A stretch of 64,000 bases of DNA, from the IMG/VR virus record IMGVR_UViG_3300023179_000071, positions 17,877-81,876 of that record. One strand, given 5' to 3'. Shown one piece after another: positions 1 through 64,000 of this stretch. The translations under genes were made by a program, and so were the position numbers. Numbering within the stretch: position 1 is the first letter of the stretch; every line of letters starts with the position of its first letter. Source of the DNA: a virus. The notes beneath the pieces were generated by a model. It was not told the DNA's origin, ran no database searches, and saw nothing but the letters and a program-made list of their open reading frames with translations.

Positions 1-1
1 T

Positions 2-733
2 ATTTTGCGTACACGCAAATACATTATTGATGATGCGGAATTTGATATTCGGAGCATAAGCAACGATTGGTATGTTAATAGAACGCTGTATATTAGTTAT
101 CCTGGTCATTATGATTTATATGTGAAATTAGTTGATCCATCTAATAATACAATTCTATCAGAAGATCATATGTGTTTTGATATAGATAATATTATTAATA
201 TGCCCACACCAACGCCCACAGTCACCCCAACACCACCCAGACATTCTGTATCATTCGATGATGGTCCTACTCTTAAGATACAAAATTGTGAAAGTTGTGT
301 TAAAGTATTTGTGGGGGCCACTGCTAATAATCTTAATATTGGTGATAACTACTACTACGAATTTAGCGTATTCGAAAAAGGAGAATCGTTACCAAGAGAT
401 ACTGATAATGAAACAGGAACTCTATTTGAACCCGGCTCTGGCTACTTATCAACAGGATATAGCACACAGAAATTCGGCACATACATAAGTGTTTCAGACA
501 AAGTACGAACCATTATAGAAGTTAGACTCATTAATCTAACAACAGGTGTTGTATCATCATCATATTTAACATTAGCAGTATGTGATGAAAATTATTGTGA
601 TCCACCAGTAACTCCAACTCCAACATCCACACCAGTCAGAGTTAATTATCCTCCGAGACCTACTCCTAGCGTTACATCCACTATAACATCTACGCCAACT
701 ACCACTCCAACTCCAACAATTTCAAAAATTTGA
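2..733 (+). CDS. Modular virion protein with Thr/Pro linkers, 5'-truncated by window edge
   Basis: The frame is open to the left edge, so this is the 3' part of a longer gene; a TTG at 5 is not convincing as a start. The visible 242 residues hold a beta-rich segment, a short linker of Thr-Pro repeats (about nt 200-240), and a second beta-rich module starting near the Cys pair CESC and ending near CDENYC. A Thr/Pro/Ser-rich tail follows (nt 607-727). The same plan of Cys-bounded beta module followed by a Thr-Pro linker recurs in the proteins at 1019-2197 and 4853-9472. I infer a tail or fibre surface protein from its neighbours; no enzyme motif is visible. Confidence 0.7.
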   Translation: MLRTRKYIIDDAEFDIRSISNDWYVNRTLYISYPGHYDLYVKLVDPSNNTILSEDHMCFDIDNIINMPTPTPTVTPTPPRHSVSFDDGPTLKIQNCESCVKVFVGATANNLNIGDNYYYEFSVFEKGESLPRDTDNETGTLFEPGSGYLSTGYSTQKFGTYISVSDKVRTIIEVRLINLTTGVVSSSYLTLAVCDENYCDPPVTPTPTSTPVRVNYPPRPTPSVTSTITSTPTTTPTPTISKI

Positions 734-748
734 TTAGGAATATAAATT

Positions 749-970
749 ATGCCCTCACAACAATATGGTTCTGATTTTTTAACAAGATTGGTAATGCCCA
801 CAAATAAAAAATATTTACCATATCCATGGAAATGGAAAATAAATCTTACTGATCAGAGCTATACTCCAATAGAAGGCTCTGCAAGCTATTTCCAGAGCTT
901 AAGACAAGTTCCTGGTAATTATCGTTTAGTCACATCTAATGGTAGCGGCGGTTTTGCAGAGACCGCTTAG
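749..970 (+). CDS. Small hypothetical protein of the virion block
   Basis: A 73-residue ORF that begins 15 bases after the previous stop, with a purine-rich AGGAA about eight bases before the ATG. It is polar, has no membrane segment or signal peptide, and contains a Trp/Tyr/Pro-rich patch (PYPWKWKINL). It sits in line with the large virion genes and is most likely co-transcribed with them. I do not recognise it. It could be a small structural protein or a remnant of a larger one. Confidence 0.5.
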   Translation: MPSQQYGSDFLTRLVMPTNKKYLPYPWKWKINLTDQSYTPIEGSASYFQSLRQVPGNYRLVTSNGSGGFAETA

Positions 971-1018
971 GTGTAATATATTGTGTGTCAGCTCATTTTG
1001 CAAAAAGAGTGATCAATT

Positions 1019-2197
1019 ATGACCGTATCAGAAACCATATCTAATCAGGTAGAAATCATAGAGTATAATGGATATAATAGGCCATTATTTTTTGAATTTA
1101 TACTATCTAATACAACAATACCAAAAGGGCTAAAAGATTTTAGTATAAAGGGTATTGGAATTGGACTAACGGTAAATAACTTCACTATTAATGGTGGCAC
1201 AACAGAATATTCAGTTGCACCAACTGTGGAAATTACCGGAGGAGGAGGATCAGGAGCCAAAGCTATTGCTATTTTAAATACCTCCAAGATTGTATCTGGC
1301 ATACAAATTACCGATCCCGGTCAAGACTATACTTCTGCACCAACCATTACATTCAGTGGTGGCACAATATCAAAAGCTGGAACAAATCCCACAGGAACAG
1401 GTATTTTTAACAAGCCAACTAATTTTATTCCGCCGCCATCATCCTTGAAACCCAATACTTATGTTTGGATATTAGAAAAGGGAGCATACTTAACACAAGG
1501 AGAAGACCAAGATTGGTTATATTTGGAAGATCTAACTATTCTTATGACAAAAATTAGTAAAATCTATACCACCAATAGTAGGGGTGAATTTTTAGTTAAT
1601 CAAACTAGTAATATTAATGATAGATTAAATCAGATTCATGAGATTATTAATGGTAAAGGATACATTGTGATTAGTGATCCTAGAACCAGCTTGCCCTATG
1701 TGTGGTATGAGTATTTTCCAAAAATATCATCTACACCCCAAGGTAGAGTTACATTTAATATTGAAGAGTGCTACATAATCAACAAACAAAATACAGACTT
1801 TATTGATAATACCGCCAAAGCTATCAAATTAGGAGATCAGCGTCATGGCACATGCATGAAAGATCTCTCGGCAACCATCTCAGTAGTTGTAGACCTGACA
1901 GATCTGCAAAAAAATAAAGACTATCATATTCATTTAGATAGTTTAAATAAAGATGTATACTTTATTGAACAAGATATATACCTTAATAATAATCAATTAG
2001 CTAATCACTCTGTATATGCTAAATTAAAATTTTTAGAACATAATGTTAATAATATATTTGATATTAGAGTTAGTTTAAATATTGGAAATAATGAAATTGA
2101 TAGAGATATTCTTAGTATATATGTAGATTGTCCTCCGCGCCCAGAGCCTACTCCAACACCACGACCAGCTCAACCAGTAGTAAGGATTGTGGAATAA
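1019..2197 (+). CDS. Putative tail/fibre protein with Gly-rich beta repeat and Cys-bounded module
   Basis: This 392-residue protein starts at an ATG preceded by AAGAGTGA. Residues about 65-125 contain two copies of a motif common in phage and secreted beta-rich proteins, of the kind Y-x-x-A-P-T-V/I-x-I/F-x-G-G, separated by a Gly-rich turn (GGGGSGAKA). The C-terminal third, from the Cys near HGTCMKDL to VDCPPRP, resembles the module of the neighbouring proteins: a Cys start, a run of hydrophobic strands (VVVDLTDLQKNKDY), a Cys end, then TPTPRP. The role is inferred to be structural, on the virion surface. The next gene starts four bases after the stop. Confidence 0.7.
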   Translation: MTVSETISNQVEIIEYNGYNRPLFFEFILSNTTIPKGLKDFSIKGIGIGLTVNNFTINGGTTEYSVAPTVEITGGGGSGAKAIAILNTSKIVSGIQITDPGQDYTSAPTITFSGGTISKAGTNPTGTGIFNKPTNFIPPPSSLKPNTYVWILEKGAYLTQGEDQDWLYLEDLTILMTKISKIYTTNSRGEFLVNQTSNINDRLNQIHEIINGKGYIVISDPRTSLPYVWYEYFPKISSTPQGRVTFNIEECYIINKQNTDFIDNTAKAIKLGDQRHGTCMKDLSATISVVVDLTDLQKNKDYHIHLDSLNKDVYFIEQDIYLNNNQLANHSVYAKLKFLEHNVNNIFDIRVSLNIGNNEIDRDILSIYVDCPPRPEPTPTPRPAQPVVRIVE

Positions 2198-2200
2198 ACT

Positions 2201-4819
2201 ATGAAACTTAATGCAACATATACTCTTAGTACCGGCACAACTGTTGATCCAGCATATCTTAATCCGTCTTTTGAGATATTAGGTGACGATAGTGATGCTT
2301 TTACTAGTAGTACAAAAGTAAAAAGTTCAGCAAATTCTGCAACTTATAGTAGTCCATCAACTAGCCATGTTGCGACCACAGAAGCTGGCATTGTTATGGA
2401 TTTGGGTTCACTAAAAACAGTATCGTTTATTAGGATCAAGGGTACACTAGGTATAGAGTATGGCACAGGATCATTCTCAACATCAGCAGGCAATCCTATA
2501 GTAACATATATTTATGGAAATACTGCTGATAAAACATCAACAACTAACGTTAAAAATTTTGGGTCATCTAATAAATTTGTGTCTGGTCAGAATGGAATAT
2601 TTACATCTGTTGGTGATTTAGAATATATATTTGTTGATGATACTTATCAGTGCTCAAATGGTTCTACAGCTTTTCCTTCTCCTATTCCATCTACTCTTCC
2701 TAAATTTTTTGATACTAATCAAACAGCAAGATACAAAATTCAATATAGCGTTACTGGTAATGCATATCTAGATTTTCAAGATAATATTATCACAGCTCCA
2801 AGCGGACAAGCTCTTGATCTTACTGTGCAATTACCAGGTGGCGTAGGACAAATAAGATATATTAAATTAAGTTGTGTTGGATCAACATCTAATCCTATTA
2901 AACGTACATTTAGCTATAAAACATCATCAACTATCAATGATGCGTATACTGTTCTGGCAAAACTAGAACCTAACAATATAGATTCCGGTACACTCAATTA
3001 CTTCTATAATACTAATGTTGCGGACTATTATCCAAGAGCCCCTATTGATTTAGGGGCACCTACAGTTGTTGATGCTGTAGCTATAAGGCTATATAATTTT
3101 AATAGCGCTTTCATTGGTCTAGCATATTCGATTGACGGAACCAACTATACGAATATATCTACTAGTACGAATATACCTATTAGTGGAGGGACCATATATC
3201 ATCTGTCTAATTCTATTACAGCACGATATGTTGCTCTTACCGCAGTAGATTATGGTTCATGGAATGGTACTCAATATTCGTGGTTTGGGTACTATAGTTT
3301 CTGGGTAGGGAAAAGATCAGCCTGTCCATATATAACTTTTAATAGCTCGTCGAACATAACAACAACCGGCGGCTCTATTATAGATAGTTTTTTAACACTA
3401 TCATCCTTTTATGCTGACGATGGTACTGTAGCGCCCAATATTTTTCTTACACAGGATCTTCCTGCAACTACACAATCATCTTTAGGAAGAGCAGCATTCG
3501 TTGCAAATGGATATGTTGATCAAGGAGGATCAGTATCCTTTCAGTGGCAAAAGAAAGAATCTGGGGCATCATCATTTGTGAACATAGTAAATCCTAGTAC
3601 CACGCCCAATTATTTAGAGCTGAATAATTTAACGAGCGCTGCGGACAATGGAGATCAATACCGAGTAATATTATCTGCTCCTGGAGCTACTAGTGTTACT
3701 AGTAGTGTTACAACACTAACTGTGCCAGCAACTTCAGCTGCATACTCTTTGTCTTCTTTTATTAATGATACCCCATCCATACTTTATAATAACATTATTG
3801 AAGAAGGTCAAACATTAAAAGTTAATATTACTGGTAGTAAAGCTCCTGAAACTTTTAGTTCCAATTCTATTACAGTATATTGGAGAAGATTAGGTTCTGC
3901 ATCTGATACTGATTTTAATAGTGGTATTCCAGGAGGATTAGTAACTCTAACGGGTATAGGAGGATCTACTACTCCACAAACAGTTACTGGTCAACTATCA
4001 TTAATAGTTAAGGCTGACTCTCTTACAGAGGGATCAGAAAATTTTCTTATAGCATTCTATGATGATAGTTTATATAGTAATGAAATCTCAAGAACCAGCA
4101 CATTTACAATTTCTGATACCAGCACAGGAGGCGCTCTGCCAGAAATTTCTACAACACCTACAGCAACTCCGCCAGCTACTCCTACTTCAACGCGCCCATT
4201 ACCTTCAGCAACCAAAGATTCTCAAGGATGTTTTATTATTCCATTTAAGGAACTAATTTCAAAAACTCCAACTCGCACACAAACACCAACTCCAACAAGT
4301 ACCATCACAACAACTCCAACAGTTACTCCAACTAGAACTTCGTATCCTCCTAATACTCCTAGCGCAACTAAAACTCGCACACCAACTCCAACTCCAACAA
4401 TTCAGCCAACCAATACTCCACGACTAAGTCAAACTCCAACACAAACGCCTACTCCGACCAAGACACCAACAAATACGCCTACTAATACTCAAACCCCTAG
4501 TAACACCTCCACCGGTCCTGTCACACCAACACCAACAACAACTAGTACTGTTACAAGATCATCAACACCCACCCCCACAAAAACACCTCAGCCATCAGGA
4601 ACTCCCACACAAACCCCATCTTGTACTGGTACTCCATTTTCCACACCAACATCTTCTCCACCACCATCGCCCACTCCACAATGTCCACTAAGCTCTATTC
4701 CATCATGCCCACCGTGTTATGATGCTATAGTAGTGGAAACTATTATTATTAGTGGATGTTCTCAAGAAATATGGGATTGTGTTTATATTCCAAATTGTGG
4801 TCAAAATATTCAGGTATAG
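2201..4819 (+). CDS. Large modular virion protein: Ig-like and Calx-beta-like domains plus Thr/Pro linker
   Basis: This 872-residue protein appears to be built from separate modules. Residues about 1-390 are beta-rich with discoidin-like stretches (MDLGSLKTVSFIRIKG; ARYVALTAVDYGSWNG). An Ig-like domain follows near 435-505 (SFQWQKKESG, ending with the usual YRVILS strand). A Calx-beta-like domain lies near 515-640, with the typical LTEGSENFLIAFYD strand. After it comes a Thr/Pro linker of about 140 codons (nt 4265-4680). The end is a short Cys-rich tail with eight cysteines. All named folds bind ligands or act as spacers in secreted proteins, so an adhesin-like virion role is likely. Fold names rest on strand patterns only. 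Confidence 0.75.
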   Translation: MKLNATYTLSTGTTVDPAYLNPSFEILGDDSDAFTSSTKVKSSANSATYSSPSTSHVATTEAGIVMDLGSLKTVSFIRIKGTLGIEYGTGSFSTSAGNPIVTYIYGNTADKTSTTNVKNFGSSNKFVSGQNGIFTSVGDLEYIFVDDTYQCSNGSTAFPSPIPSTLPKFFDTNQTARYKIQYSVTGNAYLDFQDNIITAPSGQALDLTVQLPGGVGQIRYIKLSCVGSTSNPIKRTFSYKTSSTINDAYTVLAKLEPNNIDSGTLNYFYNTNVADYYPRAPIDLGAPTVVDAVAIRLYNFNSAFIGLAYSIDGTNYTNISTSTNIPISGGTIYHLSNSITARYVALTAVDYGSWNGTQYSWFGYYSFWVGKRSACPYITFNSSSNITTTGGSIIDSFLTLSSFYADDGTVAPNIFLTQDLPATTQSSLGRAAFVANGYVDQGGSVSFQWQKKESGASSFVNIVNPSTTPNYLELNNLTSAADNGDQYRVILSAPGATSVTSSVTTLTVPATSAAYSLSSFINDTPSILYNNIIEEGQTLKVNITGSKAPETFSSNSITVYWRRLGSASDTDFNSGIPGGLVTLTGIGGSTTPQTVTGQLSLIVKADSLTEGSENFLIAFYDDSLYSNEISRTSTFTISDTSTGGALPEISTTPTATPPATPTSTRPLPSATKDSQGCFIIPFKELISKTPTRTQTPTPTSTITTTPTVTPTRTSYPPNTPSATKTRTPTPTPTIQPTNTPRLSQTPTQTPTPTKTPTNTPTNTQTPSNTSTGPVTPTPTTTSTVTRSSTPTPTKTPQPSGTPTQTPSCTGTPFSTPTSSPPPSPTPQCPLSSIPSCPPCYDAIVVETIIISGCSQEIWDCVYIPNCGQNIQV
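4265..4680 (+). repeat. Mucin-like Thr/Pro low-complexity linker (coding)
   Basis: About 139 codons of mostly alternating Thr and Pro with some Ser, Gln, Asn, Lys and Arg, inside the protein at 2201-4819. Thr codons vary (ACT, ACA, ACC, ACG), so the repetition is at protein level more than at DNA level. This suggests selection for composition and not recent slippage. Confidence 0.9.
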
Positions 4820-4852
4820 ATGGGGTATAAGTAGTTAGTAAAAGGATTTTTT

Positions 4853-7800
4853 ATGCAAGAAATTACTGTAAACACATGCGAATGCCCATTTGAGGTTTCC
4901 GCTATTATCGATCTTTCTGATCTTGTGCCAGGAACCGTCTATACATATAAGCTATCCTTGATGAATGCGGGAAATGCTGTTTTTCATCCATCTCAAGGAG
5001 AATTTTTAGCTGATCAAACTAATGACACATTAAATGTTACTATTTATTTAAAAGATAATCCTAATAATTATTATCTCATTAATCTAGAACTATATGATCC
5101 ATATTATAATCAAACTAGAAGACAAATAGTATGTATTAGAAATATGGGAACAAATAATTGTGGCGCTACTCAATGTACACCCACACCCACAGCAACCCCC
5201 ACACGACGCCCATACATACTGGATAAGCATTTGGATATAGCTAATTATAAGATTAGCTCGTCCGAGAATAAGGTTTTCGGAGCTTCAAAATCTACTATTA
5301 CTGTTGGTGATTGGGTAGAATTTTTAAATAGTGTTGCTCAATATGATGATCTTAATGCGTTATGGAAACCACAAATGGAAAGTGATCTAAATTGTGGTAT
5401 TAAGCGTACTTATGATGGGTTTTTCTATGTTTATAGCATTGACGGATGTGATCAAGATGTATTCGGTTGTTATCCTGATGATTCAGAACACGCTAATAGA
5501 ACTATAAGTTATGTAAGTTGGAGTGATCTTGCTAGATATATTAATTGGATTCATAACGACAAACCAAAAGGGCGCCAGGGACCAGAAACAACAGAAGATG
5601 GATCGTATCCGTTATATGGTAACAGATATGCTGCTCCTGGTATCCCTTACCGTCCTGGGGCAAGGTTCTGGTTGGATACAACAACAGTAATCCAAGCCTG
5701 CCCAATCACTGCAACACCAACTAATACTCCTACACCATCAGTAACTATAGGATTAACTCCAACAGCTACCCCAACCACAACTCCTACTAGAACACCAACA
5801 TCTAGCGTTACTCCTCCGTTATCAACACCCACACCAACACAAACATCCACAACAACAGCAACACTATCTCAGACTCCCACAATATCTATTACGGCATCTA
5901 TTACGGCTACGCCGAGTAAAACACCACCTAATACCCCTAATGCTACTCCAACAACCACATTAACGCTCACAGCCACACCAACCAATACTCCGTCCAATCT
6001 AGCAACAGGTATAAGGATTACACAACATCCAGATATAGATGCATTTACAGTAGTTGGTATTAATAAAACTATTAGCGTATTAGCAGTTGCTGTTCCTAAT
6101 ACAATTACTTTATTATATCAATGGCAAAGAAGCACGGACTCTGGATCATCATGGTCCACTATTTCTGGAGCAACATCTAGTTCATATACTATTACTAATA
6201 CATTATTAGTCAATAGCGGAGATAAGTATCGTGTTGTAGTTAGCGGAATAGCTCCTCCAGGATTGAACAATCCGACGCCAGTGGTAAGTAATGAAAGCAC
6301 CCTATCTGTTTCACAAGCTATTATTACTATAGTAAATCATCCATCTAATGTTGTCACTGCTGATGTTACAGCATCATTTAGCGTATCTGCTACTATTAAT
6401 CCATCATACTGCACACTATCTTATCAGTGGCAAAGAAGTACCGATGGTGGACTTAATTTCTCCACCCTTTCTGGAGCAACATCATCTACTCTCAATTTAA
6501 CTGGACTAACTAGCGCTAGTAATGGTTATGTTTATAGAGTAGTAGTATCTGGTAACGGAGGTGCAGATTCGGTAACTAGTAATACAGCAATATTGAGTGT
6601 TACAGCGCCAGAAATTTCTATAACATCTCAACCCAATAATGCTGTCTCTGTTGATGCTAGTGCTATTTTCTCAGTATCGGCCATTATTACTAATCTTTCG
6701 TCTCCGTATACTTTATTCTATCAATGGGAGAGAAGTATCGATAGCGGTTTAACTTTCCAAACTATAACAGGGGCTACATCGGCTAGTTATTCTATTAGTA
6801 GTGTAACAGCAGCTGCAAATGGATATTATTATCGTGTTGTAATAACATCAAACGTCGGCTCCTCACCAGCAACGTCTAATTCTGCCCAATTAATTGTTAA
6901 CGATGATTATGGTGCTCTACTAGTTTGGGGCTCTAATTCCAATAATCAATTAAACTTTAGTGGTAGCACAACCATACCAAGATTTACAACTAATAATACT
7001 AGAATTTATAGATCTGGTTCTGTCGGTCAAAACCATGCTTTGTTCATCAATGCTAGTGGTATTCTGGAAGGATACGGTATTAACACACTAGGACAGTCCA
7101 GTGGAAGTAATACCAATCAGGTATTAAAAGTAGCTACAAAGTATAATCACAATATTATTATTAAAACAGAAACAGTTAGTGGTAATTCATTGAATAGATT
7201 ATATACATGGGGATCTAATCTTTATGGTCAGTGTGGACAAGGAGTATCGTCATCGTTTATATCGTCTCCACTCAGCATATCCGGAGATAGTAATAATTAT
7301 ATTGATATTGCAACTGGTGAGAATCATAGTTTGGCCGTAAGAGATAATGGTATGATGGTATCATGTGGACGTAATGATGCTGGTCAGCTTGGTATAGGCA
7401 ACAATAATAGCCAAACATCATTTGTTACTGTTAGTGGTAATGTAGCAAGTGTATCTTGCGGACAATCTCATTCTGCTGCTATTAATACTAATGGATTATT
7501 ATATACATGGGGTAATAATAGTACTGGTCAATTAGGACTAAATGATACATCTCCTAGAACAAGTCCTGTGCTTGTTAGTGGAGTTAACTGGACAAAAGTT
7601 GTTTGCGGACAAAATTTCACAGCAGCATTAAATAGTAATAATGAATTATATACTTGGGGAGATAATAGCGTTGGACAATTAGGTATTGGTAATACATTAT
7701 CTACGGGCATACCGATACAGGTTAGTGGAACTTGGCATGATATTAGTGCTGGTAATCTACATATGCTTGGTATACAGAGCGACGGAACACTATGGGCCTG

Positions 7801-9472
7801 GGGAAATAATGTACAAAATCAAATAGGAGACAATACATCGACTCAGAGAAATGCTCCTGTTAGAGTAGGTAGCGCAACAGATACACAGTGGGAAAATATT
7901 TATGCTGGAGGCAACAGTTCATCTGCTACCCGTTTAGGAGCAATTATAACAATCTCATCTCAACCTACAGGAGTAGAGTCAAGAAATGGAACAGCTTCAT
8001 TTAGTGTAGCTGCAAATATTACATCAGGAGCATCGTTATCATACCAGTGGCAAGTTAGCTCAAACACAGGATCTTCTTTCTCTGATATTATCGGAGCAAC
8101 CTCAACAACTCTTAATTTATCAAGTCTAAATAGTGGATTTAATAGTTATCGATATCGCTGCATAGTGTCTGGATCTCAAGAAGCCTATCCGTTAGCTTCT
8201 AGTAGTACAGTCTTAACAGAGCGTAGCGCAACAGTATGGTATAGAGGCACGGCCGCAACAGACGGAGCTATTCCCGGTACTGTTACAGCATGGACGGAGT
8301 GGAATTATACAAGTGATTCTTGGAGATATAATTCTACTAGTGTTCGTAGAACTTCATCTGCTACAGGTGCGTTTGCTAAAACTAATGGAACCACACTGAA
8401 ACAAATGGTACGATGTGGACCCAATACATTTGCATTTTTACTTTCTGATGGTAATGTATGGTCTACTAGCTCATCGAGCTTTTATGATTCTCTTGGGGGA
8501 ACAGTACCTACATTTACCGCACCAAATCCAACCGGAGAGACTATAGTTAAGATTATTGGTAACTATGGAGTATATAGCACTAGTAGCGTGTATTCAAGAG
8601 CATTCTTATGGGGCCTTAGCAGTAGTGGTAAGTTGTACGCATTAACGTATAATTGGAATGGTACCGGATATGGCTCATGGATTCGTATAGGATCAAATTT
8701 ATTATTCTCTGATGCTGCTGCTATCCAATTTACTGGAACATATTATCCAACAGTGCTGGCAATCTCAGCTACTGATGGCACACTATACGGATGGGGAGAC
8801 CAAAGACTCATTTCTGCTTCAACTACTAGTCCAGGAGCTATGTCATCTATCGACACAGCTCCTGTTAGAATTAATACAGATACATGGTCAGCAGTAGCTG
8901 GTAATAATGGAGGATTTTTTGGTATTAAGAGCGATGGTGCGGTATATCGTATTGTTGGGTTATGGAGTGGAGGCACAGTAAGCGGGTTAAACGGTGGAAC
9001 TACTACATCGTTTACTACCGGTACATTATCCTCATGGTCTGGTGGTTATGTTGTTCCTGTCTTAGTAGATAATAGTACTGCTTATACAAAATTGGCTGCA
9101 AATGGAACTATGCTTATAGGATACGATATCAATAATAAATTACATATTAATTCTAATTTCTCTACTGCTAGAAACTTACCAACTGGCTGGAATAATATTA
9201 CAGAAATTATACCGGGTTCTAATACAGCAGCTCAAGGCACTCTAATTATGACAGATAATTATACTAGCGCTAATAATATTGCTATGATAACTGCTGGTAC
9301 TACGCCGGTGTATAACCAGTACGGAATTGCAGCTGGAACACTTTGGACTAATACCACCACATGGGGTACCGGATTAACAGCTCCATCAACTCCAATACCT
9401 ATCAGATCAGATTTCAAATATGCCACACCAGATCTATCCACTGGTTACTGGCTAGTACTAAAGGATGATTAA
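4853..9472 (+). CDS. Giant modular virion protein: FGE-like domain, Ig-like repeats and RCC1 propeller
   Basis: A 1539-residue protein starting at an ATG after AAAAGGA. Order of parts: Cys-bounded beta module (1-105); short Thr-Pro linker; a domain like the N-terminal part of FGE/SUMF1 proteins (about 125-285; WVEFLNSVAQYDDLNALW, YVSWSDLARYINWIHN, TTEDGSYPLYG); a linker of about 95 codons; three Ig-like repeats (390-680, each with YQW(Q/E)RS); an RCC1-type propeller (690-1035; blades such as YTWGNNSTGQLGL and YTWGDNSVGQLGIG); a fourth Ig-like repeat; and a degenerate second propeller to the end. The FGE-like part stops after ARFWL and lacks the rest of that fold. Its stop overlaps the next start (TAATG). 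Likely an exposed receptor-binding or decoration protein. Confidence 0.85.
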   Translation: MQEITVNTCECPFEVSAIIDLSDLVPGTVYTYKLSLMNAGNAVFHPSQGEFLADQTNDTLNVTIYLKDNPNNYYLINLELYDPYYNQTRRQIVCIRNMGTNNCGATQCTPTPTATPTRRPYILDKHLDIANYKISSSENKVFGASKSTITVGDWVEFLNSVAQYDDLNALWKPQMESDLNCGIKRTYDGFFYVYSIDGCDQDVFGCYPDDSEHANRTISYVSWSDLARYINWIHNDKPKGRQGPETTEDGSYPLYGNRYAAPGIPYRPGARFWLDTTTVIQACPITATPTNTPTPSVTIGLTPTATPTTTPTRTPTSSVTPPLSTPTPTQTSTTTATLSQTPTISITASITATPSKTPPNTPNATPTTTLTLTATPTNTPSNLATGIRITQHPDIDAFTVVGINKTISVLAVAVPNTITLLYQWQRSTDSGSSWSTISGATSSSYTITNTLLVNSGDKYRVVVSGIAPPGLNNPTPVVSNESTLSVSQAIITIVNHPSNVVTADVTASFSVSATINPSYCTLSYQWQRSTDGGLNFSTLSGATSSTLNLTGLTSASNGYVYRVVVSGNGGADSVTSNTAILSVTAPEISITSQPNNAVSVDASAIFSVSAIITNLSSPYTLFYQWERSIDSGLTFQTITGATSASYSISSVTAAANGYYYRVVITSNVGSSPATSNSAQLIVNDDYGALLVWGSNSNNQLNFSGSTTIPRFTTNNTRIYRSGSVGQNHALFINASGILEGYGINTLGQSSGSNTNQVLKVATKYNHNIIIKTETVSGNSLNRLYTWGSNLYGQCGQGVSSSFISSPLSISGDSNNYIDIATGENHSLAVRDNGMMVSCGRNDAGQLGIGNNNSQTSFVTVSGNVASVSCGQSHSAAINTNGLLYTWGNNSTGQLGLNDTSPRTSPVLVSGVNWTKVVCGQNFTAALNSNNELYTWGDNSVGQLGIGNTLSTGIPIQVSGTWHDISAGNLHMLGIQSDGTLWAWGNNVQNQIGDNTSTQRNAPVRVGSATDTQWENIYAGGNSSSATRLGAIITISSQPTGVESRNGTASFSVAANITSGASLSYQWQVSSNTGSSFSDIIGATSTTLNLSSLNSGFNSYRYRCIVSGSQEAYPLASSSTVLTERSATVWYRGTAATDGAIPGTVTAWTEWNYTSDSWRYNSTSVRRTSSATGAFAKTNGTTLKQMVRCGPNTFAFLLSDGNVWSTSSSSFYDSLGGTVPTFTAPNPTGETIVKIIGNYGVYSTSSVYSRAFLWGLSSSGKLYALTYNWNGTGYGSWIRIGSNLLFSDAAAIQFTGTYYPTVLAISATDGTLYGWGDQRLISASTTSPGAMSSIDTAPVRINTDTWSAVAGNNGGFFGIKSDGAVYRIVGLWSGGTVSGLNGGTTTSFTTGTLSSWSGGYVVPVLVDNSTAYTKLAANGTMLIGYDINNKLHINSNFSTARNLPTGWNNITEIIPGSNTAAQGTLIMTDNYTSANNIAMITAGTTPVYNQYGIAAGTLWTNTTTWGTGLTAPSTPIPIRSDFKYATPDLSTGYWLVLKDD
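5708..5994 (+). repeat. Mucin-like Thr/Pro low-complexity linker (coding)
   Basis: About 95 codons rich in Thr and Pro joining the FGE-like domain to the first Ig-like repeat of the 1539-residue virion protein. The opposite strand shows a Val/Gly-rich open frame here, which is only a shadow of the repeat. Confidence 0.9.
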
Positions 9473-12400
9473 TGAGAATAGCAGTAAACTATAATGATCT
9501 TATACAGTATCCGTTAACTATTTATAGAGTAGGCGGAGAATTTACATTACGAAATCCGTATGATCATAGCACTATTACTTTATCAATAGGGTATGGTGAT
9601 GGAAATGGTATTAATGTACCATTACAGGTTGGTACTATAGCATCTGAATTTACTAATTTTACATATTCATATGAAGATATTATTAAAATAGCTAAATTAG
9701 AAAATGCATATTATACACAATTAATATATGCTAGCTTAGAATTGGTAATGTTAGATGCCTATGGTAAAGTTGTAGCTTATCTAACTACTAATAATACTGG
9801 TGATCATAATCCTACATTAGTAGGTCCAGGATATCGTGCTACGATTGAGTTTGGTAGTTTGCCCGAGATTGATAGTTGTTATGGTCCAGAAGCATACTGG
9901 GTAATAGGAAAAAATGATAATAGTAGTGTTTTTAACAATATTTCTGCCTATAAAATTATACCACCAGAAATTATAGTTACTCCTACTCCTACACCCACAC
10001 AAACACCAACGGTCACTCCGTCAGTAACATATAGTACAACACCCACTCTAACTGCTACTAACACACAAACACCAACCAAAACACCCGCACCAACTCGCAC
10101 ACAAACTAGCACTCCAACAAGTTCTATTACTCCTACCCGCACACAAACAGGCACACCAACTCGTACTAGCACACTCACACGAACTCCTACTACAACAACA
10201 ACATTAACACAATCAACAACCCCAACACCAACCCCTACCGCTACTACAACCACCACTTTAACGGCTACGCAAACTTGCACTCCAACAGCAACCAGCACAC
10301 GCACACTTACTCCTAGTGTTACATCTACTACTACTCCTACTCCTAGTGTAACCAATACAAATACTCCAACTGTTACACGCACACCAACAGTAACACCCAC
10401 ACCCACAGCATTAGTATCAAATGTGTTAGTTTGGGGAGATAATTCATATGGTCAATTAGGAATGAGTTATCTGCTCAATGATAGATTTATTGATCCTCCG
10501 AGACTATCAGAACAAACTGTTTCAGCACTAGCTAACTACCAAAATATACTAAATTATAGAGATAATGGATCATCTGACTCTGTGCTTTTTGATGCTATTG
10601 CGCCAGGATCAAATTTTAGTGTTGGTATAGACTCTAGTGGCTCATTACATAGCGTGGGAGTAAATGCTTGGGGTCAACTAGGATTAGGTAATTTTGAAAG
10701 TAAATCAATGTTTACCCGTATTTCTGATTCTTCTCTGAATGGTGTAGTATTTAAACAGGTTAGTCTCGGAAATATGCACGCGGTAGCATTAGATTCTAAT
10801 GGTAATGCTTGGACTTGGGGTCGTAATTCTGATGGTCAGTTAGGAAATCATTATCTACCCAGACCTATTAATAGTATCACAACAATAGATGCTGATATTT
10901 CGCTATATGATCTTAAAATTAATTATGATGTTAGAGAAGAGTATTCTCTTAATGACGAAGTTATACTAGATTATTATAGTGGATCTATACACAAAACTAG
11001 CGTGGCCAAGATATGGGTTGCTCCAACATATGCTAGTGGAGAAACTAATATTAGAATACAGTGGGAAAATTACGAGGCTTTAGATTTTAGTATTATTCCT
11101 ACAATAGTATCCAAAACCAAAATTGATATTGATCCAGGATTATTGGCAAATCCAACACCTAAGCAGCTAAAAGTATACAAAGAGTATAGATATTGCATAG
11201 ATAACGATACTGTATTTTTTGCAACTCCTACACCAACTCCAACTATCAGTTATAGTGCCACCACAACACCAACACTAACATCTACTGTAACTCCATCTAC
11301 AACATCAACTTTAACAGCTACTCCTACTAATACTAGTACAACAACACTAACTCCTACTCCTACAGTTAGCCAGTCTCCATCTCCGTCAGCTTCGCCCGGT
11401 CAAACTCAAACGCCAACAGCAACCCCAACATCAACGGCCACTTTAACTGCTACCCCCACAACCACATTAACGTTGAGTGCTACCAGAACACAAACACCTA
11501 CCAATAGTCCCACACCATCCACTACAGTTAGTGTAACCCCAACTAGTTCAGTAACTCCAACTAATACTGGTACTGTTACTCCCACAATGACAGTAACTCC
11601 TACAAAACAGTCTTTCCCAGTACTAACAATTTATGGCGATATTAGTTCAATTTTGACTAATGTTAATAAATCTAGCGTAATGGTTAATGTATATGATGAG
11701 AATTCTAGTCCACCATTATTATACAAAGTTAAGGTATTGGATGTTGAGTGGCTATCTAATTATGGTATTACAAAAATTCGTATCGACCATCCTGGATTGA
11801 ATAATCTAGATCCTAAGAGGATGAAATATGTCTCTATTATACGCTTTAGTAATGAAACCTCTTATGAATACGAAACATTCTCCAGAGTTTATGGTGGAGA
11901 ATCTCATACGATGGCTATGGATACTCAAGGCAGACTATTCGTTTGCGGAAGTAATAAGTATGGCCAATTAGGATTAGGATTGATCCAAGAACTTAATGCT
12001 GCAAAAGATATACTAATAGTACAAAATAAACCTGTGGTGCGTATTGGCTTAACAACAACAATGAGATTAGTTAATCCACCACCCGGTCGTGGCTATTGCT
12101 ATAATAGAGGTTTTAGCTGGAAGAAAATTTCGTTAGGCCGGTTCCATACTCTAGCTTTAGATGGTATGGGGCAAATGTGGGTGTGGGGAGATAATGACTT
12201 TGGCCAGTTAGGTTTAGGGGATAGCACAACTCTATTAGCTAAAGCTATTGTAGTACAAGAAAACTATCCGTCTGTTGGTAGTATAGGAGAAAGAGATCTT
12301 CCAGACAGAGCAAATGTTGTTATTCCATATGCACCATTACCAATTAAGATGTATGTATTGCAAGATAACTATTCAGATATACAAAATCAGAGTATAGAAA

Positions 12401-12996
12401 CAGATTACTGGATTGATATTGCTGCCGGTGCATACCATAATCTTGCTATCAAGAAAGAATTCTCAAATGTTACATCTTATGGTTCTTTATGGGCTTGGGG
12501 AGACAATACTTTTGGTCAATTAGCAAGAGTTAATACTTCTCCAAAAATTATTTCGTCTAATCCTGATGAGTTAGATATTGCTCAAGTAGATTTTGGATCT
12601 GTTAATAATGATAATAGTCGTAACTATTGGAGAAGAGTATATGCAAGTCGTATTACATCATTTGCGCTTAAATCTACAGATAATAAATTATATTCATGGG
12701 GAGAGAGCAATTTAGGACAAACAGGAAATGTTACTACTCGTACAGCATTAACTTCTTCTATTAGAAATATTCCTTCTGTAGTGAATTTGCCCACTATTCC
12801 TTTTGAATTACCAACTAATGCTAACGGTCCATGGGGTACTATTAATATTAGTGGAAATATAGATCAGATAGATAATATTGGTATAGGACATTTGGCCAAT
12901 CATATGTTAGTGATTCCAAATAGACTATTTCCAACACCAACTCCGACTCCTAGTGTGACAGCATCCCAAACGCCAACACCGTCACCTAGTGCATAA
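9472..12996 (+). CDS. Giant virion protein with RCC1 repeats and three Thr/Pro linkers
   Basis: 1174 residues, start ATG overlapping the preceding TAA and preceded by AAAGGA at good spacing. Residues 1-165 are a beta-rich N-terminal domain. Then come a Thr/Pro linker of about 144 codons, RCC1-type blades (LVWGDNSYGQLGM, NAWGQLGLGNFES, WTWGRNSDGQLGN), a second linker of about 128 codons, and further blades (FVCGSNKYGQLGLG, WVWGDNDFGQLGLG, WAWGDNTFGQLA, YSWGESNLGQTG). A short Thr-Pro tail ends it. The second linker interrupts the propeller, so the blades may form one sheet around an inserted loop. RCC1 folds are protein- or ligand-binding propellers. Use in adhesion is inferred from the company it keeps. 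Confidence 0.85.
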   Translation: MRIAVNYNDLIQYPLTIYRVGGEFTLRNPYDHSTITLSIGYGDGNGINVPLQVGTIASEFTNFTYSYEDIIKIAKLENAYYTQLIYASLELVMLDAYGKVVAYLTTNNTGDHNPTLVGPGYRATIEFGSLPEIDSCYGPEAYWVIGKNDNSSVFNNISAYKIIPPEIIVTPTPTPTQTPTVTPSVTYSTTPTLTATNTQTPTKTPAPTRTQTSTPTSSITPTRTQTGTPTRTSTLTRTPTTTTTLTQSTTPTPTPTATTTTTLTATQTCTPTATSTRTLTPSVTSTTTPTPSVTNTNTPTVTRTPTVTPTPTALVSNVLVWGDNSYGQLGMSYLLNDRFIDPPRLSEQTVSALANYQNILNYRDNGSSDSVLFDAIAPGSNFSVGIDSSGSLHSVGVNAWGQLGLGNFESKSMFTRISDSSLNGVVFKQVSLGNMHAVALDSNGNAWTWGRNSDGQLGNHYLPRPINSITTIDADISLYDLKINYDVREEYSLNDEVILDYYSGSIHKTSVAKIWVAPTYASGETNIRIQWENYEALDFSIIPTIVSKTKIDIDPGLLANPTPKQLKVYKEYRYCIDNDTVFFATPTPTPTISYSATTTPTLTSTVTPSTTSTLTATPTNTSTTTLTPTPTVSQSPSPSASPGQTQTPTATPTSTATLTATPTTTLTLSATRTQTPTNSPTPSTTVSVTPTSSVTPTNTGTVTPTMTVTPTKQSFPVLTIYGDISSILTNVNKSSVMVNVYDENSSPPLLYKVKVLDVEWLSNYGITKIRIDHPGLNNLDPKRMKYVSIIRFSNETSYEYETFSRVYGGESHTMAMDTQGRLFVCGSNKYGQLGLGLIQELNAAKDILIVQNKPVVRIGLTTTMRLVNPPPGRGYCYNRGFSWKKISLGRFHTLALDGMGQMWVWGDNDFGQLGLGDSTTLLAKAIVVQENYPSVGSIGERDLPDRANVVIPYAPLPIKMYVLQDNYSDIQNQSIETDYWIDIAAGAYHNLAIKKEFSNVTSYGSLWAWGDNTFGQLARVNTSPKIISSNPDELDIAQVDFGSVNNDNSRNYWRRVYASRITSFALKSTDNKLYSWGESNLGQTGNVTTRTALTSSIRNIPSVVNLPTIPFELPTNANGPWGTINISGNIDQIDNIGIGHLANHMLVIPNRLFPTPTPTPSVTASQTPTPSPSA
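9979..10410 (+). repeat. Mucin-like Thr/Pro low-complexity linker (coding)
   Basis: About 144 codons of Thr-X-Thr-Pro pattern, the longest such linker in the window, between the N-terminal domain and the first RCC1 blades of the 1174-residue protein. The reverse strand carries a 152-codon Val-rich shadow frame. Confidence 0.9.
11224..11608 (+). repeat. Mucin-like Thr/Pro low-complexity linker (coding)
   Basis: About 128 codons rich in Thr, Pro and Ser that interrupt the RCC1-blade region of the 1174-residue virion protein. Its position inside a propeller-like region is odd, because such linkers usually lie between domains. Confidence 0.9.
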
Positions 12997-12999
12997 TTG

Positions 13000-13013
13000 A
13001 TAATAGCTATTAT
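13000..13013. repeat. Perfect 14-bp palindrome between virion genes
   Basis: ATAATAGCTATTAT lies in the 31-base gap between the stop at 12994-12996 and the ATG at 13028, upstream of the AGGA ribosome site. It has no loop and no T-tract, so it is not a normal terminator. It could be a protein-binding or RNA-processing site, or chance in AT-rich DNA. Confidence 0.35.
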
Positions 13014-13027
13014 ATAGGATATAAAAT

Positions 13028-15079
13028 ATGGGAGTAAAGATATGGTATGCTGGAGTAGATCTAAATAAGTTTGGACCTACTCCGTTCATTAATATGAGTA
13101 AAAATACTAATAGAGATAGTGCTAATGTACATATCTTATCTGAAACTATTAATATTACTATAGAAGGAAAGATTACAGCATATAAAAAAGGAATTAATGA
13201 ACAAAATCATAAACCTGGAATAGATAGGCTATTAGAGGATGAAAAACAATTACGTCATTTGTTTAGTAGAGACGGAGTATTAGCAGTTCATTGCACTCCG
13301 GATAATAGTAATCCTGGTTGGGCAGGAGCATTGACTGGTGGTAAATTTGGTTTCTGGTGGGATGATACTGTAACGGCTGCTGGTGGTGCGGTTGGTAAAG
13401 GCATGATGTGTAAGGTGATTAGTTATCAAATTTCTAAAACAGATGATAACTGGGTTCAGAGTATTGATTATAGTATAGAGCTTCAATGTAATCATTCTAA
13501 AAATGCCACATTACCACATGCCCATCACTATACTATTAGTAGTTACAATGATGAATGGACAATAGAACCTGTTGAAGATACATCCTATTTTCATTTACAG
13601 GTTCTTAATAATAATCCTAATGCAACATCTCCGCCAAATTTTCCAGCTGGGTTAAATAAATTAGACAATTTAATTCAATTTAGAATAAGTCATAGATTAA
13701 GTGCGCAAGGATTGTCTGCTCCAATCGGACAATACAATCAGGGTGAAGTAGCAGGAGCTAGTAGAAATTTTAATGAATCAGCATGGTATAATGCTAAACG
13801 ATTTGTCGAAGAACATTTAAAAATGCCACATAATAATATTAATCATGTATTCTTAGCATATAATAATGGAGGATTTGGTCAGCATAGCTATGTTACAGAA
13901 GGTAATTTAACAGGAACTAAAACTCAAGCAGAAGAAATATATCTATATAATCATGTAAGAGCTGTTAATGTTAGCGAATCTAATGGCACATACGAACTTA
14001 CTGATACGTGGTTGGCATTAAGTAAACCAACACACTATTTAGAGGATTATAGTGTTGAGGTTACTCAAGATACTAATTTTAATGTTACAGCTCGTATAAA
14101 TGGAACTGTACAAGGATTAGAGATAAAAAAAGGAGGATATAATGAGGGTGCGCCAATGGGTCAAACCACAACACATAATACTTATAATGGTAACTATACT
14201 CTTGGTTTAGACTTTAGCAGGATCGATTTGCAAAATATTAATGAGGGCGCTATTTATAGTACTAAATATAGTAACGCTTTAGAAGCTTGGAGAAATTATA
14301 TTGAGCCATTATTATATGCTAGAACTAATACTATGGCAATGTATATGGTTCAAGGACAAACAACAGCTATAAATGCTAATAGTAGCGTTATAGATAATAC
14401 ACAAAATCAATTAACTAGAAGCGCTTGGGGAGGAGTTATTCCTTCTGTTACAGACGGTGGATTTTTCCAAATAAGATATCCTCAAAATAATTTTGGAACG
14501 TGTGATTATATTGATAAAAAAGAAAACATTATTTTAGATACGCGATTTGTTAATAAAACTATAGGTAGCGATCCTAGTCGAGGCACCATAACATATAGTT
14601 GTGAATTCAATAATAGACGAGGTGCTAATCAACTTAAGGGCGGAACTATTTTATCACTAAATGTACAAGACTCTAAACCAGCAGATATTGTGGCAGAAAT
14701 GTTTGTATTAGGAAGAAAAAGAGGACCAATATTACAGGACACAGGAAGCAAAACAGCTAAAACACGACAAGTGAGTATAGAAATACAAACACCAATTCCA
14801 AGAAATATGGCAGAATTTGATATGAGATATAATGCTTGTCCAATGTGGACAGGTGGTATCATTTATAAGGATCTACTAAATATTATTGATATGTTAAGGC
14901 CAGTATTACCAGACACATGGACACCTGTTAAGCTAGCCGAATTGAGGGCTAGAGATAATACTATACAACTTATTAACGGATCATATGCTGGTCAGGTGTA
15001 TATTAAGTCAGACGATGAATCGTGGAATCCAATCGAAGGACGTTTTTCCAAGAATATTACTTGGGTTTATGATGCTTAG
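13028..15079 (+). CDS. Putative tail/baseplate structural protein, 683 aa
   Basis: Starts at an ATG with AGGA eight bases upstream and ends 14 bases before the next gene. The protein is soluble and beta-rich, with an ordered N-terminus (KIWYAGVDLNKFGPTPFINM) and repeated short strands. It has no Thr-Pro linkers, unlike the genes before it, which marks a change from adhesin-like to body-like virion proteins. Its C-terminal part holds a region of the kind seen in tail-tube or hub proteins (strands around residues 500-680), but I cannot match it to a named family. Likely a baseplate or tail component by position. Confidence 0.7.
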   Translation: MGVKIWYAGVDLNKFGPTPFINMSKNTNRDSANVHILSETINITIEGKITAYKKGINEQNHKPGIDRLLEDEKQLRHLFSRDGVLAVHCTPDNSNPGWAGALTGGKFGFWWDDTVTAAGGAVGKGMMCKVISYQISKTDDNWVQSIDYSIELQCNHSKNATLPHAHHYTISSYNDEWTIEPVEDTSYFHLQVLNNNPNATSPPNFPAGLNKLDNLIQFRISHRLSAQGLSAPIGQYNQGEVAGASRNFNESAWYNAKRFVEEHLKMPHNNINHVFLAYNNGGFGQHSYVTEGNLTGTKTQAEEIYLYNHVRAVNVSESNGTYELTDTWLALSKPTHYLEDYSVEVTQDTNFNVTARINGTVQGLEIKKGGYNEGAPMGQTTTHNTYNGNYTLGLDFSRIDLQNINEGAIYSTKYSNALEAWRNYIEPLLYARTNTMAMYMVQGQTTAINANSSVIDNTQNQLTRSAWGGVIPSVTDGGFFQIRYPQNNFGTCDYIDKKENIILDTRFVNKTIGSDPSRGTITYSCEFNNRRGANQLKGGTILSLNVQDSKPADIVAEMFVLGRKRGPILQDTGSKTAKTRQVSIEIQTPIPRNMAEFDMRYNACPMWTGGIIYKDLLNIIDMLRPVLPDTWTPVKLAELRARDNTIQLINGSYAGQVYIKSDDESWNPIEGRFSKNITWVYDA

Positions 15080-15093
15080 TACAAGGACAAGAC

Positions 15094-18000
15094 ATGACAT
15101 ATATACCACCACCAGATCCGCAGTGTAGCCCTGTTCCTATGGGGAATCAAGCCCCATCATCCTTTAATAACTATAGAACAGGCATTAGTAATTATAGCGC
15201 ACACACAGGTGATGTTCTCAATGTTGTTCCTACGCCAACTCCGGCTGTACCATCTCCTACAGCAACACCACATGCTCGTCAAGGTAGTTTAAATGCATGG
15301 GGAAATAATCCTCCTGTTCCAGCAGTTACTAAAACTGCCACACAAACAGCAACTGCCACAACGCCGATTAATCCTATTGATTTTCCAAATTCTATACTAC
15401 CACGAGGAAATATAGATACTGGATTAGCTTTACCAAGCAATATGTTTGGTCCGTATCCTCAAACTTTATTTTTGGGTTGTAGTGTAGCTAGTTTTAATGT
15501 TAGTTTAGGTTGGGGTAATCAGCCATCTCAATTATCGGTAACTTTAGTTGAAGATCCTAGTCCTCATTATACTATGACATATGACGGAGGATTGTATAGA
15601 AATGCCGCTCTAGCTCAGCAAAATTCTGTTAATCATTACTATCAAATTTTAAAACCAACAAGAGATGCTAATGGTAATGTTAACGAAGACGCTAAGGCAT
15701 ATAAAACTAGAATAAGGCAATTTTTAGATACTAATGGTAATATTATTGTTCCTGGTAAATTATTTTATCATTATAATACAACATTAGGAGTTATACAACA
15801 AAAATATTGGCTAGGTCCTGATCCAGGATTCATAGGGGCCAGAAACCGTTTTCGTCGTAATGGTAGAGTTACTCTTGGTACAGATCCTATAACCGGTCAG
15901 ACTAATGTGGAACTTGGAGAACCGGTAGATATTATAGGATGTCCGGTCTTTTTTCAATTAGATGATTTTGTGTTTTGTGGTATTGTAAAATCATGGAAAA
16001 GCATCAACTCTGGAACAGGAGGACGTTCCTATCAAGTAGATATTGAAGGACCAAATGAAATAGTAAATCAAGCTCAGTTGATTTTAAACAATTATTCTGG
16101 CGGAGTATTTGTCAAAGGTACAACTATGCCAACGCCCCCAAGCGGAGACAGTAATGATGCTAATAGACCATATATTTCTGGTCCATCTAATAATTTCTGG
16201 GATAGTAATGAAGTTAACTTGGCCGATGCCTTTCAGGGTAATATTGGTTTAGATGGTAATATACCTAATATTTTAAATATCTATGGATTTCTGGAAGCAA
16301 TGGCGCCCGGTGGTTTTGGCGGAGCTAATATCAATGATAGCGGGATAAGAACAAATAGCGTAGTTTATACTTTAAATTACCTACTAGGAATTCCTGTAAC
16401 ATCAACAGCATTGCCTGGACGAACAAACAGAAGTGTTTTTAGTCCTTTTGGAGCATTAGTTGGTCGTAGTCCTATGAGTGCAACTCCAAGAGAAACTCCA
16501 TTAGACACTTTAGCAATGGAGATCTATAGACCAAATCTTGGTAGTGTGCCTAAGGCACGAAACTCTATACATCCTATTAATTACGGAGGAAGTAATCCTC
16601 AATTATCATTTCCTTTAAGCAGAGTCAAAGAACGTTCTAGTGGAGGATATGCTACAGATGGCACAGTATCTGGATTTTTAGAAATAGGAGACGATGGGGC
16701 AGTATATAGGAATAGCGCACCAATTGGTGCTGATGCATCAGGAACAGAATATAATATTTTTGATTTTGGTCTTATCCCACCTGATGATATTAGTGCAACT
16801 ATTCCATCCGGAGGAAATAATCCAATTATTAATCAAGAAGTTAAGCAATTGTACTATTTAGATTTGGGAGAATTACCGGTAGTTCCAAACCAATTAAGAA
16901 CAGATTGCTCTCAGGGTGTGATGGATCTTAATGCATTCATCACAGAAATCTGCGATAAGTCCGGGGTAGATTTTTTCTATGAAATGTTATTCCTAAAGGT
17001 ATACACAGGGTATCCTGCAATCAAAATTATCAAATTAAGAACGGTATCCAGAAGAGTACAGCCATCTGATCGAAAAATTTCCGATTATATTGCAAGATTG
17101 CGCGAACAAAAAGTGGCTGTTAGTTCGGTAAGTCTGGGTAAAGAATACAATTCGTCAGCCAAGCCAAGAACAATGCTTATAGGAGCTAAACAACAAAGAT
17201 TATTTCAAACCAAAAATTATGGTTTAGCATATAAATCTAGTAATTATTTATATCATACAACATATAAAACTTTTATACACTATGATGATATTTTATCTGG
17301 TAGAATTGGACATGCAAAATTCAAAAATTATTACAGAATGCCCAATCCGTCTTCTGTGCGAGACCCATTAGCATTAAATAGACCAGCATCAATAACAAGA
17401 CCCAATGAAAAACCAGTAGATAATTTTTATCTTCAGGAGGATACTTATAATGTATCTACTGGAGATAATAATATTTTCCCAGCAAAAGGTAACTATTACA
17501 AATCTGATAGCTCTATCAGTACATCAACTACAGATGTAAATACTATACCAGCTCAAAATGGATCTACAACAATTAAATATTCTGATGTTTTTTTAAGAGA
17601 TATAGCAAAAGCATTATTTTCTTGGTCAACAAGCGCATTTGTTGATGCATCTCGTGACAATAATTTTACCCAAAGTTTACATGAGAGAACGCCATTTTGG
17701 AATACTTCTTATACAGGAGCCAGCGGATTTGGCACATCAGCTTCTAATAATTCTAGGAACGCAGGAACAGAAAGTACTATTTTAAGCAATTTTTCACGCG
17801 CAATAGCAGAAATTGGTTATAATGTATGGAATACCAATAATAAATCTCATTATATTACGAATAGAAATAAGTATTTAATTAATAAAGATGCTAGCTGGGG
17901 ACTAAATGATGGAGATAGTAGATTCTTACCAATTATGTATTGCAGCGTATGTCCATATTTTGGAACTGTTGATTATATTGATAAATCAAAATCACAATAT

Positions 18001-19239
18001 AATTTAGTTGATAAAACAAGAAAACCCAGACCAGTCTGGTTTGATACATGGCTTAATGGGATTGTTATAGAATTTAATGTTAAAGAACTACCTATTACAC
18101 GATTAGAATTAGAAGGAATATATAATGGCGGAACATTTATAGTACATGAAACAGAGATTAGGGCGGCATTAGCAGGGTATGATTCATGGATCGGCTATCT
18201 TAGTATGAGAATACATGATCCTCATATTAAGCAAATGATCAAAAATGCTGTTTGTGGTAATAGAACTATTCCTGGAAAAGAAAGAACTAATAATCAAGCA
18301 ACAAGAAGAAACGAACCGTCCGCTCCTGGAACAGCTAATATGAATGATACATCAACAACATTTTCTGGTCAAGGAGCCAATAAACCCCAACAAAAAGATA
18401 CAACATCTGATTGGCAGGCTACCTCAGATAATGATTGGGATGCTTGCGCTATTTTTTGCGCTTTATTTAAAATAGATACAGCACTTAACCAAAAAACTAA
18501 AAGCGCTAATGCTGGATCCTCAACACCAAAGAATCGCGCCGCTGGTCTACAAAGTGCTTTAGTGGATGATCTAAAAACCTTACATGCATTTTTTAAGAGA
18601 ATTGGTGACGAATATTATGGTAAACAATTTATGGTAAGATTGCCCATGGTATTGTCATATAGAGATAGAGATACTATGATTAATATGGATCCCAGACCAA
18701 CCCCAACACCGGCACCTAATTCTGCTAATACTGGTAGCACTAGTTCTACTACTGGTGGACCGTCTGGACAACCATCTAATGAAGAAGGAGGTACCGTATC
18801 TAATCCTAATGCCGGAAATGTACCAGCACTCACTCAATTTAAATATGTAAATATAGGATCAGCCGCTAATCCGCGTTATGTTACTGAAGGAACTGGTAAA
18901 ATCTATTCTAATTATAGTATTAGTCCAGAAGGAGCATGGGAAGAATATGGTAATAGTATTGATGATTCTATTATGGTAGGAGGATATGCTGCTTCTATTT
19001 TTACAGATGAAAATGGTAGAATCAAACCAATATTAGGATATCCGGCTGATGATAAATTTGATTATGAAGCATATTGGTGTTGTGAATGGGTTAGAGATAA
19101 TGTATGTAAACTTGTTAATGGTCCTAATATGTTTTATTTTTATGATATTCTTAAACGATCTAATGCATTATCTAATGCTAATAGATATACAGATTTTGAT
19201 CGCAGTACTAATAATAACAATACAAATGCTTGTTCTTAA
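15094..19239 (+). CDS. Putative tail hub/baseplate protein, 1381 aa
   Basis: AAGGA stands six bases before the ATG. Residues 1-110 are low-complexity with two short Thr/Pro stretches. A structured region follows at about 125-330, with strands and a FVFCGIVKSW segment of the kind found in hub (late-control D or gp27-like) proteins, where a region measures distance from a coordinate frame. Residues about 590-720 hold another ordered part (DKSGVDFFYEMLFLKVYTG; RTVSRRVQPSD). Residues about 1190-1260 contain another low-complexity stretch. The C-terminus is aromatic and Cys-containing (YWCCEWVRDNVCKL). The hub assignment is a guess from fold-like patterns and position; a baseplate wedge or another tail part is equally possible. 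Confidence 0.65.
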   Translation: MTYIPPPDPQCSPVPMGNQAPSSFNNYRTGISNYSAHTGDVLNVVPTPTPAVPSPTATPHARQGSLNAWGNNPPVPAVTKTATQTATATTPINPIDFPNSILPRGNIDTGLALPSNMFGPYPQTLFLGCSVASFNVSLGWGNQPSQLSVTLVEDPSPHYTMTYDGGLYRNAALAQQNSVNHYYQILKPTRDANGNVNEDAKAYKTRIRQFLDTNGNIIVPGKLFYHYNTTLGVIQQKYWLGPDPGFIGARNRFRRNGRVTLGTDPITGQTNVELGEPVDIIGCPVFFQLDDFVFCGIVKSWKSINSGTGGRSYQVDIEGPNEIVNQAQLILNNYSGGVFVKGTTMPTPPSGDSNDANRPYISGPSNNFWDSNEVNLADAFQGNIGLDGNIPNILNIYGFLEAMAPGGFGGANINDSGIRTNSVVYTLNYLLGIPVTSTALPGRTNRSVFSPFGALVGRSPMSATPRETPLDTLAMEIYRPNLGSVPKARNSIHPINYGGSNPQLSFPLSRVKERSSGGYATDGTVSGFLEIGDDGAVYRNSAPIGADASGTEYNIFDFGLIPPDDISATIPSGGNNPIINQEVKQLYYLDLGELPVVPNQLRTDCSQGVMDLNAFITEICDKSGVDFFYEMLFLKVYTGYPAIKIIKLRTVSRRVQPSDRKISDYIARLREQKVAVSSVSLGKEYNSSAKPRTMLIGAKQQRLFQTKNYGLAYKSSNYLYHTTYKTFIHYDDILSGRIGHAKFKNYYRMPNPSSVRDPLALNRPASITRPNEKPVDNFYLQEDTYNVSTGDNNIFPAKGNYYKSDSSISTSTTDVNTIPAQNGSTTIKYSDVFLRDIAKALFSWSTSAFVDASRDNNFTQSLHERTPFWNTSYTGASGFGTSASNNSRNAGTESTILSNFSRAIAEIGYNVWNTNNKSHYITNRNKYLINKDASWGLNDGDSRFLPIMYCSVCPYFGTVDYIDKSKSQYNLVDKTRKPRPVWFDTWLNGIVIEFNVKELPITRLELEGIYNGGTFIVHETEIRAALAGYDSWIGYLSMRIHDPHIKQMIKNAVCGNRTIPGKERTNNQATRRNEPSAPGTANMNDTSTTFSGQGANKPQQKDTTSDWQATSDNDWDACAIFCALFKIDTALNQKTKSANAGSSTPKNRAAGLQSALVDDLKTLHAFFKRIGDEYYGKQFMVRLPMVLSYRDRDTMINMDPRPTPTPAPNSANTGSTSSTTGGPSGQPSNEEGGTVSNPNAGNVPALTQFKYVNIGSAANPRYVTEGTGKIYSNYSISPEGAWEEYGNSIDDSIMVGGYAASIFTDENGRIKPILGYPADDKFDYEAYWCCEWVRDNVCKLVNGPNMFYFYDILKRSNALSNANRYTDFDRSTNNNNTNACS

Positions 19240-19250
19240 AAGGTTATAAT

Positions 19251-22200
19251 ATGGCTGATCCTAGACCTACCGACGAAACAGGAACAAACGGACCAAATCC
19301 TGTTGGGACCAACACGTCTCCTGTTAACACCACCCCACCAGCACCAGACGATAATACTCCTGTTGATGATGCTGCTGGCGTTACAGCATCTCCTGGTGGA
19401 GACAATTCTACTAAAGCTAATAGTGCTGCTCCTAGTGATCGTAGAGTTGCAAGCATACAGTGCAAACCTCAGGAATTCTTTTATCCAGGATTAAAGTATC
19501 AGTTTGGACCAACAGAAGCAATTCTGATAGAAACTCCTGACCAAAGCAATTATTACAATGCATTTAGTCTATATATGGGCAATTTGAATAGTGCTTCTAG
19601 TAGTAATAAAGTTATTAACAGAATGAGAAAATTATTTGTTTCTGCTACTGCTGAAGATGAAATGATCTATATGGATCCAGCTAATCTTGGTGATGCTAGA
19701 GCAATACTAACAATCAATAGCATGGTAGCAGTCAATGATTCTGGAAGTCTCGGTTCAGACTCGAATACTAGTCCATCATCGAAACTTGTTCCTGTGGCTG
19801 CGGCAGAAGAGTTTGCTCTTTTTACACGAACAGGAGACGGAGGAGCATACACTAGTAATACTGGTCCAGCATCAGGATTACTTGATATACTATTGAAACT
19901 GATGTCTCCTATGCAGCAGTCTTTTCTGAAGATCAGCAATAGTTATATCTCTAATAATTCTAATAGTGCTCCTAATTTAGGTAGTACAGCTACTGCGTTT
20001 GATGCTGGAGGCAGAATTACCCCATCCGAAGAACCAAAGAGTTTGGCAGAACAGATTACACAAAGTTTTCATACATCGAAAAACTTATCATTATCTCCCA
20101 AATCTGCATTACCTGGATTTGCTGCTGTTCCATTATTATCTAATCAGCATGTATATGGTCCATGGATTAATTATCCAGACAAACAAAAACAAACTATTTT
20201 TCCATTTTTAATTAATGATACTAACCGTAATGTAGCGATGGAAAATATGATAGGACCAGTTAATATAGAGGTTGATAACGATCTAGCTCCTTGGAATTAC
20301 GGGGGTATGTATGCGTTGGATATGGCAGTAGAATTAAAGATTATGGAGAAATCGACATATCAACAATTTTTAGAAACTGGTCAGCTTAGTGTGCCGGGAT
20401 ACCCTATTTTTAGTTTAGGTGATGTATTAACAGAAAATACTAGTACTATTTTTAATTACGAACCTATAGCTAATTCTCTAGGAGGAGTTAATAGTATTAC
20501 TATCAACAGAAATCCTAATTTTCAATCTCCATCCTCAAGCAATATTTCTAATATTCAGGTTAATATTGGTCAACAAAGCGAAACAACATATACATTCAGA
20601 ACATATCAATCTAAGCTTTCTCTTTTTAATAAAGATAATTCTGATAGATTAAAGAAACTTATAGTAGAATCACGCAAAAGACAAAGAGAACAGCATCAAT
20701 TAAGCATAGCTCTTTATGATAGAATGAAAAAGAAGCAAGATTTAACATTCAAAACATCTTTTAGAGACTATTTATATGACAGTCTTACCGGTGGAAATAG
20801 CCCTGTAGAAATTATGGTTGGTTCTTTTAATGCATTTGGTAAACAAATACAAACATCGTCATCATCTGGCCGAGCAGCTCCTTCGGCATCAGGATTATCG
20901 GACAAAGACAGAACTATAGAAGCTCATAGAGGTCAAGTTGGCATATTCGACGCCAAAGAAATTTCACGAGAATTAAATAATGCATATTCATCAAAGTCTA
21001 TGATGAGCCTTGACGGATTCTTTTCTCCTGTATCATTTTATCCCACCCCTCACTCTAGTACTATTAGTTATGTTAAATATGATAGAAAATTTTGTCCAAT
21101 ATGTAAAGGAAATGGAGTTTATGATAAAACTATTAGTCCAACTATTGGGTATCAATCACCAACTATAAAAGCTAGATGTGAATACTGTGAAGATAAAACT
21201 AAGGTACCAGATGTTAAAAATTTCAGTGTTGCTGAGAGCGCACCTCCATTTATACTTGCTTCTGGTCTAAGATTAGCTGTTAGAACGCCAACAGGAGGTA
21301 CAACTAACACAGATACTGTTATTTATGAATATGTGAGCGATAAAAGTTTAGTTAGTAATCCTAAAAAATATCTAGAAGTATTTGGTAAGCGTAATATTAA
21401 TGTATACAATCTGAACCCTATTATTGTAGCTTCTGGTGAATTCAGAAATATCAATGCTTTAGATAACGATATGAGTGGTCATGGTATAGAGATAGTAGCT
21501 CGTGGTATGATTGCTCCTAAAAATGCATTAGATATTATAGATAATATTGCTGCTGGAGAAGTAATAGTTAATAATGTTAATGGTAATATTTTATATGTTT
21601 GGGATAATGCTCAAGGTAAATATGTGCCTAAACCAAATATATTCCCTGGTAAATTATTAGCAAAAGATTTCTTAGATCTCGACTACGAATTTAGACGATC
21701 ATATACGCAAAATGCAAATGCTAATGACTCAGCAGGACCGCAGCTACCATTACTCAATCAAAGATTTATGAGTTTCAGAGGACCAATGGTTATGCACGGT
21801 TGGGGATATGATACAGAGGGGTATCCTGTACCAAATGCATCTGGTGAAGCCAAAATGGTAGATAGTTTTGGAAGACCACACAGAACAAAAGACCTAAGAA
21901 CTTATGGATCGTTTGATCCTCAAAGTGCTGATGCTGGAGATATTATAATCGGCAGAAATCAAGTATGGGATGCTACTAGAGGAGAATGGTCAAAACCATA
22001 CAAAGAAATGGCCTTCTTGGAAAAGTGGGGTCAAACTCCAGAAAAATGGCCGGTTGGACCTATTGATCTTAGGTGGGACTCTGATAGAAAAGTATGGGTA
22101 GGACCACAAGCACCGAAGAATGTATATGTGGTATTGGAAGAAGACCTTACATTAGAAAGAAATTCTAGAACAACATATCCAGCTAGAGGATTTTTGGATG

Positions 22201-22559
22201 ATTTACAATTTGCAAAAGACCCATTACCAACTGGCTTGCGTAGGGTGGTATTCGTAAAAGACCTATCGGGATATACTGCCCCACGAGGAGCTAAATTATA
22301 TTGTAAGTATAACGGGGATACGGGATTCTACGAGCCTATTTCAAAAACACAAATTATTGCATCAGGAGTAATACAACAAGGATTTAATGCTATAATACAT
22401 AGCACATATGCTGTTCCTAATAATACTAGAACACAAGATGTTACTAAGATTAATATTCAATTTGTTAATCATTTAAATTTAGAGGCAAAGCCTAATCATA
22501 GGGCGCTATTTATATATATGGAAGGATCTTGGAATTTGATGACGGTAGGAAGGCCATGA
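19251..22559 (+). CDS. Large virion-block protein with CxxC zinc-finger pair, 1103 aa
   Basis: I start it at the ATG at 19251, because AAAGG lies seven bases upstream; an in-frame ATG at 19230 lies inside the previous gene and lacks such a site. The first 70 residues are Pro/Asn/Thr-rich and probably disordered. Around residues 615-660 there are two CxxC pairs (FCPICKGNG and CEYCEDKT), similar to the DnaJ-type or treble-clef Zn sites, so Zn binding is likely. The C-terminal 200 residues are beta-rich with several Trp/Tyr-Pro turns. The stop overlaps the next start by ATGA. Probably a baseplate or tail protein; I do not recognise its family. Confidence 0.65.
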   Translation: MADPRPTDETGTNGPNPVGTNTSPVNTTPPAPDDNTPVDDAAGVTASPGGDNSTKANSAAPSDRRVASIQCKPQEFFYPGLKYQFGPTEAILIETPDQSNYYNAFSLYMGNLNSASSSNKVINRMRKLFVSATAEDEMIYMDPANLGDARAILTINSMVAVNDSGSLGSDSNTSPSSKLVPVAAAEEFALFTRTGDGGAYTSNTGPASGLLDILLKLMSPMQQSFLKISNSYISNNSNSAPNLGSTATAFDAGGRITPSEEPKSLAEQITQSFHTSKNLSLSPKSALPGFAAVPLLSNQHVYGPWINYPDKQKQTIFPFLINDTNRNVAMENMIGPVNIEVDNDLAPWNYGGMYALDMAVELKIMEKSTYQQFLETGQLSVPGYPIFSLGDVLTENTSTIFNYEPIANSLGGVNSITINRNPNFQSPSSSNISNIQVNIGQQSETTYTFRTYQSKLSLFNKDNSDRLKKLIVESRKRQREQHQLSIALYDRMKKKQDLTFKTSFRDYLYDSLTGGNSPVEIMVGSFNAFGKQIQTSSSSGRAAPSASGLSDKDRTIEAHRGQVGIFDAKEISRELNNAYSSKSMMSLDGFFSPVSFYPTPHSSTISYVKYDRKFCPICKGNGVYDKTISPTIGYQSPTIKARCEYCEDKTKVPDVKNFSVAESAPPFILASGLRLAVRTPTGGTTNTDTVIYEYVSDKSLVSNPKKYLEVFGKRNINVYNLNPIIVASGEFRNINALDNDMSGHGIEIVARGMIAPKNALDIIDNIAAGEVIVNNVNGNILYVWDNAQGKYVPKPNIFPGKLLAKDFLDLDYEFRRSYTQNANANDSAGPQLPLLNQRFMSFRGPMVMHGWGYDTEGYPVPNASGEAKMVDSFGRPHRTKDLRTYGSFDPQSADAGDIIIGRNQVWDATRGEWSKPYKEMAFLEKWGQTPEKWPVGPIDLRWDSDRKVWVGPQAPKNVYVVLEEDLTLERNSRTTYPARGFLDDLQFAKDPLPTGLRRVVFVKDLSGYTAPRGAKLYCKYNGDTGFYEPISKTQIIASGVIQQGFNAIIHSTYAVPNNTRTQDVTKINIQFVNHLNLEAKPNHRALFIYMEGSWNLMTVGRP

Positions 22560-22939
22560 TAGAAAATATAGAATCTATTACATATGACAATGTTGAATTA
22601 CTCAATGATAGTTTATTTATTATACGAGCGCATGAAAAAATAGATAATCATATTAGTAATATAAAAGATCAGTTAATTACAGCCATTGCTATTAAATGTA
22701 ACCAGATTGGTAAATTAGATCTAAGAGATCTACTAATTAAGGAAATGGAAATATTATTACAAAATTTTACTACAGATTTTAAAAAAGCCATAGCAGTACT
22801 ATCTCATTTATCTGATGTAGAGAATAAAGCTAATTTAACAACAGCAATGTCATGGTACGAAACTATAGAAGATAAGATAGCTAATGAATTATATCAGGTG
22901 TTAACAATATTAGTAAATAAGATCAATACTCTGGAATAA
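22556..22939 (+). CDS. Small helical protein of the virion block
   Basis: 127 residues starting at the ATG that overlaps the preceding stop (ATGA), chosen over an ATG 27 bases upstream because that one lies inside the earlier gene. The sequence is almost entirely charged and hydrophobic heptad-like helix (ISNIKDQLITAIAIKC, LLIKEMEILLQNF), suggesting a helical bundle or coiled coil. Size and place between two giant tail genes would fit a chaperone or connector of the baseplate. No homologous family is recognised. Confidence 0.6.
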   Translation: MIENIESITYDNVELLNDSLFIIRAHEKIDNHISNIKDQLITAIAIKCNQIGKLDLRDLLIKEMEILLQNFTTDFKKAIAVLSHLSDVENKANLTTAMSWYETIEDKIANELYQVLTILVNKINTLE

Positions 22940-22941
22940 CT

Positions 22942-25900
22942 ATGGCTACAATACCAGTTACATTTGAAGCGCAAAGTTTTGTAGCAACAGCACAAGAATT
23001 ATTAAATATTGCTGCGCAAAATGTCTACAATACATATCCACCATATAATTTGGATATATATAATAATTATATTCAGCAAACACAAATACCAGCGCAAACC
23101 ACATTTATTCCAAGGGTCATCCCCGCCCCTGTATCTGGTACTCAGGCAATTACTGTTATCAGAGAAGATTTACAGAATAAAACAGAAGGAGACATGATAT
23201 CATACGGAACAAACCATTGCGATATTTTTGCATCGGATTTTGATTATGATTTAGATTGGGATACTTTACAAGACAGTCAAATTACAATTAATCAACTGTT
23301 ACAGTCTCGTATCACTCAATACGATGTAGGCATAAGTGGAATATGGAGACCATTCTTTTTATATATAGAACCAGGAAATCCGTCTGTTAAAAATACATTT
23401 GTAACTCGTTCAGCATCAGCTCAAGAAAATCCATATGAAGCTGGACTAGCGTGGGAAAATTTTATTACCATAGATAATCCTATATTGAAGAGCTGGACTC
23501 TAAGTGGTGGATCTACATTTAAAGTTGACTGGAGATTAGAAAAAAATAACTTTCTTACGGCACCAGTATTAGGTGTGCTTTTCTGGTACAGATATTACGA
23601 TATTGCTAGAGAAACTAATATTAGAGCCACATATGAGATAAGACCATACGAGGAAACTCAATCTGTAGTTGATCTGCCTGGTATCAGATGGAATAATCAA
23701 GACTATATACCAGAATCAGGATATAAAAAATATCAGACAACTTCATCTCATACTAATATAGAACGATACGGTATACAGCCAGGATTATCTCTCGGTGATA
23801 GAGTCCTTATTAAAGAAGGAGGTAAAGAATATATCTATGAGGTCACCGATGGATACTGGGAAAATCTTGGAGAAAAAAGATTTATTAATGGCGTAGATAT
23901 TTATATACCCAATGATCAATTTACAGTATATTTTCAGAGTGTTCCAGATAAGGATGATTGGCTATCTGGTCAGCCAACTGAAATAGGTAGTTTTTCATAT
24001 CCCAGAACAGAGTTAATAACTAAGGACATAGATAGATATTCAAATATTCTTAATAAGTTGTTAAATTTTGAAAATAATATTGGCTTACAGAATTTATTTC
24101 AAATGTCTCCAGTTAATGACTCAGATGTTGGCGGCATTACTGCTGGTATATACATGGATCAACAAAAACAAGCAGAATATATGGCTATTAAAAACTTAGC
24201 TAGATTTTTATGTACCGCCCCTGTGTCTGCAACAGAACATATCAAAGCTACAGATATTAATATGACAAATATTAATTTAAAAAATCTTACTTCTAGTATA
24301 CAAAATTTAAAAACAGATCTGGAAAATATATTTGGACGAAATGCTTCCCAGCCATCCGTAACAGTTAACGATGTTGCTACTCAACCTATGGCCGGTAATA
24401 TTCCTATGCCAACCACCAGTGCCGCACCAAGTATCATGACACAGGTGTATACTGCCAATATCAAAGCACAGAATACAACTTTGAAATCATTTGATCAAAA
24501 TTTAGTATATACAAAAAAAGATCTATTAAAAGCACTATTTCAGCAAAATAAAAAGAATAGATTTATTGAATTTCCTAAGGGCAGAACAACAAAAATAGTA
24601 TCTAAGTTTAAGATATACGAACCACATCTGCGTATTCTATTAGATTTTCAAGATATGAAAACTTTAGGATTAAATAGAACCAATAATGCAGGAGTTTGGT
24701 ATAAGCAAAGAATTAATGTTGCTGGTTTAGAATTATATACTCGTTTAAAATTTCCCGACGCAACAGCTCTTGAGCCTAATCAAAAGGAGGCTCTTGTATT
24801 AAAGTATATCACAAACAATAATGATGATTCGAATAAAACAGAGATTCCAATTATCATGGCTACTGATACCATTAATTCTTCCAAAGAATATTATAATCAG
24901 GTTATGAATAGTGTATATGAAAAATTTGGTATTGCTAGACTTTTTCAGCAAAAATATAATATCGAAAATAATTTTTTGATTAGTGATAATGCTGGAGAAT
25001 TTTATGATGTTACGCTTACAAATGGAAATAATAGATCCAATTTAAAAATTTTCAAAAATACTACTTATCAGGATAACCAAACTTTTGATAATGCTGTTAG
25101 ATTTTTTAGGTATTCTATAGACGAATATGCTCGAACAGTTCCTAAATTTAATAGAACATTATCATTAGTAGAACAACGATTTGATGAGAGAGGTACTGGT
25201 GCTCAGAACGGTATTCTTCCAAATATAAAAGAAGTATACATGCATCGTTTGGGTGGTTTTTATTTCCAAGATATATCATTTTTAACAGTTGGTATGAATA
25301 AATTTTGGAGAGCACGGACAGCTCCAACACCAATAGGCCAGGCTCAATATTTTTTGCCTTCTAGTATTCGTGGAGATGTAGGGAATAGACCATTAGATTC
25401 AAAAAAGATTACTATAGAGTTTAATTGTGGTAATGATACAGATATACAATTATACGGCATTAACGTTACTCATTTAAGAGACGATACATTAGAAAAAGCT
25501 ACCTGTCGCCCGTTTCCCAATAAAATTCCTGTATATGGTGACGAGGTTAGTGTTTATAATGCTGTTATAGGATATGATTTTAATGAGTCTTCTTATTTAT
25601 TAAGTAATAGATATGCTCCGCCAATTGTCGCATATGGTGGCCATAGAGTTGAGGATGTCAATGCTCTAGGCTTAAGAATTATAGATCATCCATTACCCAT
25701 ATCGTCTGGCGTTGGAGGTATATATCCTATTGGATCTGGTAACATACTACCACAAGCAGCTAAAAATTCTTTCTACTATAATAGAGATGAAGCTCAGATA
25801 GCTGCTGCTGCTAGAGCTGCCGGAGTAAGTAGCCTAAGAGATAAGTCTTTAGTAAAATGTTTTTTGACACCAACAGATTTTGCTAATGAAATAACATTTA

Positions 25901-28900
25901 GAAAAGGATTTTTCCATCCGAATAAAGGATGGATAGACTATACATTATTACCATCTGGCTTAATAGGTAAAACGGCAGTTAAAGATGAAAATGATTCTCC
26001 GTGTAAAAAATATACTGGCAGAGGAGCATTATTTAGAGAATTAACATTAACAATCGCTGAAAACAATGCCAAGGCCGGATCGCCTCCAGCAGGAAGCGAC
26101 TATAGGTTAATAACAATAGATCCTATGACAGACGAAGCCTATGGGAATGGAGATCGTCAAGTATCAGCATTTCCAAATTTACTAACCATAGATATAGATC
26201 AGAATACAAATTTTATTACTCATTTATCTGCAACATTAAAAAATTTCACGCATCCAGTACCTAAAGAACTTAAAATAGCACTATTTGATTCTCTTGAGCA
26301 AAGATGGATAGCTTTTACATATATCAAAGCATACCTAGAAAAGTTAGCTAAAAGCGCAGCAGCAAACGAGGACCCTAACTATGCTAGTAAAATACAAAAA
26401 CAAATAGCACGAGAAAAAAATGCATGGCTTGGACCATGGGCGGACAGATCCAGAACAGAACCTAGACATTTATTGTTCCATTCATCATTATTAAATTATA
26501 GTAGTAATTTTAATGCTTTCTTTACTAATTTTTCTAGGAAAAATTTAGATTATGCTTTTAGTAATGATTTTATAGCTCCACCACAATCTTTAGATTATTA
26601 TATCGGAACAAGTGGTACATATACTGGCTTTTGGGATTATGATGGACCTATCCCTGATCCTGTAGACATAGACGATCCAAATCCTCCTCCTGCTTTTGTT
26701 GGAACTTCATCTAGCGAGATAGGAAGAACCTGGGGCATACAGGCTTCTGATATGGGATCTGAAGACGAGGGAGGTTCTTGTTTTGATTTACAAGTATGTA
26801 CAGGATGTCCTGTTGTTGGATATACTCAATCATATATTTTTAATAGATTTCATTATAATCATGATACATTTAATATGACATATCCAAGTGGATATAATTT
26901 TATAGCTAATTTTAGAAATAAAAAACACTTATTACCACCTATAAATCTAGATGCTCCCTTTTCCACAATTAATCCAGAGTATCCTAAGCAAAATGTTAGT
27001 GCTGGAAATTATCCTGTAGAATTAGGATGCATACCACAACCAGATCCTCCTAGACCAAGAGAAACCGTAGTACCAGAATTTCCTAAAGAGCCTATTTTTA
27101 TTCCTCCCTTTCATCCATCATTGGTTGGATTATTAACATATATGAGTATAGCTAATGATTTACAATCACAAGGCTATGGTTGGGATTTAGGATTTTTAGT
27201 AGGAGCATTTTTTCCTAGTCCATTTTATTTTGGAGCAACCAGAAGAGAGAAGCTTAACAGATATATGGAGAACAAAGGATATTTACAAATCGAGGGTTCT
27301 ACAGATGATGCGAAACAACTATTTGGATTCCAAACTAGAAATATAGGTTTGTATGATGATGCCCCATTTGGTCAGGCAGATAAGGTACAGCTAGAGGTAA
27401 AACATCCCAATGGATTATGGTATAATGTTGAAGCTGATATTTTTAAATACTCGTCACACTCATCTCCTGTATTAGAAAACACTAAGTTTAATTATTTAAA
27501 ACATACTAAATATTTATCAGAAGGAGAGACTACGGACCAAAAGTATACTCAACCATTAACATATCCTGGGTTTGATTTTAATATAGGAACCATGCTTAAT
27601 ACTGATAGAATGAGTATGGATGGCGTTAGAGCATACTACAGTTTTATGAAGGGAGAAAATATAGAATTAAATTACCATACCGTTTATAGTGTGCGTACAC
27701 AAAGACAAGACGGGAACTGTATAGTCTGTTCTACAACACAAAAAATAGAATCACATAAAGTGGATGCTACGATAACAGATATCTATATACAAAAAATTAA
27801 AAATCCCTGGTATAAAGAAACAGAATTGAGAATCCAGAATCCTAGTACAGTAGCGACACAATTAGAACCTCCGCAAAATTTATATCCTGACGATAGTCTA
27901 GACGAGAATTCCAACGCTAAAGAAATATATAATGCTAAAGTCATTATACAATTTAATCCTCCAATAGACTTATCTAATACTGATCCAGAAGCTGTGGGTC
28001 CTAAAACATTTTTAAATGGCGTTGTACATAAGAGGGCCGGTAATCTATGTACATCTTTTGTTCTATTTGATCCTATAGTAACAGATGGTAAAATAGCACC
28101 TAGCGGCGAGATCAATTATAAAAGAGGATTGAATGATCAAGAAGAGCCTAAGATGTATGCTGGTGGTAAAGCGCTGAATGGATTAGTATACAATAATAAT
28201 AGTGATATAGTTAACTTTGGTAAATGGTCAAATATAAGAGATCGTAGTTTAGGAGCTTTTACATCATCATATATATATGATCAATTATATGCTGAAGGTG
28301 GTTTAGGTTGGGGAACCAATCTAATGAAGCCAGAATCTATTCCTGTTGTTGGTAATCAAGAGCAGTATCCTAATCTATTAAATTTAGATTATCATTTTAG
28401 TAAAACTAACTATTGTGGTAAAGTCAAATTTACTAAGGGTTATAATGAATCATCAACACATACTTCGTATATAAAATTTAATCCAAGATTAGTTTACCCA
28501 AAGATGCCAAAACACCCGTACAGCACTACGAAAGAGGATGCATTTATCTCTTTTACGGGATATCCTAGACCACTAGATATTATACCAAATAGAATATATG
28601 CGCATAATGTTCTTAATATATCAGAACAAAATGCAGAAGTTTTAGAAATAAATGCCAAAGAAGCCCATAAACGATATAGACAAAATCCAGACGTATTGGA
28701 TTATTATCTACCATTCTATGATATAACATTAGATAATAGTATACTAGATTTTGATCTTGTAAGTCAATCCCCGGTACAGCCAGGACAAGTTAGCGCTGCT
28801 AGCGGAATAGTGCAATTAGAAAATATTTTTAACAATAAAATTAATGTAATATATGATAGTAATTATTATTGGATTAGTGTTCCACATGAGGCTTCTGGAG

Positions 28901-29586
28901 TTATTAGCGGATCGTCGAAGATTCCTTTAGCTGTGATACAAAAATGTTTTCATTCTAAAGGAACTTTCTCTTTCTGTGCTAATATGTGCAATACAGAGGG
29001 TATTGGTCCGGTATGGCCTAATATGGATAATATTACTAGTTCTCATGAAAGTATATATAAATTACCAAGTGAAATAGTACCAAGAGCCGCTGGAGTTACA
29101 TATGAAGAAAGACAAACAAAACAAACCTACTATGTTGGTTGTGGTGAGACATCCAATGATTCTTTGGTAAGAATGGATGTAACACAGGTTTATGAGGTAC
29201 CTATGCAAACTCATACATATGTTCCAGTTTCAGAATTATTCACTAATCCAGAGGTTGTAGTTAGATTCAAATATTTACCAAGAAAAATTCCAACAGATTT
29301 CCAAGTCACATTAGGTAATAATATTGTTAATCAAAGTCAATTATACTTATGGGAATGCCATAAAACAAATCCGAGACAGCTATATAATGCTAATACTATT
29401 ACTAATACTCCTCCATTCTATCAAATTCTTAATGAAATGATTTTTAGAGCATGGTTCGGAGAAAGACAAAAAATTGCCTTACAGGATACATATGACAGAA
29501 AAATCTTTGTTACCCAAAATCATTACAAATGGGTTCCTTATGACTATGATGATAGCGGAAAGTTTGCGAATGAAAGGAATATCTAA
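22942..29586 (+). CDS. Giant baseplate/tail protein, 2214 aa
   Basis: The largest gene in the window (6.6 kb). It begins three bases after the preceding stop. It has no signal peptide or membrane segment and no Thr-Pro linker. Residues about 270-330 show compact turns (LSLGDRVLIKEGGKEYIYEV). The middle has an Ala-rich helix near residue 950 (EAQIAAAARAAGV), and residues 1240-1300 carry two close cysteines (FDLQVCTGCPVVG). It is not obviously repetitive. Length and place at the end of the tail block suggest a baseplate wedge or peripheral tail protein. No enzyme motif found. The stop codon overlaps the next start (TAATG). Confidence 0.7.
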   Translation: MATIPVTFEAQSFVATAQELLNIAAQNVYNTYPPYNLDIYNNYIQQTQIPAQTTFIPRVIPAPVSGTQAITVIREDLQNKTEGDMISYGTNHCDIFASDFDYDLDWDTLQDSQITINQLLQSRITQYDVGISGIWRPFFLYIEPGNPSVKNTFVTRSASAQENPYEAGLAWENFITIDNPILKSWTLSGGSTFKVDWRLEKNNFLTAPVLGVLFWYRYYDIARETNIRATYEIRPYEETQSVVDLPGIRWNNQDYIPESGYKKYQTTSSHTNIERYGIQPGLSLGDRVLIKEGGKEYIYEVTDGYWENLGEKRFINGVDIYIPNDQFTVYFQSVPDKDDWLSGQPTEIGSFSYPRTELITKDIDRYSNILNKLLNFENNIGLQNLFQMSPVNDSDVGGITAGIYMDQQKQAEYMAIKNLARFLCTAPVSATEHIKATDINMTNINLKNLTSSIQNLKTDLENIFGRNASQPSVTVNDVATQPMAGNIPMPTTSAAPSIMTQVYTANIKAQNTTLKSFDQNLVYTKKDLLKALFQQNKKNRFIEFPKGRTTKIVSKFKIYEPHLRILLDFQDMKTLGLNRTNNAGVWYKQRINVAGLELYTRLKFPDATALEPNQKEALVLKYITNNNDDSNKTEIPIIMATDTINSSKEYYNQVMNSVYEKFGIARLFQQKYNIENNFLISDNAGEFYDVTLTNGNNRSNLKIFKNTTYQDNQTFDNAVRFFRYSIDEYARTVPKFNRTLSLVEQRFDERGTGAQNGILPNIKEVYMHRLGGFYFQDISFLTVGMNKFWRARTAPTPIGQAQYFLPSSIRGDVGNRPLDSKKITIEFNCGNDTDIQLYGINVTHLRDDTLEKATCRPFPNKIPVYGDEVSVYNAVIGYDFNESSYLLSNRYAPPIVAYGGHRVEDVNALGLRIIDHPLPISSGVGGIYPIGSGNILPQAAKNSFYYNRDEAQIAAAARAAGVSSLRDKSLVKCFLTPTDFANEITFRKGFFHPNKGWIDYTLLPSGLIGKTAVKDENDSPCKKYTGRGALFRELTLTIAENNAKAGSPPAGSDYRLITIDPMTDEAYGNGDRQVSAFPNLLTIDIDQNTNFITHLSATLKNFTHPVPKELKIALFDSLEQRWIAFTYIKAYLEKLAKSAAANEDPNYASKIQKQIAREKNAWLGPWADRSRTEPRHLLFHSSLLNYSSNFNAFFTNFSRKNLDYAFSNDFIAPPQSLDYYIGTSGTYTGFWDYDGPIPDPVDIDDPNPPPAFVGTSSSEIGRTWGIQASDMGSEDEGGSCFDLQVCTGCPVVGYTQSYIFNRFHYNHDTFNMTYPSGYNFIANFRNKKHLLPPINLDAPFSTINPEYPKQNVSAGNYPVELGCIPQPDPPRPRETVVPEFPKEPIFIPPFHPSLVGLLTYMSIANDLQSQGYGWDLGFLVGAFFPSPFYFGATRREKLNRYMENKGYLQIEGSTDDAKQLFGFQTRNIGLYDDAPFGQADKVQLEVKHPNGLWYNVEADIFKYSSHSSPVLENTKFNYLKHTKYLSEGETTDQKYTQPLTYPGFDFNIGTMLNTDRMSMDGVRAYYSFMKGENIELNYHTVYSVRTQRQDGNCIVCSTTQKIESHKVDATITDIYIQKIKNPWYKETELRIQNPSTVATQLEPPQNLYPDDSLDENSNAKEIYNAKVIIQFNPPIDLSNTDPEAVGPKTFLNGVVHKRAGNLCTSFVLFDPIVTDGKIAPSGEINYKRGLNDQEEPKMYAGGKALNGLVYNNNSDIVNFGKWSNIRDRSLGAFTSSYIYDQLYAEGGLGWGTNLMKPESIPVVGNQEQYPNLLNLDYHFSKTNYCGKVKFTKGYNESSTHTSYIKFNPRLVYPKMPKHPYSTTKEDAFISFTGYPRPLDIIPNRIYAHNVLNISEQNAEVLEINAKEAHKRYRQNPDVLDYYLPFYDITLDNSILDFDLVSQSPVQPGQVSAASGIVQLENIFNNKINVIYDSNYYWISVPHEASGVISGSSKIPLAVIQKCFHSKGTFSFCANMCNTEGIGPVWPNMDNITSSHESIYKLPSEIVPRAAGVTYEERQTKQTYYVGCGETSNDSLVRMDVTQVYEVPMQTHTYVPVSELFTNPEVVVRFKYLPRKIPTDFQVTLGNNIVNQSQLYLWECHKTNPRQLYNANTITNTPPFYQILNEMIFRAWFGERQKIALQDTYDRKIFVTQNHYKWVPYDYDDSGKFANERNI

Positions 29587-29999
29587 TGAATGTTTACGAT
29601 TTAATGTGTGAGTTTATACGTATCGAACAATTCAAGTACAAATGTCGCCTATGTGGTTCTATAGCAATGAGTTTTGATCCTATAGAATATCCATCAATTA
29701 TTTGTTCTAAAAAAATAGAAATGTATCCACCACAAGATTATGGCATCGTTTTTAAGCCCATAGATCCAAACACTAGCACAGAAACTCAAATAAAACAGGA
29801 TGAACTCATAGATGATATTAAAAAATGCTCAATAGAACAAATTGATCAAAGATATCAAATATGCTCGTCTTGTGAGTTCTATAAGAATAATACTTGTGAA
29901 AAATGCGGATGTCATGCTGTTAGAGATCAGATTTATATGAATAAACTGGCATGGAAGGACCAAGAGTGCCCTATAGGCAAATGGAAAAAATTAACTTAG
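29586..29999 (+). CDS. Small Cys-rich Zn-ribbon protein
   Basis: 137 residues; the ATG overlaps the preceding TAA. It has an N-terminal CRLC pair and a C-terminal cluster: QICSSCEFYKNNTCEKCGCHA, then a Cys near KWKDQECPIGKW. That C-terminal cluster resembles the small Zn-binding modules (DUF6171-like) found in phage and bacterial proteins; I have not been able to check this. It is the last gene of the plus block and its stop overlaps the stop of the opposed gene by three bases. Possible roles are a tail-assembly helper or a regulator; the function is unknown. Confidence 0.65.
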   Translation: MNVYDLMCEFIRIEQFKYKCRLCGSIAMSFDPIEYPSIICSKKIEMYPPQDYGIVFKPIDPNTSTETQIKQDELIDDIKKCSIEQIDQRYQICSSCEFYKNNTCEKCGCHAVRDQIYMNKLAWKDQECPIGKWKKLT

Positions 30000-30739
30000 A
30001 GAAACTTAGGATTTTGTTGCAATATTGCAGGGATCATCCAGTAGGATACTATTTGTGGATATAGGGTTAAGATATAATTATACTCCCAATCTATTGGGGT
30101 AGCAAATTTATGTTCCATGAATTTTTCAGCTATAAATTTAGCGATATGATTTTTTATCAGAATACAATCAGCATATCTAGATCGAGGTATTTCTATATAT
30201 CTCTCATTAATAATTTTAGGTTCCGTAGAAAATATTGACGGCATCAATATAGACCTCTGTTGCAATATAACAGAAAGATCGAATCCCGAGACATTTCTAA
30301 AAGTTGAATCGAGAGATTTCTTTCCTGATGATATCCAGAGCAAATCAGCATCGTTTGGTAAGTTTTTATTTAATTCTTGTAGATCATTTTCTATAGTAGA
30401 CTTATTAGGGATATAAATATCATCTTCACATATCATTGACCATTGATTTGGATCTGGATTCTGAGCAATTTTTTCCAGAGCTGTTAGATGATTTAAGCAA
30501 ACACACAAGGCTCTATCTGGTATATATCCTTCTGTATAGTTTAGTTTTGCAATTCTATCTGATGCATTAGTGCTATATTTAGATCGATCACTATCTGACA
30601 ATTCTCTATAATCGTATTTGTATATACGATCTATGCTATTAAAAAAAACAAAGCGAGTCAGGATTTCTAACTCGCCTTGTAATTCGATATATCTATCTGA
30701 TTTATCATCAGCGATAATACATAACTGATCTAAATTCAC
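29996..30739 (-). CDS. GT25-family glycosyltransferase
   Basis: 247 residues. The start is a GTG that overlaps the upstream TGA (GTGA). The pattern of family GT25 (LPS galactosyltransferases and collagen-type enzymes) is visible. It has an N-terminal conserved start, then about residues 80-110 LCVCLNHLTALEKIAQ (the family's C-x-x-SH-x-x-x-W/L site) followed by WSMICEDD, the metal-binding acidic motif. It then has a mixed tail. GT25 enzymes move a sugar from a nucleotide sugar to an acceptor. Acceptor and sugar cannot be read. It heads the 3' end of the minus-strand glycan block and meets the virion block stop to stop. Confidence 0.8.
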   Translation of the reverse strand: MNLDQLCIIADDKSDRYIELQGELEILTRFVFFNSIDRIYKYDYRELSDSDRSKYSTNASDRIAKLNYTEGYIPDRALCVCLNHLTALEKIAQNPDPNQWSMICEDDIYIPNKSTIENDLQELNKNLPNDADLLWISSGKKSLDSTFRNVSGFDLSVILQQRSILMPSIFSTEPKIINERYIEIPRSRYADCILIKNHIAKFIAEKFMEHKFATPIDWEYNYILTLYPQIVSYWMIPAILQQNPKFL

Positions 30740-31083
30740 TTCTTTTTAGAATCCTTTTCTGACTTCTCATCCTTAGTCCACTTATGCCATCCCTTATTAG
30801 GCAGATAGTTACCATCGTCATCCTTGCGCTTGGGAAATAGCGTACCACCCTTTTTATGCTGACCGAATGCTAGAACAGCACCACAATCACCACATCTTAA
30901 TTCGAAATAGTCATTTCCTTCAACATTTCGAACAATAAACTTAATATTAGTACTACCACACAATCCGCACTTTTCTTCACCGAAAATTTCTTGTATGGAA
31001 GCTAGTTCCTTGAATACTTCCTTTTGACCAGCGCCTTCAACCTCAAACTCTAATCGGTCACCAACTTTATATCTTAATTTCAT
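30736..31083 (-). CDS. Small Zn-ribbon phage protein
   Basis: 115 residues with an ATGA overlap with the next gene upstream. Two CxxC pairs (CGLCGSTNIKF and LRCGDCGAVLAFGQH) make a Zn ribbon. After it is a Lys-rich, Gly/Pro-containing tail (KRKDDDGNYLPNKGWHKWTK). The order CxxC, ribbon, FGQHKKGG-type turn and KRK tail is one I have met in other phage replication/recombination loci. A role in DNA or ssDNA handling is inferred. No enzyme motif is seen. Confidence 0.7.
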   Translation of the reverse strand: MKLRYKVGDRLEFEVEGAGQKEVFKELASIQEIFGEEKCGLCGSTNIKFIVRNVEGNDYFELRCGDCGAVLAFGQHKKGGTLFPKRKDDDGNYLPNKGWHKWTKDEKSEKDSKKK

Positions 31084-31808
31084 GATTCACCTTTCCATGT
31101 ATCGGAGTAGCCTTTGAATTCTGACGGAATAGCCTCAAGGTTTTGTTGTAACTTTGATAGCTCTCTAATAATAGAGATACCATCAGGATAGTCAATATTC
31201 CTAATATTCTTTTCTTCCATACCAAGACTAGCTACTACTTTTAATGGATTAATATCTATTCTTTTAGCAATTACATCTATAAAATTGATCTGATTGGGAG
31301 TAATCTTAGAAACGGTATTACCGTCAGGATCATCTTCTATAGTTGACGATATTTCTTCTGCTGCTACAACTTTGCGCAGTTTTAATGCTCGTCTTAAAGC
31401 TCGGCCTTCTGCCCGTGTTTCTGCCACGGCTACCGGATGGTTGCGATATACCTTATCGCAGTTACCCCAGTAAACGTCCGCAGAGCCATCCACGGTCTGG
31501 ATATTAAAACCTTCCGGGTCGGCCTGTTCTGGATTTAAACGATAGGTAAGAGAATGCACCACCGTGGCCCTTTTTTCATTATCTGGACTTGGAGACTGGA
31601 CTACCGTGGAGGTTGATGACATTAACCTACAGTTTAAGGCCACTTCAAAAATTCGCCTCAAACCATCTGTTGTGGGATTACCAGCGATTTTTTCATCATC
31701 GGATAAAAGAGTTAAAACATGATCTGTCCATTCTAGATCATTAGGAGTAGGATTTCTTTTAGTAACAGTATCCATTTCGTTTTCGGCGGTGTTCTTACTT
31801 TTTGTCAT
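31080..31808 (-). CDS. Conserved phage protein, possible ssDNA-binding/annealing factor
   Basis: I choose the ATG at 31808: AGGAG lies about ten bases upstream, while the in-frame TTG at 31817 is only one base after it. The product is 242 residues. Residues about 75-150 contain a beta-rich core followed by VAVAETRAEGRALRRALKL, a helix with alternating Arg/Ala. That ending is also seen at the end of the Rad52-like and related annealing-protein cores. It is paired with the Zn-ribbon protein downstream by ATGA overlap. I would call it a conserved phage protein; the link to ssDNA annealing is weak. Confidence 0.55.
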   Translation of the reverse strand: MTKSKNTAENEMDTVTKRNPTPNDLEWTDHVLTLLSDDEKIAGNPTTDGLRRIFEVALNCRLMSSTSTVVQSPSPDNEKRATVVHSLTYRLNPEQADPEGFNIQTVDGSADVYWGNCDKVYRNHPVAVAETRAEGRALRRALKLRKVVAAEEISSTIEDDPDGNTVSKITPNQINFIDVIAKRIDINPLKVVASLGMEEKNIRNIDYPDGISIIRELSKLQQNLEAIPSEFKGYSDTWKGES

Positions 31809-31813
31809 AAAAT

Positions 31814-32608
31814 TCAATCTCCTATTTCTATAATATTGTCCTGAATAATTTTGCTACTGATCTTTTCTATAGTAGATATAATATTTTCCAAAATAAGAGA
31901 TGAGCGAGCTTTAGAAAAATCATGACATTGCTTGATTCTTATCAGCTTTATCCCTTTTCCAAGTAATAGTCCTGTTTTTTTAGAATCGTATGATTGATTT
32001 CTTTGTAGAGCATCCTGACCCCATACTGGCTCAAAATGAGATGGCCCATCAATCTCTATTGCTATGTTATGTGATGGCAGGAAAATGTCGAGTTGTAATT
32101 TTGTATTTGATAGGAATTGTTCTTTGTGAAAATCTACTCTGTATCCATTGTGCAATAGGCCATTGAGGATAAATTTTTCTAGCTTAGATCCTTCTTTACT
32201 AGATCGTCTAACAGCGTCAATAGCCTTCTTTTGCATTAATTGTTTTTGGTCTTCTGATAGATTATCCCACTGTTGTTTAGCTTGTAAAACTCTATTCTGT
32301 TTTTCTGTTTGAGATAATTCATTCCAGCTATTCATAACCCCAAGTCCTATTTTCATAGTTGTTTGTTGGTCTCTTTGAGTGCCCTTGGTTGGATGTTTAT
32401 GTTTACCAGTTTTTAAAGCATTTTTCTGAGCATTACTTTTATCCCTTAGGGATATATTAAATTTTTTAGCGTCTCTTCTAATTTTATTAGGATATGTTTG
32501 GAGTTTTTCAGCTACATCTCCCAGACTCATTTTTTTATTTACATATAAATCTAGGATAATTCTTTTCTTTTCAGAATCAGATAATTTATTATAGTTTAAT
32601 ATGCTCAT
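31814..32608 (-). CDS. VSR-like (DUF559-type) endonuclease with N-terminal HTH
   Basis: 264 residues. The N-terminal about 60 residues look like a helix-turn-helix (KKMSLGDVAEKLQTYPNKIR). A basic Lys/Arg/Gln-rich middle follows. The C-terminal about 120 residues show a VSR/PD-(D/E)XK-type nuclease core: EKFILNGLL, LDIFLPSHNIAIEIDGPSH (Asp and the E-I-D-G-x-x-H site), then a Lys-containing strand and IKLIRIKQ. Such genes in phages are commonly site-specific nicking or homing enzymes. The gene stands in the glycan block, unlinked to replication, which suits a mobile gene. It overlaps the gene upstream by 20 bases. Confidence 0.75.
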   Translation of the reverse strand: MSILNYNKLSDSEKKRIILDLYVNKKMSLGDVAEKLQTYPNKIRRDAKKFNISLRDKSNAQKNALKTGKHKHPTKGTQRDQQTTMKIGLGVMNSWNELSQTEKQNRVLQAKQQWDNLSEDQKQLMQKKAIDAVRRSSKEGSKLEKFILNGLLHNGYRVDFHKEQFLSNTKLQLDIFLPSHNIAIEIDGPSHFEPVWGQDALQRNQSYDSKKTGLLLGKGIKLIRIKQCHDFSKARSSLILENIISTIEKISSKIIQDNIIEIGD

Positions 32609-33086
32609 ATATGCTTTCTGGAGTATTATCTGGTAATAATATTGATGGTTTCCAACAAATATCTAATAGTGGCTTAAAATCTTTGACAGTAGTACATAAT
32701 ATGTCGTTATTTTCTACATAGTATTTATGTAGCTCATTATGTCTTGTTAGCCTTAGGGTCAGATTATCTTTTGGTTGATTATTAATAGTTTCTGTCCATT
32801 CGGGAGCATTACATATAAAGATTTTTTGTTTTGATATGCAGTCAGATACAAAAATCATATCTTTTAGAGTAAAACAAATCAAAGGTCCCTTAAAATACTT
32901 AGCTTCATTAATATGCAGCGTTGCAAAACTATTAAATGATGTTATATTACTAAAGTAATAGGTATTGAAAAGTATATGATCTAAAAATGGCGCAGCTATA
33001 CTAAGTCTGTTTATAGTATCCAGTATAAATTTGGATTGCTGATCATTTTCTATATTTAGTGCTACAAATCCTATTGTTTTGTTCAT
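32589..33086 (-). CDS. Hypothetical protein of the glycan block, 165 aa
   Basis: Starts with an ATGA overlap. An N-terminal IGFVALNIENDQQSKFILDTI segment is followed by alternating strand/helix elements, including ICFTLKDMIFVSDCI, and ends with PSILLPDNTPESIYEHIKL. The pattern resembles half of a GT-B (Rossmann-like) glycosyltransferase without its donor site. I do not recognise it; it may be a degenerate or accessory sugar-transfer protein, since both neighbours are of that type. Confidence 0.6.
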   Translation of the reverse strand: MNKTIGFVALNIENDQQSKFILDTINRLSIAAPFLDHILFNTYYFSNITSFNSFATLHINEAKYFKGPLICFTLKDMIFVSDCISKQKIFICNAPEWTETINNQPKDNLTLRLTRHNELHKYYVENNDILCTTVKDFKPLLDICWKPSILLPDNTPESIYEHIKL

Positions 33087-33883
33087 AGTAAATTTTTCTC
33101 TATAAAATTCTTATACGAGTTATTTTTAATATCCTGAATACTAAGAGATGGCTTGGGTAGATTGTTTATATTTTCTAGATTTTCTTTTGTAATCTGTGTT
33201 TTTTTAATCCAGTTGTTGCTTTCTGCTGTCAATACTGGTTTGTCTAGCATAAGAGCATAGCCCAAAAAACTATTATTCAGAGCAAGAAATACTCTACAAT
33301 TATTAATAAGCTCTATAAAAACAATATCGTCTATAAATCCTAAATTTTGCGGATGAGATATATTGAGACCATCGAACATCTTGATATTAAGTGTTGTGTT
33401 AGGATATAATAGATTCTCTAATTCCAAAGGTATCTTTTCAATACCGCTTAGATGAGTTAATATATCGATATTCGGTATGTCTTTTTTCTTATTATATGCA
33501 TTCAATAAATATTCACTATAATAGTTATCTAATTTAATAGTGCTCGGCTTTACATTTTTAATATCAGCACAATCCTTATTATGTACCAAACACTTGATAC
33601 CCCTATTAGAGGCATCATTATACAGTGACTTATTCATTCTATCAAAATATAGGAAAATATTCTGAGGATGCTCGGTCTCTTGCATAAATCCTATGGTTTC
33701 TGAATTTATACTAGATGAGCAAAATACATACTTATGATTTTTTCTTTCTGTCTCACTATCCGAATAGTAGCTATCGTATAGGTTGCTATGGCTATATTGC
33801 TCTACCTCTCCATATGCTATCAAATCATAGGCGAGATGATGTACTACTTTAGTAAGAGTTGTAAATTCTAATGTAAATTTCAT
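33083..33883 (-). CDS. Hypothetical GT-B-like protein, 266 aa
   Basis: Linked to the neighbouring gene by ATGA overlap; upstream neighbour ends one base before the start codon. The C-terminal half contains INNCRVFLALNNSFLGYALMLDKPVLT, similar to the C-terminal lobe of GT-B enzymes, in which a switched-off small residue cluster replaces the usual G-x-G-E-x-x-G-L-x-x-x-E-A site. The N-terminal half is alternating alpha/beta. Likely a degenerate or very divergent glycosyltransferase; no catalytic residues can be named. Confidence 0.55.
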   Translation of the reverse strand: MKFTLEFTTLTKVVHHLAYDLIAYGEVEQYSHSNLYDSYYSDSETERKNHKYVFCSSSINSETIGFMQETEHPQNIFLYFDRMNKSLYNDASNRGIKCLVHNKDCADIKNVKPSTIKLDNYYSEYLLNAYNKKKDIPNIDILTHLSGIEKIPLELENLLYPNTTLNIKMFDGLNISHPQNLGFIDDIVFIELINNCRVFLALNNSFLGYALMLDKPVLTAESNNWIKKTQITKENLENINNLPKPSLSIQDIKNNSYKNFIEKNLL

Positions 33884-33884
33884 T

Positions 33885-34562
33885 TTATTTATGATTGACT
33901 GTAATGAGTGAGTTATTGTAAATATATGTATTACTAGTGGGATATAAACTTAATAGCAGATTGATACTTTCAAAAAATAACATATTAGTATTTGCATCTA
34001 TAATATTTAGTAATGATGTTTTTGCCTCTGGTTGAAGCATAAATATTTCTGACCATTTGGGACTTAGCTCGTAGCATAAATATTCCACTTTGCCATTATG
34101 GTGAGTACATCCTATTTTGAAAAACTTATTAGTACAATTTTTGATACAAAAAATATGGTTAGTATTATTGTTGCATTGTTGAAAAATATTTTTACGCAAT
34201 ATGGTATAATTACTAATTATAATTGTTGGGTAGTTATTGTCAATTTGTTTTAGGGCTAATCCTATTGCATACGACTGGCCATATGTTTCATAATGATCAT
34301 TATCTATAATCTTAATATCATTGCCAAAATTGATTTTTTTCTTAACTTTATCCTTATCAAAACCCAGTACTATGTTAATTGATGCTATCTTTTTAATATG
34401 TTTTCGTATACTATGTAATTGATGTTTTATTAGCGTATCGCTATGGTTATCTATCTTAATAGGCATTAAACTTTTGGATCCAATTGATTTCATGCCTTTA
34501 GTAATTTCATAAGCTAATAATATAACATTATAGTAATTATATGTAGATGATATTTTTTTCAT
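33885..34562 (-). CDS. Nucleotidyltransferase-like protein (divergent)
   Basis: 225 residues. Near residues 12-40 is VILLAYEITKGMKSIGSKSLMPI, which has the shape of the NTP-transferase signature (a hydrophobic strand, G-x-x-x-R/K, x-K-P-x-x-P). Then come TLIKHQLHSIRKHIKKI and INIVLGFDKDKVKKKI, the next two elements of such enzymes (search-helix and strand). The usual GG of GxGxR is absent, so activity is uncertain. Active relatives make nucleotide sugars (for example sugar-1-phosphate nucleotidyltransferases). Overlaps its upstream neighbour by 26 bases. Confidence 0.55.
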   Translation of the reverse strand: MKKISSTYNYYNVILLAYEITKGMKSIGSKSLMPIKIDNHSDTLIKHQLHSIRKHIKKIASINIVLGFDKDKVKKKINFGNDIKIIDNDHYETYGQSYAIGLALKQIDNNYPTIIISNYTILRKNIFQQCNNNTNHIFCIKNCTNKFFKIGCTHHNGKVEYLCYELSPKWSEIFMLQPEAKTSLLNIIDANTNMLFFESINLLLSLYPTSNTYIYNNSLITVNHK

Positions 34563-35067
34563 TATCTACTAGTTTGTTAATCAGTGGCTCGTCATTATTT
34601 TTATTTAGAATCATGTGTGTAGAAAAAGGAATAACCAACCCACAGTATGGATCGTCTTTTTTCATTATGCTGTCTATATTTTTTATAGATGCAAATAATG
34701 GCGTTATCTTTTCTATATAATCTTGTTCACAATCAGATATGCTGTCATAAACAATATAATGCGTTGTGCTATTTTTTCTAATATTAGTATCCAACACAAC
34801 ATCTATACTTTCTGTAAAAGGATATTGAGGTAATGTGATCTCATGTATTTTCCATGGATACTTTTTATCTATTTCTTTGATATACTCCAATAATCCTACA
34901 AAATCATAATCGTATTCTGGCTTGTATACTAAAGAACAGAACCCAATAGGCCCGTCATAATTTAATACTTCTTTGATTTTTTCTTTATCAAATTTGTCAA
35001 CAAATATGATATAGTAATAACTATTATTGAGTTCTTTGGATGGTAATTTTAGTGGAGTATCCGTCAT
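34537..35067 (-). CDS. Hypothetical protein of the glycan block, 176 aa
   Basis: The ATG is preceded by AGCAGGT at good spacing, although it overlaps the upstream gene by 44 bases. It has alternating strands and helices (YYYIIFVDKFDKEKIKEVL; THYIVYDSISDCEQDYIEKI) and ends with several acidic and Asn-rich residues. A GT-A-like fold is possible but the metal-binding D-x-D is not clear. No family recognised. Confidence 0.55.
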   Translation of the reverse strand: MTDTPLKLPSKELNNSYYYIIFVDKFDKEKIKEVLNYDGPIGFCSLVYKPEYDYDFVGLLEYIKEIDKKYPWKIHEITLPQYPFTESIDVVLDTNIRKNSTTHYIVYDSISDCEQDYIEKITPLFASIKNIDSIMKKDDPYCGLVIPFSTHMILNKNNDEPLINKLVDNEKNIIYI

Positions 35068-35437
35068 ATATAACCTGCTTTATTGAGAGATTGTGTCTTG
35101 ATAAGATATCGCTTAAATCTTTTTCAAAGAAAAAGCATTTTTTATTCGATAGTGTTTTATTTACGTCTTCAATAGATATTTTATTATATCCAATATCATT
35201 GTAAACTTTATCAAAATTAATAAATTCTAAACACATTATACCGCTATTTATTTTTATCTTTCTACTGAGGCCACCAACAATAGGATCTAATTCTGTCGCA
35301 TTAGTTGTATTTAGCTCATTAAATGATAGCACATCACAAGATCCATTAGGAACCGATGATATTTGTTCGATGCTTACATTATTCGCTCCTGTAATCTTAG
35401 AATCACTATTTATATATGTATGAATATGCTTTGTCAT
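35024..35437 (-). CDS. Hypothetical protein, possible degenerate methyltransferase-like fold
   Basis: 137 residues, ATGA overlap with the gene upstream. It starts HTYINSDSKITGANNVSIEQ, which recalls the first part of the small SAM-dependent methyltransferases common in sugar clusters, but the G-x-G-x-G motif is missing. A central segment INSGIMCLEFINFDKVYND and a final strand YDGYSTKITIQRTQ complete a small alpha/beta fold. Function not known. Confidence 0.5.
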   Translation of the reverse strand: MTKHIHTYINSDSKITGANNVSIEQISSVPNGSCDVLSFNELNTTNATELDPIVGGLSRKIKINSGIMCLEFINFDKVYNDIGYNKISIEDVNKTLSNKKCFFFEKDLSDILSRHNLSIKQVIYDGYSTKITIQRTQ

Positions 35438-36351
35438 TTTCTAACCTTCTGTGTTACTGTTGATAATACATCACGAATATCTGATTGAGCTTTATCAAAA
35501 TTATTATCTAATAGCATTTTATTTTTTTCCATACTAATCTTACTAAACGTTTGACTATAATTGCTAAGTAAAGGCTGGACACCCTTAATAATCTGTTCTA
35601 TGTTTGAAATATTATGAATCAGTCCGGGATATTGTATGCTTCTATTGTCGCTAGTGAATAATATATTACAAAAACACATAGCATATTTTGTTTCTATAAT
35701 AGACAAAGGATCTACTGAAAAAATAATTTTTGTTTCAGAAAAAGCTTTGTATATATACTCATTAGTACTATCTGGTTGAATAATTTGTATTTTTATATTA
35801 GGCAGAGAAGTCTGTATGGTGGCCAATATCTGCTCTATTTTTAGAGGATCATTACTGTTCTGTAGAATTCCTATATCTATTGTTTTGGTTTTTTCGCTAA
35901 TATTACTGGATACAAAATCATCCCGTAGAGATGGTTGTATAAGGTGTGTTTTAAGTATTCCTAGTTCTTGTGTCAATTTATGATGACTAATTTGATCATA
36001 GCATAGAAAAGTCATATGACGACATTTTTGTAATACCTGTGCATTAGTTGTTAATAAATTTGTTATATTTATAACTCCTGGTAAATGCATATGATCTAAA
36101 TGTTTAGCTATTTCTACGGAGCCTATCCAACAATCATAATATATAGGAGGAGCATTAATTTCAGGAATAACAAAAGCGTTTCCTGGTCTATTACCACTTT
36201 CCGCAGGTGGCATTATTACTAATAAATTATTTTGATCTAATAAATTATCAATATAATTATCTATAATAGAATTATATGGTTGATAAGCAACATTAATACT
36301 ATCTGATACTGCTCGTTGTATTGTAGATCCTACATTATATCCAAAGAACAT
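35434..36351 (-). CDS. Hypothetical GT-B-like protein, 305 aa
   Basis: A strong AGGAGAA lies seven bases before the ATG even though it overlaps the upstream GT4 gene by 22 bases. Elements such as NLLVIMPPAESGNRPGNAF, YYDCWIGSVEIAKHL and TIDIGILQNSNDPLKIEQIL alternate as in GT-B folds, and a later segment ETKIIFSVDPLSIIETKYAMCF occupies the place of the donor-binding helix. Likely a divergent glycosyltransferase; donor-binding Glu not identified. Confidence 0.55.
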   Translation of the reverse strand: MFFGYNVGSTIQRAVSDSINVAYQPYNSIIDNYIDNLLDQNNLLVIMPPAESGNRPGNAFVIPEINAPPIYYDCWIGSVEIAKHLDHMHLPGVINITNLLTTNAQVLQKCRHMTFLCYDQISHHKLTQELGILKTHLIQPSLRDDFVSSNISEKTKTIDIGILQNSNDPLKIEQILATIQTSLPNIKIQIIQPDSTNEYIYKAFSETKIIFSVDPLSIIETKYAMCFCNILFTSDNRSIQYPGLIHNISNIEQIIKGVQPLLSNYSQTFSKISMEKNKMLLDNNFDKAQSDIRDVLSTVTQKVRK

Positions 36352-37496
36352 AATTGTTCTCCTATGCTAGCAATAGAAAATTTATTACTATATGCTTTTA
36401 TATTTTCTGATAATTTATTACGCTCATTAGTAGATAAATTTTGATGGTGATTAAATGCATGACGTAAAGTTTGTCTTATATCTAGTATAGTGGGCTCGGC
36501 AGATAGCTCTAACTCGCATTCGTGATCTAGTCTAATATTTGCGGGATTAGCTTCCGAAATTTCTAATCTAGATGGAATAATTAGTCCTGCAATATTAGTG
36601 TCTATCAGCTCTGATGCTCCGGTGTTTTCTACCGCTATAGGATATTTTCCAAGACACAATGCTTCGGCTAATGGCCTACAGAAAGCTTCTCCTTTAGATG
36701 GACAGACAAATATATCGCATGAATGATGTAGTCTAATAAGATTATTTCTATCAAGATTATCTGCTATAAGTATCAGATTGGGAGTTAATGTTCTATTATA
36801 TTTATTTCTACCAATTGTTTCATTCACACCAGAGATAATGGCCTCTCTTCTTGAGTTATCCATTTTATCGGTTTTGATAACTAGAAGTGCTTTTTCTCTG
36901 GATTGAAACTCATAATTAAAAGCTAGTATCAGATTAATAATATTTTTACGAGGAATAAATGAACCAATAAAATAAAACTTAGTAAAATCTTTATATTTAG
37001 AAGATAATGATAGCATATCCATGGAATCATTATTAATGGATGATTCTATGATATTAATTTCTTTTGTATTTATCGGTTGAGATACGCTATGAATAGGTGT
37101 CTTGACTCCGCTATCGTGTAGTGTTTTTTGTTCTAGTAATGATGGCACACATACATGATCCATGCGATTAAAGATCTGTTTGATATATGCAGAATGAGCC
37201 AAATTAGTTTGTTCAAAAACGCAAAATGCAATATTTTTATATGGATATATAGGACATATGGCTTGGGGCAATGCTTTTTGAATAATAATATCTATATTAG
37301 ATAAACTCTTTTCCTCATAAGTTTTTAGATCATCTTCCAAAACCCTGTCTACGCTATTTGATAGAAAAATTGGTCTAGCCTGTAGATTATGGCCTAACTT
37401 ATTAGTTGCATATGCTAAAGATCGTAGATAGTCTTTTGACGCAGCTCCCCATCCATCGTTTTGTCTATAAGGGGCAACATATAGTATATTGCTCAT
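36330..37496 (-). CDS. GT4-family glycosyltransferase
   Basis: 388 residues, ATGA overlap with the upstream GT4 gene. A GT-B fold of family GT4 is well supported. It has an N-terminal NILYVAPYRQNDGWGAASKD start, then KFYFIGSFIPRKNIINLI (the conserved x-G-x-x-x-x-R-K-N loop) around residue 175. Then comes SCDIFVCPSKGEAFCRPLAEALC (the E-x-(7)-E donor-binding site) near 260-280, and VENTGASELI. The family moves a sugar from a nucleotide-sugar donor to an acceptor with retention. Substrate unknown. Confidence 0.88.
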   Translation of the reverse strand: MSNILYVAPYRQNDGWGAASKDYLRSLAYATNKLGHNLQARPIFLSNSVDRVLEDDLKTYEEKSLSNIDIIIQKALPQAICPIYPYKNIAFCVFEQTNLAHSAYIKQIFNRMDHVCVPSLLEQKTLHDSGVKTPIHSVSQPINTKEINIIESSINNDSMDMLSLSSKYKDFTKFYFIGSFIPRKNIINLILAFNYEFQSREKALLVIKTDKMDNSRREAIISGVNETIGRNKYNRTLTPNLILIADNLDRNNLIRLHHSCDIFVCPSKGEAFCRPLAEALCLGKYPIAVENTGASELIDTNIAGLIIPSRLEISEANPANIRLDHECELELSAEPTILDIRQTLRHAFNHHQNLSTNERNKLSENIKAYSNKFSIASIGEQLCSLDIM

Positions 37497-39157
37497 GAGG
37501 GCTCCCTCTCATTTGCGTATCTGATATAGTCCTCGCTATTAAGAACTGCTTTATTTGACATAGCATATTTGATAAGATTTTGATTTTCAATATACTTATT
37601 ATATATCTCAATTAGATTTTGAAAATCAAACTTTTTAATATTCATTCCATTAATAGTAAATCCGTAATCACTAGACTTTAGTAAATTCAATGTCATCATA
37701 TTATTTAATAGAGCTGGGTTCCCAATTCTGTCCGCACAAACATATCTCATAGCTTCGTATGACTTATTAAATTGCTTGAATTCATTGATATCTAGTTTCG
37801 ATAAATAGTTCGATGGAATATTACCCCAGTGATTTCTATTGGGATTAGCTAAAATCTGATCGAATACTTTCATCCATGTGTTAGCTGTTTTATCCCAGTT
37901 GAAATTTTTCTCTGTTAATTCTCTTACTTTTATTTTTATAGATTTTTTATCTTCTTTATCTAGATGTAAATAATTCCATAAATAATATATTAGTTGATTA
38001 TTATCTGGATAAACCCTATATGCCTCTGTTTCTAACTCTTTAAAAAATGTTTGTGGTTGTACTGGATATCCTTCAAGAATTTTAACAATATCCGACATAG
38101 CACTATAATTAACAGAAACAATAGGAATACCACACGCACCGGCTTCTACCTGAGGCATTCCAAAACCCTCACAAATAGCATACTGTACATAAATATCAAA
38201 TGTATTGTATACAGAATTTAATTGGTCAGATGTTATGCCATCGGCTACAGATGGAAATGTAGCTGTTTTTTGACCGCAATGAGGGCACTGTTTTATAGAG
38301 TGAGTAAAGGTATGAGCATGAATCTTGGAACAACTTTTGCAGAAGTATGTGAATAGTACTCTTTTGCCCATATTATTTTCTTTGAGAATATTGGGCAGAT
38401 TCCATCCTGCGTCTGGATAACTGGTATGCAGATACAAATAAACATCTTTGCCTAGATCTTTATTTTGCATTTCAAGCTTATCTAAGAGTAATCTGATAGA
38501 TTGTATTAACTCCGGGATCAGCTTTCTTTTTTGATTTCTCATTACAGAGCCTATTATTTGCATTGATTCTGGCAAATTGAGCGTCTGTCTTGCTACTTCT
38601 GATCCTATGGGGCGGAATGTTTTCATATCTACCGCCGGAGATGCAGATCCTTCGTATTTGATTTTATTATTAGTTTGGTTCATTAAAACGCTGCCACCCC
38701 AATCAGAATAAGATAATACAGCGTCAGCATTCATATATACATCTAACCACTCCTCTTGTTGTGGTTGAGAATCGACAGTTGGCATTACCACCCAACTATA
38801 AAAAGGTCTGAGAACAGAAAACTTTTGATAAGCGTTCATCCAGAAATCCCTAATATCGAATACAATATCAGGCATAAAATCTAGAGCTACTCTTTCAAAT
38901 CTCCACTTACCAAATGCATTTTCTCCGTTGCTATTATATTCTTGATATCGAGGATCATTTTCCTTTACTGCATTTGGATAGTATTTCCATGGAATATTTC
39001 TATCTCTAGGATCTCCAAGAATACCATAAGAAGCAAATTCCGCTACCTCATACTTTCCAGAATCGTGCAATCTGGTTAGAAGCTCTTTTGCATAAGTGCT
39101 ATATCCCGAATGCAAAAAGCTAGCTTCGGAACACATTAAAATTTTGGGTTTTGGCAT
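37493..39157 (-). CDS. GT4-family glycosyltransferase with inserted Zn ribbon
   Basis: 554 residues, larger than the usual 350-400 of GT4. Start ATG follows AGGAC. The N-terminal domain has KILMCSEASFLHSGYSTYAK. The C-terminal domain shows IIGSVMRNQKRKLIPELI (donor loop) and CEGFGMPQVEAGACGIP (the E-x-(7)-E site, about 330-345). Between these, residues 273-294 hold two CxxC pairs (FCKSCSKIH and CPHCGQKT), a Zn ribbon inside the fold. A 140-residue helical C-terminus follows. A hairpin and ssb lie upstream, so it is probably the first gene of the glycan block. Confidence 0.88.
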   Translation of the reverse strand: MPKPKILMCSEASFLHSGYSTYAKELLTRLHDSGKYEVAEFASYGILGDPRDRNIPWKYYPNAVKENDPRYQEYNSNGENAFGKWRFERVALDFMPDIVFDIRDFWMNAYQKFSVLRPFYSWVVMPTVDSQPQQEEWLDVYMNADAVLSYSDWGGSVLMNQTNNKIKYEGSASPAVDMKTFRPIGSEVARQTLNLPESMQIIGSVMRNQKRKLIPELIQSIRLLLDKLEMQNKDLGKDVYLYLHTSYPDAGWNLPNILKENNMGKRVLFTYFCKSCSKIHAHTFTHSIKQCPHCGQKTATFPSVADGITSDQLNSVYNTFDIYVQYAICEGFGMPQVEAGACGIPIVSVNYSAMSDIVKILEGYPVQPQTFFKELETEAYRVYPDNNQLIYYLWNYLHLDKEDKKSIKIKVRELTEKNFNWDKTANTWMKVFDQILANPNRNHWGNIPSNYLSKLDINEFKQFNKSYEAMRYVCADRIGNPALLNNMMTLNLLKSSDYGFTINGMNIKKFDFQNLIEIYNKYIENQNLIKYAMSNKAVLNSEDYIRYANEREPS

Positions 39158-39184
39158 AAGTCCTGTCCTAAAACAAAGGAGGAA

Positions 39185-39202
39185 GGGGACTCTCGTCCCC
39201 TA
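39185..39202 (-). terminator. GC-rich hairpin between ssb and the glycan block
   Basis: On the minus strand a 7-bp perfect stem (AGGGGAC/GTCCCCT) closes a GAGA tetraloop, the kind of GNRA loop that is very stable. It lies after the ssb stop and 28 bases before the GT4 start. The following bases (TCCTCC then TTTGTTTT) contain a T-rich stretch but not an immediate T-tract. So it may be a weak terminator, an attenuator allowing some read-through from the ssb promoter, or an mRNA stabiliser. Confidence 0.55.
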
Positions 39203-39227
39203 TCCTAGCTTCTAAAGAATCACTTAA

Positions 39228-39614
39228 TCAAAATGCAACTGTCTCTTCTTCTTCTTCCTCTGAAGAAGCGTTTGCTACCTTCTTGGAAATCTTTGTGATC
39301 TTGGAAAAATTATTAACTCTAACCTTTAGAGTGCTATGCTTTACGCCGTCCTTTTCCCACGAGTCATTACGAAGGGTTCCTTCTACTAGAACCAGATCAC
39401 CCTTCTTGAAAGATGCAGCAATAGTTTCTGCACCACTATCCCACGCTTCACAAGAGATAAAGGAAGTTACTTTGTCCTTGCTTCCGTTTGCCCTGCTAAA
39501 TTCTCTAGAAACAGCAACAGTAAAGTTGACAACAGCAGTCTTCTTTTCTGATACTGTGATATGTCTTAATTCAGGATCCCTTGTTAGATTTCCTCTCAAA
39601 ATTACAATATTCAT
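39228..39614 (-). CDS. ssb: Single-stranded DNA-binding protein
   Basis: The ATG at 39614 is the real start: AGGAGA lies eight bases before it and the protein then begins MNIVILRGNLTRDPE, as in bacterial SSBs. The longer frame at 39650 would have no site. The 128-residue product holds one OB-fold: VVNFTVAVSREF, the FISCEAWDSGAETIA strand, KKGDLVLVEGTLR and KDGVKHSTLKVRV. The tail is acidic and ends EETVAF, like the partner-binding tip of SSB (DDDIPF in E. coli). It should coat ssDNA at the phage fork and contact partner proteins. It has its own consensus promoter. Confidence 0.95.
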   Translation of the reverse strand: MNIVILRGNLTRDPELRHITVSEKKTAVVNFTVAVSREFSRANGSKDKVTSFISCEAWDSGAETIAASFKKGDLVLVEGTLRNDSWEKDGVKHSTLKVRVNNFSKITKISKKVANASSEEEEEETVAF

Positions 39615-39656
39615 ATTCAATCTCCTAAAGTCAAAAAGTAAACCGACCACAGCGTT

Positions 39657-39684
39657 ATTATAACTGGGGCTCCTACAGTGTCAA
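39657..39684 (-). promoter_or_regulatory. Consensus sigma70 promoter for ssb
   Basis: On the minus strand: -35 TTGACA at 39684-39679, 16-base spacer, -10 TATAAT at 39662-39657. Both hexamers are perfect matches to the sigma70 consensus. The -35 box contains the TGA stop of the polymerase C-terminal gene. Expected transcription start near 39650 gives a leader of about 35 bases before the ssb ATG. Confidence 0.85.
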
Positions 39685-41306
39685 GATTCCGGTATAAAAC
39701 ATTTCTCGACAATTAGGCCACTTCCAGCTTTCTTTGATTTGGTGCCGATAAACACTAAAACCTCATTCTCTTTTAATAGGTCTTTAAATTCATCATATTG
39801 TTCCGGAAACATAACTACAGAGTCAAGACCACCTGAGCTATCAAATATCTCTAAAAAAGACATACTAGCTCCTTTATTTTTACCTTGCTTAGTTTTTGTA
39901 ATACTAAGCCTACTAATTTCACCCATAATGGCTACTTTTTTGCCACTATTAACAGTATGGAATTCTTTACATGAAACTAGATTTGACTCATAATTTTGCA
40001 TATAGCAATCTGTTTTCGTGCATGTCAATGGGATGCCGAGTAGTCCCGCTTCTGTTTCTGCTATCCATTGCATATTATCTTTTAATGCATATGGTGGATT
40101 GTCTATACTTGAAATGAATTCCTGTACAAGCGACTGTCTTTTCTTTGTAACTTTGCAATCGGTTAACAGTCTAATAAATATATCTCTAAATTTAATACTA
40201 CTTATATCTATATTTTTGTCTACTATTTGTGCTATCTCTTTTTTTGTCAACTTATTTAACATTTCTAGATAGAATAATAATTCTGTTCTAGGTATCTTAT
40301 ACTCATCAAATGCCCCAACAGAGACTATAGCTTTTGCTGCTGCACTATTAATATTAACCATTAATCTACAAAATGTTGGTATTATTCCAGTAATATTTTT
40401 ATTTATTAAAGTTAAATGTAGTTTTGCTATTGTGTCGTATACAGAATCTCCAACACCCTTTATATTTGTAATTCCAAAATGGATAGTATTATCAATAATG
40501 GCAAACTCTTTATTCATATGTTTAAATTTTGGTAATAAAACATCTATATTCATAGAGTTAGCATTATGAATAAGTTCTTTGATTTCCTGATGAGGATCTA
40601 TTTTATCTTTTGCAAATCTCAGATAAGAAACAAAGAATATTTGAGGGAAGTGCGCCTTGGCATATGCTGATAGATAGCCATTGATAGCATAACTAACAGC
40701 ATGGCTTTTATTAAATGAATACCTTTGGCTTTTCTCAATCCACCCGAATATTTCTTCTGCTTCATGTTCTGTAACAATATGTTTATCATTGCAACCATTG
40801 ATAAAAATTTTCTTGAGCTTTGCCATTTCTTCTGGCTTCTTTTTTCCAATAGCTTTTCTCAACATGTCAGCTTCTTGCAGATCAAAGCCTGCTAGCTCTT
40901 GTGCTATTTGCATACTTTGTTCTTGATATACCATTTCACCATATGTAGTTTCTAGTATATTTTTTAGACTTGGATTATAGTAATCTATACTTTCTTGTCC
41001 ATTTTTTCTATCTATAAAATGATTACTAACGCTTTTACCATCCCTGATAGCCTCCAGACATCCTGGCCTCATGATACTAATAAGGCCAGCTAGTTGTTCT
41101 ATATTTTCCGGCTTGAGTTTTTTGGCCATACTTTGCCCAAGTCTTGACTCTAACTGGAAACATCCCTTGGTATTACCATCGGATATTAATTTCCAGGTTC
41201 TGGAACAATCAAGAGGAATGGTGTTAACATCAAAATCCATTAACTCAATATTATTAGAGTCAACTGGAAATCTGCACCCGCAATCGAACTGATAGTATTT
41301 GCTCAT
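39681..41306 (-). CDS. dnaE: DNA polymerase III alpha subunit, C-terminal part (split DnaE)
   Basis: 541 residues, ATGA overlap with the exonuclease gene upstream. It begins MSKYYQFDCGCRFPV and then carries the DnaE part after the palm: IPLDCSRTWKLISDGNTKG and CFQLES (49-54), IMRPGCLEAIRDGKS, VYQEQSMQIAQELAGFDLQEAD (127-147), LRKAIGKKK, YSFNKSHAVSYAINGY (196-211). The last 90 residues resemble the OB-fold with strand VAIMGEISRLSITKTKQGK. All three catalytic Asp residues lie in the N-terminal ORF at 44675-46549. The combined length, 624 plus 541 residues, equals one normal DnaE. The two polypeptides must assemble to form an active enzyme. Confidence 0.9.
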   Translation of the reverse strand: MSKYYQFDCGCRFPVDSNNIELMDFDVNTIPLDCSRTWKLISDGNTKGCFQLESRLGQSMAKKLKPENIEQLAGLISIMRPGCLEAIRDGKSVSNHFIDRKNGQESIDYYNPSLKNILETTYGEMVYQEQSMQIAQELAGFDLQEADMLRKAIGKKKPEEMAKLKKIFINGCNDKHIVTEHEAEEIFGWIEKSQRYSFNKSHAVSYAINGYLSAYAKAHFPQIFFVSYLRFAKDKIDPHQEIKELIHNANSMNIDVLLPKFKHMNKEFAIIDNTIHFGITNIKGVGDSVYDTIAKLHLTLINKNITGIIPTFCRLMVNINSAAAKAIVSVGAFDEYKIPRTELLFYLEMLNKLTKKEIAQIVDKNIDISSIKFRDIFIRLLTDCKVTKKRQSLVQEFISSIDNPPYALKDNMQWIAETEAGLLGIPLTCTKTDCYMQNYESNLVSCKEFHTVNSGKKVAIMGEISRLSITKTKQGKNKGASMSFLEIFDSSGGLDSVVMFPEQYDEFKDLLKENEVLVFIGTKSKKAGSGLIVEKCFIPES

Positions 41307-41992
41307 TGTGTTACAAAAGAGTCTCTAAATTTTATTTTCTTTGATAGATTTCTATGTAGTTTTAGGAAACGGATAAGTAGTTCAGCACAATCATTGACAT
41401 CTTTCAATGCATCATGGGCGCCAGCCTTACTAATACCCATATAGTCTCTAATATTATCTAGTGTGAGATTTTTGATATCGCTATTGCTTTCGAACCAATA
41501 AAATAGCAGATTCATCATATCCAAAGTATCTCTTGGATAAAATAAACTAGATCCATTTTCGCTATTGATATATCCAAATTTACGACTAAATCTTTCCACA
41601 ATTTTCATGTCAAATCTCAATATATTATATCCAGAAGCAACAGGTGCAGAAAACATACTTTTTTTACTTCTGTTCAAATGATATATTTCTAGATACTGAG
41701 AAAACATTGACCATGCTTGTTGTTGAGACATTGCATTCTGCCAAGACTTAAGAATATCTTCTTTACTGCAAGCTCTAACCTTTGCGTGGAAATCTAGTAT
41801 ATCGCTATCTTGATAGGTATATTCTGGATCGTTTTCTAATTTTTCTGGTTTAACATGAATATTAAATGCTGAATCTTTAATAATAGATAAATTATATGGA
41901 TCTACTATGATTGCGGCTATCTGAACAGGGCTGCAAGTATCTGTATCTGTTCCATCTGTTTCAAAGTCAAATATACATATTTTGTTTTTCAT
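41303..41992 (-). CDS. dnaQ: DnaQ-like 3'-5' proofreading exonuclease
   Basis: 229 residues. Exo I site FDFETDG (Asp9 and Glu11) and a late HDALKDVNDCAELLIRFLK segment (His near 192 and Asp near 198, the Exo III-epsilon site). The central region has PVASGYNILRFDMKIVERF, the Exo II part. It fits the proofreading (epsilon) subunit of a replicase, working with the split DnaE in this gene cluster. Overlaps the polymerase part downstream by ATGA, so the two are likely co-translated. Confidence 0.9.
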   Translation of the reverse strand: MKNKICIFDFETDGTDTDTCSPVQIAAIIVDPYNLSIIKDSAFNIHVKPEKLENDPEYTYQDSDILDFHAKVRACSKEDILKSWQNAMSQQQAWSMFSQYLEIYHLNRSKKSMFSAPVASGYNILRFDMKIVERFSRKFGYINSENGSSLFYPRDTLDMMNLLFYWFESNSDIKNLTLDNIRDYMGISKAGAHDALKDVNDCAELLIRFLKLHRNLSKKIKFRDSFVTQ

Positions 41993-44493
41993 ATGGTTAT
42001 GCCAGTTTCGTCCTTTAGTGCTTCAAGAATAGAGAATGGATTATTATAGTATATATGTAGATTAAGCTGATGTCCACAAAATATCCTACCAAGGCTATCA
42101 CGAACCCTGACACACCCTATAAGGTAGTTGACAGACATGGGTCTGTCCAGAGTAATTTTTGTAATATTTAGTTTTGAATCATATATAACGGATTCAGCAT
42201 TAAAAGTTGCTGTTTGCTGATAAATATTGTCTATTTCTTCTTTATTTGGATCGGGATTAGATGATCTTACCCAATAGCTAATTTTAACAGCTCCTGGTAA
42301 TATTTTGCCAGTCACATTATATGGTACAATTAACGTTTGTCTATCTGGTTTATACTCATAAGATGAACTAGTTTCTGTAATTTTTAATTCTCTAGAAAAA
42401 TATGTATAGCATACAATACGATCTATAGGGATATTGATATAATGATACCCCCTGTTTACGCTATTCATATAGTATGATTCAAAAGCGTTAAGCATCTTGA
42501 CATATCCGTCTGTGGATAAAGTGCCGTTCGATAATTTGTATAACGGCTGCCCACTTGATGCATCAAAGTATATTTTGCCTTGTAACTGTGTATTGAAAAT
42601 ATCTCTTAATAATCTAAAAGAATCTCCTGTAATTTTTTCATACCTTATTGCATCAGGGGAATTAGTGTTACCAGAAGTATCAGGCTTACCATTTCTGATA
42701 GCATCATATAGCTCTTCTAGTTCTATTTTTGTAAAACCAAAAAAGTATTTTGTAAGTTCTGGATCAGTTTTTTCATTAAGAAAATATTCGATTAGTTGTT
42801 TAGCGTATGTGCCTATATTATAGGTAATATATCTACGACCACCAGCAGCAAAAGAATCTACAACAACATAGCAAGCGTATAGCCATTCTGTAAGTTCCGG
42901 GGCTATTGCTGGCTCATTATTCCATCCATTGCACGTAGGTATAGGATCAGACGATTCCTGTGCTTTAATTCTAATATATGGATCAACAAAATTTTGAGCA
43001 AATGCACTTTTACCTTGTGATAACTCGTACCGTATAAGATATGGTGGGGTCATGAATAGGTCTTCTATTAGAACACGATTATTCTCATCTACAGGCCATC
43101 CTACGGTTTTATAGATAATTTTTGGATCTGTTGGGTCTTTTTCATTTTTTACAGTATAGAAAAACCCACTATTCGGAGACATAAAGATTTCTAATAGCTT
43201 TTCATTAGTTTCGAAAGTATTAAATGGTTCGCAAAAACCATCATATAACCAAAATCTATTTGCTGTTACATACTTAATGGGTTGGTTCTTCTCATCTGTT
43301 CTAAAAAAATATACTGGGGCACTTCTATCATAAAAATTTATAGGTATAGGATTATCTGGAGAAGACGTGTGTAAATTGAATGCATCTCCAGGCAACAGCT
43401 TATAGGAACTCACTTCTTCAAAGTACGGAGGAAAATCACCTTTCACGAAAACTTCTCTTGCGCTCAATTTTTCTACAGGAGTATCTAAATTAAATTCATC
43501 ATCTGGATTTTCTGTGAAGTGCAATCCTCCGAATAGAATTATATCTAATAAATTTTTCTTACCAGTAGCTAACATCATGCCTTTTAAGGTAAAGGGGTCC
43601 ATTTTGTTGGGATATGGACCACCCATATAGTCGATTCCAGCTAGAGGTGAATCAAATACAAAATTTGTACCGTATTGTTCTTTAGCAGAGAATACCGTTG
43701 CTCTTTTATCTCCTATAAAATCTGTGAATGTAAATGTTTGTATACTAGGATAAACGGCCGGCACTGTACTCTTAAGTTCTCTGTACTTTCTATGCATACA
43801 TAAAGCATTTACTGGGCAACATCCCAAATCTATCTGGTATGTGTCAACTTTTTTATATACCAACCTCTCCCTATTGAAAGGATCATATAGAGTAAAATAA
43901 TCTCCTAATGATAATTGTCTAAATGTAGTAAATTCTTGTGGTATAAGATCGCCAGACCAATCTGAAAAAACTTCTCTTCCACTACTAATTCTGGCTATTA
44001 TAGTTTTGGGGCCAGTATCAACAGTTAGAAATGCTTCTCCAGATGGATCAGTATAGTATAGTAAAACCATTTCCCTATTAACTTCTACAATTTTAGAACC
44101 AAGATTTTGAAATGTTCCAAAACAGTATGACTTTTCACTAGTTTGTGAAATAATAGTGAAGTATAATCCAATATTTAGATCTATAGGCTTGCTTTGATTT
44201 ATTGGAACGTCTTTTTTATTCGGTAAGGTAAGATATTTGGTTGATTCGGGTAAGCCCATTTGTCCTTCTATATTGGACCCCCACATCCATATACTTTTAT
44301 CTTCCTTTATGGCAACAGAATGATTTGCTCCTACCAGCGCTTCTACCCATGGGATAGCGTCGTATTGAGGTATTCCAGTAATTACCTTGTGTGTATCTGG
44401 AGTATCTTCTATGCTTCCTATACCCAATTGGCCATATTGATTATCGCCAGATGAGTATAGATCTCCATTCTGTATATAGAGTATATGTCCCAT
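41989..44493 (-). CDS. RCC1-repeat protein between the two halves of DnaE
   Basis: 834 residues; GTAGGA precedes the ATG. The first 130 residues contain RCC1-like blades (GDLYSSGDNQYGQLGIGS and SIWMWGSNIEGQMGL, with a degenerate SYCFGTFQNLG). The remainder is large, beta-rich and aromatic, with a YYTDPSGEAFLTVDTGP segment and a Cys pair near CCPVNALCMHRKY, and does not match replication proteins. The blades resemble those in the plus-strand virion proteins, so a virion or adhesion role seems most likely even though it sits in the replication cluster. It has no Thr-Pro linker. Ends with ATGA overlap into the exonuclease gene. Confidence 0.75.
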   Translation of the reverse strand: MGHILYIQNGDLYSSGDNQYGQLGIGSIEDTPDTHKVITGIPQYDAIPWVEALVGANHSVAIKEDKSIWMWGSNIEGQMGLPESTKYLTLPNKKDVPINQSKPIDLNIGLYFTIISQTSEKSYCFGTFQNLGSKIVEVNREMVLLYYTDPSGEAFLTVDTGPKTIIARISSGREVFSDWSGDLIPQEFTTFRQLSLGDYFTLYDPFNRERLVYKKVDTYQIDLGCCPVNALCMHRKYRELKSTVPAVYPSIQTFTFTDFIGDKRATVFSAKEQYGTNFVFDSPLAGIDYMGGPYPNKMDPFTLKGMMLATGKKNLLDIILFGGLHFTENPDDEFNLDTPVEKLSAREVFVKGDFPPYFEEVSSYKLLPGDAFNLHTSSPDNPIPINFYDRSAPVYFFRTDEKNQPIKYVTANRFWLYDGFCEPFNTFETNEKLLEIFMSPNSGFFYTVKNEKDPTDPKIIYKTVGWPVDENNRVLIEDLFMTPPYLIRYELSQGKSAFAQNFVDPYIRIKAQESSDPIPTCNGWNNEPAIAPELTEWLYACYVVVDSFAAGGRRYITYNIGTYAKQLIEYFLNEKTDPELTKYFFGFTKIELEELYDAIRNGKPDTSGNTNSPDAIRYEKITGDSFRLLRDIFNTQLQGKIYFDASSGQPLYKLSNGTLSTDGYVKMLNAFESYYMNSVNRGYHYINIPIDRIVCYTYFSRELKITETSSSYEYKPDRQTLIVPYNVTGKILPGAVKISYWVRSSNPDPNKEEIDNIYQQTATFNAESVIYDSKLNITKITLDRPMSVNYLIGCVRVRDSLGRIFCGHQLNLHIYYNNPFSILEALKDETGITI

Positions 44494-44520
44494 TAAATCC
44501 TACTTACTTTGAACCCTATG

Positions 44521-44703
44521 CTATTTAATAGTTACCGTAGCATTATCTGGAATAAAAACCTTCTCACCAGTGCTTGCGATAACAGCATTTAGTTTTCTGC
44601 AACAAGAAACCCTAACTTCTGCTGTTTTTCTATATTCTGTATTATTATAGACAAATACTGTATCAATTGTAATATTAGCAAATGTTGTTTGAAGCTCCGA
44701 CAT
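44521..44703 (-). CDS. Small conserved phage protein with Cys-Cys motif
   Basis: 60 residues; the ATG overlaps the 3' end of the polymerase N-terminal gene by 29 bases and has AAGGGT seven bases upstream. It contains VFVYNNTEYRKTAEVRVSCCRKLNAVI and a final VFIPDNATVTIK strand, in the style of small phage proteins that have an N-x-x-Y-x-K strand followed by a Cys-Cys turn. No function can be given. Possibly a small structural or regulatory protein. Confidence 0.6.
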   Translation of the reverse strand: MSELQTTFANITIDTVFVYNNTEYRKTAEVRVSCCRKLNAVIASTGEKVFIPDNATVTIK

Positions 44704-46549
44704 AATTTTTACCCTTTAATAAAGATTGGATACACATGATTTTATCTAACATACCGATACCTAAAATATCAAACTTAACTATACCTAATGATTCTAAATC
44801 TTGCATTTCCATTCCTGCAATACTGTTACCAGTCTTAGAATCATACACCATAGGACAAATACCATCTAAATTGTGTGCTGAAATTGCGATACCAGCAGCG
44901 TGTTTAGATTGATTTGATTTGGTGCCTTCTAATCTAATAGCTTGTTCAAAGCGTTTGGCAAATAGTCCCGTGATTGTTCCATCCTCTTTAATTTCGCACC
45001 AATCTTTAAATTTATCTGGAGTATTCTCTAAAGCCCATTGTATAATAGATGACTCTCCTCTATCTTCTTTCATTTCTTGTAAATCATCTGCTATTTTAGC
45101 TTCATCAGGAATATGTTTAGTTATTTGATTCATTTCTTCATATGATAACCCACCATAAACTCTCAGAACTTCCTTGAGCGCTCCTCGTCCTTTCATTGTA
45201 TTAAAAGTTATCATTTGAGATACTTTACTATCTCCATATTTACTCTTTATATATGAGATAACACTATCTCTGGTGGTCATAGGAACGTCTATATCTATAT
45301 CTGGCATAGAAACTCTATCGCCAGTGTTTCTTCCTGCATTATAAAATCTTTCAAAAAGAAGATCATATTTTATGGGATCAATATTTGTAATTTCTAATAA
45401 ATATGAAACTAGACATCCAGCAGCAGATCCTCTACCCGGACCAGGAAGCCAAGAATTACTTCTAATAAAATTGACTATATCTTGCACAATAAGAAAGTAT
45501 CCTGATAATTTAGCTCCTTGTAAAACAGAAAGTTCCTGTTTAATTCTATCTGCATAAATTTTTTGATCTTCTTCTGAAGCTTTGGTAAAGCCACGCTTTC
45601 TCCATCCGTCTCTACATAATTGTCTCAAGTATTCATCTTCATTTTCAATAAATTCTGGTAATTGTGGCCTATTAAGAATATTGTAATCTTCGCACATATC
45701 AGATACTAGATTAGTATTTGCTAATTCTTCTTGAGTATGCAATGATTCCATTTCGTCACCAGATAAGATATAAAAATTATCAGATTTAAAAAAACAACCC
45801 AATGGAACACTCTCATTGTTAATAATCTTTTTATTGATTTCTGGAAATGTTGTTTTGAGTGTATTGCATAATAAAACTCTTTGGTCTATTGCGTCTTCTT
45901 TATTTGCGTAGTGAGCATCTGGCGTTGCTATAATTTTGATACTATGTTTTTTGGACAGCGATCTCATAATATCTGTTAAGACTGTTTGAAATGGCAAATA
46001 CTCTCTGTCCATTAGTTGGGCTTCTAGGCAGATATTTTCAGAACCAAAGATAGATTTTAATTGATCTATTAATAGAGATGCTCTAGTCAAATCCGAACCA
46101 TTACCAACCGCATCGGCAACATTTGACCCGAGGTGACCAGTAACACAGATCAAGCCTTGCAGATCAATGTCCTCAAGCTCGTTTACGCTGATCCTGGGCT
46201 TTCTATAAAAACGCCGCGGGTCGTTTGACAAAGAAACTAAACTGATCAGATTCTTCCATCCCTGTGTATTTTTGGCCAAAACCAGCATGTGTGATAAATG
46301 ACCGTTTTCTTTGCTTTGATTGGTCGAAACATCATCACAAATGTATAGCTCACAACCAAGAATAGGTTTAATGCTATTCTTTTTCATGGCCTGATAAAAA
46401 GATACAGCACCAGAGATAGATCCATGATCAGTTATAGCACAAGCAGATACTCCAATATCTAAACATCTTTGAGCAAGCTGTTCTGGTTTTGAGAGGCCGT
46501 CTAATAAACTGTAATGACTGTGTACATGCAATGGAGTATACTTATTCAT
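44675..46549 (-). CDS. dnaE: DNA polymerase III alpha subunit, N-terminal part (split DnaE)
   Basis: 624 residues. The N-terminal PHP domain has LHVHSHYSLLDG (7-18), ITDHGSISGAV (39-49), ILGCELYI (Glu67), HLSHMLVLAKN (84-94) and a later ATPDAHYAN. The polymerase palm has GPGRGSAAGCLVSYLLEIT, LLFERFYNAGR, MPDIDIDVPM (two catalytic Asp) and VKFDILGIGMLDKI (third Asp). The frame then ends after a 20-residue tail. The remaining DnaE parts (fingers, beta-binding and OB regions) are encoded at 39681-41306. AGGA stands five bases before the ATG. Stop codon lies inside the start of the small gene downstream. Confidence 0.92.
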   Translation of the reverse strand: MNKYTPLHVHSHYSLLDGLSKPEQLAQRCLDIGVSACAITDHGSISGAVSFYQAMKKNSIKPILGCELYICDDVSTNQSKENGHLSHMLVLAKNTQGWKNLISLVSLSNDPRRFYRKPRISVNELEDIDLQGLICVTGHLGSNVADAVGNGSDLTRASLLIDQLKSIFGSENICLEAQLMDREYLPFQTVLTDIMRSLSKKHSIKIIATPDAHYANKEDAIDQRVLLCNTLKTTFPEINKKIINNESVPLGCFFKSDNFYILSGDEMESLHTQEELANTNLVSDMCEDYNILNRPQLPEFIENEDEYLRQLCRDGWRKRGFTKASEEDQKIYADRIKQELSVLQGAKLSGYFLIVQDIVNFIRSNSWLPGPGRGSAAGCLVSYLLEITNIDPIKYDLLFERFYNAGRNTGDRVSMPDIDIDVPMTTRDSVISYIKSKYGDSKVSQMITFNTMKGRGALKEVLRVYGGLSYEEMNQITKHIPDEAKIADDLQEMKEDRGESSIIQWALENTPDKFKDWCEIKEDGTITGLFAKRFEQAIRLEGTKSNQSKHAAGIAISAHNLDGICPMVYDSKTGNSIAGMEMQDLESLGIVKFDILGIGMLDKIMCIQSLLKGKNYVGASNNIC

Positions 46550-46559
46550 TTAAATCCTG

Positions 46560-47603
46560 TTATTCTGTGCTGCCTGGGGCTTTGTAGTGTCCTATATTAT
46601 GACCGGGAGCCGAGTATTCGTCAATAACCAAATCCATGCCTTTCAAATCAATATCGTGTTTAATTTGTTCGCACTTCGTCATCGTTGTGTGCTTGGCACA
46701 TGTTTGGTTATCTCTATATTCTTCTAATGGGTATATATGAGTATTGTCAAATGTAGTTTTACCGAAATGACATAGCTTGTTACACATCCAGCTTTTCTTT
46801 AATTGAGGTCTTGTTGTTTTCTTGATAACTTCGAATTTATTGCGTAACATTTCTTCTGTTTTTGGAATATCAGATTTATCGAAGAGTATACTGAATGGAC
46901 CGCCATCATTAATAAAAAAAATGGTAACAATTATATGATCATAGTCTGGATATAGTTGCTGTGCAGCATAGTGGTATATTCTTAATTGAGGATCTGTCTC
47001 TAGTTTTTCTTGGGTTTTTTCTTGACCAGTTGCCCAATCGAGCCTTCTCCCTGTTTTCCAGTCTACAATTTCTAGAGTATTATCATCTATTTTAGTAATA
47101 AGATCTATTGTTCCTTTCAATCCTAATGTACCACTGATTTCATTACCATTAAGATCATATTTATACTTTGCCCATTTTTTATCTATAGCTATATCAAAGT
47201 GCTGCTCTGGACACATAATAGATCTGTTGCGAGGATCAAACATACCATTATTGAATTCTATAGCTTTGTATACCCATTTCCTACAATCATCAAAATCTTT
47301 TTCGGTCCACTTATGGTGAGAGCACTTCTTACTATAGTAATTGTATACATCTCTAATAAGAACTTCTAGATCGTATTTTTTAGTTGGTATTTGCCCTAAT
47401 ATATCGTCATCGATATGGGTGTGTTTGTTTTGAATGCCCTGTTGTATAACTGCTAGTATCTCTAGTACTTTATGAACTATAGTCCCTTTATCTGCCTTCT
47501 GACCAGAAGGACTTCTCCAGCCTAATACATATTCCATAAAATATTGTTGCTCGCACATGGAATGAGTATTGTATGAAGAACTTCTGAAATATGTAATGAT
47601 AAT
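46560..47603 (-). CDS. Cas4/RecB-like PD-(D/E)XK exonuclease with probable ATT start
   Basis: The frame from the ATG at 47558 starts with MCEQQYFMEYVLGW, but the family usually has a conserved YFRSSS-type strand first. Reading upstream in the same frame gives IIITYFRSSSYNTHS before that Met, with a TGA stop one codon beyond. There is no ATG, GTG or TTG there. An SD match TGAGGTGA (47614-47607) stands six bases before an ATT at 47603, which I take as the start. The core has KADKGTIVHKVLEI, LEIVDWKTGRR (D-x-x-K nuclease site), QLRIYHYAAQQLYPDYD and late cysteines near CNKLCHFGK. Likely a RecB-like exonuclease for recombination or DNA processing. Confidence 0.7.
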   Translation of the reverse strand: MIITYFRSSSYNTHSMCEQQYFMEYVLGWRSPSGQKADKGTIVHKVLEILAVIQQGIQNKHTHIDDDILGQIPTKKYDLEVLIRDVYNYYSKKCSHHKWTEKDFDDCRKWVYKAIEFNNGMFDPRNRSIMCPEQHFDIAIDKKWAKYKYDLNGNEISGTLGLKGTIDLITKIDDNTLEIVDWKTGRRLDWATGQEKTQEKLETDPQLRIYHYAAQQLYPDYDHIIVTIFFINDGGPFSILFDKSDIPKTEEMLRNKFEVIKKTTRPQLKKSWMCNKLCHFGKTTFDNTHIYPLEEYRDNQTCAKHTTMTKCEQIKHDIDLKGMDLVIDEYSAPGHNIGHYKAPGSTE

Positions 47604-47606
47604 AAA

Positions 47607-47614
47607 TCACCTCA
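47607..47614 (-). promoter_or_regulatory. Strong Shine-Dalgarno for an ATT start
   Basis: TGAGGTGA, matching the 16S rRNA tail well, overlaps the TGA stop of the dNMP kinase. Its AGG ends at 47610, six bases before the ATT at 47603. The best-known ATT start is infC (IF3) in E. coli, so such starts exist but are rare. No standard start codon lies within the usual distance. Confidence 0.6.
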
Positions 47615-48349
47615 TTCGAATATGTTTTGAAAAATATTGTAAAGAGACATTGATTGTTCATATATTGACATATTCTCATTATCAATAATATGATCAAAAT
47701 TAGACCAATCATATCTATCTTCATCCAATATTACTTCACTAATATGATCAGACAAACCATACTTGTTTCTTTTTAGTCTGATGACCAATCCGTCAGCGCT
47801 ATGTATAGCATCTACCTCATTAGGAAATCTACAGTCTGTAATTAAAGCCAATTCGCTTTGATCGTTTAAAATCTTATTGATTGTTACTTCTGGCCATATA
47901 TTTGGTTTCATAGATCTAAAAATATCAGTCCCAACAACTTGCATAACTTCTCTAGCTGTGAGATATTTATTTTCCCAAAAGACATTGGTAATCTCATTTT
48001 TTTCTATGTCTGTACCATAACACTGAGCATACGTTAGTCCTAAAAGATCCATACAAATATTTTTCTTGAGTATATCAGCAAAACTATATAATTTAATATA
48101 TGGATTGAGTTTGGTAACCATATCAAGCACATCAGTGTCAAGAGTAGCTGTAGAGCTATTAATATAGTACTGATTAATATCAACAGTAATAGACGCTCCA
48201 TTATGCTTAATGATATCAATAGTACCTTGCTGATTGACTTTGGCCTTCTGGCATAAATTTTGATTGGCAAGATAAATACTATAAATAAAATTAGCCGATG
48301 TATTTTTTCCGGATTGTTTCTTTCCAGAAAAACCTATGATTTTAGTCAT
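47612..48349 (-). CDS. Deoxynucleoside monophosphate kinase
   Basis: 245 residues, ATGA overlap upstream. Near the N-terminus IIGFSGKKQSGKNTSANF is the P-loop with G-x-x-x-x-G-K-N/S-T. The later ALITDCRFPNEVDAI and VIRLKRN match the sequence around the substrate site of phage dNMP kinases such as T4 gp1, which pass phosphate from ATP to dNMPs. It belongs to the nucleotide-supply part of the minus-strand cluster. Confidence is high for a P-loop kinase, slightly lower for substrate. Confidence 0.82.
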   Translation of the reverse strand: MTKIIGFSGKKQSGKNTSANFIYSIYLANQNLCQKAKVNQQGTIDIIKHNGASITVDINQYYINSSTATLDTDVLDMVTKLNPYIKLYSFADILKKNICMDLLGLTYAQCYGTDIEKNEITNVFWENKYLTAREVMQVVGTDIFRSMKPNIWPEVTINKILNDQSELALITDCRFPNEVDAIHSADGLVIRLKRNKYGLSDHISEVILDEDRYDWSNFDHIIDNENMSIYEQSMSLYNIFQNIFE

Positions 48350-49500
48350 ATCTGCCTTTCCGTTAGTTTAGATAGCTCTGCTATAATAGTTTTATTATCC
48401 ATTTCTGCTATATCGCTAGTGATAAACTGTGGAGTGTATATATTATATGTTCTGGAACATTTTTTAGAAATTGTATTAGTTGCTTTGTGTCCAGCATCAT
48501 CATTATCTAATAATAATATCATTTGCATCGCTCCACTAGCATCAATTAACATTTTTTGAGTATCAGACATAGAAGAACCAAATATTGCTACGCTATTTCT
48601 GAATCCGCACTCTTCTAGTTTCCAAACGTTTCCTGGACTTTCAACTATTACTATAGTTCTAGACTCTCTGATATAATCTTTTGCATACCACATATTGTAT
48701 AGGTGGTTCTGTGTCTTAAAGCCAAAATTGTGTTTCCATTTAGAATATTTCCATTTATTATCTTCTGATGGGCACTCGTCATTTGGATTATGATAACTAC
48801 TGCATCTGATACATTTGCTATGTATACTACGACCAGTACATCCTACCATGTATTGATGTTCATTATCGTAGATAGGAGCAACTGCTCGTCCATACATTTC
48901 TTTACCTATTTTATCACACAAACCCACATCGTATTTATTCAGTATGTCTGTGCTAAATCCTCTATCAACAAAATATGCTGCTGGTATAACCAAACTTTGC
49001 CTAATATTACGTCGTGATATTTTTGGTAGATCGTCTTTTGGAGATGGGGTTATATTAGATACAAATGATGTAAACGTATTCTTTTCTACAGATTGTTTTG
49101 ATACTTTGACATTATCAAAATTATCCTTAAGCATTTTCTTCACAAAAGATAAAGTAGCAGCAAAGGAAACTGTTTCATCTCCATCTTTTAACCAGCCTGT
49201 TTGATTATGAGACAATACTCCTCTAATAAATCCTATAATAGATGACTTAAAAGTTTGCTCGCATCCGTGAGTTCGACATTTCCAATTACCTCTATAGTGA
49301 TCTCCATCTGGATATAAATTCAATGCTGACGGATTATCTCCCCCATGTATAGGGCACGACATTGATATCATCCTAGATGTTTGCTTATATTCTATACCAA
49401 GAGCATCTAAAACAGTATATATATTATCACAAATCTGATCACAGATTATCTTTAGTTCGTTTTGATTATACGAAACTGATTTCTTCATCATTATTTTCAT
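48346..49500 (-). CDS. dnaG: DNA primase, DnaG type
   Basis: 384 residues; three close Met starts are possible (49500, 49491 and 49488) with no clear SD, and I give the longest. It has a CHC2-like Zn finger (Cys49, His52, Cys75, Cys80 in SCPIHGG and KCRTHGCE). Residues about 180-280 are the catalytic core with another Cys-rich site near CIRCSSYHNPNDEC. A TOPRIM domain follows: TIVIVESPGNVWKLEECG and MILLLDNDDAGHKA (acidic D-x-D). It is shorter than cellular DnaG (about 580) and appears to lack its C-terminal helicase-binding domain. Overlaps the helicase gene by 35 bases. Confidence 0.9.
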   Translation of the reverse strand: MKIMMKKSVSYNQNELKIICDQICDNIYTVLDALGIEYKQTSRMISMSCPIHGGDNPSALNLYPDGDHYRGNWKCRTHGCEQTFKSSIIGFIRGVLSHNQTGWLKDGDETVSFAATLSFVKKMLKDNFDNVKVSKQSVEKNTFTSFVSNITPSPKDDLPKISRRNIRQSLVIPAAYFVDRGFSTDILNKYDVGLCDKIGKEMYGRAVAPIYDNEHQYMVGCTGRSIHSKCIRCSSYHNPNDECPSEDNKWKYSKWKHNFGFKTQNHLYNMWYAKDYIRESRTIVIVESPGNVWKLEECGFRNSVAIFGSSMSDTQKMLIDASGAMQMILLLDNDDAGHKATNTISKKCSRTYNIYTPQFITSDIAEMDNKTIIAELSKLTERQI

Positions 49501-50935
49501 CTATAACAAATCCATTGGATGGCTTTTCTTTATTTCCGCTACTAATAAGTTCTAATCTAGTTTTGCCTTCTGTAATTTTTGCACACCAGCCCTTCATATG
49601 ACAATTAATATAATCGTTATCATCTAATCCACCGCCGTGTCTACTGATTAATGGCACAAGCTTACGATTACCATTATTTGGTCCGTCCTCTGCTATCTCT
49701 TCATCAGACTTTCGTTTGAAAATAGTAAAGTTACTACATAGCCATATAATACGGTCAGAGCCGCTTGCTGTATCTGTGCTCTCTTTTGTTATACCGTCTC
49801 TATTTAGCTGCACAAATGCTACAATAGGGACTTTATATTTAGTAGCAAAGTTATGCAATGATGTCATCATAAAACCTAATACCTGATACTCTTTCATATC
49901 CTGAGATATGCCTGCGCTGTCCATAAGCTTCAAATAATCATAAAAAATTACACAGTCTTTAGCTGTGCCGTCTGGATTAAGTCCAACATCCTTAATAACC
50001 CATCTCCGCATTATAGCTAACTGTTCTTCGAATGATTTGCCAGCAATAGACTTATAAAATAATTTTGTTTGCTTGAGTTGCTCTACTGCTTCTGTAATCT
50101 TAGATTTTTTATCTATAGTTTGAGCAAATGCTCCTGTTTCTATATTATTGATTTCGATTTCTGTCATCATAGCTAAAACTCTATGCAAATGATCTTCTTT
50201 GGTCATTTCTGTATCCATATTTAATACAGGTATACTAAGCTTATTAGCTATATGAAATCCCATATTATCGGATAATAGAGTTTTACCAACCTTAGGTCTT
50301 GCCGCTATAACATTAACTGTGCTTTTTCTCAAACCTCCACCTATAGCTTGATCATAAATCTTAAATCCTGTCGAGATCCCGACCTGATCAACTTTATGTT
50401 CTTCTAGATATTTGATATATTCATCTAAATTCGTACCAATAGATTCTGGTCCGCTTTCGCTATCGTTAAGTTTATTTGTAAAATCAAATACGACATCTTC
50501 TGCTATTCCTAGTATTGATGTTATACTTTCTGATCCATTAACGTCTAGAATCTTATCCTGAGCTAGTTTAAGTTGTTTATGTAATAATCTAGCTATATCT
50601 AGCTTTCTGATTTTAGCAGCAAATTTTCTAATATTATCCAGACTAACCGGAAAATCCATTATTGCTTTAAGATGCTGTGCCTCTTCTTTTTTAGATAATA
50701 CATGAGCCAGGTCTAGTTCCTGAGCAGACGATATTATACAAGCGACATCTATATTTGTGGAGTGACCTTTCTCAAATAAATGTTTGAGGCATTTGTAAAT
50801 AATAATATTACTATCAATAGTAAAACATGTTTCTGATAATATATCAGCTACTTCGTAGAAAGCCTTATCAGAATACGAACAAATACCAGCCAATACGGCT
50901 CTTTCAGCCGCCGGATCACACAATATCATACTCAA
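49466..50935 (-). CDS. dnaB: Replicative DNA helicase, DnaB type
   Basis: 489 residues. N-terminal domain about 1-170. RecA-like motor: STGFKIYDQAIGGGLRKST, Walker A AARPKVGKT (211-219), NMDTEMTKE, Walker B CVIFYDYLKLM (about 325), and PIVAFVQLNRDG. The first codon may be TTG at 50935, which overlaps the upstream TGA (TTGA) and has AAGGA nine bases upstream; the ATG at 50929 would leave 15 bases. Works with the adjacent primase at the fork. Confidence 0.93.
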   Translation of the reverse strand: MSMILCDPAAERAVLAGICSYSDKAFYEVADILSETCFTIDSNIIIYKCLKHLFEKGHSTNIDVACIISSAQELDLAHVLSKKEEAQHLKAIMDFPVSLDNIRKFAAKIRKLDIARLLHKQLKLAQDKILDVNGSESITSILGIAEDVVFDFTNKLNDSESGPESIGTNLDEYIKYLEEHKVDQVGISTGFKIYDQAIGGGLRKSTVNVIAARPKVGKTLLSDNMGFHIANKLSIPVLNMDTEMTKEDHLHRVLAMMTEIEINNIETGAFAQTIDKKSKITEAVEQLKQTKLFYKSIAGKSFEEQLAIMRRWVIKDVGLNPDGTAKDCVIFYDYLKLMDSAGISQDMKEYQVLGFMMTSLHNFATKYKVPIVAFVQLNRDGITKESTDTASGSDRIIWLCSNFTIFKRKSDEEIAEDGPNNGNRKLVPLISRHGGGLDDNDYINCHMKGWCAKITEGKTRLELISSGNKEKPSNGFVIDENNDEEISFV

Positions 50936-51366
50936 TTTATTATTTCCTTTGCTGTATCCGCAAGATTGGTTGCAAATTTCTTAAAAAAAGCATCTATATA
51001 TTCTTTGATTTCTTCTTGATTAGTTAATGGTACATGATATGTTTTGATAAAAATTTCATTGTGGTTGATGATCTCTCCAAGATTATTTTTTTCAAATGCT
51101 GCACAGTTAATATTAAAAACTAATTCTATAGGGGAATCTAATAGAGATCCTCTGTTCTGTATTTCATCATATTGATGGATAGACTCTGACTCTATTCTAT
51201 CGAGTATTTCTTCTGTAGATTCCTCTACAGGAGCTGCTCTGTAATGAATTTCCGAATCGTCTTCGGTAATATATTTTTTTTCTGCCTCTGTTATTTTAGT
51301 ATATAGCTTCATAAGAAGTGCTCGTTCTTCTTCGCTTAATGATTTAATCATTTCATCGTTGATCAT
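50932..51366 (-). CDS. Hypothetical protein, 144 aa, acidic
   Basis: Starts at an ATG after GGGTGA; ends with TTGA overlap with the helicase gene. It has an N-terminal charged helix (SEEERALLMKLYTKITEAEKKY) and an acidic middle (ESTEEILDRIESES). The C-terminus contains a short strand/helix end (EIFIKTYHVPLTNQEEIKEYIDAFF). It could be a helicase loader or regulator from its position immediately upstream of dnaB, but no motif shows this. Function unknown. Confidence 0.6.
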   Translation of the reverse strand: MINDEMIKSLSEEERALLMKLYTKITEAEKKYITEDDSEIHYRAAPVEESTEEILDRIESESIHQYDEIQNRGSLLDSPIELVFNINCAAFEKNNLGEIINHNEIFIKTYHVPLTNQEEIKEYIDAFFKKFATNLADTAKEIIN

Positions 51367-51369
51367 ATT

Positions 51370-51768
51370 TCACCCGGCGTTAGTGGAACAGGTATTACAT
51401 TTATAGCGACCGCGACTTTCTGTGGCAAGCGATGCTGGTACAGTTTCTTTTTTTCCGCATACCCTGCATTGGACATTAACTAAATTAGCTTCTCTTTGTC
51501 TGACTGTGGGTGGATGCACATGTAATAGCTTATCTATTTCTATATCTTCTTTATGCATTTTTGCTTCTGGCATAGATAGAAATTTATTCACAAACTTTTT
51601 CTTATTTTGTTTCGCCTTTTTAGTTTTAATTACACTTTCCGCGATATCGTCCGAATCGTCACTATCGTCATTCTTAGATACCTTTTGATCCGCTGGCAAT
51701 AATGAACTAAGAAGAGTTATTAGAGCCTTAATCTGATCAGGATTTTTTGCTAATTCATTAAGATCCAT
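51370..51768 (-). CDS. Small Zn-ribbon protein with basic linker
   Basis: 132 residues; AGGTGA precedes the ATG by three bases. The middle is Lys-rich (KKAKQNKKKFVNKF) and the C-terminus has two CxxC pairs (VQCRVCGKKETVPASLA and YKCNTCSTNAG), a Zn ribbon. A DNA-binding or scaffold role in the replication cluster is likely. Overlaps its upstream neighbour by 11 bases. Confidence 0.65.
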   Translation of the reverse strand: MDLNELAKNPDQIKALITLLSSLLPADQKVSKNDDSDDSDDIAESVIKTKKAKQNKKKFVNKFLSMPEAKMHKEDIEIDKLLHVHPPTVRQREANLVNVQCRVCGKKETVPASLATESRGRYKCNTCSTNAG

Positions 51769-52240
51769 GCTTCACCTTTGTTTTTTGCACTGATAATAGA
51801 ATATCTGATAAATTTTTTATATTTGTAGCCAAGTAGGATAATCTATCGCTTCTTTGTTTGGCGTATTTTTTTATCTTATTAAGGGCTGTGGCTTTTTCAT
51901 TATGCTTAATAGCCTGTAGAGATTTTTCTATATATCCATAACCTTTATAGTTATTTATATCATCAGCTATAGTTTCTTTAATAGATTCATCCGCCCAGTT
52001 ATATCTAGCTAGCTCTCTATTGATTGTACGCTGAATATGAAATGCGAATTGGCCTAATCTATAAGAAATTTGAGCACAATCTTCGGGTGTTAATTTTTCA
52101 ATATGATCTCTGTTCATAGCAAAATATAGATTAAGCTCTTCCTCTGGAATAATTTGAGCATTATATCTTCCAAGGCCAATAGATGACTCATATTCATCTA
52201 ATACCTTATCCCATTCATCGACTTGACTTTTTGTATTCAT
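51758..52240 (-). CDS. Helical protein, possible UvsY-like recombination mediator
   Basis: 160 residues, nearly all helical and rich in charged residues. It has HIEKLTPEDCAQISYRLGQFAFHIQRTINRE, then a middle with YIEKSLQAIKHNEKATALNKIKK and a long final helix (AKQRSDRLSYLATNIKNLSDILL). The order of an Arg/Lys-rich helix, a Y-x-K-S-type turn and a last helix with Arg/Leu spacing is similar to the T4 UvsY mediator of similar size. ATGA overlap with a nuclease and two genes from the RecA-like protein support it. The call is weak; a search would settle it. Confidence 0.4.
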   Translation of the reverse strand: MNTKSQVDEWDKVLDEYESSIGLGRYNAQIIPEEELNLYFAMNRDHIEKLTPEDCAQISYRLGQFAFHIQRTINRELARYNWADESIKETIADDINNYKGYGYIEKSLQAIKHNEKATALNKIKKYAKQRSDRLSYLATNIKNLSDILLSVQKTKVKHGS

Positions 52241-52644
52241 GCTTTTTTAATCCTGTCTATCCATTCCTCATCAGATTCGTTATATGGTAACGCAACGTAC
52301 TGTATCTCATTAAGTTTGCACCATTCAGCTTTTTCCCTATCTCTTCTCTGATGCTTTAAAAAACCAAGCTTACTATGATGGTAATGACCAATGAATTTAT
52401 AATGTTGTTCTCCGTGTGTTTCTATGCACATTTTTTTAAGAGGTAAATAAAAATCTAAATATAAAGTTTCTGATCGCCTAAGTGGTATAGAAATTTCTTC
52501 TAATATTTGTAAAGTGGGATATAGGTTTGATAATAAATATCTAGCTCTGAGATGTAGTGAGGATTTATTTTGTTGTTTAGCATGTGCTATATTCCCTACG
52601 AGAGCCCAATTATGTTCATTATTATCTAGGTCTATAACTAGCAT
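52237..52644 (-). CDS. VSR/DUF559-like endonuclease (no HTH)
   Basis: 135 residues. Core SETLYLDFYLPLKKMCIETHGEQH, in which the strand Asp, the Glu and the His-Gly-x-x-His pattern match the PD-(D/E)XK-type (VSR-like) site. A later KLGFLKHQRRDREKAEW helix and YVALPYNESDEEW strand follow. It resembles the nuclease core at 31814-32608 but has no N-terminal HTH. Lies between recA and the UvsY-like gene, so probably a recombination nuclease and not a homing enzyme. Confidence 0.7.
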   Translation of the reverse strand: MLVIDLDNNEHNWALVGNIAHAKQQNKSSLHLRARYLLSNLYPTLQILEEISIPLRRSETLYLDFYLPLKKMCIETHGEQHYKFIGHYHHSKLGFLKHQRRDREKAEWCKLNEIQYVALPYNESDEEWIDRIKKA

Positions 52645-53654
52645 TTTATACCAATAGTATTTTTAACTTCCTGATAAAGTTCATCGTATACTTTTGGATT
52701 ATCTAAAAGATACTGACGCACTTTCTCTGTACCCTGTAATTTCTGTTTCTCTCCGCTCATGAAATCCAGAGTATACCACGCACCCCCCTTGTTGATCAAG
52801 CCCATATCACAAGCAAGTGTTATTATTTCCATATGTTTATCTATACCATAGCCGTATCTAATGTAGCTGGTAATATTACCACCAGGAGGCCCTAATGCCG
52901 AACATAGTACTTGCCATTCAACTTCTTGTCCTATTTGTGTTGCTTCTGTTCCAACAGTCCATGGTTTAAAAGACTTGGCCCTAAGCTTTATATCAGTTTG
53001 ATAAGCTATTGCTTGACCGCTCTTTTCCTTAAATTCTGCACCATAACCTGTTGGATTACCCATAAGGTGAGTAATGCCTATTACTATATTTCTATTTACA
53101 GGAATAACATTAGCAACCTTACGGCAAAATTTAGCTAATAATTTGGCACCATCAGCTCTTTGCATTTTATCCATATCGCTAGTGATCTCTGCTTCGGTAC
53201 ACAATGCCGAATAGGAATCTATAATAATAACTGATCCAGGTTCCTCATTGATAATTCTTTCTGCGATTTGTAGATATTCTTCAGCATGAAGAATTTTACC
53301 TTCTTGAGAGCCTATAACACTAAACCTAGTCAGATCTATATTAGGAATACCTTCTAGGTCTCTTTTCTTCAAACGTCCTTCAATATTCAGATAGTAAACA
53401 TTTCTTGGTTTTTTAAGGTCTCCCTGATATATTTCATTTTGTGCAGTAGCCGAGAACGTCAATGCTGATGTTGTTTTTCCGCATTTAGGCTGACCTGTGA
53501 AAACTACGAAGCTTCCTTCTGGTATGCCGCCACCCAATATCATATCAAGGGCAGGAGAAACTGGTATAACTATGGACTGCTTATCTACGATAGCGTTTCC
53601 CGATAAAATAACATTAGAACCAAAAGTTTTTAGTATATCTTCTTTAAGTGCCAT
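52638..53654 (-). CDS. RecA/UvsX-like recombinase
   Basis: 338 residues. Walker A GQPKCGKT (54-61), an acidic site with NIEGR, Walker B SVIIIDSYSAL, and the L2-like loop HLMGNPTGYGAEFKEKSGQA followed by IAYQTDIKLRAKSF. The C-terminal domain holds RYGYGIDKHMEIITLAC and WYTLDFMSGEKQKLQGTEK, as in phage UvsX and RecA. AAGGA stands before the ATG. It should form filaments on ssDNA for recombination-driven replication. Neighbouring genes (nuclease, UvsY-like) agree. Confidence 0.92.
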   Translation of the reverse strand: MALKEDILKTFGSNVILSGNAIVDKQSIVIPVSPALDMILGGGIPEGSFVVFTGQPKCGKTTSALTFSATAQNEIYQGDLKKPRNVYYLNIEGRLKKRDLEGIPNIDLTRFSVIGSQEGKILHAEEYLQIAERIINEEPGSVIIIDSYSALCTEAEITSDMDKMQRADGAKLLAKFCRKVANVIPVNRNIVIGITHLMGNPTGYGAEFKEKSGQAIAYQTDIKLRAKSFKPWTVGTEATQIGQEVEWQVLCSALGPPGGNITSYIRYGYGIDKHMEIITLACDMGLINKGGAWYTLDFMSGEKQKLQGTEKVRQYLLDNPKVYDELYQEVKNTIGIKC

Positions 53655-54066
53655 TATCTAAGTCCTTTAATTTGGAAATCAGCGATTGAGTGTTATTAAT
53701 TTGACGGTATGTATTTTTTTCTGATCTGTCCAATGGTTTGGATATTTCTGTATTCTCAGTTTGTAATTTAACATCTTCTTGTTCTATAATAGCCGTAAGG
53801 TGAGGAGCCCGCAGGGAATATATTTTTTCTGCTTTAGAGTTATTGAGTGCTCTTACTATGGCCTTAGGATTATATTTTTTCACTAATTTATTAGCTGTAG
53901 CAATCTGATTTCTGTAATAAGCTGACCATTTTTTAGTTAACCAAAATTTAGCGTGTAAGTCTTCTTTCGATAACTTTGCTTTCTTCTCGCATATCAATTC
54001 TGTAATATACTGTGCCGCTGAAACAGTTTTGCCATTAGAATACTTTGAGGGATATTTATTATTCAT
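53644..54066 (-). CDS. Conserved phage protein, 140 aa
   Basis: ATGA overlap upstream; 11-base overlap with recA downstream. The first 100 residues look like a helical DNA-related domain (AAQYITELICEKKAKLSKEDLH, KFWLTKKWSAYYRNQIATANKLVKKYNPKAIVRAL). It ends in a charged disordered tail. I have an impression of having met this pattern next to phage recombination genes, but cannot name a family. Possible recombination or replication accessory. Confidence 0.6.
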   Translation of the reverse strand: MNNKYPSKYSNGKTVSAAQYITELICEKKAKLSKEDLHAKFWLTKKWSAYYRNQIATANKLVKKYNPKAIVRALNNSKAEKIYSLRAPHLTAIIEQEDVKLQTENTEISKPLDRSEKNTYRQINNTQSLISKLKDLDNGT

Positions 54067-54401
54067 TTGTTGTCATTAGGTCTAAAAATGCCTTTCATTT
54101 GTCTATTAGATACTAATTTAGATCTGGCAGCATCATGAACCTCAGATGCTTCTTTTGTCATGATAGACACGGATTTGGTGCCTTTCCCGGATGTTTGGTT
54201 TATCATGAGATTAGGATACTTCCCAACCTTCGATGTTGCAACAGGGACGCCTGCTTCTTGTCCTGTATTTGCCTGTTTCTCTAGAATACTAGACACTTGT
54301 TTTGCTGTAATATCTAATTCTTTTGCTATTTGATCTATAGATTGACCTTGACTATTAAGCCACTGAATAGCATATGTATTAGCCTTACTGAGTTTTGCCA
54401 T
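54063..54401 (-). CDS. Small protein with N-terminal HTH
   Basis: The ATG at 54401 follows an AGAGAG site and I prefer it over the GTG at 54407; the result is 112 residues. Residues about 5-42 look like an HTH (LSKANTYAIQWLNSQGQSI, then QIAKELDITAKQVSSIL), with typical A-x-x-L-x-I-x-x-x-x-V spacing. The rest is Gly/Ser/Lys-rich (GKYPNLMINQTSGKGTKSVS). Could be a DNA-binding regulator or a small-terminase-like protein; ATGA overlap with the next gene. Confidence 0.6.
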   Translation of the reverse strand: MAKLSKANTYAIQWLNSQGQSIDQIAKELDITAKQVSSILEKQANTGQEAGVPVATSKVGKYPNLMINQTSGKGTKSVSIMTKEASEVHDAARSKLVSNRQMKGIFRPNDNK

Positions 54402-54403
54402 TA

Positions 54404-54787
54404 TCACATCTCTCTTTCTGTGTTATGAAGCCACGAAATATTTTTAGTATTGAGAAATTTTAAGTACATATTAAATGCATTCTGATTCACATTAATAAAT
54501 TTTGATGTTAATCTAGTTTGATCTTTGCCTCTATATGCTACTCTATCACCATAGACTGACACAGGATTATATGGTTTATATGTATAATCGACACGAATCA
54601 TAAATTTTTTTGTATCATCTTCTCTATGTAATACTTTAGCTAGTGTTTTTTCACTATTTTCCGTATTAGATCTGTAATTGTTATCTTCGTCTATAAAATC
54701 ATGATTATCAGAGAATGCATAGAATTTATTTTCGTCAATATTTTTTGTGTTTGGTTGCTGGAATATAAATGTATCTGTTTTTTTCAT
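54404..54787 (-). CDS. Paralog A of a tandem duplicated phage family
   Basis: Start at the ATG at 54787, which overlaps the upstream TGA (ATGA); an earlier in-frame start at 54817 is less likely. 127 residues. It shares with its upstream neighbour the elements HDFIDEDNNYRS, a middle PYNPVSVYGD and a C-terminal FINVNQNAFNMYLKFLNTKN-type helix followed by W-L-x-x-x-E-R-E/D. Both members are small alpha/beta or helical proteins of unknown function. They are in the recombination/replication cluster. Confidence 0.65.
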   Translation of the reverse strand: MKKTDTFIFQQPNTKNIDENKFYAFSDNHDFIDEDNNYRSNTENSEKTLAKVLHREDDTKKFMIRVDYTYKPYNPVSVYGDRVAYRGKDQTRLTSKFINVNQNAFNMYLKFLNTKNISWLHNTEREM

Positions 54788-55182
54788 AATATATCTCTTT
54801 CTATATCTACTAACCATCTTGTATTTTTACTTTTTAGGAATTCTAAATATTTTTGAAATACAGCTTGATTAACCTCTAAAAATCTTGATGTATTTTTACA
54901 TACCTTATTTACAAACTTGTTGGATTCTGGAATAGCATTGTTTTTTATAGGATTAAATGGCCGATTAGATCCTTCTACACAAATATAAAATCTAAATTGA
55001 CTGTTAGCTCTAAAAGTTTTTGATAGTTTATTTCTTAAACATTTAGCATAGACTTTGGGTGACTCTGGATCTTTTGTTCTTGGAAAACCATCCTCATCTA
55101 GAAAATCATGCTCTCCATTTAAAGTATAATACTCACTTATGCCATCTATATTAGATATATTATGAATTGCGTTTTTTCTCAT
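54784..55182 (-). CDS. Paralog B of a tandem duplicated phage family
   Basis: 132 residues. The same plan as its neighbour downstream: HDFLDEDGFPRT, PFNPIKNNAIP, FLEVNQAVFQKYLEFLKSKN and then WLVDIERDIL. The two proteins match in order and in key residues over most of their length, so they must come from a gene duplication; the upstream copy has an inserted charged stretch (KCLRNKLSKTFRANSQ). Overlaps the FmdB-type gene upstream by 23 bases. No domain recognised. Confidence 0.65.
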   Translation of the reverse strand: MRKNAIHNISNIDGISEYYTLNGEHDFLDEDGFPRTKDPESPKVYAKCLRNKLSKTFRANSQFRFYICVEGSNRPFNPIKNNAIPESNKFVNKVCKNTSRFLEVNQAVFQKYLEFLKSKNTRWLVDIERDIL

Positions 55183-55558
55183 TAATTTTTCTTCTATTTT
55201 TAGTAGGCTGGTCTGTCCATTTAGTCTTGACGCCTTTCTTTATTCTGGACATACCTGTTGGTAATTCTGTAGTGGAGTCAGACTGCTTGTATTGATTGTG
55301 TTTATGATATAGTGCTAATTTTTCATCATCTGATAATTTATCTCTATTTCTATTAGCTAGATCTCCTATGGTTCTAAGCTCCGAATCAGATTTTTTGACA
55401 CTAGCATTAATAGTCAATGCATCTTCTATATATAATCTAGAAGTGCATTTTTTCTGTTCACAAGATATACATTGTGGACATTCTTCATATTTTGAGTATG
55501 TAAAAAATAACTCAAATCTATGATTGCATTTATTACAAATATAAGAATATACAGGCAT
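55160..55558 (-). CDS. FmdB-type Zn-ribbon protein
   Basis: I start at the ATG at 55558, which overlaps the HNH stop by one base (TAATG) and gives the FmdB-family start MPVYSYICNKCNHRFE; the longer frame at 55591 adds 11 unlike residues. 132 residues. The Zn ribbon uses CNKC and ECPQC with further cysteines (CEQKKC). A charged tail of about 90 residues follows (LANRNRDKLSDDEKL; KKGVKTKWTDQPTKNRR). Such small proteins are thought to be regulators, but the role is not proven. Confidence 0.7.
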   Translation of the reverse strand: MPVYSYICNKCNHRFELFFTYSKYEECPQCISCEQKKCTSRLYIEDALTINASVKKSDSELRTIGDLANRNRDKLSDDEKLALYHKHNQYKQSDSTTELPTGMSRIKKGVKTKWTDQPTKNRRKINEKKRNS

Positions 55559-56139
55559 TACTGATAAGATCCTGGTATATAGTAGATCCACTCGTCGGGA
55601 ATATTATTCTTTATTCTAGAAAGATACGATACTATAGGCAAGTATTTTTCATTTTTTTTTGGCACAGTTGGAAAATTCTTAATAGGCATAGATGCTTGTG
55701 ATGGTGTTCTATTACCTTTTTTTCTATTGCATTTTGTACAAGCGGTTACTATGTTTGTCCAACAAGTTGGAGATGATCTGTCATCCAACCATGTTGATTT
55801 AGGTATTACATGGTCATATGTCAAATCGGCCAAGTCTTTTTTCTGTCCACAATATTGACATGTAAAGTTATCTCTGATGAATAAATTTTTTCTGGAGAAT
55901 TTAACCTGATGATTAAAAATTTTTAAATATCTTATAGTTTTAGCTACTGCTGGTATAGGATGTTTTTTATTATTAGTTCCTAAAATACAATCATCCTTAT
56001 AAAAATCCAATATTTCTATTCCTGTTCTAGGATTATAAAGATTCCGTGTTGATAGAATAATAGCTCTCTGCCAACCTATTACAGTTAGCAGAGAGTAGTC
56101 TGAATTTAGAATTAAACAGTGCTTATGCTCCGCGTCCAT
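55558..56139 (-). CDS. HNH endonuclease
   Basis: 193 residues. The HNH core has CQYCGQ (94-99), YDHVIPKSTW (Asp109, His110), TNIVTACTKCNRKKGNR (Asn129, Cys134, Cys137), four Cys and the His/Asn arrangement of the McrA/5mC-type HNH. Residues 1-90 form an N-terminal domain with LNSDYSLLTVIGWQRAIIL and TRNLYNPRTG. This plan is common in free-standing phage endonucleases. It could act on host or rival DNA or be a homing gene. Start overlaps PhoH by 17 bases. Confidence 0.9.
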   Translation of the reverse strand: MDAEHKHCLILNSDYSLLTVIGWQRAIILSTRNLYNPRTGIEILDFYKDDCILGTNNKKHPIPAVAKTIRYLKIFNHQVKFSRKNLFIRDNFTCQYCGQKKDLADLTYDHVIPKSTWLDDRSSPTCWTNIVTACTKCNRKKGNRTPSQASMPIKNFPTVPKKNEKYLPIVSYLSRIKNNIPDEWIYYIPGSYQ

Positions 56140-56863
56140 GATTCTCTATATTATCTAGTCTCAATAAGATCTTTTCTATAATTGGATTTCTAACAATATC
56201 GCTATAATCTAATTGAGCAATACCAACGCCGTCTATGTTATCTAATGCATTCGTTATTGTGGCAAATCCACCACGAGCATTTTTGATAAGATCAGATTGT
56301 GTTGTATCGCCAGTTAGCACCATTTTACTGCCTAATCCGATACGTGTGATTAACATTTTTAATTGATCATATGAAGCATTCTGACACTCATCTGCAACAA
56401 TAAAGGTATTATGAAAGTTGCGTCCTCTCATCAAACCGAGAGGTACTACTTCTATACGATTATTGGTTTTATGAGCATTGTACTCTCCTGATGATATAAA
56501 ATAGTTTATTTCATCTAATATGGGCAATAAATATGGATGTAATTTCTCTTCTGCTGTACCAGGAAGATATCCAATTTTTTCTCCAGATTCTACAACAGGT
56601 CTAGTAATAACTATTTTTTGTACTTTTTCGTCTGTTAAGTATTCCAGAGCCATACCTATAGCAATATGTGTTTTACCGCTGCCTGCTACACCATGACATA
56701 AAGTAATACTATTTTCTGCTATAGTTCTAATATATTCTTGTTGATTTTTACTTCTTGGCTTTAATCTATTTCTAAAACCATAAGCATTATTATTGGGGAT
56801 CTCAATAGGATTAGTTAAATCTATAGCATTCTTACGTTTTTTAGTGTTTTTATTTTTTCTCAA
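56123..56863 (-). CDS. phoH: PhoH-like ATPase
   Basis: 246 residues. Start TTG at 56863 with AGGGG seven bases upstream; no ATG or GTG is nearby. Walker A GVAGSGKT (58-65), KIVITRPVV followed by KIGYLPGT, then a DEAD-like Walker B FIVADECQNASYDQLK. The C-terminal region has MVLTGDTTQSDL. This is the PhoH/RNA helicase-like fold found in many phages; its role (RNA degradation or phosphate response) is not established. Probably follows nrdJ in one transcript, 24 bases after it. Confidence 0.9.
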   Translation of the reverse strand: MRKNKNTKKRKNAIDLTNPIEIPNNNAYGFRNRLKPRSKNQQEYIRTIAENSITLCHGVAGSGKTHIAIGMALEYLTDEKVQKIVITRPVVESGEKIGYLPGTAEEKLHPYLLPILDEINYFISSGEYNAHKTNNRIEVVPLGLMRGRNFHNTFIVADECQNASYDQLKMLITRIGLGSKMVLTGDTTQSDLIKNARGGFATITNALDNIDGVGIAQLDYSDIVRNPIIEKILLRLDNIENHGRGA

Positions 56864-56887
56864 TGTGTTACCCCTAGGAAGAAGAAA

Positions 56888-59080
56888 TTAAATTAGACAT
56901 GCGCCACCAGCACAACTAATTTCCTCAATTCCTAGTGTATTGTCCTCTGTTTCTAATAGTTGTGTATAGTCAACCTTATTGAAACTATTAAATAAATCGC
57001 AATATATCTTCCAATTATAAACATCTTTCATACAATATGTTAATCTCTTAACATCGCTATCAAAATATTTACCAGCAAAGTTTTTCATTTTTGTGATAAA
57101 TTTTAATTTACTATCATCATCACCATCCTTAGCTTGATTCATACTAACATAGTCACATGCGGCCCATAGATTATTATTAAATGCATTTAAGCCCAACTCT
57201 ATTAGGCCAGAGCACCATAATGCAGCATCGCCATACTCCTTAACAATCTCTCTACTAGTATATACTGTAGTAAAAGGAGCTTGTGGATAATCTTTATCTC
57301 CACTTTGAGGAATAAGGCTGATCCCTGCAAAATATTTACGATTACTATATATGTATTTTGTAACATCTTCCCACTCATCAGGTTTGACAGTTACGGTATT
57401 ACTAACATTATGACTAAGATATTGTTGAGTACATAATGATCTGTTCTTACCCGAATATACCCAATTTTTCTGAGTATCTTTAACTATAGCTAGCATTTCT
57501 ATAGCAGGCAATTGGTTTTTTAATTTGGCACCATCGGGAACCTCTATAGGAAATTTAATTACCTCATCAGTATTGTTCGCTGACCATGATGATCGTTCGC
57601 AAGCCTGTGGATTCATTTTCTTAAAGTACTGATATGGGGCTTCTAGAATATTAGCCTGAACATGCCTTATATACCGTTTAGCATGATGAGGATGTATACC
57701 GGAACTTGTTCCTAACATACTAGATGAAGTACCTTCTGGTTTTAAGCAAGTGACTCTTGCAGCTTGATTAATTTTTATCTTATCGGCAAATTCTTTATTG
57801 GTTTCTACAGCTATTTTAGCTCCATTTTTCAGAACCTTCTCTGTTAATACAAGATCATGTTTTTCCATGATACCAGTAAGAGACACTCCAAGTAATGCTT
57901 CTCTCTCAAAAATTTTCTTGCTAATATCTCCTAGATAATCTAGATCTGTAAATCCAGCCTGTAATGTGCCTATAATTGCTGCTGCTTTGCATCTTTCATA
58001 AAAATCCTCTTCATCTGTAACAGACGAGCAATTAATTGTTGATAGATTACATCCTTGCCATCCGCTCTTACCGCTTTCTTCATCAACAGGCCACATACCT
58101 ACTTCCACACAGGGATTGAATGTCATCTCTGTCGAATCACTCCATATAAATCCAGGTTCTCCAAATTCTTTTACGCTTTCCATCAACTTATTAAATTCTT
58201 CAAATGTGGTTTCTTCTTTTAGTAGTAATGCTGAATTATTACTTCGTGCTCTTTGTGGATTTTCTAAATACCAATTGCCGGTTTTAGCCTTTGCCATTTC
58301 TTCGTCATCAGCACTAAATAGTGCTAGCGATGCACTTCTACGAACACCACCAGACAACACAGCATCGCTACTAAACATAACAATATCATAAGCATCAATT
58401 GGTCTTAATCTTTTCTGACCATTAGCTATGCATCGGTCTAGAAGCGCTCTTATTTTTTCTAATCCATTTTGAAGAGGCTCAAATCCTGGGGCTTTGCCAA
58501 CACCAGAACTGAGTGATGATCCCTTTGCTCTAATATTAGAATAATCGAAAACAACATATGTATTTTTAAATTGCTTGAATTCATCTACTGGTTTGCTAAA
58601 ATATGAACTAAGTAAAACTCCTAATGCGTCTGCCCAGCCTTCGATACTATCATCAATATAGTATTTTGATCCTTCTCCATCTGGTGGATTATGTTCTAAA
58701 GTTGGTAATTTAGATACATGGTGTTTCTGTACGCTAAATCCAGTACCACTACCGCATAATAGTAACCAAAAACACTCTTGGAAAAAACGTAATCTATCAC
58801 AATATGAGCTAGTGCAATTATAGATTTTTGCATGTCTTTTGAGAATTGGTTCTCCACCAAATTGAAGTGCTCTTTGGCTTCCTAATACTTTCTTTTTATA
58901 CATTATATCATAGGCCCAATCAATATCATTAGAAACTCCGAGACTGTCATAACGCGTATGCATCATATTTCTAACTCTATCAACGGCCTCTTTCCATGTT
59001 TCTCTGCGATTTTTATCTTCTAACCAACGAGCATACTTACTAACAAAGGTATAATTCTGTAATTCTTGCAGAGCAGACAT
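56888..59080 (-). CDS. nrdJ: Class II (adenosylcobalamin) ribonucleotide reductase
   Basis: 730 residues, ATG with AAGGAG before it. Active-site layout matches monomeric B12-dependent triphosphate reductase such as L. leichmannii RTPR. It has IYNCTSSYC (Cys89), FNPCVEVG (thiyl Cys324 and Glu326 with Asn322), GCNLSTIN (Cys344) and CAGGAC at 723-728, the C-terminal Cys pair that carries reducing power. KPEGTSSSMLGTSSGIH and KAPGFEP are also typical. It reduces ribonucleotides to deoxyribonucleotides using coenzyme B12, so needs no oxygen and no separate subunit. A 130-base leader with a hairpin and an inverted repeat lies upstream. Confidence 0.92.
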   Translation of the reverse strand: MSALQELQNYTFVSKYARWLEDKNRRETWKEAVDRVRNMMHTRYDSLGVSNDIDWAYDIMYKKKVLGSQRALQFGGEPILKRHAKIYNCTSSYCDRLRFFQECFWLLLCGSGTGFSVQKHHVSKLPTLEHNPPDGEGSKYYIDDSIEGWADALGVLLSSYFSKPVDEFKQFKNTYVVFDYSNIRAKGSSLSSGVGKAPGFEPLQNGLEKIRALLDRCIANGQKRLRPIDAYDIVMFSSDAVLSGGVRRSASLALFSADDEEMAKAKTGNWYLENPQRARSNNSALLLKEETTFEEFNKLMESVKEFGEPGFIWSDSTEMTFNPCVEVGMWPVDEESGKSGWQGCNLSTINCSSVTDEEDFYERCKAAAIIGTLQAGFTDLDYLGDISKKIFEREALLGVSLTGIMEKHDLVLTEKVLKNGAKIAVETNKEFADKIKINQAARVTCLKPEGTSSSMLGTSSGIHPHHAKRYIRHVQANILEAPYQYFKKMNPQACERSSWSANNTDEVIKFPIEVPDGAKLKNQLPAIEMLAIVKDTQKNWVYSGKNRSLCTQQYLSHNVSNTVTVKPDEWEDVTKYIYSNRKYFAGISLIPQSGDKDYPQAPFTTVYTSREIVKEYGDAALWCSGLIELGLNAFNNNLWAACDYVSMNQAKDGDDDSKLKFITKMKNFAGKYFDSDVKRLTYCMKDVYNWKIYCDLFNSFNKVDYTQLLETEDNTLGIEEISCAGGACLI

Positions 59081-59112
59081 ATTTTCTCCTTGGATTATTT
59101 ATGCAATGACGT

Positions 59113-59143
59113 GCTGATGATCACTATTTAAAAACTCATCAGC
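59113..59143 (-). other. Hairpin in the nrdJ leader
   Basis: Perfect 8-bp inverted repeat: GCTGATGA at one end and TCATCAGC at the other with a 15-base loop, in the untranslated leader 33 bases before the nrdJ ATG. It has no T-tract. Possibly an mRNA control structure for nrdJ. No sign of the larger cobalamin-riboswitch core. Confidence 0.5.
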
Positions 59144-59172
59144 TATAAAAAGAGATGTGTACATTTCTTGTA

Positions 59173-59193
59173 TTGATAATTAATGTGTATCAA
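59173..59193. promoter_or_regulatory. Inverted repeat just after the nrdJ transcription start
   Basis: TTGATA and TATCAA, 6-bp perfect arms with a nine-base spacer, in the 5' leader. It lies about 10-30 bases downstream of the expected start from the promoter at 59210-59238, as an operator would. It does not match the NrdR box. Confidence 0.4.
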
Positions 59194-59209
59194 TTGTTTC
59201 TTGTATTCT

Positions 59210-59238
59210 ATTATACACCAGATAGACCATTGAGCCAA
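59210..59238 (-). promoter_or_regulatory. Putative sigma70 promoter for nrdJ
   Basis: On the minus strand: -35 TTGGCT at 59238-59233 (four of six), 17-base spacer, -10 TATAAT at 59215-59210 (perfect). It lies at the end of the dCMP deaminase gene. Start of transcription near 59203 would give a leader of about 120 bases. Confidence 0.6.
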
Positions 59239-59675
59239 GATAGATTCGGTTGAATTTTTTCTATTTCTATCTTGCTCATCTGTACGAATAAATCAAATCT
59301 TTTCCTGGCGTCATCATCAAATAAGTGTGTTCCGTGTTGGTCAGACATTACTACTTTTGAAATTCCTTCCTGCCATAAGGCCATAATACAATCATTGCAA
59401 CTTTGCCCTGTTACATAAGCTATTCCATTGTCTGGTCTAACAACACAATTACTAAGAGCATTTCTTTCTGCATGTATCATCCATGGATATTTTTCCGGTC
59501 TAGTGGTTGGTAAAACGGTATCATCCATACCCCTAGGGAATCCGTTATATCCTACGCCAAGAATCCTGTTTGATCTGTCTGTGATAATACATCCATGTTG
59601 AGTGTGTATATCGTGACTTCTTTGAGAAACAACTTTGGCTAATCCTAAAAAATAATCGTTCCACGAGGGTCTCAT
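59211..59675 (-). CDS. dCMP deaminase
   Basis: Start ATG at 59675 follows TTAGGA and gives MRPSWNDYFLGLAKVV, as expected for the family; a longer frame to 59717 would overlap the promoter. The 154-residue protein has GCIITDRSNRILGVGYNG, the Zn site IHAERNAL (His68, Glu70) and SCNDCIMALWQEGI (Cys93, Cys96), and a Tyr/Lys region. It deaminates dCMP to dUMP, feeding dTTP. Co-located with ribonucleotide reductase downstream. Confidence 0.93.
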   Translation of the reverse strand: MRPSWNDYFLGLAKVVSQRSHDIHTQHGCIITDRSNRILGVGYNGFPRGMDDTVLPTTRPEKYPWMIHAERNALSNCVVRPDNGIAYVTGQSCNDCIMALWQEGISKVVMSDQHGTHLFDDDARKRFDLFVQMSKIEIEKIQPNLSWLNGLSGV

Positions 59676-59707
59676 AAAAATCCTAACTGCTTGAAAGTGA
59701 TAAACGT

Positions 59708-59736
59708 ATAATACCACATCTACAGCTTGAAGTCAA
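59708..59736 (-). promoter_or_regulatory. Strong sigma70 promoter for the dCMP deaminase
   Basis: On the minus strand: -35 TTGACT at 59736-59731 (five of six), 17-base spacer, -10 TATTAT at 59713-59708 (five of six). It stands in the gap between the upstream GT gene and the dCMP deaminase ATG. The leader would be about 26 bases. Confidence 0.75.
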
Positions 59737-59745
59737 GACATACAT

Positions 59746-61005
59746 TTACATTACGTCCGACAACGGAAAATCTTCCATTTCCTTAGTATGCTCATTAAAA
59801 ATTTTTATGTTCGAGACCAAAAGACCAAGAGAACGAATATCGTTTGGTATTGAAGGAGGAGTATCTGATGACAACTCTATATTGTATGGCTCATGAATAT
59901 CGAATTCTATCTGTTTATTTTTTTCTAAAGCATCTATATTTATGATATCTCCATTAATAGTAATTTGTAGATTGTTTAGAGTATGATGTTGTTTAATCTC
60001 TATATAGGCTCTATTTATATTTCTAAAAGATATTTGGTCTTGAGGGGCCAGCAACAACGAATTATCTCCATCAACTCCATATTTTGAATTAGTCATAATT
60101 ATTGGTTTATCAATACAATCTAAAGATTGACGTATATCAAAAAATATCTGTATCTTTTTGATAACTGCTGGATCCTGAATAGTTATAAAATTATTAGTAT
60201 CTCTATAGCTAATATTTTGTAATTTGTAATTATTAATAATTTGATATCTAGAATAATATTGTCTATGTTTAATATATCCATGAAATAAATGAGATATGTG
60301 CGAATTATCTAAATAAGTTATTCCAATCCTCTTATTCTGAATAAAATCTTTGGCTCTTAGTAGATATATAAAGTATTCTTCTCTACTATCACTACATAAC
60401 ATATCAAAAATTTTAGGTGATATGGCATGAGTATTATAAAAAAATGGTATAATATTTAAAAGATCTCCTCCGCCAACAATAGCCTGATCAAATAATCCAT
60501 TCATATGATCCAAATAATCCCTGTGATAAGCTACCGCCATGCCGGGATTTCCATTGTAAATCAATGGCATACCAGTAGCACATCTAATCATACTATAATC
60601 TTGCTTTTCAATATCCGTTCCGTTTTGTTCAAGATAAGACACCAAATCGAATGCCTGTATCATAATATGAGATTCTAGTAAGTTAATACTATTTTTATAC
60701 CAATTATTTTTATGAAAAACAATATCATTATCTAGCACCATTACATATTTATATCTATCTGGTATTTTTTTAAGTAAATAATTTATTCCTGTTTCTTTAT
60801 GCCACACATTACTATCGGTATAGACAGTATAGTGATTACTACCATCCAAACGAGCTATGGGATCATGGTTTTTTGGAATTATTTCACATATATATGTGTC
60901 TGCTGCTAGGCTTTTTATTCCATCAATAAATTTATTCCAATTAGAATTAAAATATAGATTATTAGTATGATTAAAAACTGTAATTAATATAGCTAAATTA
61001 TTCAT
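59746..61005 (-). CDS. GT-A-type glycosyltransferase
   Basis: 419 residues. The N-terminal 260 residues look like GT-A: LAILITVFNHTNN, KYVMVLDNDIVFHKNNW (metal-binding D-x-D near residue 95) and a later GVGGGDLLNIIPFF-like segment (AIVGGGDLLN). The last 150 residues are a beta-rich extra domain with repeated short strands (FRNINRAYIEIKQHHTLNNL, then LQITINGDIINI) that may bind a sugar or a partner. Overlaps the upstream GT gene by eight bases. Belongs to the second glycan block. Confidence 0.75.
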   Translation of the reverse strand: MNNLAILITVFNHTNNLYFNSNWNKFIDGIKSLAADTYICEIIPKNHDPIARLDGSNHYTVYTDSNVWHKETGINYLLKKIPDRYKYVMVLDNDIVFHKNNWYKNSINLLESHIMIQAFDLVSYLEQNGTDIEKQDYSMIRCATGMPLIYNGNPGMAVAYHRDYLDHMNGLFDQAIVGGGDLLNIIPFFYNTHAISPKIFDMLCSDSREEYFIYLLRAKDFIQNKRIGITYLDNSHISHLFHGYIKHRQYYSRYQIINNYKLQNISYRDTNNFITIQDPAVIKKIQIFFDIRQSLDCIDKPIIMTNSKYGVDGDNSLLLAPQDQISFRNINRAYIEIKQHHTLNNLQITINGDIINIDALEKNKQIEFDIHEPYNIELSSDTPPSIPNDIRSLGLLVSNIKIFNEHTKEMEDFPLSDVM

Positions 61006-63142
61006 TGTATATACTTACTGTATCGCAACCTAGATCCTTCATAATTTTGAGAAATTTATTTTGATTAATCGCTTGATATTTTTTTGTTCCTTTAGTTATA
61101 TCTGTTCCACTAGATGATCCTTCGTCATGTATAGCTTCGCATCTATGATCATATATTGTTTTTAGTCCATATATATGGGCTCTATATTGCCACTCACTAT
61201 CTTCGTAATACATTTTTTCTAATTCTGTACTTAAAATTCCTATTTTATTAATAGCATCCCTTCTTAGATATAACAAACAACCAGAACAATATCCTGTATA
61301 ATGAGGTATATTGTATACAGGACTAGATGGAGATTGGTACCTACCCTTATTTCGTCCCGTACCGTCGTCATACAACTCAGCCCCAGCTTCAGCAAGCATT
61401 CCATTTGGATAGACGGTTTTACCTCCAGCTGCCGCAATATAATCAGCACTATAAGCACTAGAGTATAGATAGTTTAGCCAATAGCCATCAATAATTTCTA
61501 TATCATCATTCACTAATAATATATCAGCATCCATATAGGAAGGATTCTGTATAATATTATTATTTGGTATAATAAAGTAGTTATTCTCTTTATTTTTAAT
61601 ATATGTTATTTTGGAACTATTATAGTTTTTAATAAGTTGTTCGCATTTATAATTAGACCCATTGTCAGAAATAATAATATGGTAATCTGGATATTTTGTT
61701 TTTTCTAAGATAGTATCTAAACATTTTTTCAGTTTTATATTTTGATTATAAGTTACAATACTTATAATGACTTTTTTAGTTTGTAATGTATGCTCTAAAA
61801 TATTTTGAGCAGCTTGTGTGGAGACTATTTTGGTTAAATGATTTTTTCCTGCTTGTCCTAGTTCTATTTTCTTTTTATATGATAGATTAAAGAAATACTC
61901 CAATTTAGATACAAATGCTTCTGTTGTGTTAGCGATAAGTGCATGATTTTGATCAATAAAATTTATACCTTCATTACCTATATCGGAAGTTAGTATTGGA
62001 ATACCGGACATTCCAGCATCACATATTTTCCCTTTAATGCCAGCTCCCCAAAACAAAGGAGCAATCAATAGTATAGATTCAGGATATATATCAGATATAT
62101 TTTTAATCTGACCAAGATATCTAATATTTGGGTCGTTTTTAATAGATGTTATTATCTCACTATCAAGAAAAGGGCCAATAATTAACAGTTTAGGTTTTTG
62201 TTTTAATTTTTTATATGTGATACTTGTTTGAAATAATCTATAAACTTTGATTGATTCTTTAACGGCATCTACATTAGGAGAATGATTATAATTTCCAATA
62301 AATACTATATTGTTACCTAACTTTATATTTTGTTCATCATGAATATTACTTAGTATTTTAATATTAGCGCCATACCCAATTTCTTTTTGTATATGTTTTT
62401 TATCTTGCTCCGTAATAGCAAAAATAACGTTTGCTTTATTGTATATATTTTTTTCTATATTTTTTCTCATATCAAGAGAATCTTGAGGTATATTTAATTC
62501 TCCACTATCTTTTCCTCTTTGCTCTCTAACCCAATGAACATCCACACTATCCACAATAATCTTAATATTAGGATAATATGATTGTACTATATCAATATAT
62601 TGATGACCAATATCATACCAACTAAAAATAGCATTATGAAAGGTTATATCAGAGTCCACGGCTTCTTTTAGATACTGATCTAAGTATTGATTATTTTTTA
62701 TATCGGGTAAAAATACTTTAATCCCTAGACTCTTAACTGCCTCAATATGTTGTTGACTGTTATAGCCATTACACATGAACCATATATTATAATCGAGATT
62801 TTTTAGTATTTTCAGTATTTGAAGTAATCTATTGCCGCCGCTACTACAATCGTAGTCTGGTGCCATTGGAGAAAAGTATAACAAATTTTTACCATTATTC
62901 CATATTTCGGGAGTGTATATATTTTTTTGAACTTCTGAAATAACTTTAATTTTTTTGTATTGACGATTCTCTCTTCGTCCAAATAATAGATAGTGTTCTT
63001 TTGCTTTTTGTTCGTCATCTATACCAGCTGCTATCAAATCCGGATGTAGTAGAATATAAATTATAGGATCAAAATCATTAGGAATAAAATGAGCGAACTT
63101 TTTCACTAATAACTTGATTTCTGGCCTAGATTTCCATTTCAT
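60998..63142 (-). CDS. Bifunctional glycosyltransferase, GT4-GT2 fusion
   Basis: 714 residues. The N-terminal 60 residues carry a D-P-x-x-Y-x-x-x-x-P-D-L pattern and the AKEHYLLFGRRENRQY segment, a motif found at the ends of several surface or glycan-related bacterial proteins. Then a GT4 domain to about residue 455: NNIVFIGNYNHSPNVDAV and PLFWGAGIKGKICDAGMSGIP. From there a GT2 (GT-A) domain: VIISIVTYNQNIKLKKCLDTI, HIIISDNGSN, DADILLVNDDIEI (metal site) and GYCSGCLLYLRRDAINKIG. This suggests transfer of two sugars in a row by one chain. Acceptor not known. Confidence 0.85.
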   Translation of the reverse strand: MKWKSRPEIKLLVKKFAHFIPNDFDPIIYILLHPDLIAAGIDDEQKAKEHYLLFGRRENRQYKKIKVISEVQKNIYTPEIWNNGKNLLYFSPMAPDYDCSSGGNRLLQILKILKNLDYNIWFMCNGYNSQQHIEAVKSLGIKVFLPDIKNNQYLDQYLKEAVDSDITFHNAIFSWYDIGHQYIDIVQSYYPNIKIIVDSVDVHWVREQRGKDSGELNIPQDSLDMRKNIEKNIYNKANVIFAITEQDKKHIQKEIGYGANIKILSNIHDEQNIKLGNNIVFIGNYNHSPNVDAVKESIKVYRLFQTSITYKKLKQKPKLLIIGPFLDSEIITSIKNDPNIRYLGQIKNISDIYPESILLIAPLFWGAGIKGKICDAGMSGIPILTSDIGNEGINFIDQNHALIANTTEAFVSKLEYFFNLSYKKKIELGQAGKNHLTKIVSTQAAQNILEHTLQTKKVIISIVTYNQNIKLKKCLDTILEKTKYPDYHIIISDNGSNYKCEQLIKNYNSSKITYIKNKENNYFIIPNNNIIQNPSYMDADILLVNDDIEIIDGYWLNYLYSSAYSADYIAAAGGKTVYPNGMLAEAGAELYDDGTGRNKGRYQSPSSPVYNIPHYTGYCSGCLLYLRRDAINKIGILSTELEKMYYEDSEWQYRAHIYGLKTIYDHRCEAIHDEGSSSGTDITKGTKKYQAINQNKFLKIMKDLGCDTVSIYNE

Positions 63143-63806
63143 AATAATCTTCTAATAATTTAATTTCTAATGCGATATATTTGTATATTAGATTTTTTGT
63201 TGCTTGGCTTATAGTTAATGAAGAATCTATAGGAGAATGATTGATGTGATAATTGGGTATATGTAATTGAAAAGGATTCAAATCATTAAATGCTTCACAT
63301 AATTGTTGATTTTCAACTTGAAAATAAAATTGATAATCTTTTATAGCTTTTTTAGCTATTTCATATTTATCTGTTAAAGATTTATGTTTATTAATATATT
63401 CTGTGAGATACCATATTGTTAAGTGACCAAATTTTTCTAAATAGTTTTTAAGTACTATCTCTGATAATGTATCTATGTGTCTGTTATAAAAGTAATGAAT
63501 ATGACTAACTATTCTAGATAATGGATTTCTTAGTGTTAATATTCTATAGGTATCAGATATTTGTATTTTAAAAGTATCCTCAAGAAAAAATGCGGGACTA
63601 TGATCTATAAATATTAATGTATGAGGATGTATAGCTTCTATAAGATGAGGTTGATCGTATAAGCAAATACCAGCATGTGTAAATTCACTAATATATGCCG
63701 GCCATTTGTCAAAATATATATTTGTCTTTGCTGCCTCATAAATACTTTTTCTTAGACTAGATCCTCCACATCTAGGAATATGATTCATAATTAGGTATTT
63801 ATACAT
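63126..63806 (-). CDS. Sulfotransferase-like protein
   Basis: 226 residues, starting at the first ATG at 63806 (a second in-frame ATG lies at 63788). NHIPRCGGSSLRKSIYEA (about 8-25) fits the 5'-phosphosulfate loop of PAPS-dependent sulfotransferases (I-P-K-x-G-S/G-T/S-S/T-L). YRILTLRNPLSRIVSHIHYFY near 87-107 fits the 3'-phosphate site (R-N-P-x-x-R-x-x-S). Both are in the expected order and spacing. It would add sulfate to a sugar or protein. Substrate unknown. Confidence 0.75.
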   Translation of the reverse strand: MYKYLIMNHIPRCGGSSLRKSIYEAAKTNIYFDKWPAYISEFTHAGICLYDQPHLIEAIHPHTLIFIDHSPAFFLEDTFKIQISDTYRILTLRNPLSRIVSHIHYFYNRHIDTLSEIVLKNYLEKFGHLTIWYLTEYINKHKSLTDKYEIAKKAIKDYQFYFQVENQQLCEAFNDLNPFQLHIPNYHINHSPIDSSLTISQATKNLIYKYIALEIKLLEDYYEMEI

Positions 63807-63811
63807 AATAC

Positions 63812-63968
63812 TTATACTGATTTCCAGTATACTCCATCTTCTATTTGTTCATGGTGTTCATATACCAGATATTAGAGATACGTCAAAAAAGTCTTTGTTG
63901 AGATTAAGCATATTTGCTATAGCAGCAGATTGGCAGTTGCCTATAAATAATACTTTAGTTACAGACAT
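63812..63968 (-). pseudogene. WcbI-like fragment, stops early or frameshifted
   Basis: An ORF of 36 codons (63968 to 63858) starts at an ATG with AAGGA five bases upstream and reads VTKVLFIGNCQSAAIANML. The strand-GNCQ site is characteristic of WcbI-type polysaccharide enzymes. It then ends in TGA. A second frame, beginning just after a stop and overlapping it, reads YEHHEQIEDGVYWKSV and stops at 63812. One frameshift could join the two. It may be a broken gene, or a sequencing error in a longer one. Only 157 bases; real function cannot be told. Confidence 0.4.
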
Positions 63969-64000
63969 TGGCGTCCTTATTAGATAGAATTAATAATACT

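Follow-up and report, generated by a model that had tools for sequence, protein, structure and literature searches.

Evidence for an AUU start codon that changes in step with Shine-Dalgarno strength in a nuclease gene of uncultured phages

The window analysed here is a stretch of 64,000 nucleotides from an IMG/VR virus record (IMGVR_UViG_3300023179_000071, positions 17,877 to 81,876). Its minus strand carries a replication cluster in which a nuclease gene directly follows a kinase gene (Table 1), and the kinase/nuclease junction reads GAATGAGGTGATTTATTATCATTACATATTTCAGA. The kinase ends in GAA TGA, with the stop codon at 47614-47612, and the nuclease frame runs on the same strand through ATG AGG TGA, TTT, ATT (47603), ATC (47600), ATT (47597) and ACA TAT TTC AGA. 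A previous sequence-only reading had proposed that the nuclease starts at the ATT at 47603. The coordinates and sequence given there were right on recheck, including the statements that no ATG, GTG or TTG lies between the in-frame TGA and this ATT and that ATC and ATT follow it. The spacing of six bases given for the Shine-Dalgarno (SD) sequence holds from its GAGG core, whereas the string quoted for it, TGAGGTGA, ends 3 bases from the ATT. Elsewhere in the window, DNA polymerase III alpha is split into separate genes for the PHP/NTPase part (44675-46549) and the finger/HhH/OB part (39681-41306), which are separated by a long gene (41989-44493) and a gene for an RNase T-type exonuclease. The region 4835-12996 codes for virion proteins of very large size, which contain RCC1-like repeats and Hoc-like head domains.

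Table 1. Features at and around the start of the nuclease gene in the 64-kb window.
Feature	Coordinates	Strand	Basis
PD-(D/E)XK (Cas4/AddB/RecB-like) nuclease, 347 aa	46560..47603	-	Pfam PF12705; PHROG exonucleases
ATT start codon of the nuclease (strongly supported)	47601..47603	-	Aligned column holds only ATT, ATG, ATA, ATC or GTG in 143 homologs
Shine-Dalgarno GAGGTGA (six bases from GAGG core to ATT)	47607..47613	-	Sequence; anti-SD duplex energy -6.9 kcal/mol
In-frame TGA, closing the nuclease frame upstream and blocking a kinase-nuclease frameshift fusion	47607..47609	-	Translation
First canonical in-frame ATG (Met16), rejected as start	47556..47558	-	Met replaced in homologs; no SD
Deoxynucleoside monophosphate (dNMP) kinase, directly upstream of the nuclease	47612..48349	-	Pfam DNMK PF21448, E=1e-16
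DNA polymerase III alpha (PHP + NTPase part), downstream, ATG start	44675..46549	-	Pfam
Toprim primase, same replication cluster	48346..49500	-	Pfam Toprim
DnaB-like helicase, same replication cluster	49466..50935	-	Pfam DnaB

The PF12705 match (E=4e-18; 66.6 bits against a cut-off of 22) places the product in the PD-(D/E)XK superfamily. This match and a DWK motif are shared with nucleases of the Cas4/AddB/RecB kind, from which the phage protein differs in having no helicase domain. Four cysteines, one N-terminal (C17) and three C-terminal (C274, C278 and C311), are invariant in 57 homologs; their layout is that of the Fe-S Cas4/AddB nucleases, indicating a putative Fe-S cluster. The AlphaFold model (pLDDT 87.5, with the first ten residues less certain at about 61) has the Cas4-family protein ACE1 and AdnA as its closest matches, and no credible sequence relatives were found among solved structures. 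The Cas4 equivalog model TIGR00372 gave 28.6 bits against a cut-off of 65, and no cas genes were seen in the neighbouring genes examined. The label Cas4/RecB-like used in the previous reading is fair, but Cas4 as a name in itself does not suit this protein. In three relatives (L157 at 2998-4980, L158 and L159) an in-frame, intein-like insert, about 315 aa long and containing a LAGLIDADG domain, sits exactly inside the catalytic motif, between DWK and TG; its first residue is apparently Gly, not Cys or Ser, and it ends THN, followed by T. Two further nuclease relatives were binned in a Chitinophagia MAG (L222, RFVO01000077.1) and an Alphaproteobacteria MAG (L223, RFNS01000104.1). Both contigs are probably phage, and the nuclease of L222 starts with GTG.

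Relatives of the nuclease number in the hundreds in IMG/VR, and none was found among 50,697 records of cultured phages. The homolog set comprised 143 deduplicated IMG/VR sequences covering the nuclease start, down to about 52% pairwise identity; one further sequence (L345), with an ATG upstream of the alignment column of ATT 47603, was left out of the counts. In that column 75 homologs have ATT, 52 ATG, 8 ATA, 5 ATC and 3 GTG, with no other codon found (ATT, ATC and ATA are together referred to as ATH, or AUH in RNA). Thus, recognised start codons occupy the very column of the ATT in relatives. The nuclease gene of the window has no usable canonical in-frame start, as its first ATG would cost the conserved strand. 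The codon preceding the column is unconstrained, non-coding and a stop in some homologs, whereas those following it encode I-(I/V)-T-Y-(F/L)-R-S-S-S and are near-invariant at the protein level; therefore, coding begins at the column of ATT 47603. Among isoleucine codons in this column 85% are ATT, compared with 40% ATT, 45% ATA and 15% ATC elsewhere in the same genes. Isoleucine and methionine replace each other repeatedly here and valine occurs only as GTG, while many internal isoleucine columns accept GTH valine codons. Judging from the alignment, it is the codon rather than the amino acid that is kept. The restriction to Ile and Met alone is not decisive, because internal column 232 likewise holds only these two residues. 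The ATT is no chance occurrence, and translation of the nuclease from ATT 47603 is strongly supported by these comparisons; the case for it is stronger than could be known from the single sequence.

The start codon is accompanied by marked differences in the SD sequence. Pairing energy with the anti-SD was scored over the 22 bases before each start, and sites of -4.5 kcal/mol or better were counted as strong. The SD of the window nuclease ranks in the strongest class of this phage group, and none is found upstream of ATG 47558 (+2.6 kcal/mol). Mean energies were -6.4 kcal/mol for ATH nucleases and -2.3 kcal/mol for ATG nucleases, as against -3.4 to -3.9 kcal/mol for other ATG genes in the same contigs and -2.4 kcal/mol for random positions. 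Strong sites precede 95% of ATH nucleases, 12% of ATG nucleases, 27% of neighbouring genes and 17% of other ATGA-overlapped genes. The difference between ATH and ATG nucleases holds after clustering at 80% identity (-6.1 versus -2.25, p=6e-7) and at 90% identity (p=3e-12). A few ATG versions have a strong SD (L146, L358). This correlation suggests that SD strength may compensate for the weakness of the start.

In most relatives, the start codon overlaps the kinase stop. The junction is ATTATAA in 68 of 75 ATT genes, ATAA in six of eight ATA genes and ATGA in 33 of 52 ATG genes, and a single G-to-T change converts ATGATAA to ATTATAA. The overlap has been lost in the clade of the window (the window and L001-L004) and in L301/L302, where the kinase stop lies 4-11 bases before the start and ATT or ATA is nonetheless kept with a strong SD. 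The kinase/nuclease junction showed no conserved RNA structure that would support a coupling hairpin, and folding of the start region differs only slightly between start-codon classes. In L164 (2484-3014), L167, L171 and L070 (2312-3001), an HNH endonuclease gene, identified for L164 and L070 by PHROG matches, lies between kinase and nuclease. At these loci the kinase ends in the old SD and ATTATAA or ATTATAG (GCTATAA in L070), while the nuclease begins at a new ATG. In addition, L358 (1790-2040) retains the old nuclease beginning, ATT ATA ATT ACA TAT TTC AGA, fused to an HNH endonuclease fragment, after which the full nuclease restarts at an ATG with a strong SD. The strings left at these insertions are remnants of the ATT start.

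On a nuclease tree of 133 rows, built with the start column excluded, the start codon has switched at least 20 times and in both directions, with about half of the 20 switches on weakly supported branches. Among 10 independent switch pairs on well-supported branches, the SD moved with the start codon in about 8 and against it in 0.2. A two-way (two-rate) model was better than either irreversible model, by 5.6 and 9.1 lnL units, with ATH the more likely state at the root (0.85). No ATH start column was found in other genes within 10 kb (about 25 neighbours, up to about 100 sequences each); apparent ATT columns there lay one codon before an ATG or came from misaligned starts. It is thus established computationally where the nuclease starts, that this start is conserved, that it trades off with the SD and that it has switched repeatedly. 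The sequence-only reading had noted neither the trade-off and the switching nor the stop/start overlap with the kinase in relatives.

Several other explanations of the ATT have to be considered. Sequencing error is rejected as its origin, because more than 80 ATH sequences come from many independent metagenomes. The protein might instead start at ATG 47558, the first canonical start and the choice of a standard gene finder, with the upstream strand left untranslated. As the sequence-only reading had argued, this would delete a conserved strand, and the homologs do begin I-I-T-Y-F-R-S-S-S; relatives have ATG or GTG where the nuclease of the window has ATT 47603. Homologs starting at the methionine of MCEQQYF would have counted against that reading, but about 26 of the 143 have Leu (CTT/CTC/TTA/CTA), Phe or His in its place. 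Furthermore, in three ATH homologs (L017 with ATT, L028 and L135 with ATA) the first ATG, GTG or TTG is codon 121 and none lies upstream in frame; a non-canonical start is therefore unavoidable there, as a canonical one would cost one third of the protein. Together with the missing SD, these observations make an internal start highly improbable, and it is rejected. A fusion of kinase and nuclease by -1 frameshifting at the junction is equally hard to credit, even though the kinase frame reaches or passes the ATT in most relatives. The in-frame TGA at 47609-47607 stands between the kinase stop and the ATT, so that a frameshift could not reach the nuclease in the clade of the window, for which the fusion is rejected; A-TTA-TAA contains no slippery heptamer, and ATG or GTG occupies the site in relatives.

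Alternatively, the ATT may be a side effect of overlapping the kinase stop, since the G-to-T change in ATGATAA yields both ATT and the kinase stop TAA; the start codon itself would then be unselected, and tolerated because the SD is strong. The junction counts given above agree with such an origin. Nevertheless, the overlap is not the whole reason for the ATT, because the lineages with separated genes have retained ATT or ATA together with a strong SD, and ATT is preferred over the commoner isoleucine codon ATA, which leaves this explanation doubtful. The AUU start could also be regulatory in the manner of E. coli infC or Streptomyces sigR, with host IF3 or the IF3:ribosome ratio first repressing and then releasing the nuclease. 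IF3 does repress non-canonical starts (PMC2268962; PMC5472188), and ATH with a strong SD is conserved over deep divergence, with a root that is probably ATH. However, the ATH property is not essential, because plain ATG or GTG serves as the start in about 38% of relatives. IF3 (PF00707) was absent from 15 related contigs, some of them fragments, while control genomes gave matches; the product is not IF3 either, as infC-type autoregulation would have it. Ribosomal protein S21 was not found in the same 15 contigs, and there are no tRNAs in the 64-kb window. IF3 control of the nuclease start is possible by analogy, but on balance unlikely.

The preferred explanation is that a weak AUU start at 47603 is made usable by a strong, well-spaced SD, which is placed in or beside the end of the upstream dNMP-kinase gene. 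Initiation at the AUU would then run well below the AUG level and in step with translation of the kinase, and it is probable that the nuclease is made in this way, in modest, kinase-linked amounts. Both the low output and the linkage to kinase translation are inferred. Two modes of initiation may thus serve this gene: AUU, AUA or AUC with a strong SD, and AUG with almost no SD, re-initiated from the ATGA overlap, each predicted to give a modest output linked to the kinase. It may further be suggested, quite tentatively, that selection maintains the AUU/AUA/AUC start as a translational control element, which holds an autonomous Cas4/AddB-like nuclease at a low level or times it during infection, e.g., by sensing host IF3 or ribosome state. 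Such an element would be interchangeable with an SD-less, re-initiating AUG, and the gene would therefore hold an evolutionary record of two-way switching between two initiation modes.

An AUU start thus appears to be deeply conserved in a widespread lineage of uncultured phages, where it has been swapped with AUG about 20 times, the SD following. The relatives provide natural paired sequences for testing the trade-off of start codon, SD and stop/start overlap, and the same pairs could test whether phages use IF3-sensitive starts. With standard gene callers the nuclease would come out truncated, and in some relatives the first 120 residues would be lost. The literature searched contained no paper on AUU starts in phages.

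Bacterial genes almost never begin with AUU, and only a handful that do are known. E. coli infC, which encodes IF3, has an AUU start with an SD, lies in an operon and is autoregulated by IF3. The start of the phage nuclease resembles that of infC in combining AUU with an SD within an operon and in the conservation of a weak start. It differs in that the gene encodes a nuclease, not IF3, that no feedback partner was found in 15 related contigs, and that relatives freely exchange the codon for ATG, ATA, ATC or GTG. It also resembles the starts of Staphylococcus aureus cvfC1 (AUU), ccpN (AUA) and infC (AUA), which are conserved, have extended SDs and give about 10% of AUG output (PMC13009471). 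The likeness lies in a conserved AUU or AUA with an unusually strong SD, the attenuation having been measured in S. aureus; those are cellular genes, and repeated switching with SD change or an overlap with a kinase stop is not described in the available part of the report (PMC13009471). In Streptomyces, the GTC start of sigR is repressed by IF3, and there, too, a non-canonical start determines how much of a single protein is made from a cotranscribed operon, although codon and gene class differ and IF3 dependence is demonstrated for sigR (PMC5472188). An excess of IF3 in E. coli suppresses initiation at non-canonical codons, and re-initiation is inhibited more mildly with an SD (PMC2268962). 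Compensation of weaker starts by stronger SDs has been described in prokaryotes for GUG and UUG (Belinky et al., PMC5622118), and the weaker starts of the phage nuclease are likewise paired with stronger SDs. Whereas a single AUG-to-AUU switch was reconstructed among 61,358 AUG starts of cellular genomes (Belinky et al., PMC5622118), about 20 ATG/ATH switches have occurred in this one phage gene family.
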